This document shows positions 1-64,000 of a DNA stretch of 64,000 nucleotides, piece after piece; positions within the stretch are counted from its first letter, which is position 1; each line of letters begins with the position of its first letter. The DNA is taken from contig JAODTK010001599.1 in assembly GCA_026419785.1 (NCBI GenBank), positions 248,001 to 312,000 on the forward strand, read 5' to 3'. The stretch is from Sclerodactyla briareus. Lineage: Eukaryota > Echinodermata > Holothuroidea > Dendrochirotida > Sclerodactylidae. The notes beneath the pieces were generated by a model. It ran no database searches and had not been told where the DNA came from. It saw only the letters and a program-made list of their open reading frames with translations. Both the position numbers and the translations under genes were made by a program.

Positions 1-143
1 ACACTCGTTAGGAGCTTCGTACCGAGTCAAGTGACGGGAAGTTTGGCCATCTGAGCTCGGAACATCTCTACGCTATCCGGCCGGTGAGTGTCTCGATATA
101 TCAGTCACATGCTAAATGTAGATATATGCATAAAACCACTACA
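1..143 (+). repeat. 5' LTR, right end only
   Basis: This stretch matches the end of the 3' LTR in order: the GGAGCTTCG block, GTTTGGCCATCTGAGC, CGGTGAGTGTCTCGAT and GCATAAAACCACTACA. Differences between the copies are mostly one-base indels. Homology stops just after CACTACAG, which sets the LTR edge at about base 143. Confidence 0.72.
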
Positions 144-144
144 G

Positions 145-162
145 TGGCGACGAGTTGAACGG
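145..162 (+). other. Candidate tRNA primer-binding site
   Basis: TGGCGACGAGTTGAACGG starts one base after the LTR end. TGG is complementary to the CCA end of a tRNA, as expected for minus-strand priming. I cannot assign the tRNA by eye. Confidence 0.45.
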
Positions 163-475
163 AGCGTGCTACCGTTAATACCACCACTGAAACGATCTGT
201 TTCGATCGACCACCCCTTATATTACTGCTGTGTAGTACGGTGTGGATAATTATCGTTGCAGTAGCCATTTGTCGAAGAGTTTTCTTTAGAATGTTATTTT
301 CCGTAGGCTATTCGGACACTAGCGTATCCACACGAAGTTAACTTCATTTAATACATTTCGGATTCACACTTGCATTGTATGTGTACGCTAAGACACTGAG
401 CTCACGGCTTAGCATTAGCAGGCTTTAGTTGCGCCATACAACAGAAGATTACTATACTGTAGAGGCAGCAGGGAT

Positions 476-1544
476 TTGTTATCAATACCAGTGTGCGAAA
501 CTCCAGATACCGATTCCGACACTATGGATATGTGTTGGGAAGTGGGGAAGAGCGCGATCGTGTGCACAGGACAGACCCCCATCATTCTCCTTTCCGCATG
601 GGGGAGGTGGAAAGACGCTCCGTCCATGGAGGAGTGCGCCCTACCTACTCCGGGGTATCAGACCGAGTAGTTATTACTTGTCGGGAGGGCGGGAGGACCT
701 GTTCACAGAGAGTGGCCCCAACTTCTCCAGCTTGTAACAGATGGAAACGGGACAGGGAGGCACCCCAAACAACATAGGCCTACAGTATGAAACCGGGGCT
801 AGGGCCCAGGATGACCCCACGGGATCAACCCCAGGATTTACGGGAACCCCCACCCTGCCCCACCTTCTCGTGCGTACCAAAGCCCCCCGCCCCCATCTAC
901 GATCATAGAGACAGGGAGGATCACCCCATGGGCTTTAGAGGACGGGACAGGCAGTCACATTATGATGACGTGGGAGGTATCATTACAAGGATCCACCACC
1001 ACGCGTACCCAGTCTCTAAGCGGAGAGGAGAGGGGAATTATGCCAGAGATATCCATCATGACAGACCGATCCTGCCAGGGAGCCCGTACCCCCCTTTCAC
1101 CCAACATAAGGATGTACCGTATCATGACCAGACAAGTACACGCCGATGCACACCACTTTTTTCAGTTCGAAAGACGAACCCACCCCGTGTACCGCTCTGC
1201 AGCGGATGGTCCTCTTCATTGGTTATCATGGGAGAGGGAGTATGCTAATAGGCTGCAAAACCTCAGGGAACAGACCGGGAGCGACCACACCATCAACCCA
1301 AACCAAGGAGGAGGTAAGGGAAACCTGACCTGGGTTGGGGGAGAGGGTTAACAGGCTGGAGGAGCCACTTAGCCCTTGTAAGACAGGTCCGTGGATAGTC
1401 GAACAGATTAATGCCGTTCCAGGGACTGACACTGGAGTTCTGTACGGACAGGAATTGACCTGTGAAGCGTCGGTGTGCCAGGAGTCCACAGCGAGATTTC
1501 CGGCTCTTCCTCAGGAGTGTGACGTTAACCCTGGCGTGCCCTGA
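476..1544 (+). other. LTR-element internal region with unassigned frames
   Basis: Three plus-strand frames cover most of the internal region. One frame is open at 476-670 and again at 962-1351; another covers 787-1248; a third covers 1335-1544. Residues are rich in Pro, Arg and His between 787 and 1250, and the sequence is purine- and C-rich. A gag-like protein broken by frameshifts is the natural expectation here, but I see no CCHC knuckle, no protease DTG/DSG and no other diagnostic motif. The frames could equally be non-coding filler, which is common in LARD-type elements. The rest of the internal part (1545-2320) has no open frame of note on the plus strand. Confidence 0.3.
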
Positions 1545-2320
1545 TATCGAAGATGCAGATCCAGACGAGATCGAGGTTATGAAGCTGCAGAATTTAGGAG
1601 CTAGAGTCTCCCGTCTAGTGAAGGGAATCTTGCCCCCATAGTGGAGAGCAAGTCACACAGCCAAATGAGTGACCCATTTGCAGCATGTACGGAGATCTCT
1701 GACAACCGTTAAACATGCAAGAGTGTGGAGACCGGGGGCCAAGCCCCAATAAGAATAGACGAGGCCCGATGGGACGCGAGAAACCCGAGGCTTGTGCGGA
1801 GTTCGCCTAAGCGAAGAGGTTTCCAGAACCACCCATTGCTGACCCCAAACCCACCGAGGAAAACCACCGACGCGAGGACCTAACCGGCGTGGAGCGTCAG
1901 GAGGAGCTGGGGTGCCCAACTTCGGTCGTGGGAAGGGGGAGTTGTGACCCAGAAAAACCAAGTGGACCCAGGGGGGTTACTACGCCGTGAAGTGTGCATG
2001 CAGCAGCTGTTCAGAGTCCCCCCCAGTTACAATTTCAGGACCTCCACTGCAGGAAGTGTTCCCGGGACTCTTAACTACAAGGCCACCCCCCCAGGATTTT
2101 ATTAAAGTGTATGAGCGTGAGTGTTAACCCGCTATACCCTGCAGTCTTTATTTATTTATGAGATGGCCACGCCTCTCCATGTATTTGAATTATTTAGGCG
2201 TCTGTAGCATCTGTGGTCTATGTGAACGGATGCGGCCACAGTTTAATCTTTGAAAAGTGAATATTGTATATGTATTTGATATTATTTACAGTTAGCAGGA
2301 CGTCCCCCTGTTCCATTTTA

Positions 2321-2338
2321 AAGTGGGGGAGAGGAGAT
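2321..2338 (+). other. Polypurine tract before 3' LTR
   Basis: AAGTGGGGGAGAGGAGAT lies immediately before a TG dinucleotide and in front of the right LTR. This is the expected plus-strand priming tract. The exact LTR start could be 2339 or a few bases further right, at TGTGTGGAG. Confidence 0.6.
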
Positions 2339-2865
2339 TGGTGTGTGGAGCGGCGACCAGGCCGCTAGCAGATGGACGTCACCCTGGCGACAGAGTGACG
2401 GGTTTCCGGGCTGATTCCAGACTTTTCAGGGGTTCGGGCAATCTGGTTGGCTATGCCATCCAACCTGACACCATGTAATGAGATGCAAAGCCGCGGGGTG
2501 ATTACACAAACGTTGCATTGCCAGTGTGCAACAAGGTTCTATCCGTCCCGGCGGTTGCTACATCCGTACTGTGTACCTGCACGGGATATTACGGAGCAAA
2601 AAACCCGGGGGAAGAATAACCTCACCTCACGAGCTTTATAGAGCAACCAAACGGGGACCCGTCGGCAGTAGTTCACCCCGTCAGTCAACACTGAGATGAG
2701 CCTAGTACTACATTCATCCAACTACTACTACGGTGAGGAGCTTCGACGAGTCAGTGACGGGCAGTTGGCCATCTGAGCACGAACATTTACGCTATCGGAC
2801 GGTGACCGGTGAGTGTCTCGATCTATGGTACACAGCATGATGTATAGATGCATAAAACCACTACA
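2339..2865 (+). repeat. 3' LTR
   Basis: The LTR begins TG after the purine tract and ends CA at 2865, giving about 527 bp. Its last ~135 bp match bases 1-143. Direct repeat plus flanking purine tract identify it. No polyadenylation signal AATAAA is seen inside. Confidence 0.68.
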
Positions 2866-2886
2866 GTGGGTAAGCCGCCTATGTGT

Positions 2887-3335
2887 ATATCCCCGCTTTT
2901 GAGCAATTCATTGGCAAGAAGTATCTGACACCCCACATAAAGACCTCCATTTTGTTTATCATCAGGAAGCATGATAGCTTATCACCAAGTTGTGTTGTAC
3001 CTGTAATCATACGTTACAAGCAAATCACATAAATATGCAAATTTGACCCACGACGCACCTGAAATTACGTTAACTTCGTAAGGGAAAGAATGTAGGCCCC
3101 ATCCACCAAGTTCATTAAAATCTGACCAACTTTGGAAAATCTATTTAAAATGATGCAAATTGCACTCCAATGACCCCTAAAGACTACCACATTTTTCGGG
3201 ATCGACTATAGTCCCTACCCCACTAAGTTTTGTTCGAATTCGACAAACTGAAGATTTAGGTAAATCAGCAAATAGCGGCCCCCAGCATTGCAGTGCTGCA
3301 CTTTTGATCTCACTCCGAGATTTCACTGGGGCGGT
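2887..3335 (+). mobile_element. R-family TIR element, copy 1, right-truncated
   Basis: It begins ATATCCCCGCTTTTGAGC and runs through the same sequence blocks as the fuller copy at 15894-16626: an AAGTTTTGTT-type block, GACAAACT, GCGGCCCCCAGCATTGCA and the CACT(G/A)GGGCGG block. Homology is lost at about 3335, so the right end with its GTGGGGATAT terminus is missing. No coding sequence. Confidence 0.6.
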
Positions 3336-4261
3336 CCACTGGCGGTCCCGACCCGTCCCGACCCGACGGAAGCATGATCACGGATGTTAAACCTAACCAA
3401 TTTTCCCACAGACGTGGCAAGGACATGTAAGGATTGGACAAGGGCCGTACGCGCCCCCCAAGGCTAATGCAGTGTACGCTAACGAGAGGGAAAGAGGGAT
3501 TTCTCTTGCTAATCGCTGAAATCCCTCCCAAAAAATAATGTCGGAGGGAATTCCCTCCAAATATAATGGGTTCTGGAGTTGTCCACGTGTTACTGCATAT
3601 GCGAGGTCGCTCTTTCGCCTGAAAATCCTCTAAACTGAGCGAGATGGCAAAAGCTAGATTCAAAAGCTTGGTGCCAACATCGGCTAAAAGACGTAGCCTA
3701 GGCCTAGCCTGCTTAGTAAGTTACACTGTAGGCTACTCGTGTTAGGTTACTAGTTACTAACATTACTACACCAACAAACTCTAAAAGTAAAGCAAAGGTT
3801 TAAACGTCGGAAATATGGAGGAGGTTTCGAAATTCCTTGACAAAGCTCTGCAAGCCACATAACTTCCTCTGTGGGCGTTCATGAATTCCACAGGTCGCCT
3901 AGCATTTTGACACAACGAAGACTGACAGTGAATTGGCTTGCAAGGTTATATAGACAATCGCGCAACTGGTATACTACGTATACTGCACTGAGTTCCGTAT
4001 GGAAAGGGAAAATACGGCAAACGCGCATGTTGTAGTAGAGATACTTCTACTGACGTCATGGGAAGCCATCGGAAGCCAAAAAAGCGAAAACAACAACAAA
4101 AAACCCAGAGAAACGGATCAACGCGGGGCACGTCCTCATGGGCAATTCCATAATTTGTTCATCTCAGGCGGCCGTGTCAAGAAAAGGAAGTAGAGGAAAA
4201 TCATCAGAGACGACAAGTTACAACATCAAGACTTTCAAGTGATCAATACATTTTTAACACA
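3336..4261. other. No gene recognised
   Basis: The longest frame here is minus strand 3310-3663 (117 codons). It shows no domain I recognise and has no supported splice sites. The rest is AT-rich intergenic-looking sequence. Confidence 0.4.
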
Positions 4262-4450
4262 AAATGAAGGGTTTCTGCAGTTCAGTAGAAGTTTTGCAGC
4301 TGTTATTGTGCCTTAATTGCAGCAGCATGTGCTTATAGGGGCCCATAAATGTACTCATTTGCCAATAGGAGGGTTATGCTATTTATGAGAGCGCGCTTTC
4401 CTTGGGTTCCGATCTCACCCCCCCCCCCCGACATATATCTGCGTACGCTA
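4262..4450 (+). repeat. S-family interspersed repeat, copy 1
   Basis: Blocks TCAGTAGAAGTTTTGCAGC, GTACTCATTTGCCAATAGGA and the C-rich run after TTCCTTGGGTTCCGA recur in the same order at 17655-17850 and 23455-23640. The poly-C run at about 4420-4430 is part of the shared unit. Non-coding. Confidence 0.6.
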
Positions 4451-5023
4451 TACGTGATGCCACACAACCAGCATTGTCTTGATCGTATTGTTAGCGTTCT
4501 ATTGGCTGTACTTTGTAAATCCCCCACTGGCTTCTTCGCTACAGATAGAGGTAGGCCTAGCTGGACTCAGTCTCTACACCTCAGGTACTAAATAATGACC
4601 TAATTTATCGAATGATCCTTGATTTTGGTTCAGTCTTGTTACCGACGGCTATTTTTTGTTTTCTGTCGAATGAATAAAAATAATCACGGTCCGGCAACCG
4701 TTCTTGCAAATAATGGTAACATTCTATTGTTTATTTGAAAAAATTATGGCATTGTAAAAATAGACTATACACGGGGCTGCACTTTCGCGTGTCCATCATG
4801 AGAGTTCAAACCTAACCGAGAATGCTGGCCGACCATCCACCTATATTTTAAACACTCACCACGCTTTGAGAACGCACCAATTCATCCCCATTTTTCAGAT
4901 CATCATATGTTGTTTCAATGAGTATGCATGGGGGGAATCTGTGAATTTTTGGCTGGTCGGGTGTTAGTTCTCGTCGCGGAGTTTCGAAAGTGTAACCTAC
5001 ACAACCTTTGACACAATAGCATT
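4451..5023. other. No gene recognised
   Basis: AT-rich sequence with short frames only. I see no exon, RNA gene or repeat beyond a weak run of Ts. Confidence 0.4.
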
Positions 5024-6571
5024 CCCAGCAACACAACGTGTTTTTAAAACGTTTTCAAACAGTTCTAAATATGTTCGCCACTGTTTTCTGAAAACGTTTT
5101 TTGTGGAGGTAACATGAGTTTGTCAAAAACGTTAATGAAACGTTTACAAAACGTTTTGAGGAATGTTTTAGGTCCAGTTTGTGTTTATATGTTATATTTA
5201 TGAATACAGCGGACCAAGGAAGCCGAGAGATCATGGGCGTCAACAGGTGGGGGACTGGGGGACATGTCCCCCCACTTTCAAAAGTGGTTGGGGATTTGAA
5301 ATCCAAAAAATAATCTGTTTTGTCCCCCCCCCCCACTTTTCGTACCGTAATCAAAAAAATAATATGCACAAGCCCGATTTTTGTATCACTCTAAACTGAT
5401 CAATTTTTGTCTAAACCAAACAATAATCGCCGTGGAAATTGTCCTAATTCACTACTTCCAGTGCGGCCCCCCAGTGCTAGATCTGAACTGGAACCCGAAA
5501 CTAGGACCGAAGTGGAAGGATACCCCATGTTTCATACCGATTCTCAATTTTAATCTAATAGCCAAAATTGCATATTTTTTCAAGTTTTCCCCGTTCCCCC
5601 CAATGGGCGCTTTTCTTCTTCTTCTTCCAACTTTGTAAGAGAGGAAGAAAAAGAAAAAATAAGGCTAAATATGCGATGTATGTTCGAATCATGTCGTTTC
5701 ACTCGATAATTTCAGAAGCCTTGTGGGAAGACTGTCCCCCCCCTCCCCCCCCCTCCCCCCCCCCGCCCCCATTTTTTCTGAGATGAAAAATTCGGGCGAA
5801 AATTTCGTGGAAATTTCGGGAAGGAAAGAAGCAAAGTGAAAGAATGCCTTAATTTTTTGCAGACACTTTTTCGATAAAATGCCCTGTAGTTTGCCAAATG
5901 GCTGACTTGTGAAATTCGGGAACAAATTTCTGCTCCCAACTTGGAGTTGGTCCCGTACGCCCTATGGTCTTTTCCTTCGATCCCACCAGACTGCCAGAGA
6001 CCGTTCAGTAGAACCCTGGATCCCACTCAAACAAGGCCAAGTAGCAAAAGGTAATAAAAAAATCCCATGTGTGATATTCGGTAAACAATCTTAGTAAACA
6101 TGCCACAATGACAACTTTGTTGTCCTGTCCTTACCCCCAAAAAAAAAGCAATCCCCACAAACCACATGTTCAGAGGGTGCCTTGGGCCTGGCATGTGCCG
6201 TTTCCATCGATTTGGAGTGTATGAAAATCTGAAATTTACTTTATCTTATCCGCTGCGCGCCAACCGATGGTGACGCTCCCCCGCTTATAGTGTCATTCGC
6301 GTTCGATGTTTCCCCCCCCTTTTCGAAACGCTCCGACGCCCCTGCGAACGATAATCTAACAAACTCCGCATCACTAGCTCAACCTAAACCTTGTTTGGAG
6401 TAACTGTTTTGGCGCAAGGTTATATGGAACAATTTAACAAATTTTTTTAAAAGTTTTCTAAAACGTTTTCAACGTTTTGTAAAACGTTTTAAAAACATGT
6501 TCCTAACCTCTAGTTACTCAACAAAAAACATTTAAGAAAAGGTTTTTGAAACGTTGCTTGTGTTTGTAGGG
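5024..6571. mobile_element. TIR element with AACGTTTT-rich ends
   Basis: The left end reads CCCAGCAACACAACG. The reverse complement of the right end reads CCCTACAAACACAAGCAACG. Both ends are followed by several AAACGTTTT-type blocks (5040-5170 and 6430-6560). Such ends mark non-autonomous DNA transposons in many marine invertebrates. No transposase frame is visible between them. The TIRs are imperfect, so the edges are good to a few bases. Confidence 0.45.
5233..6344. mobile_element. Nested TIR-like element with GGGCGTC ends and poly-C blocks
   Basis: Inside the AACGTTTT element, ATGGGCGTCAACAGG on the left faces CTCCGACGCCCCTG on the right, an inverted repeat centred on GGGCGTC. Next to both ends are long C runs (GTCCCCCC-ACTTT style blocks at 5266-5340 and TTTCCCCCCCC near 6310). 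A further C-rich stretch is at 5737-5768. The Pro-rich and Phe-rich frames here come from those homopolymers. Confidence 0.4.
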
Positions 6572-7179
6572 TTATTCACTATTAAACGTTACTGATAACA
6601 GCTTAGTAAGTGACTAAGGAGAGATATTTTTCCGGGTTCACTTCATCCATGCTATAACGCAGTCTACACTGTGTGATATACTAGCTTTGTTGAGTTGTTC
6701 AGAAAATTTTGCGACAGGAACATCATTCCGATTTAATATCCTGTCTTCACGTCGTTACACAGGCATCCATTGAACATGAAAGTAAAATATGTATGTTTTG
6801 GCATTCACTGGTGGTACATGCACCAGACCAACGAAACTAATTTCACTACACTTATTCACAAAAAAAACGTATCCGGTCAGTTTACTCAGTTATATACCCG
6901 CGGTTAGAATTCTAGGCTGATTGGTGGTTGGGATACCTCTCTGATTCCTTCACACGTCATATGGAGCTATGCATCATTCATTTTGTGTGTTTGTGTTTGC
7001 ACACACAAACATTTTGAGGCAGTTTTCTGTAGCCAGGATACTCAGTTGAAAGTGGGTTGATAAGAACCTATAACCTAACTATTATAACCCCCATCTGCTA
7101 CTATAAAGAACTCGAGTGATATTGACAACCACCTATCATGATAACCATATAAGATACTTTGCACAACCATTAACTTCCA
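6572..7179. other. No gene recognised
   Basis: Unique-looking AT-rich sequence. A short inverted CA/GT stretch (GTGTGTTTGTG against CACACACAAACA) lies near 6984-7012. Nothing else stands out. Confidence 0.4.
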
Positions 7180-7855
7180 TCTCCGAATCTGTACAGATTC
7201 GCAGTCATTGATCAGCGACATGCGCACATGCGTTAGATCACTTGTCCCGTCCCGGCTGACTTTGTATTCACTCCCTGGCGTCATATCGCAGTCCGACATT
7301 CAACGCCTCAGTCGCTGCAGAACCGTGCTTGCAGCCTACTTTTATCAGGTGGACAGGTACGCTCCAGCGCCTCCACTGTCCGCTCACTACCTGGTGGCCG
7401 GTCCAGCAGCGACTTCATTTAAGGAGTTTTTATGCATGCTTATAATAGCTTTTACAATTTCGCCCCTCTTATTTTACATAATCTCATTTCCAAGTATTAA
7501 TCCTGGGCGCCGTGGGTTGAGATCAGGTACTGACAGGTACTCGCCCGGTAATTCCAGCCACCAGACTATCCGCGGGTGACAGTCGTTTTGCTACTACGGT
7601 CCCCAGCCCTTGGAACGCCTTGCCATTCACAATATGGTGCCGCACCAAATTGTGCAATGTTGTATGTGAGAAGCTTTTAAGACACACCTTTTCCACAAGA
7701 GTGATTCTTTTTTTAATGTTTTCACTCTTTTTGTGGTACGATTTATTTGTAATGTATATAGCACATGTTTTATTTTTTGTACTTAACATTTTTAATTGTA
7801 CACGCTTTGGTCATAATGGAAAAGCGCTTATAAGAACTGTTAATGAAAAATGAAA
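7180..7855 (+). mobile_element. CR1/L2-type LINE, 3' fragment
   Basis: Around 7575-7640 the plus strand encodes FATTVPSPWNALP with one frame change. This is the conserved tail motif of CR1/L2/Rex-like reverse transcriptase ORFs (family form: FAVAGPRLWNSLP). It is followed by EAFKTHLF-like sequence at about 7665-7695, the FKSLLKTHLF segment of the same tail, and then AT-rich 3' UTR. The 5' limit is uncertain; 7180-7500 may be the preceding ORF section in broken frames. Endonuclease and reverse transcriptase core are absent, as in typical 5'-truncated LINE copies. Confidence 0.55.
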
Positions 7856-8097
7856 TGAATGCACGCGTGTATGTTCAAAGTCCCATTGAGTCACATGAGG
7901 TTCAGTCTGAAAATTCCCTTTAAACACTATAGTTCAGATGCTGGTCTGATCAAGTCGAAACTTGGGTGTTAGATCCGCTCCATATGGGGGTTGAAGAACC
8001 TCGGTGTTCTTAGTAGTATAGATCGGGAAAATTTTTGTAAAACATCTAAATTTGTTAACATTTTATATTCCGGCCAATTTCTGCTGGACAAGTAAAT

Positions 8098-8150
8098 GGA
8101 TCGCACCAGGGAAATGTTACTCTACGTTAAGAGTAGCATTTCCCTGATCC
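8098..8150. repeat. Strong hairpin, 16 bp stem
   Basis: AGGGAAATGTTACTCT (8108-8123) pairs with AGAGTAGCATTTCCCT (8130-8145) across a 6-base loop, with one G-U pair. Beyond a 5-base bulge, GGATC (8098-8102) pairs with GATCC (8146-8150). It may be a degenerate MITE core or a small-RNA precursor-like fold. Confidence 0.6.
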
Positions 8151-8944
8151 AACTCTACCTGTACTGTATGTTCCCCTGATGAGTAATAAACCTCATTTAT
8201 TTGGGTCTCAGTTCAATTCATCTGATTCAACGGGGGTAAAAGTCTGAAAAAAGTTCTCGTAAACATGATAATTAGAAACTTGAAATTTAGACTTTTTCCG
8301 AACAATGACTGTGTGTGCTGGCTTGTAAACACATAACTCGAACTAGTCTGAAGGGATGATTAACAACAACCCGCAAGTCAGAATCTTGAATCCGAGCGCG
8401 TAGTACAGAAGACGGTGTCAGTTTTTGTGAAAGAGGGACTTTCTGCTGCTGGCCCATAGGTTGTCAGAATGTGTCCAAATTTAACGATGCAAAAATGCTA
8501 GTGATTCCTTGCCATTCCCAATGTTATGCAACTTTTGTAACGACAGAGGAAACGTTGGGATCACCTAAATCTGAATATTGCTAAGCAGGCAGTAGCATGA
8601 ATATTCAACCACCACACACCAACATGGTCCTTCTACCTGGGTTTGTCATCAAGACCAACGAGGCTCAAATACACGAATAAGATATTGTGGAGAATGAAAA
8701 CGTATTACAAGGTTTCCAACCCAGTTCAATAGAATTTCCTATGTGGATTATGACCTCCGAAGTTTTTGGTCCATTATGATCCGGAAAAGTAGAATTTCTA
8801 CTTGCGCAATAACCATACGTCACCTTAGACAACCAGGGAATTATGTCATGTATATCATTTTTCTCTTGTTTAATAAGTCAACATTTAAAGTTCTGTTGTC
8901 TTTCTGCCACCAAAGGTACCACCCACCCTACCAACCCACTACAC
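8151..8944. other. No gene recognised
   Basis: AT-rich sequence. The plus-strand frame 8743-9003 is partly made from the following G/C-rich repeat and shows no domain. Confidence 0.4.
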
Positions 8945-10885
8945 ATCACGGGGCGATCACGGGTGGGGGCGTGTCCCCAATATTTTTGGTGGGGGGGATA
9001 TAATCATCACATATCCCCCCCCCCCCAATATTTGTGGACTGGTGAAAAATCCTACGATCAATTGTACAGTATTACGGCCGTCACACAAAAGTTTAACTCC
9101 TATTTCTTATTAGATTGCTTAAATTTATGTTTATAAGCCCAATGATAGCCAACAAAAAAAAAAAAAACATCGCGCTGCGCCGTCTTGTATCCTATCTTTT
9201 CCGTAACACTGGTTACAACACAGTAAGGGCCGCGTAACAACTTTATCAATTTCTGGCAAATATTATTTTTGTCCATCCGGTCATCTTCATTTTGGTGACA
9301 TATAGGTCGGCCACGAGGAGAATTTGGTTCAGGACTTGATTCATGTTCTGGCACCCCCCTCCATCGGCCCACTACAGTACAACAATGCCGGAATCCAACT
9401 GAATTATTTTCTTATCACTGCATACAGTTTAGTCTACATCTTATCTGATCACCTCATTGTTCGATTGGCTTTGCACCTGACTGCTGTTTTAAAATAGAAG
9501 ATGAAAGTATATGTAACGAAAAACACAAGGGCCGGGGATCGTGCACATTATAAGCCGATGAGGTTTACGGTTATTGACGTAATGGAACTATACAAGGCGC
9601 GGAGCGAACCCAATTCTGAGACCAAAAAAATGAGAGACTTGTGGACGAAAAATTTGTGCGGAAACAATCTGAAAAAAAACTGACCAAATTTGTCGCTGAA
9701 CTGCTCAATCCTTTTAATCAAATTCCCCACGGAAAAATGCACACATTTTCCATGACAATGATGTTCAATCAATTTTCATCTGCCTGGCGCCTCCACCCAA
9801 TTGGAAGGGTCCCTCGATGGAATACTCTAGACATGCCCTCATAGTAGGAATGTGACCACGATGAAGAACTGTAGGAGTTACATCGATCATTTCGGACGTT
9901 TTACCTGTCACTTTCAGGGAATGCATACTGCATAATTCGCAGGAAGTGTCGCCCCCTGCAATCTGGGGGGGGGGGGTCCCGTAAACTATTTCTTGTACGG
10001 ACGCGTCAACTGATGGTGGCGCGAATTGGATGAACGTAATCAGTTCCTTCACTAGTGTTTCTCGATATATATTCAAATTTAATGTCAATTTTGGGGATGT
10101 TCTTACTCTGCAGAAACCGACAGGGAGTACCGGTTTCCGGCATCTGGGAATGTCGTAAGGCTCAAACTTTCCCTTGTCCTAATACAGACACTGATCTGGC
10201 CCAAATTGAAGGGAAAAAAATCGATTAGTTCCTTCAAGAACGTTCTTGAAATAAAAATTTCTGAAAATACTTGCCATTTTGGAGACGTTTGCTCACTCTC
10301 ATGCCATCAGACGGGAAATTGCCGTTCCCTGCTATCCTTCGGGGTCCTGTAAACGAAACTGTCGCTTGTACCCTACGGCCCCCTGTTTGGTGGCGGCTGA
10401 TCCGAATTGTAAGGAATACACACCGATCAGTTCCTCAATCTTTCAAGAACGTCAGAAATATGAATTCTGAAATTATTGTCAATTTTTAGGGACGTTGCCT
10501 GACCTGCCAGTCGGTCCGGGAAATGCTTTCCCCTGCAATCTGGGCGGGGGGGGGGGGGGGGGGGCTCTGTAAACTTTTTTTTTTCTTGTACCCTACCCGA
10601 CGGTGGCCCGAATTCCGAATTGTACGGAATAACCATTGATCCGTTCCTCTCCAGAAGGTTTTCCTTGAAATAAAAAAATAGGGAATTTATGAACAATTTT
10701 AGGGATGTTTGCGTACCTGGCCCTTATGACCCCAAAGTACCGTTTCCTCAATCTTGGGGTCTGTAAACGAAAAATTCCCTAGTTAGCTACCGCCAACCCA
10801 TGTGTGGGCGCTCCGCTTAGATGGTGGCTACCTCAATAATGTCCCCCCCCCAATATTAAAACAAAGATCGCCGCTCCTGACAGCA
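8945..10885. mobile_element. Possible TIR element bounded by GGCGATC and poly-G/AATATT blocks
   Basis: GGGGCGATCACGGG with a nearby CCCCAATATTTTTGG block (8950-9000) faces CCCCCAATATT and AAAGATCGCCG (10842-10874) in inverse orientation. The shared inverted core is only about 7 bp plus the G-rich/AATATT block, so the element call is tentative. Its right half is a ~200 bp tandem repeat. No transposase was found. Confidence 0.35.
9840..10840 (+). repeat. Tandem repeat, ~190-215 bp unit, about five copies
   Basis: The anchor GG(G/A)(A/G)(C/T)GTT occurs at 9893, 10093, 10281, 10489 and 10702. After each anchor follow CCG-GGAAAT, a (C)AATCTGGGG or equivalent block, a GTAAAC block, TTGTACCCTAC-like sequence, GAATTGTA-GGAAT, GAT-(A/C)GTTCCT and CTTGAAATA. 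Homopolymers differ in length between copies (G run of 8 to 18). The unit is non-coding. Confidence 0.7.
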
Positions 10886-11929
10886 TCCTCTCCCAGAGAC
10901 TGAATGTTTTTCAAGCGGAAAATAATGTGTGATTTCAATAGAAATCAAAAAATGTTTGCAGGGATGTGTAAGTATGACATCTATCGATTGCGGGGGGGGT
11001 GGGTATGATGGAATGTTTTTCGACCTTGCGCACTACACATGCACAAACTCAAAGACTGATAAAACTCCGTAACGGAGAGTGGAATGGAACTTTGGGTTTA
11101 GACTGACGCATTAGTTTCTCCAGCTCTCTTTATAATTCATCAAGCAGTTGTCCTTATACCACATAAACAAATAATCCCTACTTTCCAAATGGTAAGGTTA
11201 TATTTGCTTAAGTGGGGAGAGAAATAAAAATACACTGTTAGATATTATATGTTTTATTCGAAAGTTTAGTTGGAATTCAATGTCAAAACCAGCCCAAGAT
11301 GAGTGGGCCTCAGGTAAAAACGTATATTTTCTACGGTCGTCCGAGTCCACAAATTGAGTCGGGGCTTTTCTATCTCAACCCGCGCTATATATGCAGTACA
11401 TACACCTAATGCTATCTCTGATCATCTGCAATCATGGGATTTGTTGTAGTGAGGGTTTAGGCTTAATAATTCTACCCCCGCCCCGCCCCGGCGTCCCCTA
11501 AGGCTTATGTCACCCTCCCACAACAAGAAGTTGTATAACCATAGTTGATGGCAAACAAATACAGTTTATCATAGCTTGGAGGAGTGATGTGCTAACCACT
11601 GAGAGCTTAAGAGTCGTGAACCGTTGAAAGGGCCTTAAATAGTGAGTACGCACGTAGATTGTGTGCCTTGACGGACATGTGAAACGCATAAAAACACACA
11701 GTGCACAGCTAAGGGACACCTCAGTGAAACATTTATTTGAACTGTTTATTAATGGACGTGCAATTACTGCATTGTCCCCTTCTGAGATCTGGACAATTGT
11801 GTATAAGTGTGTATATAGAGTTCGTCAGTGGTAGCCACACGACGAACAGAACTTCCCTTCCCGCTATTCCTCTGAGATTATTCAGGCCAAGATCAATGTT
11901 GACATGACTTTATCATTGTGTTGTACCTG
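10886..11929. other. No gene recognised
   Basis: Only short frames; the minus-strand one at 11510-11719 has no recognisable domain. A G run at 10991-10998 and a C-rich patch near 11475-11500 are the only compositional features. Confidence 0.4.
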
Positions 11930-12320
11930 TTTTCACCCTTTAAGGACATAGCTGGAGATGTGTGTGAGAAAAGTACGTCCGTGCAATTGACCTATTGGTT
12001 TGTTGCAACAAACGATTCTTCTGCTCGTCACGAAGAACTGACCCAGAAGAAGGTCACAATGTCCATTGAGGTCAATTGAGTCAAAATGGCCAAGGAAGTC
12101 TCCACATTATGTCATCATTGTAACTTACCAGACGACCATTCATCATTGTTTTAGAGGCATTTTCACTCATCTTTACAGAAGTCATATTGGAGATTGTGAA
12201 TGTGCCGTGTTTTAGTAGCATCAGTGCAATTGAATAATTGGTTTTGCACACGACGATCTGGCGTTCAAAAATTACGCCAAAGGTCCACAAGGTCATTAGG
12301 GTCCCATGAGGTCAAACCAG
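11930..12320 (+). repeat. Diverged direct duplication, ~240 bp period, with GAGGTCA-type blocks
   Basis: GTGCAATTGA plus ATTGGTTT(G/T) occurs at about 11981 and again at 12224. Each is followed by AAGGTC(A)CA, a (T/C)CATGAGGTCA-like or TTGAGGTCA block and similar spacing. The AAGGTCA/GAGGTCA style is common in marine deuterostome repeats. Non-coding. Confidence 0.45.
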
Positions 12321-13504
12321 TGGGGTCACCTGATTTAGTTTCACCTAGCCGACAAAACTTTCGATTACCGCATTACGCTGAAATGTTTCGTTGTCCAGCT
12401 ATAAAAAGATTTCCCATTACCCGACTTAACACAAAACCAATAGGTGCAAACCCACATACCTAATATGAACTCGTAGATAACTTGCATTAATTAGATAACG
12501 GTCGCATTCTCTATTACTGTATATGTTCGCCCCTTTCCTATCTCGATTATGTAGCTTTGTATGGGCACACTTGTTCATATGTTTACAAACAAACGGAAAA
12601 ATGCAGCCCGAATAATTGTAAACGCCGGAAGCTTGGAATGTTCTCAAGAATGTTCACCTATATCAATTGGCAACCACTTGACAGATCAAAATACGTATAC
12701 CCATATATGGCGGTTATCATCATGATGTACGGTTGAATGGTATTGTACCTAGTTGCTCATCGGAGTTATTGAATTATACTCGGAACTTTTACGTTCATAA
12801 TGTTACGCTCAACTATTCATAATAATTTATACACAGAAGATGGAGACTAGTGTTAGGAATGGAATAATGGCGCCTTTAGAATGCAGAATCCGCTTCGTTG
12901 CCAACCTTGCATTTATTTTCATTTATTCACCTCTTCAACCACTTCAAGTTCTTTGTCTCGTTAATTTCTTTATTGCCAGAAATTTTATGATCATTTGACC
13001 CCTATTGTTTGTGTTCTGGGCCTTTGCTTAAAAATAACGAGTTGACCATTTGGAAGTTTAATAACAACATATTTCCTATATGCTCCTGTCTTTACTGTCC
13101 TTCCGAACAAATGGAAAGTCGGGTCCAATTTATCTGATACCCTCTCCATTTGTCATTCTGTTATGGTGTGCAATTATATACTATGCGTCCTATACTGTTT
13201 GAATTTCTTATAGGGCTTTATTTAACAGCCAAAAGCAAACACTTCCCGCAGCTATCAGGCAATTAGGTGATAGACTGGTCAACAAAGTAATCCCATCAGT
13301 GGACCTCTGTTTGGCGTGACGCAGTAATAACAAACTTTAGTCCGTATTCTGAGCAACAGACTGAGGCTAGGCCTAAATACTATATTCAAAGTCAATATTC
13401 TTAGAATGGGCTGAATTACAGGGGTGCGTGGGTAGCCTTTTAATCTGTAGACAAGTTAAAACCAGCCAATCCCTCCCAGCAGCCATCCTCAATGTAAGAT
13501 CAGT
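12321..13504. other. No gene recognised
   Basis: AT-rich sequence without supported exons, repeats or RNA genes. Confidence 0.4.
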
Positions 13505-13640
13505 CCATTCCATACCCGTACTCGTGCCCGTACTTGTGCACAAGAACACGCACTCGTACCCGTACTTCTTTCGGGGTACTCCTGCAAGTACCCGTAGTAC
13601 TCGTATCCATATCCCATGGGTATGTAACTGTATTCATGTT
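13505..13640 (+). repeat. Degenerate minisatellite, CCCGTACTCGTA-like, cluster 1
   Basis: Repeated ACCCGTACTCGTG, CCCGTACTTGTG and ACCCGTAGTACTCG variants of a roughly 6-12 base unit. The same motif forms a second cluster at 14345-14600. Tyr/Pro/Val/Ser-rich frames here come from the repeat. Confidence 0.6.
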
Positions 13641-14344
13641 ACGGGTATAGTGATTTTCTGCAGTTGACGCTGACACGACTGTGACTCAAGTGGGGAGCTT
13701 GAATTCCTATGCTGCCCGGCCTCCATAACGTAAGGTCCATCGTATCACACCAACACTCTATTGGACCCAGACAAGATTATGAGGTGTGGAAGTCAAGCAC
13801 GAATTGAGAGGGGGGGGGGGTCTAAAATGCTACGTGTGCATCATCCCCCGAGGCCAGGAAAAGCGCCTTTAATATTTATAATAATTCGGCCTAATTAAGA
13901 CTCAAGGAGTTATGGAATAGCACAGTGCGCCCACTCGTAGCGAGACGTCACAATCATCACACTCCGTAGAGGTCACTTGATGTTGTCGCTGCTTCAGGTA
14001 GCCATGCCAGTGACGAGCGTTGAACGAACGAGGAAAGAGGCATGTTCCGACAACTCTCTGATATGCTAGTCATGTAGCCACCACTCTTATCTATCATAGT
14101 ATATACCATAAAGATATGATTTCCGTGCTAAATATGAACATTAACCACATTTTTTCATCAACTATTTATTCTCTTCCAAAGTACGGTAATCGCTTATGAA
14201 AACTTGACAGAACATGGATTCTATCCGGGCCGCTTAATATGCGTTCTCAGGCGGCAACCTTCAGGGTATGCAAGCTGTGTTAGCCAGATTGCCCATTACC
14301 AGCGGTTACTGCCGATTCATCGTGGGTAAAAATTCACTCGTACA
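13641..14344. other. No gene recognised
   Basis: Intergenic-looking sequence between the two minisatellite clusters, with one G run at 13811-13820. Confidence 0.4.
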
Positions 14345-14600
14345 GGGACCCATACCCGGTTATGCCTCAGTGTCGTACCTACATAGGCCTACTCACCTCC
14401 TCTGTACTCGTGCCCGAATCAGTACCCATGTTCGACTCCTCTAGTACCCATACCTACTGGTCAGTACCCTGTACTCGCTCCTCTGTACTCGTACCCGAAC
14501 CCGTACCCATGTTAAAAATTTATGTTGTACCAATACCTACTGGTCATACCCTGTAACTCACCCTGTAACTCGTACCCGAACCCGTACCCCTGCTCACATT
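14345..14600 (+). repeat. Degenerate minisatellite, CCCGTACTCGTA-like, cluster 2
   Basis: Contains several variants of CTCGTACCCGAACCCGTACCC and of TACCCATACCTACTGGTC-type units. The motif matches cluster 1 some 700 bp upstream. Confidence 0.6.
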
Positions 14601-15893
14601 CCTCTTGTACCCTAACCCCCCCCCCCCAAAAAAAGGGATTTCTGCGATGCGATCAGGTACCGTAGATGTCATCATCAGTAGCACACGGGCGTTGATACTG
14701 GATTTGGCAACCCTGTTTAGATATTGCGAAAGATCGCCCCATATTTTGGTCATAAATATTTACAGAAGACTTTTTAATAACTTCTACAATACGCGGAGTG
14801 AGAATTTTTCGAAGAATTCATTTGAACCTAAAATGAACTCGAAGCAACTGTTTTAAAAGCTCGGCGCACGTATTGCTTCTTGTTTAGTATCGCCGCACGA
14901 GTTTCGCACAAACAATAGAATCCTTCCCATGTTGATTTTTTTTTTCATCAACGTCTGCCGAACTAGGTTTGGAGGTTCCAAATCCTTCAATAGAGTAATG
15001 TTTCCAGCCAGGCATGGCCCTTTCCCCGTAATTTAGAAAAGGAAAAAAGAATGTCCGATTTGCGCAATCAACGTTTGACGTCACACCGCCCAATAGTCCT
15101 GCCCATAATTCAATTCGACAGCGAGCAGAACGAAGTCGCGGCAGGCAAATCACCGATTGGTTAAACGGTCATCCAGCACATATTATTGACTGAGTGCTGG
15201 TACGAGTAACAAAGTCAACCGTCTGTTTCAACAGTCTAGTCATCCTTTTGGTCCTATCCGTTCACCGTAGCGAGTATGAGTGCCTTGACAAGATGCACGT
15301 CATAGATGGGATGGTAACGAAGAAACGGAGATTCATCGATGAAGTTAGTTTTTTGGTAGTGACAAGTTTGTGATTCTGCTCGGGGTTTTTAATTTAGGAC
15401 TCTACGATGACGTCGTCATCGTTCGTAGATACCACAAGATTTCGGTAACCACTTTTTTATCCCTTGATAATGCATGACACACAGTTTGCATGATTCATTT
15501 TACGGTTTCCTATATCTTCATGTCTACTGATCCAGAATACACATGATGTCACCTCAGCGCCCTTGAGCCTCTTGAAATTCCCAAGATGCCACCAAATAGC
15601 CTCGTGTGCAATATAATGCCACATTGTGGGTTTGGGCGGCTAGAACAGTGTTTGTATGGTTCACGGTTAATCAATTCTGCCATTTTTACCAACAACTAAA
15701 TGCGACTTTCCAAGCTCGAATCGATGTCAGTCAAAATCCTTACCATCTCACAGAAATTGTAATAAGCTGAGTCCTCGTCCGAATGAAACGTAGTCTATGG
15801 TGATTTCGGTCTGAAGTATTGCAGGCCTATGGGCGTTTGCCTTGAATAACTAGACATGTGTAGCGGGTAAACGCCCACGTGTAATATCCCCAC
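14601..15893. other. No gene recognised
   Basis: Begins with adjoining C and A runs near 14617-14635. The minus-strand frame 14884-15153 (89 codons) has no recognisable domain. Confidence 0.4.
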
Positions 15894-16626
15894 TTTTGAG
15901 CAAATCATGGGAGAATTATGCTACCACCCCCAGAAAGACCCCCCTTTTGTGTCAGTAACCAAGAACCAACTTCATCCCACCAAGTTTTGTTGTAACCATG
16001 GGTGTTTATAGGGCACATGAATTTTGCAAATTTGACACATGATGGCGTGTGAAATGACTCTAACTTTGTGAGTACCAAATGTAGCCCCCCACCACCAAGT
16101 TTTGTTCAAATCTGACAAAGTTTGGAAATCGCATAATTTCCGCAAAGCTTGACCTTTGAGGACCTTGAAATGACCGCCACAATTTTTGGGATCAACTAGA
16201 CTCCCCACCCGCAAGTTTCATCAAAATCCGACTAACTTGAAAATTTGCGAAATTATGAAATTTAGCGGCCCCCAGCATTGCACATGCCCACTTCCGAACT
16301 CCATCCGAAATTACACTAGGGCGGACAAGAGTGTATCAAGTTTTCAGATCAATCGTATAACGCATTAACAGTTATTGCGCTAACGGAAAATCCCAATCCG
16401 TGGCAATTTGCAAATTAACGGACCCCTTCATGTGGCCCGCCCACTTTCGAACTCATCCAGATTTCACTAAGGCGGACAAATGTGTTGCCAAGTTTTCAGC
16501 TTTAAACGGACAAAGTGTTGGATTGTTATTGCGCTAACAAGAAACGCGCGCGGCGGACGCCGGCTGACGCGGCGGACTCGTCGAGACTGCGAAGCCAAAA
16601 CCTAATATCCCCGAATGTGGGGATAT
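15894..16626. mobile_element. R-family TIR element, copy 2
   Basis: The left terminus ATATCCCCAC (15894-15903) is the exact inverse of the right terminus GTGGGGATAT (16617-16626). The body shares ordered blocks with 2887-3335. Just inside the right end is a perfect palindrome, ATATCCCC (16605) to GGGGATAT, around a short spacer. GC-rich CGGCGGACG repeats lie at 16545-16580. No coding sequence, so it is non-autonomous. The right end from about 16508 is included in the ~5.8 kb duplication and reappears at 22313-22437. Confidence 0.55.
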
Positions 16627-17654
16627 ATCAGGATCATGTGGCGTAACTTCCTCACCTGAGCACACAATTGCAAGCTATCTTGCCGCGAGACATGTGTATA
16701 GTAAAGAAGAAGGTCCCACGACCTATGCTGGACATACAATTGATCTTTCTTGGTTCGGGGTTGTTTCCATAATTACCGTGACTGATATTCCGCTGCATTT
16801 GAATACTTGGAGTGGGGAAACGAGTCGGTGTTCCACGAATGAAACGGAGGCTATAGACTAACGCTTAAACCGAACTTTTACCCAATGAGCGATGGAACTA
16901 CCCGAAATCATGGATAGGGCTCTGGTCGGTGTGTTTTTCGCAAGGGTGGCCGCAAATAGGGCGGCGAGGTCATGACCCCAGCTTTTGGGATCCACCTATA
17001 GAATGATTTTTTCACCCACAAACCGTTTCCCATCACTGTTCGGACCCGCCGCCCCAAATTGCTCTGACCCCCCCCCCCAACTGTCGACCGTGGCTGCGCC
17101 CTTGTTGTAGTCCGCCACAAGCGTGACAAGGGGGGGAAGCCCCTCGACATTTGCAAGAAATCCGGTGGTACCTTCTTTTCTACAATGGCAGAAGAAGTGC
17201 GAACATAATATTAGCGAGTAACATAAAATGAAACCTCGTTTGAGGGCTTATCAGACCGAAAATTCAATACACTCAGAAAAGGAGGAGAATAAATCATTGT
17301 TAGATTATGCTTATTCCTCGTGTCATACGGATTGGATACAGCTGCACCAACATTTGAACAAAATTTTTTCCCACTGAAAAGAAAATGTTTCCCAGTGGAA
17401 GAGGACGTTTTGGTATTGAATGGTCAGCTCTGCAAAGCCTATCAGTAATACTTCAGTTATGAAGATATGAGATTACGATGTACTTCAAAAAAAAAAAAAT
17501 TTCGAATAATAGCGCTTCGATAATTTCAATAGGGGTGGCTTCTTCCACAAAATATTCATTCATAAAGATGATCAAACTAAAATAGAAATGAAGAAAATTG
17601 CCTGTTGATTATATATTGGGTCATAACGATAGAAAACATGGGTTATTTGAGCGC

Positions 17655-17850
17655 AGTGGCGAACCCAAGTGACCCATGAATTTCTAACGCAAACAACGAT
17701 TTTTGCCGTTCAGTAGAGGTTTCAGCTTTATTTAGCGAATATTGCCCATAAAGTTGGTTTACTCATGTGCCAATAGGGAGTTGAGGCCAGGACAGGCAGC
17801 ACTTCCTTGAGTTCCGAACCCCACCTCCCCCCTCCCACCCCCCCCCGATA
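17655..17850 (+). repeat. S-family interspersed repeat, copy in A1
   Basis: Starts near CAGTGGCGAACCCAAGTGACCC and contains TTCAGTAGAGGTTTCAGC, a GCCAATAGG block and CACTTCCTTGAGTTCCGA before a C-rich run. Matches 4262-4450 and 23455-23640. The CAGTGGCGAAC start resembles a hAT-type terminus. Confidence 0.6.
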
Positions 17851-20029
17851 CTCAGGCGAATCTCTCGATACGCGCCTGGTACATGGTTTAGCGATCTCTA
17901 TGCGGAACGATTGCTTTACGATCACGAATATTCGCTCGGGAAAGATAAATCGAAGTAACATATAGAAATAAGGAACAGTTTGCTGTAAGGCCATTGCGTA
18001 AGCTAACAAGTGACATCATTAGCGATATTTCATTGAAGGATTGCTACGACCACCAATATTATCTTGTTAAAGATATATCGAAATATTATAGGAATGAGAA
18101 CATGTTGTTGTTATCGAAATTGGGTCAAGAACGGTTCTCAACTCGAGATGTTCTGTATGACACCGCTTCTTCTGGCAATCGGTTGAAGCAAAAGAAAGAG
18201 AAATTAGTTCTCAATACTAAAGGATGAAAAAAAAGAAAGAAAATACAACAGGGCCGGGAATTGCCAGATAGACTATGGATTGAAACATGAATCTAATATG
18301 AAGGTAGACCTCTATATGTACATGGCGTATGGTGCATGGCTTCCAACAAGATGTATAGCCGACATAGGGGATTGGTGTATTGGGGGAACCCAAACATTTT
18401 CCGAGCGGTAAGTTTTGTGTTAAGGTGATTTTTCATTTATTAGGCCAATGATGATCGAAGGAAGAACGTGCCACTTGCGTTGTAGATGATTTGCTAACTG
18501 GTATTGCCTGTTATGATCTTGTTGAGTATCCAATAAAAATATACCGATTGTATGGTACATTCGGGTATCAATTCAAAACACAAAGCTCTGATAGCCTAAT
18601 TATTGACCATGCGGTCTACTTTCCGGACAGGGTTTCTGGTTATACTCTCTAGAGTAATTTGTCTCCTCTCAAGCACTTGGCCTCATGTTTATCGATATGT
18701 AAACAATACTGGCCAAGGTTACCTCTCACCACTCACACACTCACTCATGGAAGCACGTGCTGGGTAGGCACCTATAGTCGCCATCTCGATCGGCACTTCC
18801 GATGCCGTTGGATGGCTTTATCCGGGCAAGCAACGAGGCCTGGACCTGACATAGTTCTCTAAATCCGTGCGATAAAGAGGAACCGCGCCAATATAAGCTG
18901 CGGTGCACCCGAGGTTATTAGTCTAAGGTTTAGACCGATGTGCTTTTATTCGCCCTGGCATAGAGTATACACCTCGAGTGTTTTTACAAATGATCCGTGG
19001 TTGAAAACCCTCGGGTCGGGGTTATATACCATGGAATTTTGGATCTGCAGGTGCGGGAGGATTAGTTTTACCTTATGAACGTTCGAGGGTTTGCTGATGC
19101 AAGAGAGTTCATCGCTGGGCTTAACAAGACATACCCGCGGTCCGCCCCAACCCAACGGATCCCGTTCACACAGACACGATGGGCAGGACGTTGTCGGGAG
19201 GGGGCGCAATATACCCAAGAAAGAAAACGCAGTTGGGTGAGTGGGACGATCGCGAATAGGGAGCTCGACCCAAATTCTCGCCCCCCGAGAGCCTGGTATC
19301 AGAATCCGACCCTGACTAATTGAACCCAAGAGGCGACGAAACGAGGTAGTGAAACCACCTGTAAAAATTCATTCATTTTCCGCCAACACTGAACGCGCAC
19401 ACCCGGTGGTCGGTCCACTTCGGGAGAAAGAGAGAAAGCTGCAACCACCATGCTCAGCTAACAAGCTTCCTTGACAAAACAGGTAAAACGGGCATTCGCG
19501 TGAGTGAGAGATGTTCCAGAAACCAAACAGGGCCGCTGCCTCAAATCAGGCTGCTTGGAGACGACCGGTGCGCAGAGGTGGACGACACCTCGACACCCCC
19601 AGCAGAATTGAAGCGGCGCCCACCTCGAGGCCACGATGCCGGGTTCTCTCTTATATTAAGGGGCACTTTTCGTCTGGAAGACCTGGCGAACAAGCGACGG
19701 CGTCTTTTGCATGACGTCACGAGGAATAAACGCCTCAGTGCACTTCAGTAGCCTACCGTATTTAACAACTGCACTTGATTAGCATATTAGCGGGGAGGAT
19801 ATTGCAGGTTAACGTTGTAGTTATTGTTAATTGTACGTTTTCGCTTGTATTTTCGTCCCGGGGTTTTTGCGTTCCACGCTTTCGGTAGCTTCAATCGCAA
19901 CTCCCAAATCTTTTTACATTGATACTTGCTTTCGTAGACACAATTATTTAATGTTGTGACAATAGTGAACTAGCTCATTCAGAACCGCGGGGAGACAATT
20001 TGAGTGGGGGGGGGGCTAACCATGTCGGT

Positions 20030-20105
20030 GTCCCACCATCGAAGCGGAGCGCTACCATTGGTTGGCGCGGAGCGCACACGAAAACTTTCGTATGACAGAC
20101 CCCTC
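20030..20105 (+). repeat. T-family interspersed repeat, copy in A1
   Basis: GGAGCGCTACCATTGGTTGG followed by CGCGGA. The same block is at about 25827, 45938 and 46650, each followed by a G(A)CAGGAAA/GCCGGA-like stretch. Confidence 0.55.
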
Positions 20106-21037
20106 AGATCGCAGGAAAAGCTACCTTTCGTGCGTGTTCAGGCAGTAAACTGACAATCCTAAGATTGGATTCATGTCCACAACGTTTTTTTGTTCGCGAC
20201 AACGAACTCTTCTTACCAAGGGTAAATCAAGTAAAACTGCATCTAATAGATGAATGCTTGGAAAATTCATTATAAGGCCCCTACAAAAATAGAATATGCA
20301 CATTCGTATAGTAGGCCCGAACATAGCCCATTGAGGGGATTGGCGGAAAATATGTAATGGAAAAAAAATAGTGAAAACATACAAAATGATTGGGGGATGT
20401 GTGCCCGCAATAAAGTACGAAGGTGTCTGTCTCAAATCATAATCATAGGTATCACATCTAGTAAGTCCAAATCTCCAGCAAAAGGAGTTGTCTACACGGG
20501 ATCTCAATTGCCATTAGACGGAGCTGAGACGTCTATTCAGTCGAATTAACATTTGACGTTCCCTAGTTACCGCTATTGTCGAACCCACAGACAACGTCAG
20601 GAATTTACTAGCAGGGATTCCCTACTCCATTGTTATGTGTGTGGGAGGCCTACGACTTCATAACTTTTTGCAATTCCAGAGAGGTGGGTCAGATGTTTAT
20701 TTTACATCGAACCATAGCAATATATTGTGAACACCTTACAGAAGGCACGTAAAATGATAAAAAGTCACATACCCCCAGTAGGGCTTTCGTGTTTAAACGT
20801 TTTTTAATTTTAACGTTCACACGAATGTCCGCGCGTTTAAACGGACCAAATTCCTGTTAAACGGATCTTGTCCCTCGCCTGTTCTTCATTTTATCTTGCC
20901 CCGGACTAGAAACGGACTCTTTAACTTTACTCCATCTTCAATGAGCGCCAGTTGATCTTTCGTCTGGGGGTTGCCTGCCCAAACTCATTCCCGATGAGTC
21001 ACCGGGTGAGCCGGTCCCTGTTCGGTTTTTAATATTT

Positions 21038-21236
21038 TTATTGAAGGAGGCTAGACTGTGGAAACCCTCGTGCGTCCTGTTCTAAACGCAGCCACGTCCT
21101 TGATTCTCCTCGCGGTAGAATGACCTTTTCTTGTGGCAAACCCGTTGCAGGCCGACAATGCAGAAGCTTCAAATTGTTTATTACATGCGCAATCATCAGC
21201 CTTTCTTCTTCCGACAGCTTCTTGACTTCCATTCAA
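21038..21236 (-). other. Possible exon-like frame conserved in three noisy copies
   Basis: A minus-strand frame of 64 codons begins MEVKKLSEEERLMIAHV and continues to an Arg-rich tail (QEKVILPRGESRTW). The DNA block is kept in A2 (26830-27030) and A3 (32220-32420), but the frame is broken by indels there, with pieces such as KGHFYREE and TARR in other frames. I do not recognise the protein and see no convincing splice sites. Conservation of DNA across recent copies says nothing about coding. A chance frame is the more likely explanation. Confidence 0.2.
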
Positions 21237-23454
21237 GATTTCACTGCAACATTGTAGATTTTCAGGAGTTTGCCATCAGTACCCAATGATGCCAAGATGC
21301 GCGTTCAACAATGTATTTATTTCGATGTCTGCGGAGTCCGTATCTTGTTACAACACTGCCTTTCTGGTAAGTCATCCCTTATTGGAGCCTTGACCAGCAG
21401 GGACTCCATTTTTTTGCGATAGGGCAGTGCTGCAATTTTCTGGAGTTATCGTTGCAGAATCCTACGTATTGATTATTCTCTTCAATTTGCAGAGCTGTGA
21501 TTATCCGACAAGTCCAGAAAATTTCTCATTTTCATATTTATTTCTTGTAATACTTTGAAATTAGTTGGCTAAACATATATTTTTAACCTGCACAGGGCGG
21601 TGCACAAATTTAAGGCGGGCCCAAAATGCCGATGGCAGGCACGTGCGGGGGGCTAAACCCCCGCACCCAGGTTTTACGATAAGTGGGGGGCAGATTTGTC
21701 ATGGATGTCTGACCTGGGGGAGGGGTCTAAAAACTAAAGGGGAGGGGTTCCCCCTCCTCCTCTGCTGTTTTTTTGAGTCCCCATGACTACTGCTTAGATG
21801 CAAAATTGGACCTCACAAATTTGTCACTACCACAAGTTGTAGTGTCTTACGTCAACAGTTTGACAAAAACCATAAAATTAAAATGCAATTTTTCCAGGCA
21901 GGTCTATTTCATTCGATACACCTGAAAGAAAATAAACTCGATGAAACTTTACCTACGTTCTTTACAGGTAGGCATGCTTACTTTTTTAGGAAAAAAATGC
22001 TATGTATCGTATGCTCAGATGGTGGTAAAAAAAAATAAAAGCAAAATGGACCAGTTGTTTAGTTAATTATTCTGTATTTCCAAATAGAATCCCTCTAGGA
22101 AAATCAATTAAAAGCAGTCTCAATCAGAAAATCCACATTATATCAATTGCAAAAAAATGATATTTTTACTTCTTTACTCCTTCACCTCTTACTCCAAATG
22201 ACTCGTTTTGAAGACATCACCATAGTAATTCCTCCAAAATCCTATTTGGAGTAACTTTAAACACAATTTTTTAGAGTGTGCAATGCAACAAATTGGAGCA
22301 TTTCATACTTCAACGACACAGTGTTGGATAGTTATTGCTCTAACAAGAAACGCTGCGGCGCGACGCGCGGACGCGGCGGAACGCGGCGGAGACGTCGGCC
22401 CAAACGCATAATATCCCCGAATTGGGGATTAAATCATATCATGTGGGCTAACTTCATCACCTGAGCACACAATGGCAGCTAATATTGCCGCGGAGACTAG
22501 GTGGTATCGTAAGGAATCGGTCCCAAGACCTATACTGGGACATACAATTGATCGTCTTTGGTTCGGAGTTTTTTTCCATAATTTACCGGCGTTACGTGAT
22601 ATCGCTGCATTTTGAATCATGGCTTGATTGAACCGAGTCGGTGGTTCCCGACTGAAACTGATGCTATAGGACGACACTGCTTAAACGACCTTTAATACCA
22701 ATGAGCGATGAACTACCAAAAATTCATGGATAGGGCTCTGGTCGGTGTGTTTTGTAGTCCAGGGTGCAAGCAATATGGCGGTCCGAGGTCATGAACCCAC
22801 CTTTTGGGAATTCCAACCATATAGTCATGATTTTTTCACTACACAAACCGTTTCCCATCACTGTTCGGACCCGTCCCGCCCCAAATTGCTCTTGACTTCC
22901 GCCCCGGGCCCCCCCCAACTTTCAGACAGTGGCTGCGCGCCTTTTTGTAGGTCCGCCACAAGCGTCAAGGTGGAAGCCCCTCGACATTGCAAGAAAACGT
23001 GGTAACCTCTTCTACAATTCAGAAAATGGCGAACATTATATAACGAGTAACATAAAATGAAAACTCTTGTTGAGGGCTTATCAACCGCAAGCATACCACT
23101 CAGAAGAGAGAATAAAATCATTGTCACTTTATTTCTGATTCCTCTGTCATCGGATTGGCTACAGCTGCACAACACTAAACCACCTTTTTCCACTGAAAGA
23201 AATGTTTCCCAGTGGAGGACGTTTTGGATGTTAGGGTCAGCTCTGCAAGCCTATCAGTATATTCGTTATGCAAGAATTGAGATTACAATTACTTTCACTC
23301 TCAAATGTCCGATAATAGCGCTTCGCTTAATTTCAATAGCGGTGCTTCGTTTCCACAAATATCAGTTTCATTAAAGATAATCAACGAAAATAGAAATGAA
23401 GAAATTGCTGTTGATTATTATTGGGTCAACTAACGATAGAAACATGGTTTAGCG

Positions 23455-23640
23455 CAGTGGCGAACCCAAGTGACCCATTAATTTTCTACGCAAAAACTGA
23501 TTTTTTGCAGTCAGTAGAGGTTTTTCAGCCGTTTTTTAGCGACATATTGCCCATAAAATTGTACTCATTTGCCAATAGGAGAGTTGAAGGCCATTTATCA
23601 GGGCGCACTTCCTTGATTCCGACCCACCTCCCCTCCCCCC
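23455..23640 (+). repeat. S-family interspersed repeat, copy in A2
   Basis: Same ordered blocks as 17655-17850, from CAGTGGCGAACCCAAG through GTACTCATTTGCCAATAGGA to the C run. The Pro-rich and Gly-rich frames here come from that run. Confidence 0.6.
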
Positions 23641-25814
23641 CCCCCCCCCCCCCATCCTCAAGGCGACTCTCGTCGATACGCGCCTGGTTTACCATTGATT
23701 GCGCGATATGGCTCTGCGGAACGATTGCTTTACGATCACGAATATTCGCTCGGGAAAGATAAATCGAATAGTAACATATAGAATAAGGACCGATTTTGCT
23801 GTAACACATGCTCAGCTAAACAATTTCATATCATTATCGATAGTTTCATTGAAGGATGGCTAAGGCCCGACCCATATTATCTTTGTTAGATATATCGAAA
23901 TAGTATAGTAATGCGACAGTGTTGTTGTTGACGAATTGGGTCAAGAACTGGTTCTCAACTCGAGATTTTATACCACGCTTCTTCTGAGCAATCGGTGAAA
24001 TGCAAAGAAATTAGTTCTCAATACTAAAAGGATGAAAAAATGAACAAGATACGACATGGCCCCTGGATTGCCACTAATCTTTGGATTGAAAACATTAATC
24101 TAATATGAATGAGGTAGACCTCTCATATTACATGGTGCTGATGGTGCATGGGCTTCCCACAGCATGTATAGCCGGACTAGAGGGGATTGGTGATTGGGGT
24201 AACCCAAACCTTTTTCGAGAGAGGCTAAGTTTGTAATGCATTGTTTCAGTTCTTAGGCGACATGTATCGAAGAGAACTTCCCCTTTCGTGTAATGAGCTA
24301 ACTGTATTGCCTGTTATGATCGGTTGAGTATCCAATAAAAATGAACCTATTTTTATGTACGCATGGTAGCAAATTCACACCAAAGCTCGATAGCCTAATT
24401 ATTGCCCATGCGGTCTACTTTCCTGTCAGGTTTCCTGGATAGTACTCTCTATTGAGTAATCTAGTCTCCTCTCAACGCACTTGCCTCATGTTTATCTATA
24501 TGTAAACAATACTGGCAGTTTTACCATCTCACGCACTCCACCCTCACTCATGGAAGCACGTGCCCTGGGAGGCACCGTTTCGCATCTAACTGCCCACTTC
24601 CGATCATTTGGATGGCTTTATTCCGGGCACGCACGGGCATTGGCCTGACCCATTCCTCGAACTCCTTGAGATACAGAGGAACCGCGCCAACGGGTACGCT
24701 CGGTGCCACCGCTGGTTAGTCTAATGTGTGTAGACGATTGGTGTCTGTTAGTCGCCCTGCAATACGCGTAGTACACCCTCTAGTTTGTTTTTACAAATGT
24801 ATCAGTGTGTAACCCTCTGTCGGGTTATAGACCCCTGGAATTTTGGATCTGCAAGGTGGAGTGGAGTAGTTTTTACCTTGAAAGTTCGATGGTTTGCTGT
24901 TCGCAAGCATGAATCAGCGGTCTTTAACAAACTACCCCCGTCGGCCCCAACCCCCGATCCCGTCCAACCAGGAACAACGATGGTGGTCAGGAGTCGTTTT
25001 TGCGGGAGTTGCGGCAATTACCCAAAGAACGCAGTTGGGTAGTTGACGATCGCGTGATCGGGCAGCGACCACCATTCTGGCAAGCCTCCCCGAGAGCCCT
25101 GGTATCAGCAATCACGACCCTGCTAATTGTAACCAGGATGCGACGAAACTGTAGTGAAACACCTGATAAAAATTCATTCATTTTTGAGCCGCCAACACTG
25201 AACGCGCCACAACCCGCTGGTCCTTTCCACTTCGGGAAAGCTGCAAACAGACTCAATGCCCATCCCTAACAGCTTCCTGACCAAACGGTAAACGGGCATT
25301 CTCTTGATGTGAGAGATTTTCCAAAACCTAAACCGGGGCCGCCTGCCTCAAATCAGGCTTGACACCGTGCATAGGTGCGACCCTCGGCACACCAGCAGAA
25401 TTGAGCGCCCCCTCGATGCCAGCTGCCGGGGCGATCTCTTATATTGAAGGGGCACTTTCGTCTGGTAAACCTGGCGAACAAGCGACGGCGCCTTTGGCAT
25501 GCCGTCCACGAGGACTAACCGCCTCAGTGCACTTCAGTAGCCTACCTTATTTAACTGGCACTTGTTAGCATATTACGGGGAGTATATTGCAGGTTAACGT
25601 TGTGGTTATTGTTATGTACGTTTTCCCGCTTGTATTTCGTCCCAGGTTTGCGTTCCACGCAGCTTTCGGTAGCTTCATCGCAAATCTCCCCATACTTTTT
25701 ACTAATTGATACTTCGTTCGTAACACAATTATTTAGTTGACAATGTAACTAGGGCCATCATTCAGAACCCGTGGATTAGAATTTGAGTGTGGGGGGGCTA
25801 ACCATTGTGGTGGC

Positions 25815-25885
25815 CCACCATCTAAGCGGAGCGCTACCATTGGTGGGCGGAGCCAACACGAAACTTTTGTAGAACAGAACCCCTA
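25815..25885 (+). repeat. T-family interspersed repeat, copy in A2
   Basis: GGAGCGCTACCATTGGTGGG and flanks, matching 20030-20105 with small indels. Confidence 0.5.
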
Positions 25886-28523
25886 GATCCAGGAAAAGCT
25901 ACCTGTCGTGCGTTTTCCCAGCAGTACGTGACACCTAAAGATTGGATCATTACCCACTTTTTTTTTTCCCGCGACAAACGCAATACTTCTTACCCATTGT
26001 AAATCAAGTAAAACCGAATCTATAGATGACTTGGAAATGTCATTAATAGGCCCCTACCAAAAATACTCATTCGCCCCATACGTATAGTAAGGGCCCTACA
26101 TAGCCATTGGTTGTAGGGATCTGCGGAAAATGTAATGAAAAAATCAGTGCAACATACAAAGAGAATGGGGAGGTGGCCCGCATAAAGTGACGAAGTGTCT
26201 GGCTAAATCATAATCATGGTATAAACGCTAGTACCCAATCTCCAGCAAAAGGAAAGTTGCTACACGAATCTCGGAATTGCCATTATGACTGGAGCATTAG
26301 ACTTCTATCAGGTCGATTATAAATTGACGTTAAGTTACCACCGCTATGGTCGACCAACAGACAGTGCACCGGAATTACTACAGGATTCCTTCATCATGTA
26401 ATATGGTAGTTGTGGGAGGCCGTACCGACTTCAATACTTTTGGCAATCAGGAGTGGTCAGTGTTTACCTTTTACATCGAACCATAGCAATCAGGTGAACA
26501 ACCTGACAGCAGGCACGTAAATGAGAAATAGTCACATATCCCCAGTAGGGCTTCGTTGTTTACACGTTTTTTATACGTTTCAAACGAATGGTCGCGCGTG
26601 TTAAACGGACCAACTTCTGGTAAACGAGGATCTTGTCCCCCCACCTGTTCTTCATTTTATCTTGCCCAGACTGCGCACGGACATCTTTACCTCATCTTAA
26701 ATACCAAGTCTTGATCTTCTCCGTTCGGGGGTTGCCTTCGCCACAAACCTCTCTTCGCCCGATGAGCACGGGTGTAATTCCGTCTGTTATCGGTTTTTAT
26801 GTGTATTGGGGATGCTCGACTGTTGAAGACAAACGCCTCGTGCGTCATGTTCGAACGCAATAGCCTGCTCTTTATATCCTCCTCGCGGTAGAAATGACCT
26901 TTTCCCTTGTGCCCCCGTTGCAGGACTGACATGCATAAGCTTGCAAATTGTTATTCATTCTGCTGCATCATCAGCCTTGGCTTTCTTCTTCCCGACAGCT
27001 TCTTTACTTCATTCAGAATTTCACTGCACAGGTGATTTCGAGTTTTGCCATCCAGTACCCAAGATGCCAAAGATGCGCCGTTCAACATATTTTATTTCGA
27101 TGTCTGCGAGTACGTATCTGCTACAAGGACGCTTTCCCTGCATAAGTCATCCTTATTGGCAGTCCTTTGACCATACAGGGACCTAGCTCCAGTTTTGCGA
27201 TATGTCTGATTGCTGCATTTCTGTAGTATCGTAGCAGACATCCTACGTAATTGATTATTCTTCAATTTGCATGATGCTGTGATTAGCCGACAAGAAGTGG
27301 TCCCAGAAGAATTGCTCATGTCATATCTATTTTTGTAATACTTGAACTTAGTTGGCTAAACATTTCTTTTTTACCCCTGTCCAGGGGGCGGGGCGGCCCA
27401 AATTAGGCCGGCCCAAAATAACTGCCGATGGCAGTCAACATGTTCGGGGTCTAATCCCCCGCAGCCCGGGTTTACGATGGGGGCATATTTGTCATGGATG
27501 TTCTGACCTGGGGAAGGGGTCTAAGTGGAGGGGTTTCCTCGCCCCTCCGTCTCGGCTGTTTTTTTGAGTCATTATCGACTGCTTAGTAGGATGCAAATGG
27601 TGCCGACATTTTATACACTTTGTAAGTGTATCTACGTCAACAAAGTTTTGACAAAACTCCATAAAATTTAAAATTGATGCCATTTATTTTCCAGGCAGAG
27701 GTCATATTTTCTTCGATAGAACACTGACAAAAAATAACCTCGATGAAACTGACCTACGTTTCTGTACAAGGATGCAGTCTTTTTACTTTGTTTTTAGGGG
27801 AAAAGAAATGCTATGTATCGTCTGCTTAAGCTGGTGGTAAAAAAAAATAACAGAAAATGACCAGTTGTTAGTTATTCCGTCTTGTCTTTCCAAATAAGAC
27901 ACTTCCTAAGGAAAAGCAATTAGGAACAGTCTCGATCAGAATATCCGACATTCTATCAGCTGCAAAAAAATGAATATTTTACTACTCTACTCCTTTACTT
28001 AACTCTCCTTCAACCGTACTGTCTACTTACCTACTCTCCTACACGTACTCCGTACTCCAAGGATTTCGTTTTGAGCCCTCACCATAGTATGTCCCACAAA
28101 ATCAACTGTCATTTGGAGTAAAACTTTAAACAACAAGTTTTTTAAGTGGTAAGCAATGCAACAATTGGGAAGCATATCATACTTCAACACCTACATAAAT
28201 AACGACGCTCGGGGGTGGTCCTATGTCACGTACAAACTAATATCCCCTTCTAGGCTCTCTTCTCTTGGCTCTCTCTTCTTTCCCTTTCTCTCTTGTTTCC
28301 TTTCAAATCCCCGTAACAACTCTGACACGTGCGAACGCTATATTACACAAAACAACAATCCCTCGTCCTCGATTTGAGTCCTCGGAGACGAACGAATAGC
28401 AAATAACCCAAGTTGGATAACATATTTTGACTCGCTTTTCGCCCCACCCCGCCCTACCCGCCAACCCCACCCCCCACCCCCCCAACTCCCGAAACCCTCC
28501 CCCCCCTGACGGAAAACGTGTCA

Positions 28524-28706
28524 TTAAAAAACCTCAATTCTGTCATGTTGTCCCCTCGTCCGCAAACCCATAGTCCGCTCTCTCCCTCCCCCCCCCCCCC
28601 TCCCCCCTGTGCGGCCGTCCTTGAGTCTGAGTCTTCCATTTTCATTGCATATCCATGATCCTGGGTAGCTTTCGGGATAGATTCGCACAACACTCGTTCC
28701 GCGCAT
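28524..28706 (-). other. Possible acidic/Gly-rich first-exon-like frame, copy in B1
   Basis: In minus orientation this block reads, in shifted frames, NPES(Y/T)PGS, then K(M/I)EDSD, GRTGG, a Gly run and ER-MGL. The better-framed copy is at 33640-33812. A Gly run encoded by a C homopolymer and indels on both sides prevent a clean reading. I do not recognise the protein. Confidence 0.2.
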
Positions 28707-31672
28707 GCTCGCTCCAGCTGTTAATGTTAATTGTAACTAATTGACCATATCAAGTGACTTCAATACTACCTGTACACATGCGTTTGGAAACACACGTAAC
28801 TGTAATCATCGACCTAATTCTAATCCTAATACGCGAATTGTCCTTTATTCTGGGAACTAGTGTTTTTGTATCTAAAGGTCGCACTGTGTTGACAGATTTC
28901 CACTGAATATGCTACGTTCATGTATGGATCAATTTCAAACGAATGAGAGGTATACCGTTTTATTGTTTGCATATTCCCATCATAACTAACATATGCATGT
29001 CGGTTCAAAACCAGTTTTCGTCTGCTAAGTTGCTTTTAAACTTTCCTGCGAAAACCCCCGCTTCCTTTACCCTTCATCAGGTTCATTAACGTTTCATTTC
29101 TGTGGCACTTCATTGGCCTGATTGCCCGTCTCCTTTGTTACTACATTTTCATTTCAGTTTTCAGGGTTTCCATCCGTCTATGATGCGCTATAATGGACAT
29201 TCATGATGTTATATGAGCGTTTCTGGTAGTGTTCCATATGGGCCACTGATTTCTACAAAATTCCCTGCCCTTGCATGTGTGGTTTGGTTGCCGGTGTAGG
29301 AGTTACCTGGGGTTCACTGCCTGGTCTTAAGATACGACCACATGGAGAACTATTGTTTTTGTTTTTTTTTTCAACAGACACAGCCATGTGATGTGTCTCC
29401 ATATTTAACCTATCTACGTATCTACTCTTGGCGAGGTCCGCGGAAGACCATTACATAGCTTCATACTAAGTACACGCTACTTGGAGCGCAAGTACGTAAT
29501 CCACTCACAGAATGGAGATGCGTACTTTGGTTGGGACGCCGCTTGTGTGATTACCCTTCAACGTTCAAAGTCGCTAACTGACCGCGTACGGGCAGACTAT
29601 ATAAAATAGCAGGGCGTCTGACCTTTCGGCGGCCGAGGGGCGCCTGAAAGTAACATTTCCGAGACCGCATGCCAAATTGGAGACAACTGAGTTGTTGCCC
29701 CGGTCCACTCTGTCAGGAGAGGAGTGCCAACAGGCCCGAATTGTACGGACGTATATACGACCCCTGTGAAAATTAACCAGTGTACCGGCTCAATTGAAAA
29801 TGTCGCTGTTATCGAGATGTTCTAACTTTTTATTCGAGGTGTAAAAAAACCACCCTTCCCAAAAATTACACGAACAGATCGCTAACATACCGAATAATTT
29901 CTATTTATTTTTCCATGAGGTAGAGTCATTCATTTATGCTAGTTTAAACGCCTATGAAAAATGCCACATTAACGTAGCAAATAGGCACATACATTAAAGT
30001 GGACCTAGTGATCTAAATCAAGCGGGAGAATGAAGTCGGAGAGATAATAATCATGATAAACGCCCTGGGAACGATATTCCATTTTGAGAGTGATGTCAAA
30101 ATCGGTGTTGATATAGAGACCATATTTCTTGAAGCAGGGACTAGTGCAATGTCATCAAAAACCGCTTTTCGTTTGCCTGTTTACAATCCCACTGACCACC
30201 TAATCGCTACATGGACACTTATGGTCTTATCTCCTCTCTGTGTATATTGGTCATCATCACCAGGGGTAGATAATACCATTAACCTACCCCTAGGTTGTAA
30301 TATGTTGTTGTTTAGGTCAACATAATAGCAGTTATAGTACCACCAGGCAGCGTTACATGTCAGCACGGTTGTAATAGAAATTCGATGGAGGCTAGTTGTC
30401 CTGGTCTGGTGTTCTAAAGCGCACACCCTGATAAAGTCTCATTGCATCAAATGCTGAAGTAAAGAAGGAATAATAATCATAACACGTAATATGGACTGGA
30501 AATATTATTTAATAACTTTCAGGATAATTCCTACTTAGCCCATTCCTGTCATACAATATTATTCTAATTATAAGGCAGTCGCGAGAACGTGACCTTGCCC
30601 GTAGAAGGCTGAATCGTTGAATTCTCGATTCATATTCACTTGCAATTCGGGATCCAATCAGCTGGTCAAGATCTGTAATTTTTCCTACGATATCGTGGTT
30701 CGAACGAAAGTGGCGTTTACTGGCGGCGCGAGAACAAAATCACCAAAGTGCCAATTCGATATTAATACACAGGCAGGTCAGCGCCAGGATTTTTTTTTGG
30801 GGAAGGCATAGTCGAGATCTGATGACAATGTGGAGGATGGTTCTTCTTTTGGAAAATTTGAATTCCTGAAACTTCCTTGAAAGCGATCTGGTACCAAGTT
30901 CCCTTGTATTACAGCCATACCCTACCCCCCCTACAATGAAGTTTGCTCGAAATGCAATTTTCAAGCGAAATATTTTTTAGGTACAGTTATGATTATTGCA
31001 CACTGCCTCCTCCTCACCCTCCCCTCCCCCCCCCCCCCGCCCCTGTTAGACGCCGGCCATTGTAAACCAGGTTTCCATTCACAAAGTATTTCGTATATGA
31101 AGCATTTAAGCGAAATGGTGTCAAATTTCAATTGCGACATTCGGTGTTGACATCATGCAAACGCCCGACGGAGACCCTCCAACAAACGAGCCCGGGTCTC
31201 TTCGATGCTGGTGCCGAATATGACGTTCTTTAAAAGTCCTTTCAGTCTCAACTATCGAGAAAAAGACTTTAAAAACGAATATTGAAACTGAATGCCATCT
31301 TTCGACAACCTCGTCTACATAAAAACCTTCAGTCCAAATGACAGCACTCAGTCCATTCCTATTTTTTAGGCAGAAATGGGGAAAAATGGAAAATTTCAGT
31401 TGTGTTTTTAGCAGTCTTTCAGTTATGGACTACACCTACATAGCTGTGTCCTGGTTTCTCATCTCCTCAACTTATCACCTTGATGAGAGTGTCTACTAAC
31501 TGAGAACAGTCGTTGAATAATATTATAATAACACATATAATATAGGAATAATAATAATATTATAATCTAAAAAATTAAAAATTAAAAAATAATAATAACA
31601 ACTATACAATAACAACACAACATAATAATGTTAATAATAAGTATAATAATAGATATATTCGAGAAGATTATG

Positions 31673-31715
31673 AGTTGTACAGCAGACCCTTTTCGCCTTG
31701 ATGCGCGTCAGCAAC
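31673..31715 (-). ncRNA. Hammerhead ribozyme motif, minus strand, unit 1 (degraded)
   Basis: Read on the minus strand: helix I strand AGTTG, then CTGACGC (expected CTGANGA), a GC/GC helix II with ATCAAG between, GAAA, a lengthened helix III region, TA, then CAACT. Helix I is 5 bp and perfect. The core has one mismatch (C for A) and helix III carries extra bases, so activity is doubtful for this copy. Confidence 0.55.
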
Positions 31716-32020
31716 TATCGAAGCTCCACAGAATCGAAAAACGAAATCACAAAAGTCATAGGTCATAAACCGCACTTGAAACAAGGACGCCAGGTTTGTT
31801 GCTAGGCCCCGCGTCACAAGGGTACGCTCATGGCCGTAATCGGGATAGGTAATGCTTCCTTCTGTTCCTGTATGTAGAGTGAGTTCTGGAGCTTAGTTTA
31901 GGTTGTGTCTCTTTGTTGGCGGTTATCATGTACCCTCGCGTCCTTGGTTTTCGGGGAGTGTATCGTCGACCTAGTGACTTTTGTGATTTTTCGTCTTTTC
32001 GCTTTGTGTAGATTATGCTA

Positions 32021-32059
32021 TTTGCTGACGAGCCTTAGGGCGAAACAGTCCGTACAACT
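32021..32059 (+). ncRNA. Hammerhead ribozyme motif, plus strand, unit 1
   Basis: CTGACGA at 32025-32031, helix II GCC/GGC with loop TTAG, GAAA at 32042-32045, then helix III sequence ending in TA (32053-32054) and CAACT. All catalytic core bases are present. Helix I pairs only TTG with CAA, and helix III has a C in place of U, so folding is weaker than in the 40192 copy. Confidence 0.7.
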
Positions 32060-32204
32060 CATATCTTCCTCTGAATACACTACACTAGCTCCACCCGTTG
32101 ACCCTGTGTAGTTTTTTGAAGCAATTCCGTACTATTTAATACTAATACTATAATAATAAGAATAAAAAATAATAAATAATAAATAATAGCCGGTCCTTTC
32201 GTTT

Positions 32205-33435
32205 TTAGTGTTTTGAGGATGGCAGACTGTTTAAACGCCTCTGCGTCATTTTCGAACGCGCCACGTCTTTATCTCCTCGCGGTAAAAATGACCTTTCCAC
32301 AGGTTCCCTGTGGTCCCGTTTGCCGGACTGACATGCGAAGCTTGCAAATTGTTATTACATTCTGCATCATCAGCTTTTCTCCTTCCGCAGCTTCTTGGAC
32401 TTCATTCAAATTTCACTGCAACGGTTGATTTCAGAGTTTGCCATCATTACCCGAATGATGCCAAGATACGCGTCCAGCATATTTATTTCGATGTCTGCGG
32501 AGTACTATCTGCTACAAACTGCCTTTCCTGGTCCATATCCTCCTGATTCGCCGCCTTGACCAGAGGGCTTACTCCTTTTTGCGATAGGACAGTGCTGCAT
32601 TTCTGGATTATCGTAGGCAGAAGTCCTACGATTGATTATTCTTCAATTTGCAGAGCTGTTATTAGCCGAAAAGTCCAAAAATTGCTCCTTTCAATATCTA
32701 TTTTTTGGAATACTTGAAACTTATTGGCTAACTTATTTTTACCCAGTCACAGGCGGCCCAAATTTAGGCGGCCCAAATGAGCCGATGTCAGTCACAGTGC
32801 GTGGGCTTAAAGTCCCCCGCAGCCAGGTTTTACGATTAGGGGGGGGCAGATTTGTCCATGGTGTCTTACCTTGGGGGAGGGGTCTAGACAAGGGGAGGGG
32901 GTTCCCCTCCTCTCTGCTGTTTTTTAGTCTTATACGCCTATATTGCAAAATGGTGCCCATTTGATACACTTTGTACGTGTATCTACGTCAACGATTTTTA
33001 AAACCAAAAAGCCTAAAATTAAAATGCAATTTGTCCAGCAGTCTATTTCATGCATACACTGACAAAAATTAACTCGATGAAACTGTACATACGTTCTGTA
33101 AGGGCGGCAGGCTTACTTTGTTAGAAAAAAAATGCTAGTATCGTATCCTTAAGATGGTGGTAAAAAAATAAAAGCAGCAGACCCAGTTGTTAGTTAATAT
33201 TCTGTATTTCCAAATAGGAATCACTCTAGGAAAAGCAATTATAAGCCTCTCACTCATAATCCACATTAATATCAGCTGCAAAAAAATGGATATTTACTCC
33301 TTCAGCCGTACTCTAAATGATTTCGTTTTGAAGACAATCACCATAGTAATGTCCCCCACATCACTCATTTGGAGTAACTTTAAACACAATTTTAAGCGTA
33401 CAATGCAACAAATTGGCGCATTCATCTCCAACACC
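32205..33435 (+). repeat. Third copy of the A-unit tail (A3)
   Basis: Matches 21030-22312 and 26811-28190: CTCCTCGCGGTA block, CTTGCAAATTGTTATTACATT, ATTTATTTCGATGTCTGCG, the CGGGCCCAAA/GGCGGCCCAAAT block, the GGGGGAGGGGTCTA block, ATGCTA(T)GTATCGTA and TTTGGAGTAACTTTAAACA. It starts abruptly after the B1 microsatellite and runs straight into B2. Confidence 0.78.
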
Positions 33436-33639
33436 GACAACTAATAACGCCGCTCGTGCCTAGTCAAGGACAACTTAGTCCCCTTCTAGGCTCTCTTCTT
33501 CCCCTTTCCTTGTTTCAATCCCCAGTAAACGCCTACATTTGCGAACGCTATATACAGCAACAGTCTCGATTTGAGTCCGCTGAGAACGAATAGAAAATAA
33601 CCAGTTGTAATTTTTGACGCTCGGCTGCCCCGCCCCGAC

Positions 33640-33812
33640 AAAAACGTGGGCATTAAAACTTCATTCTGTCGATTTTTTTTTCTCGGCCCCAAACCCATGG
33701 GCCGCTCTCCCTGCCCCCCCCCCTCGCCCCCTGTGGCCCGTCCTTGATCTGAGTCTTCAATTTTCATTTCACCGGATCCGGGGGTACTTTCTGGATTAGA
33801 TTCGTCACACAT
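33640..33812 (-). other. Possible acidic/Gly-rich first-exon-like frame, copy in B2
   Basis: Minus strand, starting at an ATG at 33812 in an AAACGATG context: MCDESNPESTPGSGEMKIED, then SDQGRATGG, a Gly-rich stretch and ERPMGLGPR. The copy in B1 keeps PES-PGS, KMEDSD and the Gly run in shifted frames. An acidic, Ser/Pro-rich start followed by Gly is typical of disordered N-termini of nuclear proteins, but I do not recognise a family. No splice donor is secure. It could be a chance frame in a GC-rich patch. Confidence 0.25.
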
Positions 33813-36770
33813 CGTTTCCGCGCATGCCGCTCCGGCTTTAATAGGTATGGTACTAATTGACCATTCAATGCCGTCATACTCCTTTAACACATGCTTCGGA
33901 AACACACGTAACTGTAATCACATCGACCTAATGTCTTTAACTACCTAATAACGCGAATTGGTCTTTATATGGTAACTATTGTTTGTATCTAAGGTCTGCC
34001 TGTAGTTGACGAGTTCCACGAAATCTACGTTCATGTATGGTAACATTCAAACGAATGCGGAGGTTAACCGTTTTATGTTTGACTATTCCCACAAACTAAC
34101 CATATGCATGTTGTTCCAAACCAGTTTCGCTAATATCTTTTAACTTTCCGTGCGAACCCCCGCTCCTGTACCTTAATCAGTTAATTTAACTGTTCATTGC
34201 TGTGGCACTTCATTGGCATGATTCCCTTCTCCTTTGTTACTACATTTACATTTCAGGTTAGTTTCCATCTCGTCTTATGCGCTATATTGGACTTCATTTG
34301 TTTATGAGAGTTCGTGGAGTTCCTATGGACACTATGTTTCTACAATTCGCGCTCCCTTGCATGGTGGTTTGGGTGCGGTGATAGTAGTATACCTGATTCA
34401 CTCGCCTGTCGTAAGATACGACAAAAGGGAGAACTAGGTGTTGTTTTTTTTTTTCAGAAGAACACAGCATGTTTTGATGTGTCGTCATTTTAAACCGTCT
34501 ACGTATACTACTCTTGGCGAGTCCGCGAAGAAACTTCTCATAGCTTCATAGCTAAGTCAACCGACTACTTTGGAGCGCAAGTACGTACATCACTCACAGA
34601 AGTGGATATGCGATACTTTGGGACGCCAGCTTGTGTGATTTTACCTTCAAACGTGCAAAGCCGCTAACTGACGCGTACTGGCAGACTAGAGAAAATTAGC
34701 AAGGCGTCTGACATTTTTGGGCGACGAGGGCAGCCTGAAGTACATTTCTAGACCACCATGCCCAAATTGAGGACCAACTGAGTTGTTCCCCGGTCACTCT
34801 GGGCTATTGGCAGAGGGCGTGTCCAAGCAGCCCGAATATGGTACGACGTATATACACCCCTGTAAAATTAACCGTGTACCTGGCCAATTGACAAGGCGCT
34901 GTTTAGATCGAGATGTTATACTTTTTATTTCGCGGGACAGACCAACCCTTCCCAAAAATTACACGAATCAGATCGCTACATACCGAATATACTTTCTATT
35001 TATTTTTCCTGATGTATTCGGCCAATTCTTCTGCTGTTTATAACGCCTATAAAATAATGACGACATTAGCGTATCAAATAGTCACATACTGAGCGTAGGG
35101 ACCTATGTGACTAAATTCTCCAGCTTGAGAATTTGAATTCCGAGAGATATATCTCAGATAACCCCTGGTAGAACTGTTATTCCACTTTGAGAGTGATGTC
35201 AAAATCGGTGTTTATAGGAGACGCTATTCTTTGAAGAAGGACTAGTGTCAATGGCATCAAAACCGCTTTTCGTTTTCCTGTTTACATATCCCACTGACCA
35301 CCTAATCGCTCATGGACCCTTTGGTCTTATCTTCATCTCTGTGTATATGAGGTTATCATCCCAGTAGATAATACCTACCGAAAAAAACCCTATGGTTGTA
35401 ATAATAGTTTTGTTTAGTCACATAATAGCATATGCCCACCATCCAGCGTTACAAATGTCAGCACAGTTGTAAGTAGAATCTGATGGAGGTCGTTTGTCCT
35501 GGTCGTGGTGTGCGAAAGCGCCCCCCTGATGAATTCGCTCAGTCCGTCCATGCTGAAGTAAATAACATTATAATAACCCGTATATGGACTGGAAATATTT
35601 AATAACTTTCAAGTATAATCCTATTAGTCATTTCTGTCAGTACACTATTATTCTAATATAAGGCGTCGAGGGAGAACGGACTTGCCCGATAAGGGCTGAA
35701 TCGTTTTATTCTCGAATTCATATTCACATTGCAAATCGGTCAGAATCAGCTGGGGTCAACTGACTGGTTTATTTTTCTTACGATACGTGGTTCGAACGAG
35801 AGTGGCGTTTACATGGCGTCGCGAGAAAAATCACCAAGTGCAAATTCGTATATATACACGGCAGGTCCGGCCATGCTTTCCTTGGTTGGGGGAGGGCATA
35901 TCCGAGATAGGATGACGAATGTGGAGGAAGGGTCTGTCTTTGGAAACTATTTGAATTCTGAAACTCCTTGAGCAAGCGATTCTGGGTATCCAATTTCCTT
36001 CCCCGTGTATTTACACATACCCTACCCCCTAGAAAATGAAGTTTGCTCGAAGGCATATGTCAAGCGAAATGATTTTTTAGGATAAAGTTATGATTAGGTG
36101 GCACTACTCCTCCTGCTCACCTCCCCTCCCCCCACCCCCCCCCCGCCCCTGCCCTCTGTGACAGCCGCCATTGGTTAAACGTTTTTCCCATTCACAAGTA
36201 TGTCGTAATATGAATCAGTTTAAGCGAAATGGATGTCAATTCAACGGCGCTATTCGGTGTTGACATCATGCAAACGCCACGACGACACGACAGCAAAACC
36301 AAGCACGCCTCTTCGATGCTGGTGGACGAATCTACGTTCTTTAAAGTTACTTCTCTTCAAAATATTCGAGAAAAGGCTTTAACGATATTGGAACTGATCC
36401 ATCGTTCGACCCCTCGTCTACATAAAAAACTTCAGTCAAAATTACAGCACTCAGTCATTTTCTATTTTGAGAAAAATGTGGAAAAATGGAACACGTTCAG
36501 CTTGTGTTTAAGCAGTCTTCAGTTATGGACTACACCCTACAATAGCTGTGTCCTGTTCTCATCTCTCAACTGATCACCTTGAGGAGAGGTCTACTAAAAT
36601 GGAGAACTTCTTTGAAATAATAATTATATAAAAATAATAATAGTAATACTAATTAATAATTATAATCTAAAAAATATAAAATTAAAATAATAATAACAAC
36701 GATAACATAACAACAACAACAATATAATGTTAAATTATTAAATCATAGATATATTCACACAATGAGTTTG

Positions 36771-36809
36771 ATTGTACAGACTGTTTCGCCCTGATGCTCG
36801 TCAGCAACT
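36771..36809 (-). ncRNA. Hammerhead ribozyme motif, minus strand, unit 2
   Basis: On the minus strand: AGTTG, CTGACGA (36804-36798), helix II GC/GC region with ATCA loop, GAAA (36787-36784), short helix III ACA/TGT with a 3-base loop, TA (36776-36775) and CAAT. All core bases match the consensus (CTGANGA, GAAA, TH). Helix I pairs TTG with CAA plus a G-U pair. Predicted cleavage on the minus strand is between 36775 and 36774. Confidence 0.78.
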
Positions 36810-37115
36810 AGCGGAATCTACACGAAAGCGAAAAAAGAAATCCAAAATCAATAGGTCGTCTACGCTCACGTTGAAAAACCAGACGCGCGTGTTTTGTTGC
36901 TAGGGCCCGCGTCACAAGTGGACTCTCACCTTATTCGTAAGAGGAAGGTGCTTCCTTCGTGCCTGTTTGTAGAGCATGAGTCTGATCTGATTTAGGTCTG
37001 TTTCTTTCTCTTGTTGGCTGTTATCATGTACCCTGCGCGTCCTTGGTTTTCAAATGAGCGTATCAACCTATTGACTTTTGTGTTTTGGTCTTTTCGGCTT
37101 TGTGTAGATTATGCT

Positions 37116-37152
37116 AGTTCGGACGAGCCTGCGGCGAAACAGTCTGTACACT
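37116..37152 (+). ncRNA. Hammerhead ribozyme motif, plus strand, unit 2 (core damaged)
   Basis: AGTTC then GGACGA in place of GCTGACGA; GCC/GGC helix II with loop TGC; GAAA; CAGTCTG; TA; CACT. The CTGA part of the core has lost or changed bases, consistent with read-type error or decay. The partner of the minus-strand motif at 36771-36809. Confidence 0.55.
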
Positions 37153-37596
37153 CAAATCTTCCTCTGAATACTCTACCAAGCTCCCCCGTTGAGCACTCTG
37201 TGGAGTGTTTTGAAGCATTCCCGAACTATTTAATAATAATTACTAGATATTAATAATATATAATAATAATAATAATTATACTCTAATAATAATCAACGAC
37301 GAACATCAGATCATATGTCGCAGGCTTTCAAGTATGGACTACAACGCCTACAATAGCTTGCCTGGTTTCCCCATCTCTCACGTATCACCTTGAGAAAGAG
37401 TCTACTAAAATGGTAACATTCTTTGAATAATAATTATACTAAAAACTAATAAGAGTAATGATAATAATTATAATATAAAAAATATAAAAATTAAAAAACC
37501 TAAAAAACCTTTCACAAAATATTAAAAAACACAAAAACCATAATAATAAAAAAATTAATATAATTAGAATAATAGATATATTCAGAGAAAGATGAT

Positions 37597-37636
37597 ATTG
37601 TACAGACTGTTTCGCCTTGAGGCTCGTCAGCCAACT
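37597..37636 (-). ncRNA. Hammerhead ribozyme motif, minus strand, unit 3
   Basis: On the minus strand: AGTTGG, CTGACGA (37630-37624), helix II GCC/GGC with loop TCAA, GAAA (37613-37610), ACA/TGT helix III with a 3-base loop, TA (37602-37601) and CAAT. The core is complete and helix II is perfect. One extra G next to the core interrupts helix I. Confidence 0.75.
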
Positions 37637-37939
37637 ACGGAATCTACACAGAAGCGAAAAAACACGAAAATCGGCAAAGTCATAGTCGATACGTCTCCTT
37701 GAAAACCAGGACGCGCAGGGTTGTTCTAGGGCCCGGCGTCACAAGGGGACCTCACCGTATCGACAGAGGAGGTGCTTTCCTTCTGTGCCTGTATGTAGAG
37801 ATGAGTTTTTCTAATCTGGATTTAGTTTTGTTTCTTTGTTGCTGTTATCATGTACCCGTCGCGCCGTGTTTTCGAGTGAGTGTATCGACCTCTTGATTTT
37901 GGATTTTTTCGTCTTTTCGCTTTTGTTGTGTAATTATGC

Positions 37940-37976
37940 TATTGCTGACGGAGCCTAGGGGCACAGTCTGACAACT
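37940..37976 (+). ncRNA. Hammerhead ribozyme motif, plus strand, unit 3 (degraded)
   Basis: TATTG, CTGACGG with the A displaced by one base, GCC/GGC helix II with loop TAGG, then CACAGTCTG and ACAACT. GAAA is shortened and the T of the cleavage triplet is missing. Recognisable by position and flanks but not expected to be active as written. Confidence 0.55.
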
Positions 37977-38413
37977 CATACTCTTCCTCTGAATAATCTA
38001 CCTAGCTGCACCCGTTGAGCCCTCTTGTTGTTTTTTGAAGCATTCCGTGACTATTTAATAAATAATAATAATAATAATATATAATACTAATAATTAATAA
38101 TAATATAATAAATAATAATAATCAACGACGAACATCAAGTCATATTTTAGACAGTCTTTCAAGTTTTGGACTACACCCTACAATAGCTGTGTCCTGGTTT
38201 CTCATCTCTCAACTTTATCACCTTAGAAAGAGGTCCTACCTAAAATGAGGAACATTCGTTGAATACTCTTATCCTAAAATCATAATAGTAATAATAATAG
38301 AGTATAATATAAAAAATATAAAACAAGTAAAATAATATCACCACCGATACAAATAACACAACAACAAATAAGTTAATAATAATTATAAGCATCGATATAT
38401 TCGAGAAAGATTA

Positions 38414-38456
38414 GAGTTTGTAACAGCTGTTTTCGCCTTGAGGCTCGTCAGCCAAC
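38414..38456 (-). ncRNA. Hammerhead ribozyme motif, minus strand, unit 4
   Basis: On the minus strand: AGTTGG, CTGACGA, GCC/GGC helix II with loop TCAA, GAAAA, CAGCTGT, TA and CAAACTC. The core is present with one extra A after GAAA. Its plus-strand partner lies beyond the 1.42 kb insertion, at 40192-40231. Confidence 0.65.
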
Positions 38457-38770
38457 TAGCGAGAATCTACACAGAATCGAAAAAGAAAATCACAACAGCA
38501 ACTAGGTTGATACGCTCATTTGAAAACCAAGGACGCGCAGGGTTTTGTTGCTAGGGCCCGCGTCACAAGGGGACCCTTCATCCGTATTCGGAGAGGAGGT
38601 GCTTCCTTCGTGCCGCGCCTTAAGTAAGATGAGTTCCTGATCTGATTTAGGGTTTGTTTCTTTTGGTTGGCTTTTATCATTACCCTGCGCGTCCCGTGGT
38701 TTCAATGAGTGTATCGACCTATTGACTTTTGTGTTTTTCCGTCTTTCGCTTTTTGGTGTAGATGATGCTA

Positions 38771-38950
38771 CAATCCGTCGGCAAAAATCCCTGGACACAC
38801 CCGTCCCCCATCATGTTGCTGCATCCTGCTACACTACCACAACTTGATTGCGGGGAAGGGGTTTATTGCTTTTCGAGGGAATGTTCAGCACTAAAATCCA
38901 CCTGAACATAATATTTTCACTGTTTGTCCCCACCGTTTTTGCGAGGATTG
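38771..38950 (+). repeat. Left ~180 bp terminal direct repeat of the insertion
   Basis: Shares ordered blocks with 40008-40190: CAAAAAT-CC, CATCATGTTG, ATCCTGCTACAC, GGGTTTATTG, TCAGCACTAAAAT, ATATTTTCACTGTTT and GCGAGGATTG. Confidence 0.68.
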
Positions 38951-40007
38951 TCCGAGCCCTGTACAAATATATTCCAGAGCATGATAATTTCGTTCAGCGG
39001 TATTAGTTTGGATTGTTTGAACTGCTGCGTGGCGCTTTTTCAGGAACGGTCGACAATTTTATCGAAAGGTTAGTTTTTGGGTGGATTGCTTTACGAAATC
39101 TGAAGCCGGTGCGAGTAAGCCTGAAACTCTGTAAGGAGCCGCACCGATGGGGGGGGTCCCCATATTTTTTTACAACTTATTTGTGAAGAAAAAAATGTCC
39201 CCATTAAAAATCACTCAATTCCTTGAATACACGTTCGCAGCGGGTTTGTTCTTGTCGGTAGCTGGGGGTCCTCCTTTTGTCTGTCCCCCTCCCTATTTTC
39301 GAATGCTGGCCCGGTTCTGCCCCCATACCTCTTTGACTCAGTGGAAATCCTCTATGCGTATGTGAACCCACAATGTCCAAACATTTCCGTTTGCCAGTTA
39401 CGGCTAATGTATCCGTTATCATTATAGTTATTTACAGATCCAAAACCTGCTATTTGTGGCATTCTCGCTCCTTGTAGGTCAGTGAGCCTCACGGTCACCA
39501 CGGCGAACACACTCTTTGAATGGAGGTGACGTGTCGCCATAAAAATAAAGAAGCAATCTTCGGGAATGATCCATCTCTTCTTAAATCATGGCCTACCGAT
39601 TTAAAAGAATGGGGATAATAGAAATTATCATTTCGAGAAAGTACTGAACTGTGTTATATAATTTATTCAGTCCGAAACAATTGAAATGCATGCAAATAGT
39701 CCATTTCAGCTTTAAACGAGCAAATTGGCGTGGCTGACGTGCGGCTTAGCGCATCAATTCGCAATTAGAACTACATACGGAACTCCTCGCATTATTCATA
39801 ATATCCCCCGCAGTAACGCACACTACAAGTGACTATGGTGTAATGCCATACTTATGAACATAATATAATCTCAGCCCCCCCTCTCAATATACTTCACGCC
39901 CCTAACCCCCTACCCCCACCCAAGTTCAAAACGAACCCGATTGCCGCTGACAATCCTGTGCTAAACGAGTACATTCGCTGTCCCTTCATAGGACAGGGCT
40001 CGGGACA

Positions 40008-40190
40008 TCCGCAAAAATACCTGTACAACCCGCTCCCCCGATCATGTTGATGTCATCCTGCTACACGACCACCACATTATTGCGTGGGATGGGTTTATTG
40101 ATTTGTCGGAAGGGGGGAATGTCAGCACTAAAATACCAAATGAACAATACATATTTTCACTGTTTAGTCCCAACCTTTGTGCGAGGATTG
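40008..40190 (+). repeat. Right ~180 bp terminal direct repeat of the insertion
   Basis: Matches 38771-38950 with indels and ends at the same GCGAGGATTG, directly abutting the resumed satellite. Confidence 0.68.
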
Positions 40191-40373
40191 TAGTTGCTGA
40201 CGAGCCTTGGGGCGAAACAGTCTGTACAACTCATACTATTCCTCTGAATACATCTACATAGCTCACCCGTTAAGCACTCTGTGTAGTTTTTTGAAGCAAT
40301 TCGGACTATTTAATAATAATAATAATAATAATTAATAATAATAATAAGAAGAATCATAATAATACTAATAAGA

Positions 40374-40421
<48 letters not shown>

Positions 40422-40445
40422 CAACGACGGACATCAGAGAGATCA
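40191..40445 (+). repeat. Satellite resumes: last partial unit
   Basis: Contains the plus-strand hammerhead, the CCTCTGAATACATCTACATAG block, TTTTTTGAAGCAATTCGG and a long AAT microsatellite (40310-40425), then CAACGACGGACATCA, the same end as the other units. Confidence 0.78.
40192..40231 (+). ncRNA. Hammerhead ribozyme, plus strand, best-preserved copy
   Basis: Helix I AGTTG (40192-40196) pairs perfectly with CAACT (40227-40231). Core CTGACGA is at 40197-40203. Helix II GCC (40204-40206) pairs with GGC (40211-40213) around loop TTGG. GAAA is at 40214-40217. Helix III is short: ACA/TGT with a 3-base loop. The cleavage triplet GTA ends at 40226. Every base of the catalytic core agrees with the hammerhead consensus (CTGANGA, GAAA, TH). 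A very short helix III is characteristic of hammerheads in Penelope-like elements and retrozymes. Predicted products end at 40226 and start at 40227. Confidence 0.85.
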
Positions 40446-41989
40446 TATTATAGGTAAGCCTTATAGGGCTATATATTATATAAGACAGGAAAATTGAATC
40501 GCGAACGCCTCAGGTGGAGAACTTTTATAATAAATCTCAAGCTTCTCCCTAAGGTGGAAGAAGTCGGGTGTCGGACACAGTACCCCAGCCTCCCTTTTGA
40601 GTAATACAAAACTGTATAGCCATAATCGTTCACTCTTCAACTAACTTGTGCATTAATGGCATGCACAGTCTATAAAAGCATAATTTTACCCATCACTTCG
40701 TGTTGTATAAAATTTTCCTCTCGGCATGGCAGTTAGTAGTTTTAGTACGGATGCATATGGTCGAGAGAACATACGTTTCTCACCGTTACTGCTGAGATAG
40801 AGATTGAATATTGAGTGATTGCCTTTACTAATTGTCTTACCCCATTAAATAAAATGAGGATATATATGGATATGTTATTTTGTACGGGGCTATTCAATGT
40901 ATAAAGAGTCAAAATATGATGAAAAGAAAGCCTAGATAGGGCTGGGTTGTGATATGCCCAAAAATATCAGCGCAAATAGAACGAAACAAACTCACAGAAG
41001 TGTGGTGGCATGGATAACATTTCGATTGGATCTTGGCCTTTATGTGGATGTTACCAGGTGGCATTTTAGACGACATCAGAAACCATATTTAAATATAACT
41101 CTAACTGCTTTCCAGTTTTTGATTTGACCGCTGTTGACCTCAGATGGTCACGTGACCAACAAACTGTACTTTGCTGATTGTGGTAACAACACATAGAAAC
41201 GAAGGAGTTTGCTTATTGGGTAGGGTAACTGATCGAGCAAACAAACACGCAAACGAACATGAAAGTAACACTCCCGACGGAAATGATTATTTCCATGGTT
41301 TATTTTGCGATATCTTCAATTCAAATTTCCCACTCCTCCCCCTAAGGGGGGAGCGTACCACCACCCAGGAAATACCGTTCATCCCTGATTGGGACTCTTA
41401 ACCAAAACCTTGGTTCCAGTAAAGTTACCAAGACGGATCAATCGATAGTTGTCGTACTCCCGTACTCCCTCCCCATTGATGCGAATGAAGTCATATTTAG
41501 CGTGGTACGAATATGGTCTTCTTTCCTCGATGTCATATGCGTAACAACTCGTCATCTTCGCTGGTTGGTTCGTCAGGGTGTATACTTCTCGTTTCCTTCC
41601 CTACCCAGAATTCGCCAGAAAGAGTGCCGACCCTTCCTTGTAGCTTTCCTCCCAGTTCGGTCAAATCCAGAGGCGAGACGAACTTGGGATTCGACGTTAG
41701 ATTACCTGAAAACAACATACAAACAGATGACCTATGGTCTCCTCCTAACTGTCTAATACCAACTGAATAAGGAACATACTGCGACACATTTATCTAAATC
41801 AAATTATGTCTTGGAAATTATTTCCTCTCCATTTATTGCATTCAGATTGATTATAAGGTGCATAATACACACACAACATTACGACGCATCGTTTGCATAT
41901 CGTTATAAATCCGGTGTATAAATCGTTATTATCGGTGTATATTTTAAGGGGATAACACTGCAACCTGGAGACTTTTTACTGGTGAATCA
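40446..41989. other. No gene recognised
   Basis: Overlapping frames at 41502-41787 on both strands lie in a slightly GC-richer patch but show no domain or splice support. The rest is AT-rich. Confidence 0.4.
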
Positions 41990-42072
41990 ACAGTCGAGAC
42001 TCTGAATTTAGGTAATAAAACGGACTAGGCGCACCGAGTTCGTTATTACGCTAAATTCAGAGTCGAGACTGT
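41990..42072. repeat. 83-nt perfect-arm hairpin
   Basis: The 21-base arm 41990-42010 (ACAGTCGAGAC, then TCTGAATTTA) is the exact inverse of 42052-42072. Inside, GG-TAATAA pairs with TTATTA-C-C with a one-base bulge, leaving a loop of roughly 20 bases. The size resembles a microRNA precursor, but perfect arms also fit a very young foldback element. No copy elsewhere in the window. Confidence 0.75.
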
Positions 42073-42283
42073 TTTATGAACCGTAAACGTCGACCTGCTG
42101 CTGTAGTTGTAATTCCTATTCTACAACCCGCAAACCAAGAATTATCCAAACTATTGAGATATCAATTTCTCTAGATCTATATCTTGTTATCTCTAAACAG
42201 TAAATAAGCAGCTAGGGGTAACTATTGCGTTGGTTCAACGAAGTAAATGCATTGCGTACCATACACAAAAAGATTGGCAGTGA

Positions 42284-42682
42284 GTGCTTGGGCGTACTTC
42301 CACGAAGACGCAATACAAACCACGCGTGCCAAACGGAGGGTTCTGCGCATGTGACTGGCGTTCTCCAATGCACGAGCGACGCGTTCGTTTCGGCTCGTTG
42401 ATGCCGGGAGGCAGTACCCCTCGAAGAGCGCGTTTACTGGAAGCCGGATCTGCGCGTTTAAACATAAACTTCCAAACTTCCTTACATTCGCGTTCAAATC
42501 AAAAAGTACAAGCGTTCAATAAAAACTCAGCAAATCGAGCAAGTATTCGATGTGGGTACTCTGAACAGCTGACTGTTATGGCAAAAAATAATAGTCCTCT
42601 ACGTGATCGAGGATTAGCCAATCAGAATCCTGTATTTGCAAAACGGATTATGGCTTGGGGTGTAGATAGAATTCATTCTTAA
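42284..42682 (+). other. Unassigned 132-codon open frame
   Basis: Among the longer frames of the window, rich in Arg, Ser and Asn, in a CpG-richer patch (42300-42450). There is no signal peptide, membrane segment or domain I recognise. An overlapping minus-strand frame at 42222-42497 is similarly long, so open length is a weak argument. A TATA-like CTATAAATA at 42819 lies downstream and does not serve it. Confidence 0.2.
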
Positions 42683-42685
42683 TGC

Positions 42686-44967
42686 GATCAACTGTTTCGA
42701 GGAAATGGGAGATAGATTCCCACCTCTCGCGCAGCCTACACTATCCGTACCCATGTGTGTCCACGGCGTGGGCACGCCTCCAGTCAACTGACCGGCATCC
42801 AAGCGTGACGAGCGCTCTATAAATAAACAATTTGATCCACTTGCAGTTTCGACATTAGAGTTAGCCCCCAGACAGTCGAGAACTTAGCAGGTAGGCCTAC
42901 CACAGCCCACATCAAATAGATGCGGTCACTTCAACATCATACAGTGATAGGCATACTACGGTCCAATTCCCTCCGCGATGGGCATATTACAGTTGACAGT
43001 AAATCCGTCTTGATCCCAGGCAGAGTTGAGTTGGTCTGTGTATAATGTTTGGTAGTCTCCACTTAATCGGCCCGAGCGTCCTATGTCGTAACCATCTCTT
43101 GGGCGGCTCGTTGTGGAATTCTTCTGCTGGAATGAATCAATGAATTTGGAGTATTATCGAATAGTGCTGTTAACCTCACAGTGTTTCGAGAGAAATTTTT
43201 TGGGGGACTTTACTTTTTGACAACTTCAATCCATTATATTCATTGAATTGATATGGGTATGGTATGAGCTTTCGCGAGATCTTATCTCTCAACATATAAT
43301 TATAGCTTCCATTCGGGGATCCATTTATGTTTGCCTTCACCGTAACCGCGTTTGTCCGGTCCGCTTCCGGTTCCCGCCCCGTTGTCCGCGTCGCCCCGGA
43401 AGATTTCTGGTTAGGCAATAAGTCTTCAACGCTTTAGCCGAGGATTCAAAACGTGGCACATATGTCAGCCCAGGTAATCCCGAATGCGCTCTGAAGTGGA
43501 GCTCTGCTGCCACGGACTGCGCCGCTCTCTTTTGGGTGTCTAAGTTTTACGCGAAAGAAATGAAGTCGGCCGATTACATGAAACTTTGTGGTGTGTGAAC
43601 TTTAGATGTACGAACAAGCATGGCAAAAATATCAAGGTCACAGGGTCAAATTTGCATGAAAAAAATTGGTTTAATTTACACGCAACTGGTGGGTTTGAAT
43701 ATTAGATGATTCCCCCAAAAAGGGCAATAATTTCAAGGTCAATAGAGGTTATAAAATTGCGAAAATTCACGGTGTTCTTGATGCGTTGGAATAATATGAA
43801 AAATTGGTGAGTGTGGACTCTAGTTGGTCTGCAAAAACATGGCGATTGATGTCTTCAAGGACTACGAGGGCAAGGTACACACAAAAAAATCGATGCTCCA
43901 AACTTCGCTGAATCTCAACAATTTATGAATGTAGACTACAGTTGGTCCAAAATACATAAAGTCACGTCATTGAATAAAACCTCTCCTTTTTTCGGCATGG
44001 ATGTCGTCCACCTGATAAAAAAAAAAAAAAAAAAATCCTTAACTACATCTTTATAGCCCTCCATTTTTTGAAAGTATAGCGGATATACATGGGATCGTTC
44101 ACCGCCAGGCATGTCTAGTTTCGAGCATTCAGTAAATCGCATATGCCCTCTAGAAGGTTGAATCTTCGTTTGGAAACCCAATTTTATTGTGTTACATATA
44201 GTCAGCCTCAGACAGTGTGTCACATTCTACACCATGTTACATTTAGATACTGGAGTGACTTTTCTTTTCAATTTCGAAACTTATAATAATGTGCGTCATT
44301 TCCGTCGCCTTGCGCCCGACTTCCATTGAATGAGTTGGGCAGGCGAGTGAGTGTGTTAGGGAGTGTGATGATGGCTAACGAGACCACCCAAAAAGGGTAC
44401 ATGGATTCGTAGGCCCTATTCGTCATACTAGTGTCGATAAGCGGGCCCATCGGGAGCTATCCTACATTGAACCGCGGTGTGGCATGGTTCGCGCAGAAAT
44501 TTCGCAGGCGGAGAGGGGGCGACTAACTGGGACAGCGACGATGCCTGAACTGACGAAGACGAAAGTCGCGGGACTTTAGGTCGCCAATTTGCAATTTGGT
44601 GCAACGGAGCATTGCACTAAATATGCTACCAATCCCGTTCTTATGATAATTATGTAATTTTGAATTTTCACTACGTTTGGAGAGGAAGGAATATTTAGAG
44701 GAACGCGGAATATCCTCCTGGGAGAGAATTGCATTTTCAGTAACCTTTGATGCGATTAAGACTACCTAAACACCACTCCATAGCTTGGGGGGGGTTCTAG
44801 GAGAGGTGTGGTTCTCTCCTCACGATTACTAATAAGATTATCAATTAGGTTACGAATCTAAGTGCGTCTGAACGAATTTTCAACTGGTACGGGAGGATTT
44901 ATAGGCGAGATAGTACGTGAACGGGGATTTAGGGTTCGATACGGTACACTCAAAGAGTATATAATAT
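42686..44967. other. No gene recognised
   Basis: A minus-strand frame at 43176-43418 (80 codons, Lys/Arg/Asn-rich) is unassigned. Between 43620 and 43960, CAAGGTCA-type blocks and repeated 'gtgtagactctagttggtc'-like phrases suggest a diverged interspersed repeat. A 20-base A run is at 44018-44035. Confidence 0.35.
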
Positions 44968-45373
44968 TCAATATCCGCAGTAGCAAGGCAGCTGCGTGTG
45001 TCTATCGTAGCAATTTTCGACACTCTGACTGAAAAATGGAATGCGAAGTATCATGACGAATAAAAACCAATCTTTTCCATTCAGACTCCAGATTGTCAAA
45101 ACTCCCGCCGTATTCCTCTGTTGGCCAACGCTGACGAGGCTGTTGTCACTAAACTCATCGTTGATTCTGAAGCGGTAATACGAGAGATACGCATTCTGCC
45201 CTGATTCAGTCTCGATCTCAATACGAAGCTCATAAGTAGCTTCTGATTGGTCAGTTGTGGATAGCTGCCTCGTTTCCGAACCAGTGTTCCCACGTTGAGG
45301 AACCGAATCATCCCGGATATTCTCCCAGTTGCGGCTGAAGTCCAAGAAAACCACTGAGGCGTCGTTGGAAGAC
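44968..45373 (-). CDS. Fibrinogen-related domain protein, C-terminal exon (frames broken)
   Basis: The minus-strand exon begins after a textbook acceptor (pyrimidine tract then CAG at 45374-45376) with VFQRR, the start of the fibrinogen-domain block WTVFQRR-DGSVDF. In other frames follow SVVFLDFSRNWENI, WFGNEAAIHN, and then ATYELRIEIETESGQNAYLS and YYRFRINDEFSDNSL, which match the family blocks FW-LGN, YELR-DLEDFEGNTAYA and Y-F-IGDE. Three frame changes in ~300 bp mean either a pseudogene or uncorrected sequence. After about 45118 the match fades; a frame runs to a stop at 44968, so the lower edge is approximate. Fibrinogen-related proteins are usually secreted lectin-like recognition proteins. 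The calcium and ligand pocket of the C-terminal part cannot be judged here. Confidence 0.72.
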
Positions 45374-45704
45374 CTGGGGAAAAGGGAAAAAGAGAGGGGA
45401 TTTATTGATGGAAGCGACGAACCATGGTAAGAATTTTCCATAATGATGGACCTTCCTTTCTTTGGTAATTGTTTTCTGTTGCGTTCCTCCCACCTAGTTT
45501 TCGTGGTGAGTAAATGGCCTCAGCCTAATCAGGCTCTATGGTGTAGAAGACACATGTAAACAATTAACGACGGTGTCTTTCAATTCGTAAGACCTTTCGC
45601 TCCTCTGAAGTCAACATTTGAATACAGGTAAGATATATCATCGAGAGAGAACTTTCAATCGCACGCACCTTTACCCGTTTGGGGCCATCAATCATTATAA
45701 AAAA

Positions 45705-45775
45705 TCGGAATTTGCTCAGGCGGAAGAGCTCCGGACTAAAGATCAATAAGTTGCGAGTTCAAATCCATTTAACAC
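45705..45775 (+). repeat. tRNA-derived SINE head (tRNA-Phe-like)
   Basis: TTGCTCAGGCGGAAGAGCTC matches a pol III A box and D arm. CGGACTAAAGATC looks like the anticodon arm of tRNA-Phe (family form GACTGAAGATC), here with anticodon AAA. GAGTTCAAATCC (45755-45766) is a B box with two changes. No acceptor stem closes it, so it is a SINE head or tRNA pseudogene rather than a functional tRNA gene. Confidence 0.5.
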
Positions 45776-45914
45776 TAAATCAGCCATTTCATTGTGATCT
45801 TACCCCATAAAGCGTCTATTGCGCAAATGCTAATTGGGCCTTTAAAAAAATTGCTTTCGCTGAATTAGCAGAAGTGTTGGCATATCGGAGCCGTAGCATT
45901 ATGCGCAGTGCGTA

Positions 45915-46030
45915 GCAGGATGTCCAGTGGCGGGGAGGGCGGAGCGCCACCATTGGTTGGCGCGGATGTATAAGATTTTTTTTTTTAAATGAAGGCCCCA
46001 AGATGGCAGGAAAGGCACTTCCCTGACCAT
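45915..46030 (+). repeat. T-family interspersed repeat
   Basis: GGAGCGCCACCATTGGTTGG then CGCGGAT, followed by a T run and AAGATGGCAGGAAAGGCACTTCC. Matches 20030 and 46640. Lies in the intron. Confidence 0.55.
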
Positions 46031-46046
46031 TTTAAGGAGTTCACTC

Positions 46047-47351
46047 AGTGGCATAGCCAACCTTTTTTGTAGAGGCGGTGACACTCAAAAATGGCCGCTG
46101 GTATGTTATAAGACAAAAGTCCCAAATCTCGAAAGTTGCCCTAAATTCATTGCAAATCATGCTAACAGTAAACACGCCCTTACCTGATCACGAAACTAGG
46201 ACTATGTGCGCAATTTTTCCAAAATTTTGGGGGCATTTCAATCAAAAAATTTGGGACACTATTGGATATATTTGGGTACTCCTTCTATTTTGCGTCATCC
46301 TGTCGAATTTCTCTAATTAGTGCCGAAGTATGGTTACCACGAGTTGGCGCCCCAGCGTACAGGAAACAATTTCGTTTCACAAAAACCTCCAGATGGGCCG
46401 GAAACGGCACTTCCTGGGTGTTCTGAATTACATGTACCCAGGAGGTTCTAGGGAGGTTGGCCTGAGAAAATGTTGGCTCTCTAGGTCTGGAATGGCTAAG
46501 AAGCATTAAAAAACAATTCAAAAATCCAACAATTATTCATGTCACGCCTCTATGATCGGTAGCGTAATAAATGGACAGTTCATCTCATAACATCACACGA
46601 GCACACGTGCATGTATTGGGGGCCCCAGTTATATTTACTACGCGGTGAGCGCCACCACGGTTGGCGCGGAACGGTCCAGAAAAAATTTTGGGTTTACGAG
46701 CCTCCAGATTGCCGGAGAATTACCCTGCCCGGGTGATTTAGGCTGGGGCCATTTCAAGCTTAATGACAGCTCAAGACCAGCAAGTTCTGTTTTTTTACTA
46801 ATTTTTTTCTTGAAAAAAAAAATCCTCGCGCGGCCGGGTGCGTGCCCCCCCCCCCCCAATCTTACAACGGAATATGCGGTGCTCCGGATGACTGAGTAAT
46901 GGGTTTCCCTAATTCTTCTGCCACCTGACTGTATGATCTGACTCATTATACGGGCAGTACTTAGACCCAATTTGGGAAAAATATTTCCCATTTGAAGTGA
47001 AAATTCTCCAAGGTTGTTTTAAAACGCAGCTGAAGTGTCAAAGTAGCACCCACCGCGCGAGTAGCGCACGATTTTTTTTCGAGGTAAATGTTTAATGGGT
47101 CATCGGTCACATAGAATGGGGTTATGCCATCAGGGCCAGCGACATAGTACTATTGCGCGCGCAAAAATGCACATTTTGAGGCGAAATGTAAATTTATTAT
47201 ACCCTAAGTTATAACCTTAGTCGTTGATGCACAAGGATAAGCTAGCCTAGATATTTTCAAGCAAGATCTCCAGTGGGGGGGGGCGACTGGGGGCGCGGCA
47301 CTTTCATGGGGGGGGGGCGTGCGCCCCAAGCTCCCCCGTAGCTACGCCACT
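46047..47351. mobile_element. hAT-like non-autonomous element in the intron
   Basis: The left end AGTGGCATAGCCA faces TAGCTACGCCACT on the right, i.e. inverse AGTGGCGTAGCTA. AGTGGCGTAGC-type ends are typical of hAT-family elements in animals. C/G-rich runs at 46843-46856, 47274-47284 and 47310-47318 sit inside. No transposase frame, and I could not see an 8-bp target duplication, so the class is tentative. Confidence 0.5.
46640..46740 (+). repeat. T-family interspersed repeat inside the hAT-like element
   Basis: GAGCGCCACCACGGTTGGCG then CGGAACGG, followed by CCTCCAGATTGCCGGA. A related CCTCCAGATGGGCCGGAAA block is at 46386. Confidence 0.5.
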
Positions 47352-47576
47352 ATATTGCCAGGATATTTGTTACTGCGTTATTGGTATAATGTGGTGGTGT
47401 TAATATTATCAAACACTTACTCAAATAACAATACCACTAACTTTGGCACCGTTTTCAGGTTTGCAATTGGCCTACCGATGTCCATTAGGCCTATTGTCTA
47501 AATTAAATATTCGAAAAAGAATGAGAACAATCGAGAAAAAAATATTCGATCTCTATCATAACCCTGGATTTCTCAC

Positions 47577-47728
47577 CGTCAATTCCTCAGAACAGGAAAC
47601 CCAGAATGGCTCGTGGACTCCATCAGGTCGTAGAGTGAGCTCCAGTAGTGTTCTGGTCCAAACACTGTTCTTGGACTCTTGCAGTCCCCGGGATACATTC
47701 TGATCTTGATAGAAGAACAGCGAGGACT
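47577..47728 (-). CDS. Fibrinogen-related domain protein, upstream exon
   Basis: The minus-strand exon is flanked by an acceptor (TGTGCTCCTGTTTCAG before 47728) and a donor (ACG then GTGAGA at 47576). Its frame reads ESKNSVWTRTLLELTLRPDG followed by VHEPFWVSCSEELT, matching the N-terminal fibrinogen-domain block in which G-YT--PDG--EPF-V-C precedes WTVFQRR. Just upstream another frame gives PGDC, the usual PRDC start, so one indel is likely here too. Joined across the 2.2 kb intron, the reading frame continues in phase into VFQRR of the next exon, which is strong support. The usual TDGGGW loop between Cys and VFQRR is shortened. Exons before this one were not found. Confidence 0.7.
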
Positions 47729-49263
47729 CTGAAACAGGAGCACATATGAAGATAATACATCGTTAATGGGCGTTATATGGACGGAAGTAAGGGCAGATCC
47801 CTGGTGGACTAGCCGATAATAGAGAGGGTTATATAATCGGTAAAAACGGCAATCGAGAAGAACACGGAAAATGGGAAATAAGTACGCACTTATCTTTCTG
47901 TCAGAAGGTGCCTATCTGAATGTTCGATCCGTCTTAGTTCATTTTTGAATTGTAGTTTAAAATTAAGAGCTAGGTGGTTCCAACGGTTCTAATTTGGAAA
48001 GAACGAGGAGAGGACGGGTGAATGTGGTGTGATAGCTGTGTTAATATCTATGAGATTAGACCGGGCCATGAAGTATTACCCCTCTAACCACGCCATCGAA
48101 CGGAAAAGAGTTATATTGGACACGAACTCTCGAATTTTCTAACGTACAAGAGGGTAATGAACTGACGGCTGAGCACCGGTATTTTACCTCTCGAATATTG
48201 GAAGATGAATGATGGTGGTGTGGTGGGTAGGTATCTCTACGGTTGTTATAAAAGAGACACAATTACTAGATACATTATTTGTCACGGAGGAGCTCACATT
48301 TCAAATATAAACATCGAGCCTAGAGGATTTTTTTTCAAGCTCACTTGATGTTTTGAACATAATTAATACTGTCAATCTTACACTAAGTTTGATTGTTAAT
48401 TTAATATCGGGAATGGAAAGTCTAAATAGAAGCCACCCACGGCATAGGGGTATAAAAGGGATGTGATCCCTAAATGTATCACATGACCTAAATTCATAGT
48501 CAAGACACTTTGACTATTGAAGCAAGCTTGGTGAGAGCATAAATACTCCGCGAATGTGAGGTAAAATCATGATTTTATTATTCTATTATTCAATCTACTC
48601 CTTGAAACTTGTGAGAGGGGTTTAACGCCCACCAATCATTTTAAAGTTTTCTCTTGCTTCAGTTGCCCTCACGACGGTTTTCATGCCACAAGTAGCGTTG
48701 CCCAAGGTATGACCCCCAGGTTCTTCCCAAACGATTAGGAAAGGTATAACAAATATTTTTCATATTGTATCAAAGAACCGTATATTCCCGACACTGATGT
48801 TTCCACCAAATGCATCTGGGACCCTGAAAAGTTCAGAAGGTTTCTCAAAGCGGAGAAGAACACCCTTTCTTGTGAAATCACTTCCCCCCCCCCCTTCCAC
48901 TCCCCCGGTGCCCACCAGGACCGAAGAAGAAATTCTGACGACATCTCTGTTTGACACCCCGCCCACTGATGAATTCAATGAGTAGAACTTAATCTAAGCT
49001 AATACAAAGACCAGTTATCGGAACCTTTAAACGTGCACAAGCTCATGTTCACATGTTCACCTACCTAGATTACGATGCGTGGTACATCGAACTGCGAATG
49101 CTTAGCCGACAACGAGAAAGGAACTTGGTAAGCGCGAGGCTTTACGAGAAGGGATTTGTCGTTTCGTGAAGGCGCAATTAGCGGGAATAGCAAGGGTCAT
49201 TGAAACCCACTGGAATGACGACGGTGGCGTTCACCTGACGTCACGTGTCAATGTCAGTTTTTG
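47729..49263. other. No exon recognised upstream of the fibrinogen-related exon
   Basis: 5' exons of the minus-strand gene should lie here or further right. I see no block resembling a signal peptide or linker that I would defend. A C-rich patch at 48888-48912 generates Gly-rich frames. Confidence 0.35.
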
Positions 49264-49289
49264 ATATCAGTGTATCATCACACTGATAT
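49264..49289. repeat. Short perfect hairpin
   Basis: ATATCAGTGT (49264-49273) pairs with ACACTGATAT (49280-49289) around a 6-base loop. Confidence 0.6.
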
Positions 49290-49429
49290 GTCATGATAAT
49301 TTCTTGATTTACCGTGATAATGTTTTCGGTTGTGGCTCCATGTGAATGAACGACTCTGCAGATACGCCGATAATACGCAGGCCATGAAGTGAACAATGTC
49401 GACAAAAAAATTCCGACCGTAACAGATTC

Positions 49430-49500
49430 GACCTAGCTAGAAGGATTAGCGCACTGGCCTCATCTGATCATAATGAAGCATTGGGTACCGATTTTAACTA
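49430..49500 (+). repeat. Possible tRNA-like SINE head
   Basis: TAGCTAGAAGGATTAGCGC and CACTGGCCTCATCTGATCA resemble the A box, D arm and anticodon arm of a tRNA-derived SINE. The B box (GGGTACCGATTTT) is poor. Confidence 0.28.
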
Positions 49501-49688
49501 AGTTAATGTTTTTATACGATGATTAAACTAATTTTAATAACGATTCCGGCTTTTCAGATGATACTCTTAAGTATGGGTTCCACTGAATTGTATCCCCTGT
49601 GCTAAAGGTACCTCCCATTCTCCAACCCACAAGAGAGACACTAAGAGAGATGGTGATGGCCCCGGGCCTAGGCGGAGATGTAATGAAA

Positions 49689-50185
49689 ATAATCTACTTG
49701 TAGGTTTTCCCAATATCAATCGCCTTCGTAACAAAGTTGAGCAACTGCAGGCATTGCTACCCGGGGATGATTCAGATTTCCAGATTTTTGGCCTAAGTGA
49801 AGCATTCTTGAATTGGATGAATCTTCCAATGTCACTGAGTTTAGCATACCGGGGTTATAGTGGCAACGCAAGGATAGGAGAGGCAAACAGGGGGATGGGG
49901 TAGCTGTCTATGTCAAACACGACACCCCATGCGTTAGACGAAGTGATTACGGATTGATTGCATAGAAGCCCTCTGTCTTGAATTCCCCTTACGACACCTA
50001 AAGAACTTCTCCTTTGTTGGCGTATGTACCGCTCCCCAGGACTCGAATGCGGAATGGCTTACAAAGTTTCATGGAATGATGAGCAACATCAGACGCTCAA
50101 AATTAAATATTGTAATGGTGGGTGATTCTGGAATAAACCTGATGAATGGAGAAAAAGAATGGTTACAAGAAATGGATCTGTAGGC
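49689..50185 (+). pseudogene. LINE APE endonuclease remnant
   Basis: The catalytic Glu context GLSEAFLN corresponds to the family GLSETWLN, and VMVGDSGINL to VVGDFNINL, so both acidic landmarks are recognisable. The final S-D-H motif is not clear; PIDHL at about 50248 may be its neighbourhood. Several frame changes. Confidence 0.6.
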
Positions 50186-50699
50186 CTGTCACAAATACTG
50201 GGGGTTACCAACTCGTGAAACCGATAATTCCTTCTTACGTCCCCATCGATCATTTATGACAAATGAATGACGTGTAAAACCAGCTCTCTGTAACCCGTCA
50301 AATTAAAATAAGTACCACTTCCAATAGTTTCACACTGGCCGCATGTAGTATGACAACTAACGAATGACGTCACATGAATCAATAATATTGAAAAACAAGT
50401 AAGATTAATGAATATAATTTAATGATGACCTAAGGCAACGACTCAACGCTACCCCTAATGTTCTTAGCGGAAGTGATCCAAACGAAAACCTACAAGCCTG
50501 GGAACATATATTTATTGGAACCCTAAATAGGCACGCTCCAATGAAAGAAAAAAGAATCAAGAAAAAAACCCAACCCGATTGGTTTAATGGAGAAATTGAT
50601 GACGCCATAAAGAAAAGGAACAAAGCAAAATTTTGTGAGCCTTGTATGTATGCTCAATATCGAAATAAGGTTAACAGTAGTATACAGGACACAGTATTA

Positions 50700-51560
50700 T
50701 TATTAGTATATTAACGACATGGGTCAGGCTTTGAATATAGTATGTGCGATATGTATGCTGATGATTCTACCTTTTACCCTGTTGGAAAAAAAACATATGG
50801 AATAAATTTAAGTGACAAATGATATGAATGGTATTAGCACATGGTGTAATGTAAGACGATAAAATGGTAAACGAATTATGACAAAACTTGATGAAACCAT
50901 CGTTAGTTAGGATCACAGCAAAGATTATAAAATCTGAACGGTCGATTAGCAATCAGTAGATGGATGCCAACTTAAAAAAACACAGAGGGTGAGAAACTTT
51001 GGGGAATACATGTTGACCTAACCACTATCTGGAATGCAATTATCGTAGTAGTATCTTGTGAAAGTTATTAATTATAGTGGAATAGCATTGTTAAGAAGAA
51101 TAAAGCCATTCCTTTATATTGATGCTTGTCTGTATTACACAAAGATTATATCCTACCAATTATTGATAACTGCAGTGCTGTATGGGGCACATGTAACAAG
51201 GAGAATTTGCAAAGAGTATTCTGATGCAAAAATCAGCAGCGAGAGTTTTACGTGATGAGCGCTATTTACAGCTTAGCTCCGCATCTATGTTTGATCCTCT
51301 TAATTGGGAAACCATAGACGTGCGCATTAGAAAAGGACCAATATTTACTATTCTTATACAAGTGTTTAAATGGCTGGGCTCTGACATATCTGACACAATC
51401 ATTTCAATTTACAAAGGACACCTACTCATATGGATTACGGTCTTCCACAACTAACGGCTTGTTTATTGAAGGTGGGAAAACGGATTATCACGAACGAAGT
51501 TCCTCCTACAAAGCAACTTCATGATTGGACAGTTACCAAACGAATGTAGAGAGGCCAGAT
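50700..51560 (+). pseudogene. LINE reverse transcriptase remnant, second half
   Basis: The catalytic YADD box is present as MYADDSTFY (one frame change before it). Downstream are GIHVDL, KPFLYIDACLYYTK, a NCSAVWGT motif and QKSAARVLRDERY, all standard in the C-terminal part of CR1/L2/jockey-type ORF2. The N-terminal half of the domain was lost at a junction near 50697. Confidence 0.65.
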
Positions 51561-51964
51561 CTAAGATTTGCTTGTAACAGAAGAATTAAAGAGCTACCGT
51601 GGTGATGGGTTGTAAGGTTTACTCAAGAGTCAAGTGTTTTTTTTTTAGCTTTGATAGGCTTACAAACATATTTCATGGATGTCTTCAATTCGGATCCGCG
51701 TCTATCTGCCCAGTTCTTATTAGGATTATGTCTTTTAGTTTTATTGCATCATTTAAACTCTCTTCGGAAAACTAGTCTGATTGTTTACAATGTAAATCGA
51801 TGTATATTGCTTTTTAACTTTCATAGTTCTTACCTTATTGGCTTCCCTCACAGTGTACAATTTTCAAAATAATTTGTCCGTTCCATTACCGTATGTGTAC
51901 CTATATGTATCAATATTCAATATATATTATTTTATAGCTATTCTTTGCTTCAATGTTTATGGGC

Positions 51965-51999
51965 CTCGGGGTTAGATTAGCTTCCTATAGCTAACCGAG
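51965..51999 (+). other. 3' UTR stem-loop of the LINE
   Basis: CTCGGGGTTAG (51965-51975) pairs with CTAACCGAG (51991-51999) with one bulged G. A stem-loop near the 3' end is a usual recognition site for the element's own reverse transcriptase. AATAAA follows at 52030. Confidence 0.5.
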
Positions 52000-52040
52000 T
52001 TTTACCCTTCATCATATGTAAAGTGTATAAATAAAACGGT

Positions 52041-53132
52041 CTCGTCCATTAATCGCCAGGGGTTACGTTATCTTTAGCAGTATAACACAAGTTCATCTCT
52101 GGTAGCCTATATCAACGAAAGTCATTTGTTTATTTGTTGTTGGTCGGATCGTTTTACTTTGGTTATATACTCTTCGCTGCAGCCGGGAAGCAGGCTCGAT
52201 ACATGATATTTAAAACAACGCGCTATAAACAAAATCGTTTTAGAGAAGAGAAGATGTTTCCTGAGATGTTTAGGTCGGGGTGTTTTCGAATTGGCTCAAA
52301 ATAGCATTAGAAAAGTTATCACCAGATTAGGTACGAGTCATTGTTCGCCAAATGTGTGATTATACTATGACTTTTTTAGTATTATGTTTATATATTTTTG
52401 AAAGGTTAGTTCAATTGACTTAAAAGCTAATGTAAGGCCTTTTGAACATCTGGAATGAATTACACTGTACTCAAAGACTGAAAGACGATGTCAAGATTAT
52501 ACAATCACAGATGCATGAACCTCGATGAAAAAGAATTGAAAATCTAGATTGAAACAAATGTTACAGGAATATAAAACAGAATCACGATGTCTAATAAATT
52601 AATATGATTCACTTCAATTAATTGCCAGGGACGACTAGTATCTTTGGCATTTCTGTCTAAAATAACAAGTGAGATTCACGATCCGCTATAAGCTACACTC
52701 GAAATTTCTAGAACTACTTTGTAGAGTTTAAGTCTATAAAACAATTCGTTATAAGAATGCCCTCAAAACCATTTTTCTAAATGCCAACAATATCGATTTA
52801 TATAATGCATAGCTTCTGAGTCATTATTCAAATTTGGATCTAGATGAAGATAATGTTTAGATGCCAGTTGGATGGCTCGATTACTTAGTACAAAATGAGC
52901 AGATTGCCTTTTGACCTAACCTTTCGTAAACACAAGATACACGAAAAAACAACTTATTACTTATTGTATACTTTGATACTTTTCAGCAATGTGTAAACCA
53001 TGAATACTTAGTGATTTGAGTGCTCCTGCCTACATGAGAACTACTCAACAATTACATGTAATCACACTTTAATCAATGAAGTACCACCTGGATGCCATCA
53101 GTGCCGTCGTCGTAAGAAGAAAAAACCTCAAC
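52041..53132. other. No gene recognised
   Basis: AT-rich sequence with no long frame, repeat or RNA gene that I can support. Confidence 0.4.
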
Positions 53133-53703
53133 TTAAGCCGCGTTTCCAGGCACGGGGCGGCGGGCGGGCGTCTAAAATCGCTCATCGTTATTTTCAATGG
53201 AGCCGTTTCCATGCACGGCGGGCGGGCGGGCGGGCGGGCGGGCGGGCGGGCGGGCGTTTCTCGAATCGGTCATGTAGCGATTTTTCCGCCCGCCCGGTGT
53301 CCGCGTGGTATTTCGCAATCAATTCCCGGGGATTCCCCTGCAATCTTAGCGGCTTGAAGCCGGATAATGGAGAGTAGAGGACAATTGTAGGTTCAAATAA
53401 TTTCCAAACAACATTCATAACTGCCTCAACACTAGGGATGAGATTTTCTACAGATGTGTCTGATATTCACGGCTAGACCCTCTTGGAACACATAGTTACA
53501 TGTTTTTTAAACGATGATATGTGAAGTATTTGCTAATAAATTCCAACCTTGTTCAATTGTGAAGTTTTAATGTGGGCCGTAATCGTTGAAATTCAGAACA
53601 GTGGTTTTCAGAAAATGAACAACGGTGTTTAGGTTTAAAACACTAATATGCGTCCAGTGTTTGACAAAAACGTCAACGACAAAAACGAACAATGACAACA
53701 ACG

Positions 53704-53740
<37 letters not shown>

Positions 53741-53766
53741 CGGCAACGACAACGACAACGACAACG

Positions 53767-53797
<31 letters not shown>

Positions 53798-54135
53798 CGG
53801 CAACGACAACGACAACGACAAGGACAACGGCAACGACAACGACAACAACAACAACAACAAAATAATAACAATAATAATAATAACAATAATAATAATAACA
53901 ATAATAACAATAATAATAATAACAATAATAACAATAATAATAATAACAATGTTATAATAGTAGGCTACATCGGTTCTATATAGCGCATATACACACTAAA
54001 AGTGAGAAGAGGTGCGTGACTCGAGAAAACGCCCGCCCGCCCGCCCGCGTGCATGGAAACGAGTCTTCCAAAACGCCCGCCCCGCCCGTCCGCCCCCCCC
54101 CCCGCCCGCCCGCGTGCATGGAAACGCAGCTTTAA
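53133..54135. mobile_element. piggyBac-type non-autonomous element with TTAA flanks
   Basis: TTAA (53133-53136) is followed by GCCGCGTTTCCAGGCACG. At the right, CGTGCATGGAAACGCAGC is followed by TTTAA, containing TTAA at 54132-54135. The two ends are inverse of each other with two or three changes, and TTAA duplication is diagnostic of the piggyBac superfamily. Subterminal (GGGC)n on the left (53157-53255) and (CCCG)n on the right (54031-54113) extend the inversion. The middle holds (CAACAA/CAACGA)n and AAT/ACAATA microsatellites. There is no transposase; the Leu-only and Asn-only frames come from the microsatellite. Confidence 0.68.
53690..53955 (+). repeat. Compound microsatellite, CAA/CGA then AAT/ACAAT
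   Basis: Runs of CAACAA interspersed with CAACGA to about 53860, then AATAAT/AACAAT to 53950. Lies inside the TTAA element. Confidence 0.9.
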
Positions 54136-57100
54136 TTCTCTCAACTGAATTTAGGTGGGCAATGGCTGTTGTGTGTTATTGAAGTACTACTGTGTATTTT
54201 GCCAACTCCGATCAGATAAAAAGTATTTAAGCACGTAATAATTTCATAAATTAAGAGATTGAAAATTACCATCACCCACTATTGTTATCAGACAAATATT
54301 GAGTTCTAGTCTACTTCTGAGAGAAGTCCACCGTATTTGTTAGGGGAGTGATTTTATGAATGAATAACACTATTGATCACTATTGTTTTTTCTCATTTTG
54401 GTTAGTGAGTAAGTGTGCATTGAGTTCGTTGTGTTTTCTATCTGCTTCCATGTTTACTGTGTATTTTAGTTTCTCTCTTTTATTCATCTTTTTAAGTGCG
54501 ACTGGGGTCAAAATAAAGAGATCGTTAAGTTTAAACTTGCGTTGTGTGTGAGCAAAGTGTATGCGCAAACATATTTCCACAACGAAGAACTTTACTGTCA
54601 GATTGTGTGAAAATTGACAAGTTGACGATAGGAACATTCTCAGAGTAATGGGGAACATGTTCCCCATTCACCCTCATTTCTCCAGGATTAATGCCCATGG
54701 CTGAGATAAGCAGAAAACAGACATGTTTATAACAGTTTTAACCAGAAAAAAAAATAACTATATTTGAACAAAACGCAACAATGATACCAACATGGATAGA
54801 CATTAGAAAATGGGCCAAATTGTGTTTTTTTTTTTCAAACGGATTTAATCGCTGAAAATTCTCTTTCCACGGGATAATATAATACAAGTAATCCCCAAGC
54901 GAAAAAAAAAAAAAAATTCAGAGCCTATTAGTTAATTAAATCCCGCACGAAATATAATATGTACATCCAACGTCAGTGTTTCAATATTTTCAGTAAGGGT
55001 CGCCTACTAAGATACAGTATTATTTGTTGAAGATAATAAAAAAATGCTATAGAAATGAGCGAAATGGTGTAACATTATTACCAGATAAATCAGAGGAGGT
55101 TTCAAATGTGGATTGTTCATATATATGTATAGAGGACATAATCATCTCTAATAATAAAACTTATACTAGAGCAGTAGAATGATGAAAATAGATAGGTCAT
55201 GTTGGGTTCTTCTGGTAATCGGCGAACGGAATGCAAAGAAACGAGTATCAATATTTAGAGAAAAAAAGTGACAAAATCAAGATGAATATTGAAAATAAAC
55301 TAAATATCTTATATCAGCAAACATTGTTCAGCATTAATCCAATTCCGGCAGATGAAAGGGAAGCGTGTTGATTATTGACGATTATGGCCAGATGACGTAC
55401 GCTAGAAAAATTCGATACAAAGGTACAATTATGTTTCACTGGAAATGTTTGTGAGAAAACTTTTTTCAGTGAAACGGCTTTTAGTTGTTGTTTCTTCAAT
55501 AGTTATTTGTCAAATCGTTTCAGACACAATTAAATATAATGAACCGAATTGTGTTTATATCGCATTTATCGTTTGACAAACAATCTGAGCTACGAGAGGC
55601 AAACGAAAGCGCCCTGATCAATGACGGTGTGAAGAATCTCGATATCGTCGGCAGCGCGACTGAGGTACACGTCTAAATACGCTTGAATGTTATTTATATC
55701 AACGTAAGTTAGTGTAGGAGGACCGGAGGGAGTGAAACAATAAAGTATTCGAAAAAACATTTTCACATGGCAGTTTTCAGTTTATTAAGGTTTTTCATTA
55801 GTTCATTTTGCTCACACAAATCAACTGTTGAAGACACTTTATCTGAGTGCGGGCATTTATGAACGTTTACGGATATAATATCGGTACCCATTTTGATCCA
55901 GTATCACAAAACACGATCACCTGAGATATGGCATGTTTCGGAGGTTCTTTCGGCATTTCGTGTGCAAAAAAATATTGAGAAAACAATCATGGTCGCCCCA
56001 AATTTGATCGGAAATATAAATAGGGAGTGATGATTGTAATTCTTATGTTTGAATGAGACGAATCATGGTCGTCTCAAATTTGACAGAAAAAAAAGGATAA
56101 GCTGGGGTAGTGTAGTAATTTTGTATATTTGACTACATTTAAGCTAATGAGAAAGAATAAATTGTCTATAAGTCCTTGATCGACGAATGTTCCGAGAAAG
56201 CTTCCGAGAAAGCGAGAAAAATAATCTCACTGCCTGCGACGAAAGAATTCTGCATTTGCAGAGTTTTACAGGAATGAATAAAAAAAAAAAAAAGAACTCA
56301 CCACTGTTGCTGAAACACTTCTCTCTGCAGCAAATAGACACATCAAAAGAAACCAAAAGCCCCATTCATTTTCCAGCTTCAGCAATGAGATAAAACGCTT
56401 TGAGAACAGTGTGCTCTTATCAGCTAGATAAGAGGAATAACTGCTTCGTGCTCTCTCGTACAAACATGGGATCCAGTGTAATACAAAGATCGAATCCATT
56501 CTGAGGAAGAAGGAAGTCTTCGATGGCCATTTCTCCATTTACGCTGACCACGACCGATTCTAGCCGTGGTTATGAAGAAGACGAAGAAAAACCCAGCACC
56601 GTCTTTTCCATGGGCCACCATGAATCCTTAGTTGTTGGTGGAAAACACGATTCGCTTTGCTTGCGCATAAGTCGTCATGTGATGTTGTAACACCGTGCGC
56701 TTATATAATTGGCCAACAACAGCTTTGCCCATGCAGCAGACTACGAGATTTTCAGAGTTTCACCATTTCAGTGATGTTTATCATTCTTGGATAGTTTCAA
56801 CAAAATTAACCCGCCAGTTGGTGAGAAGCGTATACGGTCGATCAGGGATCAGTCTTTAGTTATTGGAGCATGCGATTCCGGAGTCAACTGACAAGAGAAC
56901 GCAGCAAAGTTTGGGTTGTCTTCGAGCACTGATTGTTTTTACTCTAACTTCAATCTATAGTTCTGATTAGAGGTGTTCAACTAGTATTCCCTTTGGAGAA
57001 ATGTGGTCCGCCCGATTTGAAACTATTTTCGGGTATTCCAACTGCGTTTCACATTGGATGGGGGCTCACATTGATTCAGCACTGAGAAAGATTACAAATC

Positions 57101-57385
57101 TACGTATCAATCGAATCGCCCTGAACCGCATACTTCCATTTAAATTGTTCATGTCGCTTATAGCAACCTCATTTCTTCTCTGTTTTTATTTTACCATGTT
57201 TAATCAATTGTGGTGGTACTCTTAGTTTCCCATCTTGCAAAATGAAAAGGAGTTCGTTCGTGCAGTTATGGATGCAAATTACGATACACATACTACACCA
57301 CTTTCTGCTCGTCAAGGAAAAGGAAACAATATCGTCTCGCGACACGTGCCGTTTGAAATGTGGCACTGCGAAAAAGCCCGTCTTA
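54136..57385. other. No gene recognised
   Basis: Several frames of 60-95 codons occur on both strands, none with a recognisable domain. Homopolymer A/T runs are at 54819-54838, 54901-54918 and 56280-56294. The plus-strand frame 57001-57225 (74 codons) has one hydrophobic segment but no support. Confidence 0.38.
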
Positions 57386-57421
57386 CGATATATCAGGGAA
57401 ATGCTATTCCCTGATATATCG
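57386..57421. repeat. Perfect 15-bp hairpin
   Basis: CGATATATCAGGGAA (57386-57400) is the exact inverse of 57407-57421, with loop ATGCTA. The arm-loop junction ATCAGGGAAATGCTA also occurs, inverted, in the 8098-8150 hairpin. Confidence 0.7.
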
Positions 57422-58649
57422 AAATTATTATCGTAGACTAGATATTGATACAGTGAAAATGTATACTGTAAACTATATCATAGAATTGCGCTGAGACGAG
57501 TTTTGTTCCATTGCTTCCCGCCAATTGCTACCCAGGCGATTTGCCAGTATCTATATAATACCTTCCTACCCATTTCCATGTTTGCCCGCTCAAAAAGACA
57601 AATGGCAATGTCGACTGTGTTGCCAACTTACACGGATTTATTTCGTTAATGAGCAGACATGAGAAAAAATATGAGGTACCGTTTCTTCTTTTGACTTGTT
57701 CTCGTCAATAGAACATTCGTTGATTCCAATTTTTCGCTATTATAGCTTTCAAACGTTTGCTGCGCGAGAGGTGTACTTACTGTAGATTCTATTTAAAACA
57801 ATATGTTGTGGAAAATATTCTTTTTTTCTTTCTGATCGGGGGTCTGTAGGAAGTTCGAGGTTTGATGGACCGATGGTGTTGGTAACTTCTTCGGTTTCCG
57901 TTTTATAGTACCTTTATAACGAATTAGAACGGCAATGGTAGTGTGGAACCCATTCGTCCGTTTTCCCCGTCCGTGGTGCAAACTATTTATTTTTTAAGAT
58001 ATTTGCTGAACGTCCTGTTTCGAAGTCTGCATTTAAATAGAAACCAGTCTTCAATCCTTTCTTCACCATGATTTCGAGTGACAAAATTAGTTTTTCAATG
58101 ACCGTTGTTCATCTGATCCTTGGGAGAGATTGCCCGTAAATGCGCTAATGGAGAAGGAGAGAACTATAATTTATTTAGAAACACCAGCCGTGTAGGTGTG
58201 TCGGGATAGTACTACTACCAGCCATCACCTCACTACGGCTCCTACTCTTAGCAGGTCTGCGAAAGAGAAACATCCTACAAGCCTGCTCTCATGACAGAAA
58301 GCGCTTGCAAATCACTTCCCCCCAAGAGATCCAAAATCGACCTATTCCGTATTCACCTGGCGAGCGCAGAGGTTGTGGAGATTCCTTCCGCCTCACTGCA
58401 CACAAACCACTCTGATTCTTAGAAGCGTTTGTTACCAACCACATTGTATTGATGTTATCGAAAGAGAGTGAGTGCTAGTACTTTCTAACTGTTTAACCGA
58501 GTGTGTTGGCAATGTGTGTGGAACGTCCGCCCTCCATCCGAGAGAATACCGATAGAGTCATTCAAAGACTGTTATGGGTACCTGTTGGTATGGTCAACTG
58601 GTAATATGATACATGTTACCCTCTAGTTGGTGGGCACTCTGCACAAGGA
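57422..58649. other. No gene recognised
   Basis: No supported feature. Short frames only. Confidence 0.4.
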
Positions 58650-59553
58650 TTAGACCAAGACTAAGAGTGGGGCAATTTTCAAGCTGCCACCTGCGAGTGA
58701 ACCCCCCCCCCCCCCCCCACCCACAATAAGACGACCGCCAAGAGCATTGTCTAAAGACATCTCTTGCTTATTCCGTGATACCTGGTGAAAGATTCGGCAG
58801 TCTGACAAAACGTGCAGTACCCTGTAACACCATTCTAACCGAATTGTTCCGATCGAGTATTCAATGACATGCTTTTTGCTAATCTTCAATCTCCTGAGAA
58901 AACCAACACGACAAACCAGTCTGTCTTCGCATCTTCTAGCATATTGACATGTTCCAGAAGAATCTCTCACTTGGTTCGCGCGAAACTTGCTTCGTCCCAG
59001 CGATTTGGAACTGTTGGTATGGTGAGCCATACTGTTGTATGGTGAGCCACCAATGTTAAACGTCTTCTAGGAGTCATGGTCACAAACCCAATGTTGTGCA
59101 CTACATCAACCACCCACAGGTAAGACAAGCCTGTGGAAAACACTCGGAAGTTGTCTCGTGGATGAAAACTGACTGTCGAGTATCCACTGGGGGTATCCCC
59201 TGCTACCATATCGCCTGTATCAATGATAGTTATAATATTCTTTTGGGCATATCTTGTGATGCTCGTAAATAAAAACTTCGTTTCCACATAAATATGTGTA
59301 GTTGGATATCCGCGTGTTGAAGTCTGTTTATGGAGGAATGACGCGCATGCCTCACAGGAAAGAACTGCCCATGCAGGGCTATACTCAGGGTAAAAACTGT
59401 GATGTGTTGTAGAAATTGTTGATGATCATTGGGATCTGACAGTGCCACTGGGAAGTAAACCAGCAAGAAAGTCCCTATACGAAACCGTGGGTGGGTAGGT
59501 AAACAAAGCAGTACCATCATGTGGTCTAACGTGGGCAGTCCCTTTTCGAACAC
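58650..59553 (-). other. Three overlapping minus-strand frames, unidentified
   Basis: Frames of 107 (59553-59230), 106 (59287-58967) and 126 codons (59030-58650) follow each other on the minus strand with short overlaps, a density not matched elsewhere in the window outside repeats. The last contains CQYARRCEDRLVCRV and a Gly run made by a C homopolymer at 58700-58719. The pattern would suit one ~300-residue ORF broken by two frameshifts. I do not recognise any family, and the minus direction is supported only by open length. Confidence 0.25.
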
Positions 59554-60109
59554 AATGATGAATACCGTCGCAATTATACATATTTTACGCAGATAAATAT
59601 ACTAAATAATTCAATTACACCCAAGCATTGAAACCCTGACGAGCGAGATCCCTATTGAATAACTTCGACTATATGGAGTTATCATGCTCCTTGTCCAATT
59701 GATTTATACAGAAATGGGTACAAGATCGAATTGTGTAACGGGCTGGGCGACCGGACTGAGCGAAAAACTCCTTGACTATCTGCTTTGAAAGAAAAACAAA
59801 GAGGGGGGGGTTATAATATCCCTTATGGGGTGGTGTTTGGTTTGTGCCATAATGGTTCCTGCAAGGGAAGATTTCCTGCAAGAGGAGGAAGACGAACAAT
59901 GTTTGTCAACAACATGAACAGGTCAGCATATGATCAATCTCGTCTTCCGTGTTAATTGGTTTGCGGCCTAACGCATCGAAGTATCATCCATGACATTCTC
60001 CGATTTTTTTGCACCGATGGTGGATGGGAACGGTTCGTTTGAAAAAATTCACAAGACAAAAATGTATAGATACATTGAAATTCCAATTGTGATAATCGGC
60101 CTTGATAAT
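59554..60109. other. No gene recognised
   Basis: A minus-strand frame at 59669-59899 is unassigned. AT-rich otherwise. Confidence 0.4.
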
Positions 60110-60154
60110 CACCACACATGATGGATCTGCCTTCTTAGAGCATTCGTGTATCAT

Positions 60155-61270
60155 CCGAAGACGAGGTACTCCGGATCATCACGCTCTCTACTGTCAAATC
60201 CTGCTCTTTGGATCCTTTGCCTGCCACTATCCTCGAATTTCTCTTCCACATGCTTCAACTATTACTTCGATCGTAAACAACTACCTGCCAACAACTCCTT
60301 GTCTTCCGGTGATTTACCCTCAGCGCTGAAGCATACTTGTGTCACTCCGCTTCTTAGAAGCCGGTTTGGATATTGAGGAGCTTTGCAAACTACCGCCCGA
60401 TCTCAAATCTGTCTTTCCTTGGGAAGGTTATTGAAAAAGTGGTTGTCGATCAGCTGCAACATTATTTTGTTGGCAACCAGCTTCACGTCCCTATGCAGTC
60501 GGCTCGCCAGCCTTTGCCACAACACTGAAAATGCACTGCTTCGTATTCATAATGACACCTTATCTGCGCTTGTCGTGATTAAGCGCCATGAAGCTTTCTT
60601 GGTGCTACTTGATTTCAGTGCAGCGTCCGTACTGTTTACCACTCTAAGCTAGAGTTGATACGCCTCCATATGAGAGACCGTGTATTACTGGTAAGACACT
60701 TGAGTGGTTTGCTAGCTACTTGTGTGGTCGAACACAGTCTGTTATTATTGCTGATACTATGTCTCGCCCTACCATTCTTGATTGTGGTGTATCTCAGGGA
60801 TCTGTCATTGGCCAATTGCATTCATACTGTTCAGTGCCCCTCTTCAGGTATTTTGCGCCACCGGTTCCAGTCTGTTCTTCTATGTGATGACACCCAGCAC
60901 TATCTGACATTTTACCCTTCTGATCGGGCAGTTGCTGTGGTAAGATGGAAGCATGTATCACGGTGCCATTCCAATATGCTCGTGCTGAATGATGAGAAGA
61001 CAGAGTTATCACTTCTCGTCACCCTTTAGTAATTCTTCTTGCCATCACATCAAAGTCAGTAATTCTGTTGTTGAACCTGTATATCAAACTCAAACAATTT
61101 AGGAATGATTATGGACTTCTTCCTTTAGATTTCCATCATGTGCAAACCATTTGTAAGGCTGCCCTACATGCAATGACCAAGGATAGGGAACATAGCAAGT
61201 ACCCTCGATCAGAAGACCACCACCATGCTATATATGTTTTTGTAACATCCAGGATGGATGCTTGTAATTC
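60155..61270 (+). pseudogene. LINE reverse transcriptase remnant
   Basis: All of RT motifs 1, A, B and C are recognisable but lie in three frames, and the YADD box reads LCDD as written because one base appears to be missing (CTATGTGATGAC against expected TATGCTGATGAC). The second Asp of motif A region (AAFDTVDH) is disturbed. Not functional as written. Confidence 0.7.
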
Positions 61271-61271
61271 C

Positions 61272-61984
61272 CACACAAAATAAAATGCGAGTAATTGACT
61301 CATTTCACCGAGTTTCTTGTAAATTGACTCAGTAATACACTGATGAGTAAAATTTCACTCAATAAATGGACAACAATGAGTCAATAAACAATGTTGACTC
61401 AATTGTCAGTATGGTAAACGAGTCAATTATTTTGCAAAAAGACGTGAACATTTGATTGCACTCGAACGACGAACTTCAACATAGCTGCCAACCAAATACT
61501 ATTTTATCCTATTCTATATGGAAAGACAAGCAACAATATTTTTTGCAGTACCACGAAATTTGGATTAGTGCATCCATTTGACTCTCAGTGCATGAGTAAT
61601 ATGATCTTTGGTGAGTTATTGCATTTAAAAAATTATGCCTTGAGATGGGAGTAATTTTAATATTAGATGAGTAATTTGGCCCACTACTTGTGTATCGGAC
61701 TCATCAAGCGAGTGTTTGACTCATCAGGTGTGTAAATTGACACAATTGATTTTTCAAGTGTGTCATCTGACGGACAAAACTGTGACTCAGTCAAAACTGA
61801 GTAATGAGTAGTTTGATCACCAACTGAGTCATTTGATCCCATATGTGTGTTGATTGACTAACAAGTGATTAATTTGGCTCACCACGGGGGTATTTGACTG
61901 GTGGAATTTCTGACGGTTGTCACTTCACGGACAAATGAAGACAAGCATAATTGAGTCAAATGGACTCAGCATTTATTTTGTGTG
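61272..61984. mobile_element. 713-bp TIR element (MITE) loaded with TGA(C/G)TCA sites
   Basis: The left end CACACAAAATAAAATGC (61272-61288) is the inverse of GCATTTATTTTGTGTG (61969-61984), with one A fewer on the right. The flanks CTTGTAATT (61261-61269) and CTTGTTATT (61985-61993) look like a 9-base target duplication with one mismatch, with two extra bases on the left. The element interrupts the LINE ORF between MDACNS and the RVQNIAARL block, which confirms insertion. Perfect TGACTCA/TGAGTCA heptamers are at 61296, 61325, 61377, 61395, 61717, 61783, 61825 and 61952, plus many near matches. No coding sequence. Confidence 0.75.
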
Positions 61985-62479
61985 CTTGTTATTGATCTCG
62001 CTGACTATTTTATTAACAAACTTCAGCGAGTGCAGAACATTGCTGCTCGTCTATCTGGTGCTTCCTCGGAATAGCATATCACTCCACTGCTATACAGGCT
62101 TGACGGGCTCCCAGTAAGGCAGAGCATTGATTTTAGGATCCTTCTACTCATTTATAAGCAATCAACTGCCTGGGTCTAGTTTCATCTCAGAGCTCGTTCA
62201 GCTGCATTTTCCTTCCAGAAATCTCTAAGGTCATCATTCAAGCAACCGCTTAAAATTCATTACGGTGACCGTTCATCGCCTCTGCTGCTCTTCTCTTGGG
62301 AATACCCTTCCTGAACTCATGTCCGTCTGGTTCCGACTGTAACTACTTCAAGTCTCGTCTTAAAACGTTTCTCCAATTCAGCCCTTTCCGTCTGACTAAA
62401 TTCTCTGTTATGTCTTTGTTGTGTGTTTCTCTCCCTGTTGTTCGTCCCCTGCTATTCTTCTTGTTTTTCGTCTGTTGAA

Positions 62480-62511
62480 AAGCGCCTACAGGCTTTTTGC
62501 ATTAGGCGCTT
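62480..62511 (+). other. LINE 3' stem-loop and ATT tail
   Basis: AAGCGCCTA (62480-62488) pairs perfectly with TAGGCGCTT (62503-62511). It is followed by an ATT microsatellite (62526-62598), the usual 3' end of this LINE group, where reverse transcription starts. Confidence 0.7.
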
Positions 62512-62605
62512 GGAATCAAGTTCTCATTATTATTATTATATTATTATTATTATTATTTGATTATATTATTATTATTATTATATATTATTATTTATTATTG
62601 CAGTC

Positions 62606-64000
62606 GTGTTAATGGCTCTTGGATGGAATAATTCTGGACGAAGTGGTTCAATTAATAATCTTGTCTCAAACGAATGGACAATTTGGTGGACAGTATGAAG
62701 TATTCATAGTGGCCACCATGTTGGCCATTATCATCTCGGAAGTCAAAACACTCTAGGGTGCTCAGTTTCTGAATCCGTAGGCTCGAGATATCAGGAGGTA
62801 TAGAATCATCAAAAAAACAATGTGCGGCCGATTACTATTGGGTTCGCTTGTTGGGCCCACGATAATTCGATGTTTCTGGTAAATTAAAGATCCTCATTTT
62901 GAGACGTTTACTGTTTTTTTTTTTCTTTACAAAAGTAACTAAACACCCTACCAACCCCAATACAGCATCCTCTCCATGGTCAACATTACACACCAAATTG
63001 AAATTAAGGTGTGAAGTTACAATTAGAAAACAGGAATATTTGCGCGATTGTTCGAATGGGCGGTAGCACCATTTACCATGTTTGTTGATCTTGGGCAATA
63101 CACATGTACAAACCTTGCCGCACTTCGTAAATAAACAACAACAGCAAAAAAACCAACCGGTATGCACGTCAGGTTCAAACTAGCCTGTGAAACAGGCGTT
63201 TGCTTTGTTCACCTCGTATCAGCCTCAATTCACTCATTTGGCAGAATGACCTTTAACCAATCGTGATTGCCTAAGCGAGCCTGTGCGACCTCGTTCTGCC
63301 GATGTGCGAGCTGAATCAGGGGCGGTACTAGGGGCGGTGCGACCGTAGCGTTGATTGCGCAATCGTACCATTACTCTTGACGCTATCTTCGGGAACGGAC
63401 TTGTCTGCTGCTGGAAAACTACTCTAGTGGTCTGATTTGGAATATTTAGGACAACCTCAACAAGTTTTGGCCTACGTTAGTGGATATTCTTTTTATTTCC
63501 CATTTGAAGGATCATTATTTTTTCCGAACTTCCGCGGCGATACCAAATAAACCCCAATACGGCCTGCGGAATAGCGAAACAGGGGCTTCGGTCAAATTTA
63601 GGCTTCAAATGAATAATTCTTCGATAAATCTCATTTCGGTGGGTTAAAGTTATTGGGAGTCTTCTGTAAATATTAATGCCAAATTATGGGGAGAGTTTCC
63701 GCGGAATCTATCCAGGTTGTCCCATTCATATCAACGCCAATGTGCTACTGATGACTGCACATTACGTCACCTGAATCGTAAGATCAAAATCCCCAATTTT
63801 TTGGATTGTCAAACGAAGGTCCTGCAGAAGATATGTGATATATTCGAAAGTGGTATATATACGAAAGTGCGATAGCCCCTCTCTATTTTAGGAACGGCCC
63901 ACTATATCGTTCTGCTTATGCAGGCTGGTTGCAAAAGAGACAAGGTATTTAGAACACCTCTCTATGAATGATACTCACTTATTATTACGCCTAATATTAT
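62606..64000. other. No gene recognised
   Basis: A minus-strand frame at 62835-63167 (110 codons, with Cys-run and Lys-run from homopolymers) shows no family. A GC-richer patch at 63270-63360 has no exon signal I trust. Confidence 0.38.

Follow-up and report, generated by a model that had tools for sequence, protein, structure and literature searches.

Opposed hammerhead motifs in a Sclerodactyla briareus satellite probably derive from head-to-head ends of a Penelope-like element

The oppositely oriented hammerhead motifs of a satellite in Sclerodactyla briareus are best explained as the ends of a retroelement. In each opposed pair, two 3' ends of one Penelope-like element (PLE), both of them 5'-truncated, would be joined head to head, the hammerhead being a minimal type I motif from the element's 3' terminal region (pLTR), and tandem amplification would have followed; we put the probability of this reading at about 85%. 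The hammerheads would then be present because they are part of the element end, and not because a satellite needs two. All coordinates refer to the window, that is, the whole stretch of DNA analysed (64,000 nucleotides; contig JAODTK010001599.1, positions 248,001 to 312,000, assembly GCA_026419785.1). A preliminary description of the window had taken the symmetrical pair for an unusual satellite design with inverted termini. Genome copies do not support this view: every arm proves to be an end, truncated on the 5' side, of one PLE-like element that is dispersed in the genome, and head-to-head pairs are seen again at nine further loci. The opposed-end arrangement is already described for PLEs and is not a new satellite design.

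Hammerhead motifs and their layout in the window

Eight related motifs fall in four minus/plus pairs, placed as the preliminary description had them, and the evidence supports minimal hammerheads of type I on either strand of the repeated unit. The first unit, t1 (31,406-32,188), consists of a flank, an AT-rich stretch, the minus-strand end L1, the plus-strand end R1 and a TAA tract, and closes a 5.4-kb tandem unit; its motifs lie at 31,673-31,712 (L1, minus; core damaged by indels and mismatches, limits approximate) and 32,019-32,057 (R1, plus). Unit t2 (36,507-37,292) holds L2 (36,772-36,811, minus) and R2 (37,117-37,151, plus), the latter with one deviating core letter. In t3 (37,293-38,122) the motifs are L3 (37,598-37,638, minus) and R3 (37,940-37,975, plus; GAAA lost, perhaps through sequence error, and limits approximate), and in t4 (38,123-40,421) they are L4 (38,418-38,456, minus) and R4 (40,189-40,229, plus; predicted cut between 40,226 and 40,227). 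The last unit is broken, as already described, by an insertion, which measures 1.4 kb (38,769-40,190) and interrupts the fourth plus-strand hammerhead in its stem I. By eye its ends read CAATCC...GGATTG, flanked by TA and TA, and direct repeats of ~180 bp stand at both ends (38,778-38,951 and 40,008-40,191).

The tandem period of ~0.82 kb that had been proposed for all pairs holds for t2, t3 and t4, whereas the first pair lies one 5.4-kb tandem unit upstream of the array. The inverted repeat of each pair, given before as ~38 bp, is considerably longer: nearly symmetrical arms of about 140-165 bp enclose a centre of ~140 bp.

Between long repeats, gap columns amount to 11-15% and mismatches to 7.5-10%. 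The stretch looks like uncorrected long-read sequence, which accounts for the indels in the hammerhead copies. A window this noisy and rich in indels might suggest that the pairs are an assembly or read artefact, namely missed-adapter palindromes of raw long reads. This is very improbable given that loop II differs consistently between the arms (TCAA/TCAG on L arms, TTAG/TTGG on the two R copies with a readable loop), that the four window pairs stand in direct order with a unique centre, and that pairs with unlike inner ends are found on nine other contigs.

A strict hammerhead descriptor including stem I is passed by one of the eight window copies, the one at 40,197 (R4); two further minus-strand copies, at 37,597 (L3) and 38,414 (L4), pass for the core and stems II and III and fail at stem I. 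Applied to 100 Markov-simulated sequences as long as the window, the descriptor that picks out the 40,197 copy has no match, so the window hammerhead is not a product of chance. Among 20 genome loci scanned, one copy each in L012, L014, L021 and L022 also passes. The covariance check with Rfam, which had been suggested for the motifs, yielded zero matches at gathering score in the window and likewise zero in 20 related genome loci, the best sub-threshold hammerhead scores being 18-22 bits. Permissive cut-offs on eight loci returned mostly microRNA-type hairpin families, several of them on inverted repeats, which we took as chance matches. Folding of six short single-copy pieces was no better than that of shuffles. 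It had also been expected that core bases would be preserved above the rest of the unit; within the window the hammerhead footprints are not better conserved, at a sequence noise too high to decide. Hammerhead patterns had no match in viral contigs or in prokaryotic contigs, both of them collections not meant to hold such a genome. Hammerheads of PLEs were reportedly treated by Cervera and de la Pena in 2014 and by Lunse in 2017.

Dispersed copies of the element and their coding pieces

With window 36,700-37,600 as query, the window's own assembly (319 Mb) gave 87 matches, some of them to bare TAA tracts or to the units of the window itself. The window hammerhead was found in dispersed, 5'-truncated copies of one retroelement in this genome, and in 10 of the 20 fetched loci the match stops at window 37,029/37,030 and spans one element. 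In t2, the L element (36,746-37,030, minus) is a PLE-like 3' end of type A that begins some 250 nt upstream of the predicted cut, and in dispersed copies the counterpart of its 5' part is the end of an endonuclease-like ORF; the R element (37,030-37,225, plus) is a shorter 5'-truncated end with the hammerhead and a post-hammerhead extension (3' end type B, by eye). Long copies elsewhere show the order ORF end, arm, hammerhead and 3' end.

The DNA upstream of the hammerhead encodes pieces resembling the C-terminal part of the PLE protein. At locus L009, ITWRIRRHARPYSPRTKRCNICLWEKYYMITANKEITLNTRSELISTCRHRRKHLL is readable in one frame, and other loci contain ORF pieces with KRNITWFNPPYSQHVETNIGRNFLRLVNDHFPQ and with CNCR..CPLPGNC..VIYETTVV..YIGL. 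For the piece with KRNITWFNPPYSQHVETNIGRNFLRLVNDHFPQ, 15 of 19 candidates are relatives (E 4e-11 or better); a precomputed PF26215 assignment is present on two of the 15, and in a Pfam check 10 of the 15 lacked PF26215 at E <= 0.01, with weak chance-like matches only. One relative, P0003, contains both the KRNITWFNPPYSQHVETNIGRNFLRLVNDHFPQ-type and the C-rich/VIY..YIGL motif, and the pieces with the latter are 54% identical to it over 54 residues. We presume the name PLE for the ORF pieces from these unnamed relatives and from motifs known in such proteins. Pfam found no RT and no GIY-YIG domain on ten ORF pieces, a PDB sequence search with two ORF pieces returned nothing relevant, and there was no intact ORF among the element copies examined. 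In the window, 72 stop-free pieces from the tandem region at 16.4-37.3 kb and 32 pieces from the rest gave no credible Pfam domain (best E 0.04 in the tandem region); these negatives are weak, since what we take by eye to be an RT-like LINE piece at 60.6 kb was missed too.

TAA or TA tracts adjoin most ends inspected (exceptions include the second copy of L011), and the flanks are AT microsatellites, in which target-site duplications are not distinguishable by eye. Head-to-head pLTR ends at 10 loci, a pLTR with a minimal type I hammerhead and insertion into AT-rich DNA were all found, as they are for PLEs. With Poseidon from Anolis and other hammerhead-bearing PLEs the element shares AT-rich targets, a terminal region that holds a minimal hammerhead of type I and two 3' ends differing by a tail (PMC11167929; this and the other accessions refer to excerpts of the papers).

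Head-to-head pairs and the joining of their arms

Head-to-head pairs are present at ten loci (C144, C1127, C1468, C2117, C2775, C2807, C3034, C3043, C3065 and the window). Among the nine outside the window, a tandem copy occurs only at C3043 (two copies, within the stretch fetched), and the sole tail-to-tail pair in the sampled loci lies between these two copies. The two arms end differently at 10 of 10 loci: one stops at site A, and the opposite arm carries a ~57-bp extension, B. A hand tally of single copies (15 A and 5 B) puts the chance of this at about 5e-5, and even odds put it at 1e-3, with some arms typed by eye, including the B arms of C2775 and C3065. The minus arm of C2117 is B in one typing and below the cut in the scripted one, and the end of R4 in the window is undecided in one typing, A by script and B by eye.

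Nearly symmetrical arms about a short centre would also fit a terminal-inverted-repeat DNA transposon (MITE) with a hammerhead in its termini by accident. The copies outside the window contradict this and leave it scarcely credible: arms occur singly at many loci with variable 5' ends, inner ends vary between loci, and at every one of the ten paired loci the two arms have unlike outer ends, A on one and B on the other.

For published PLE inserts, the excerpt of PMC3846280 describes inverted pLTRs, most of them head to head, one of which may bear a tail. The Adineta vaga Penelope families described there likewise comprise 5'-truncated copies with inverted, mostly head-to-head terminal repeats; they differ from S. 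briareus, where the ends stand alone without an ORF between them, one pair has turned into a 0.82-kb tandem repeat, and A plus B is seen at 10 of 10 loci. A PLE protein is described as cutting and extending both strands of AT-rich DNA, with two RT start sites bounding the tail (PMC11167929, in the excerpt). A similar series of steps probably produced the S. briareus pairs: the element protein would cut both strands of AT-rich DNA, two RNAs would be reverse-transcribed towards each other, one from a start at site A and one from site B, and the two cDNA ends would be joined head to head. The 0.82-kb satellite would have arisen later by ordinary tandem duplication.

The same element could have made the joint by self-priming, that is, by fold-back of a single template or cDNA and not from two RT starts on two target strands. 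Self-priming has been proposed for rotifer PLEs from palindromes at inverted junctions (PMC3846280, in the excerpt), and the junctions at C1468 and C3065 look palindrome-like by eye. Fold-back would be expected to leave both arms with one 3' end type, however, whereas the arms differ at 10 of 10 loci, and ~40 bp of filler separates the arms at C3034. We therefore regard this route as rather unlikely, though not negligible.

Predicted hammerhead cleavage and its meaning

Folding prediction gives a long rod for each RNA strand (z -9.2 and -12.2), and on either strand both hammerheads fall, in the predicted fold, inside one long arm-to-arm duplex. The proposed double-sided self-cleavage of array transcripts to unit length is doubtful in this light, because such a duplex would bury both motifs. 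Stem III, with its near self-complementary ACAGUCUGU, would make a hammerhead dimer likely. Blocked hammerheads are also stated for plant retrozymes and viroids (PMC7229834, in the excerpt).

The rod, the motifs on both strands and the head-to-tail 0.82-kb units could be read as an ambisense viroid-like or retrozyme-like satellite, in which RNA from each strand would be cut at its two hammerheads, form circles and return to DNA as tandem repeats. Animal retrozymes do give tandem repeats and circular RNAs, with circles of 150 to over 1000 nt allowed, and metazoan non-LTR retrozymes likewise place a type I hammerhead within tandem genomic repeats of a eukaryote (PMC7229834, in the excerpt). Those described are short, non-coding units of about 170-400 nt with one hammerhead, whereas the window unit has 820 bp, two opposed hammerheads and an ORF end; size alone is not decisive. 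From what the sources cover, ambisense viroid-like RNAs and the carnation retroviroid-like element also have hammerheads on both polarities, a rod-like fold and motifs facing each other, but the symmetry of the window unit comes from two element copies. Elsewhere the arms are found separately and truncated at different points; the pair is thus not conserved as a unit. Together with the ORF end and the predicted burial of both hammerheads by the duplex, this makes such a satellite improbable.

The PLE reading leaves room for a role of cleavage in insertion. By a scripted measure, the truncated copies have 10 of 22 inner ends at the predicted cut, GTA^CAAC (superseding a first by-eye tally of 9 of 21, P 0.0003), and at C3034 both inner ends are at the predicted cut (+1 and -1). 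Some PLE insertions may have been templated by hammerhead-cut RNA: two cut 3' fragments would be reverse-transcribed on both strands of one target break, from starts A and B, the inner ends would record cleavage in vivo, and the window pair would be a longer, uncut variant with both hammerheads kept, later turned into a satellite. We consider this possible but somewhat unlikely, having lowered its odds because the cluster is weak when counted once per insertion (P 0.07) and because one copy starts well downstream of the cleavage site. In the excerpt of the biochemical study (PMC11167929), hammerhead cleavage is not required for insertion in vitro and no RNA reads begin or end at the cut; some genomic copies here, in contrast, begin at or near the cut site. 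Inner ends at that site are possibly a new observation.

These results remove the claim of a new double-ribozyme satellite and show a route from an ordinary retroelement to such a unit. The A-plus-B rule, if general, constrains the use of the two target strands. The evidence also bears on the role of the hammerhead in Penelope-like elements: if confirmed with more copies, those beginning at the cut site would amount to a fossil record of past cleavage, and the question of hammerhead cleavage would become testable in any PLE-rich genome.

Layout of the array

Self-comparison of the window sequence, of which 31,000-41,400 was also read entire, reveals a mosaic tandem array. Block P (16,494-21,008) and block S (21,009-22,314) are followed by P, S, Q with t1 (to 32,188), S, and Q with t2 (to 37,292), after which t3 ends at 38,122 and t4 at 40,421. 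The part 16,494-37,292 is a macro-tandem of the form P S P S Q t S Q t, with the 1.3-kb block S common to two different tandem duplications (~5.8 and ~5.4 kb); its 72 stop-free pieces gave no credible coding domain, which is a weak negative. Each t unit holds one minus-strand hammerhead motif (arm L) and one plus-strand motif (arm R). The ~0.82-kb unit of the preliminary description is recovered for the array of t2, t3 and t4, but not for t1, which lies one 5.4-kb unit upstream. The insertion reported to split the last pair is indeed present: it measures 1.4 kb (38,769-40,190) and sits in stem I of the t4 R motif. Read by eye, it is flanked by TA and has the matching ends CAATCC and GGATTG; self-comparison shows direct repeats of ~180 bp at either end. 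Its structure resembles a TA-targeting DNA transposon, or else a pair of MITE copies on either side of 1 kb.

Between long repeats, gap columns amount to 11-15% and mismatches to 7.5-10%, a balance that points to uncorrected long-read sequence; defects in single motif copies are therefore poor evidence of decay. The same indel-rich differences suggest that, across the whole window, the contig is not polished and coding calls are unreliable. Frames resembling LINE endonuclease and reverse transcriptase pieces (49,571-50,714 and 60,613-61,026; by eye) escaped Pfam, perhaps through sequence noise.

Hammerhead motifs and inverted arms

The R motif of t4 at 40,197 on the plus strand, GTTG-CTGACGA-GCC(TTGG)GGC-GAA-ACA(GTC)TGT-A^CAAC, is, as judged from its sequence, a minimal type I hammerhead with a stem II and a stem III of 3 bp each. 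A strict descriptor (core, three stems, cleavage triplet) matches this copy and gave 0 matches in 100 window-length sequences simulated with a Markov model. The covariance check proposed earlier was less favourable: Rfam left the 40,197 copy unreported and found nothing in the window at gathering score, with sub-threshold matches only (18.1-21.4 bits) at 40,167-40,231 (21.4 bits), 40,185-40,223 (18.6) and 37,595-37,636 on the minus strand (18.1). By eye, the core letters are identical between L and R arms where undamaged, while loop II separates the arms consistently (TCAA/TCAG in L, TTAG/TTGG in R, where readable), as does the stem I internal loop. Among the window copies, the pairwise identity of the hammerhead footprints (69% for L, 77% for R) falls within the range of other unit parts (62-85%), so that a core preserved above the spacer level is not seen there. 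Six single-copy pieces folded no better than shuffles.

The inverted repeat, initially put at ~38 bp, reaches far past the motif: in the self-comparison, 38,398-38,543 matches 37,030-37,170 inverted over 152 columns at 83%, equal in quality to the match among direct copies. When the 446-nt t2 core is folded as RNA, both strands are predicted to adopt a rod shape (z -9.2 and -12.2), in which each hammerhead pairs with the complement of the other; under this model a transcript of the t2 core would contain no free hammerhead.

Single elements and head-to-head pairs in the genome

We searched the 319-Mb assembly (3,171 contigs, window included) with 36,700-37,600, scoring 40 of 135 candidates, and obtained at least 87 matches; these include the units of the window itself as well as numerous bare TAA tracts. 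In 10 of the 20 fetched loci (L009-L014, L017, L019, L020 and L022) the match stops at window 37,029/37,030 and spans one element, in the order 5' part, arm, hammerhead, 3' end; L016 was without match, and L027 and L028 gave AT-rich matches only. In long copies the 5' part runs upstream into the end of an ORF, for which a single frame of L009 reads ITWRIRRHARPYSPRTKRCNICLWEKYYMITANKEITLNTRSELISTCRHRRKHLL. Eight stretches farther upstream yielded pieces such as RKRNITWFNPPYSQHVETNIGRNFLRLVNDHFPQTHQLHKI and CNCRQKVNCPLPGNCNTSNVIYETTVVTPNNEKIYIGL, which we take to be parts of Penelope-like elements (PLEs), namely the linker and the start of GIY-YIG. For one 126-residue piece, 15 of 19 candidates proved to be relatives (E 4e-11 or better), and two of these carry a precomputed PF26215; P0003, one of the 15, holds the second motif too and is matched by a second ORF piece (54% over 54 residues). 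Pfam gave nothing credible on ten ORF pieces, and a scan of 10 of the 15 relatives gave no PF26215, RT or GIY-YIG at E <= 0.01.

The 3'-part pattern ATAATCTTTCTCTGAATATATCTA (at most 2 mismatches) occurs at 22 genome places, 11 per strand; its reversed control has no genome match. With at most 5 edits, the 3' motif was found at 44 places in the fetched loci, of which 35 on 22 contigs were kept after setting aside 6 on the window contig and 3 of low complexity. Fourteen of the 35 lie head to head, giving seven pairs whose motifs are 26-92 bp apart; this share is not an unbiased estimate for all copies, since the loci were selected by likeness to the window unit. The sole tail-to-tail pair lies between two tandem C3043 copies. 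A further head-to-head pair is found at C1127, and at C2775 and C3065 the partner is without clear motif yet legible, giving ten loci with the window counted.

In all ten, 3' end A (...ATATCTA, as a rule followed by an AT-rich tract) is found on one arm and end B on its partner, where a ~57-bp extension, CC(A/T)TAGCTCCACCCGTTGAGCACTCTGTGTAGTTTTTTGAAGCAATT..., comes after the hammerhead. At the nine loci outside the window, the B arm was assigned by script in seven cases (C1127 among these) and by eye in two (C2775, C3065); C2117 minus was B in one script and one 8-mer short in the second. Of the window R arms, two were scripted as B, R2 was found by neither script, and R4 was undecided in one script, A in another and B by eye. 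The chance of ten A+B pairs in ten is 5e-5 at the single-copy share (15 A, 5 B; hand tally) and 1e-3 at even odds. Locus L021 (C3043:76,180-76,560) is a second, independent tandem duplication of a head-to-head pair, with a period of about 203-214 bp; its plus arm retains the hammerhead and its minus arm starts within stem III.

Origin of the pairs and starts of the copies

Summarizing, we observe dispersed 5'-truncated copies, head-to-head pairs, A+B ends and mostly AT-rich flanks; the window pair has been amplified in tandem, as has the C3043 pair on a small scale. Such pairs probably arose when a two-strand cut of the target was followed by bidirectional target-primed reverse transcription, the resulting cDNA ends then being joined head to head. 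Published work lends support: a PLE protein in purified form cleaves and extends either strand of AT-rich DNA and has two RT start sites, with the tail lying between them and no strand difference in start site (PMC11167929). Rotifer PLEs carry inverted terminal regions (pLTRs) that are predominantly head to head, one of them optionally bearing a tail; self-priming was proposed in their case (PMC3846280). Arm junctions are palindromic or overlapping at three loci (C144, L051; C1468, L024; C3065, L058), and these could discriminate self-priming from end joining. Hammerheads in PLE ends are already known (PMC7761336, PMC6155905 and PMC6431247), and inverted pLTRs entail opposed copies. In the literature listings and passages covered, which did not extend to Cervera and de la Pena 2014 or Lunse 2017, opposed hammerhead pairs as such were not described.

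Copy starts were numbered from the C after GUA at the predicted cut (+1) by scripted extension against real copies, with few-base accuracy; 34 rows were measured, 32 off the window contig. Outside the window, 22 inner ends (5' truncation points) fall within -37..+7; the two copies at C3043 count here as one, and C2991 minus, which has an internal deletion, is omitted together with C2051 and longer copies. Ten of these lie at -2..+7 (both ends of C1127, C2117, C2807 and C3034, the last at +1 and -1, and two C3165 insertions), six at the hammerhead's 5' edge (-37..-34), and six elsewhere. Against a uniform distribution over -40..+7, P is 0.004 for the cut-site cluster and 0.009 for that at -37..-34. 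The end probe missed 13 rows of another scripted listing, including C2302 minus (-22) and C3131 (-63); adding C2302 minus gives 10 of 23 (P 0.007). Because ends within a pair are not independent, we also counted each insertion once: an end then falls at the cut site in 6 of 16 (P 0.07). The probe is blind to ends past +7; by eye, the minus partner at C2775 starts at about +26, and matches starting downstream of +10 also occur in a rearranged (C2247) and a damaged copy (C3065). The 87 genome matches provide a partial control: no start among them falls within the B extension from +10 to its end.

Copy ends may cluster at the ribozyme cut, perhaps through templating by hammerhead-cut RNA; reverse transcriptase stalling on the folded hammerhead is another possible source of such a cluster. 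In the window, three recovered L copies start at -252 and two R copies at -125; this pair was therefore not made from hammerhead-cut RNA. The -252 breakpoint of the window L copies is also common to L020 (C2051) and L010 (C2991), which have similar upstream letters (GTTGTAGAA). The possible clustering of ends at the ribozyme cut is a point worth following because it bears on what PLE hammerheads do in vivo.
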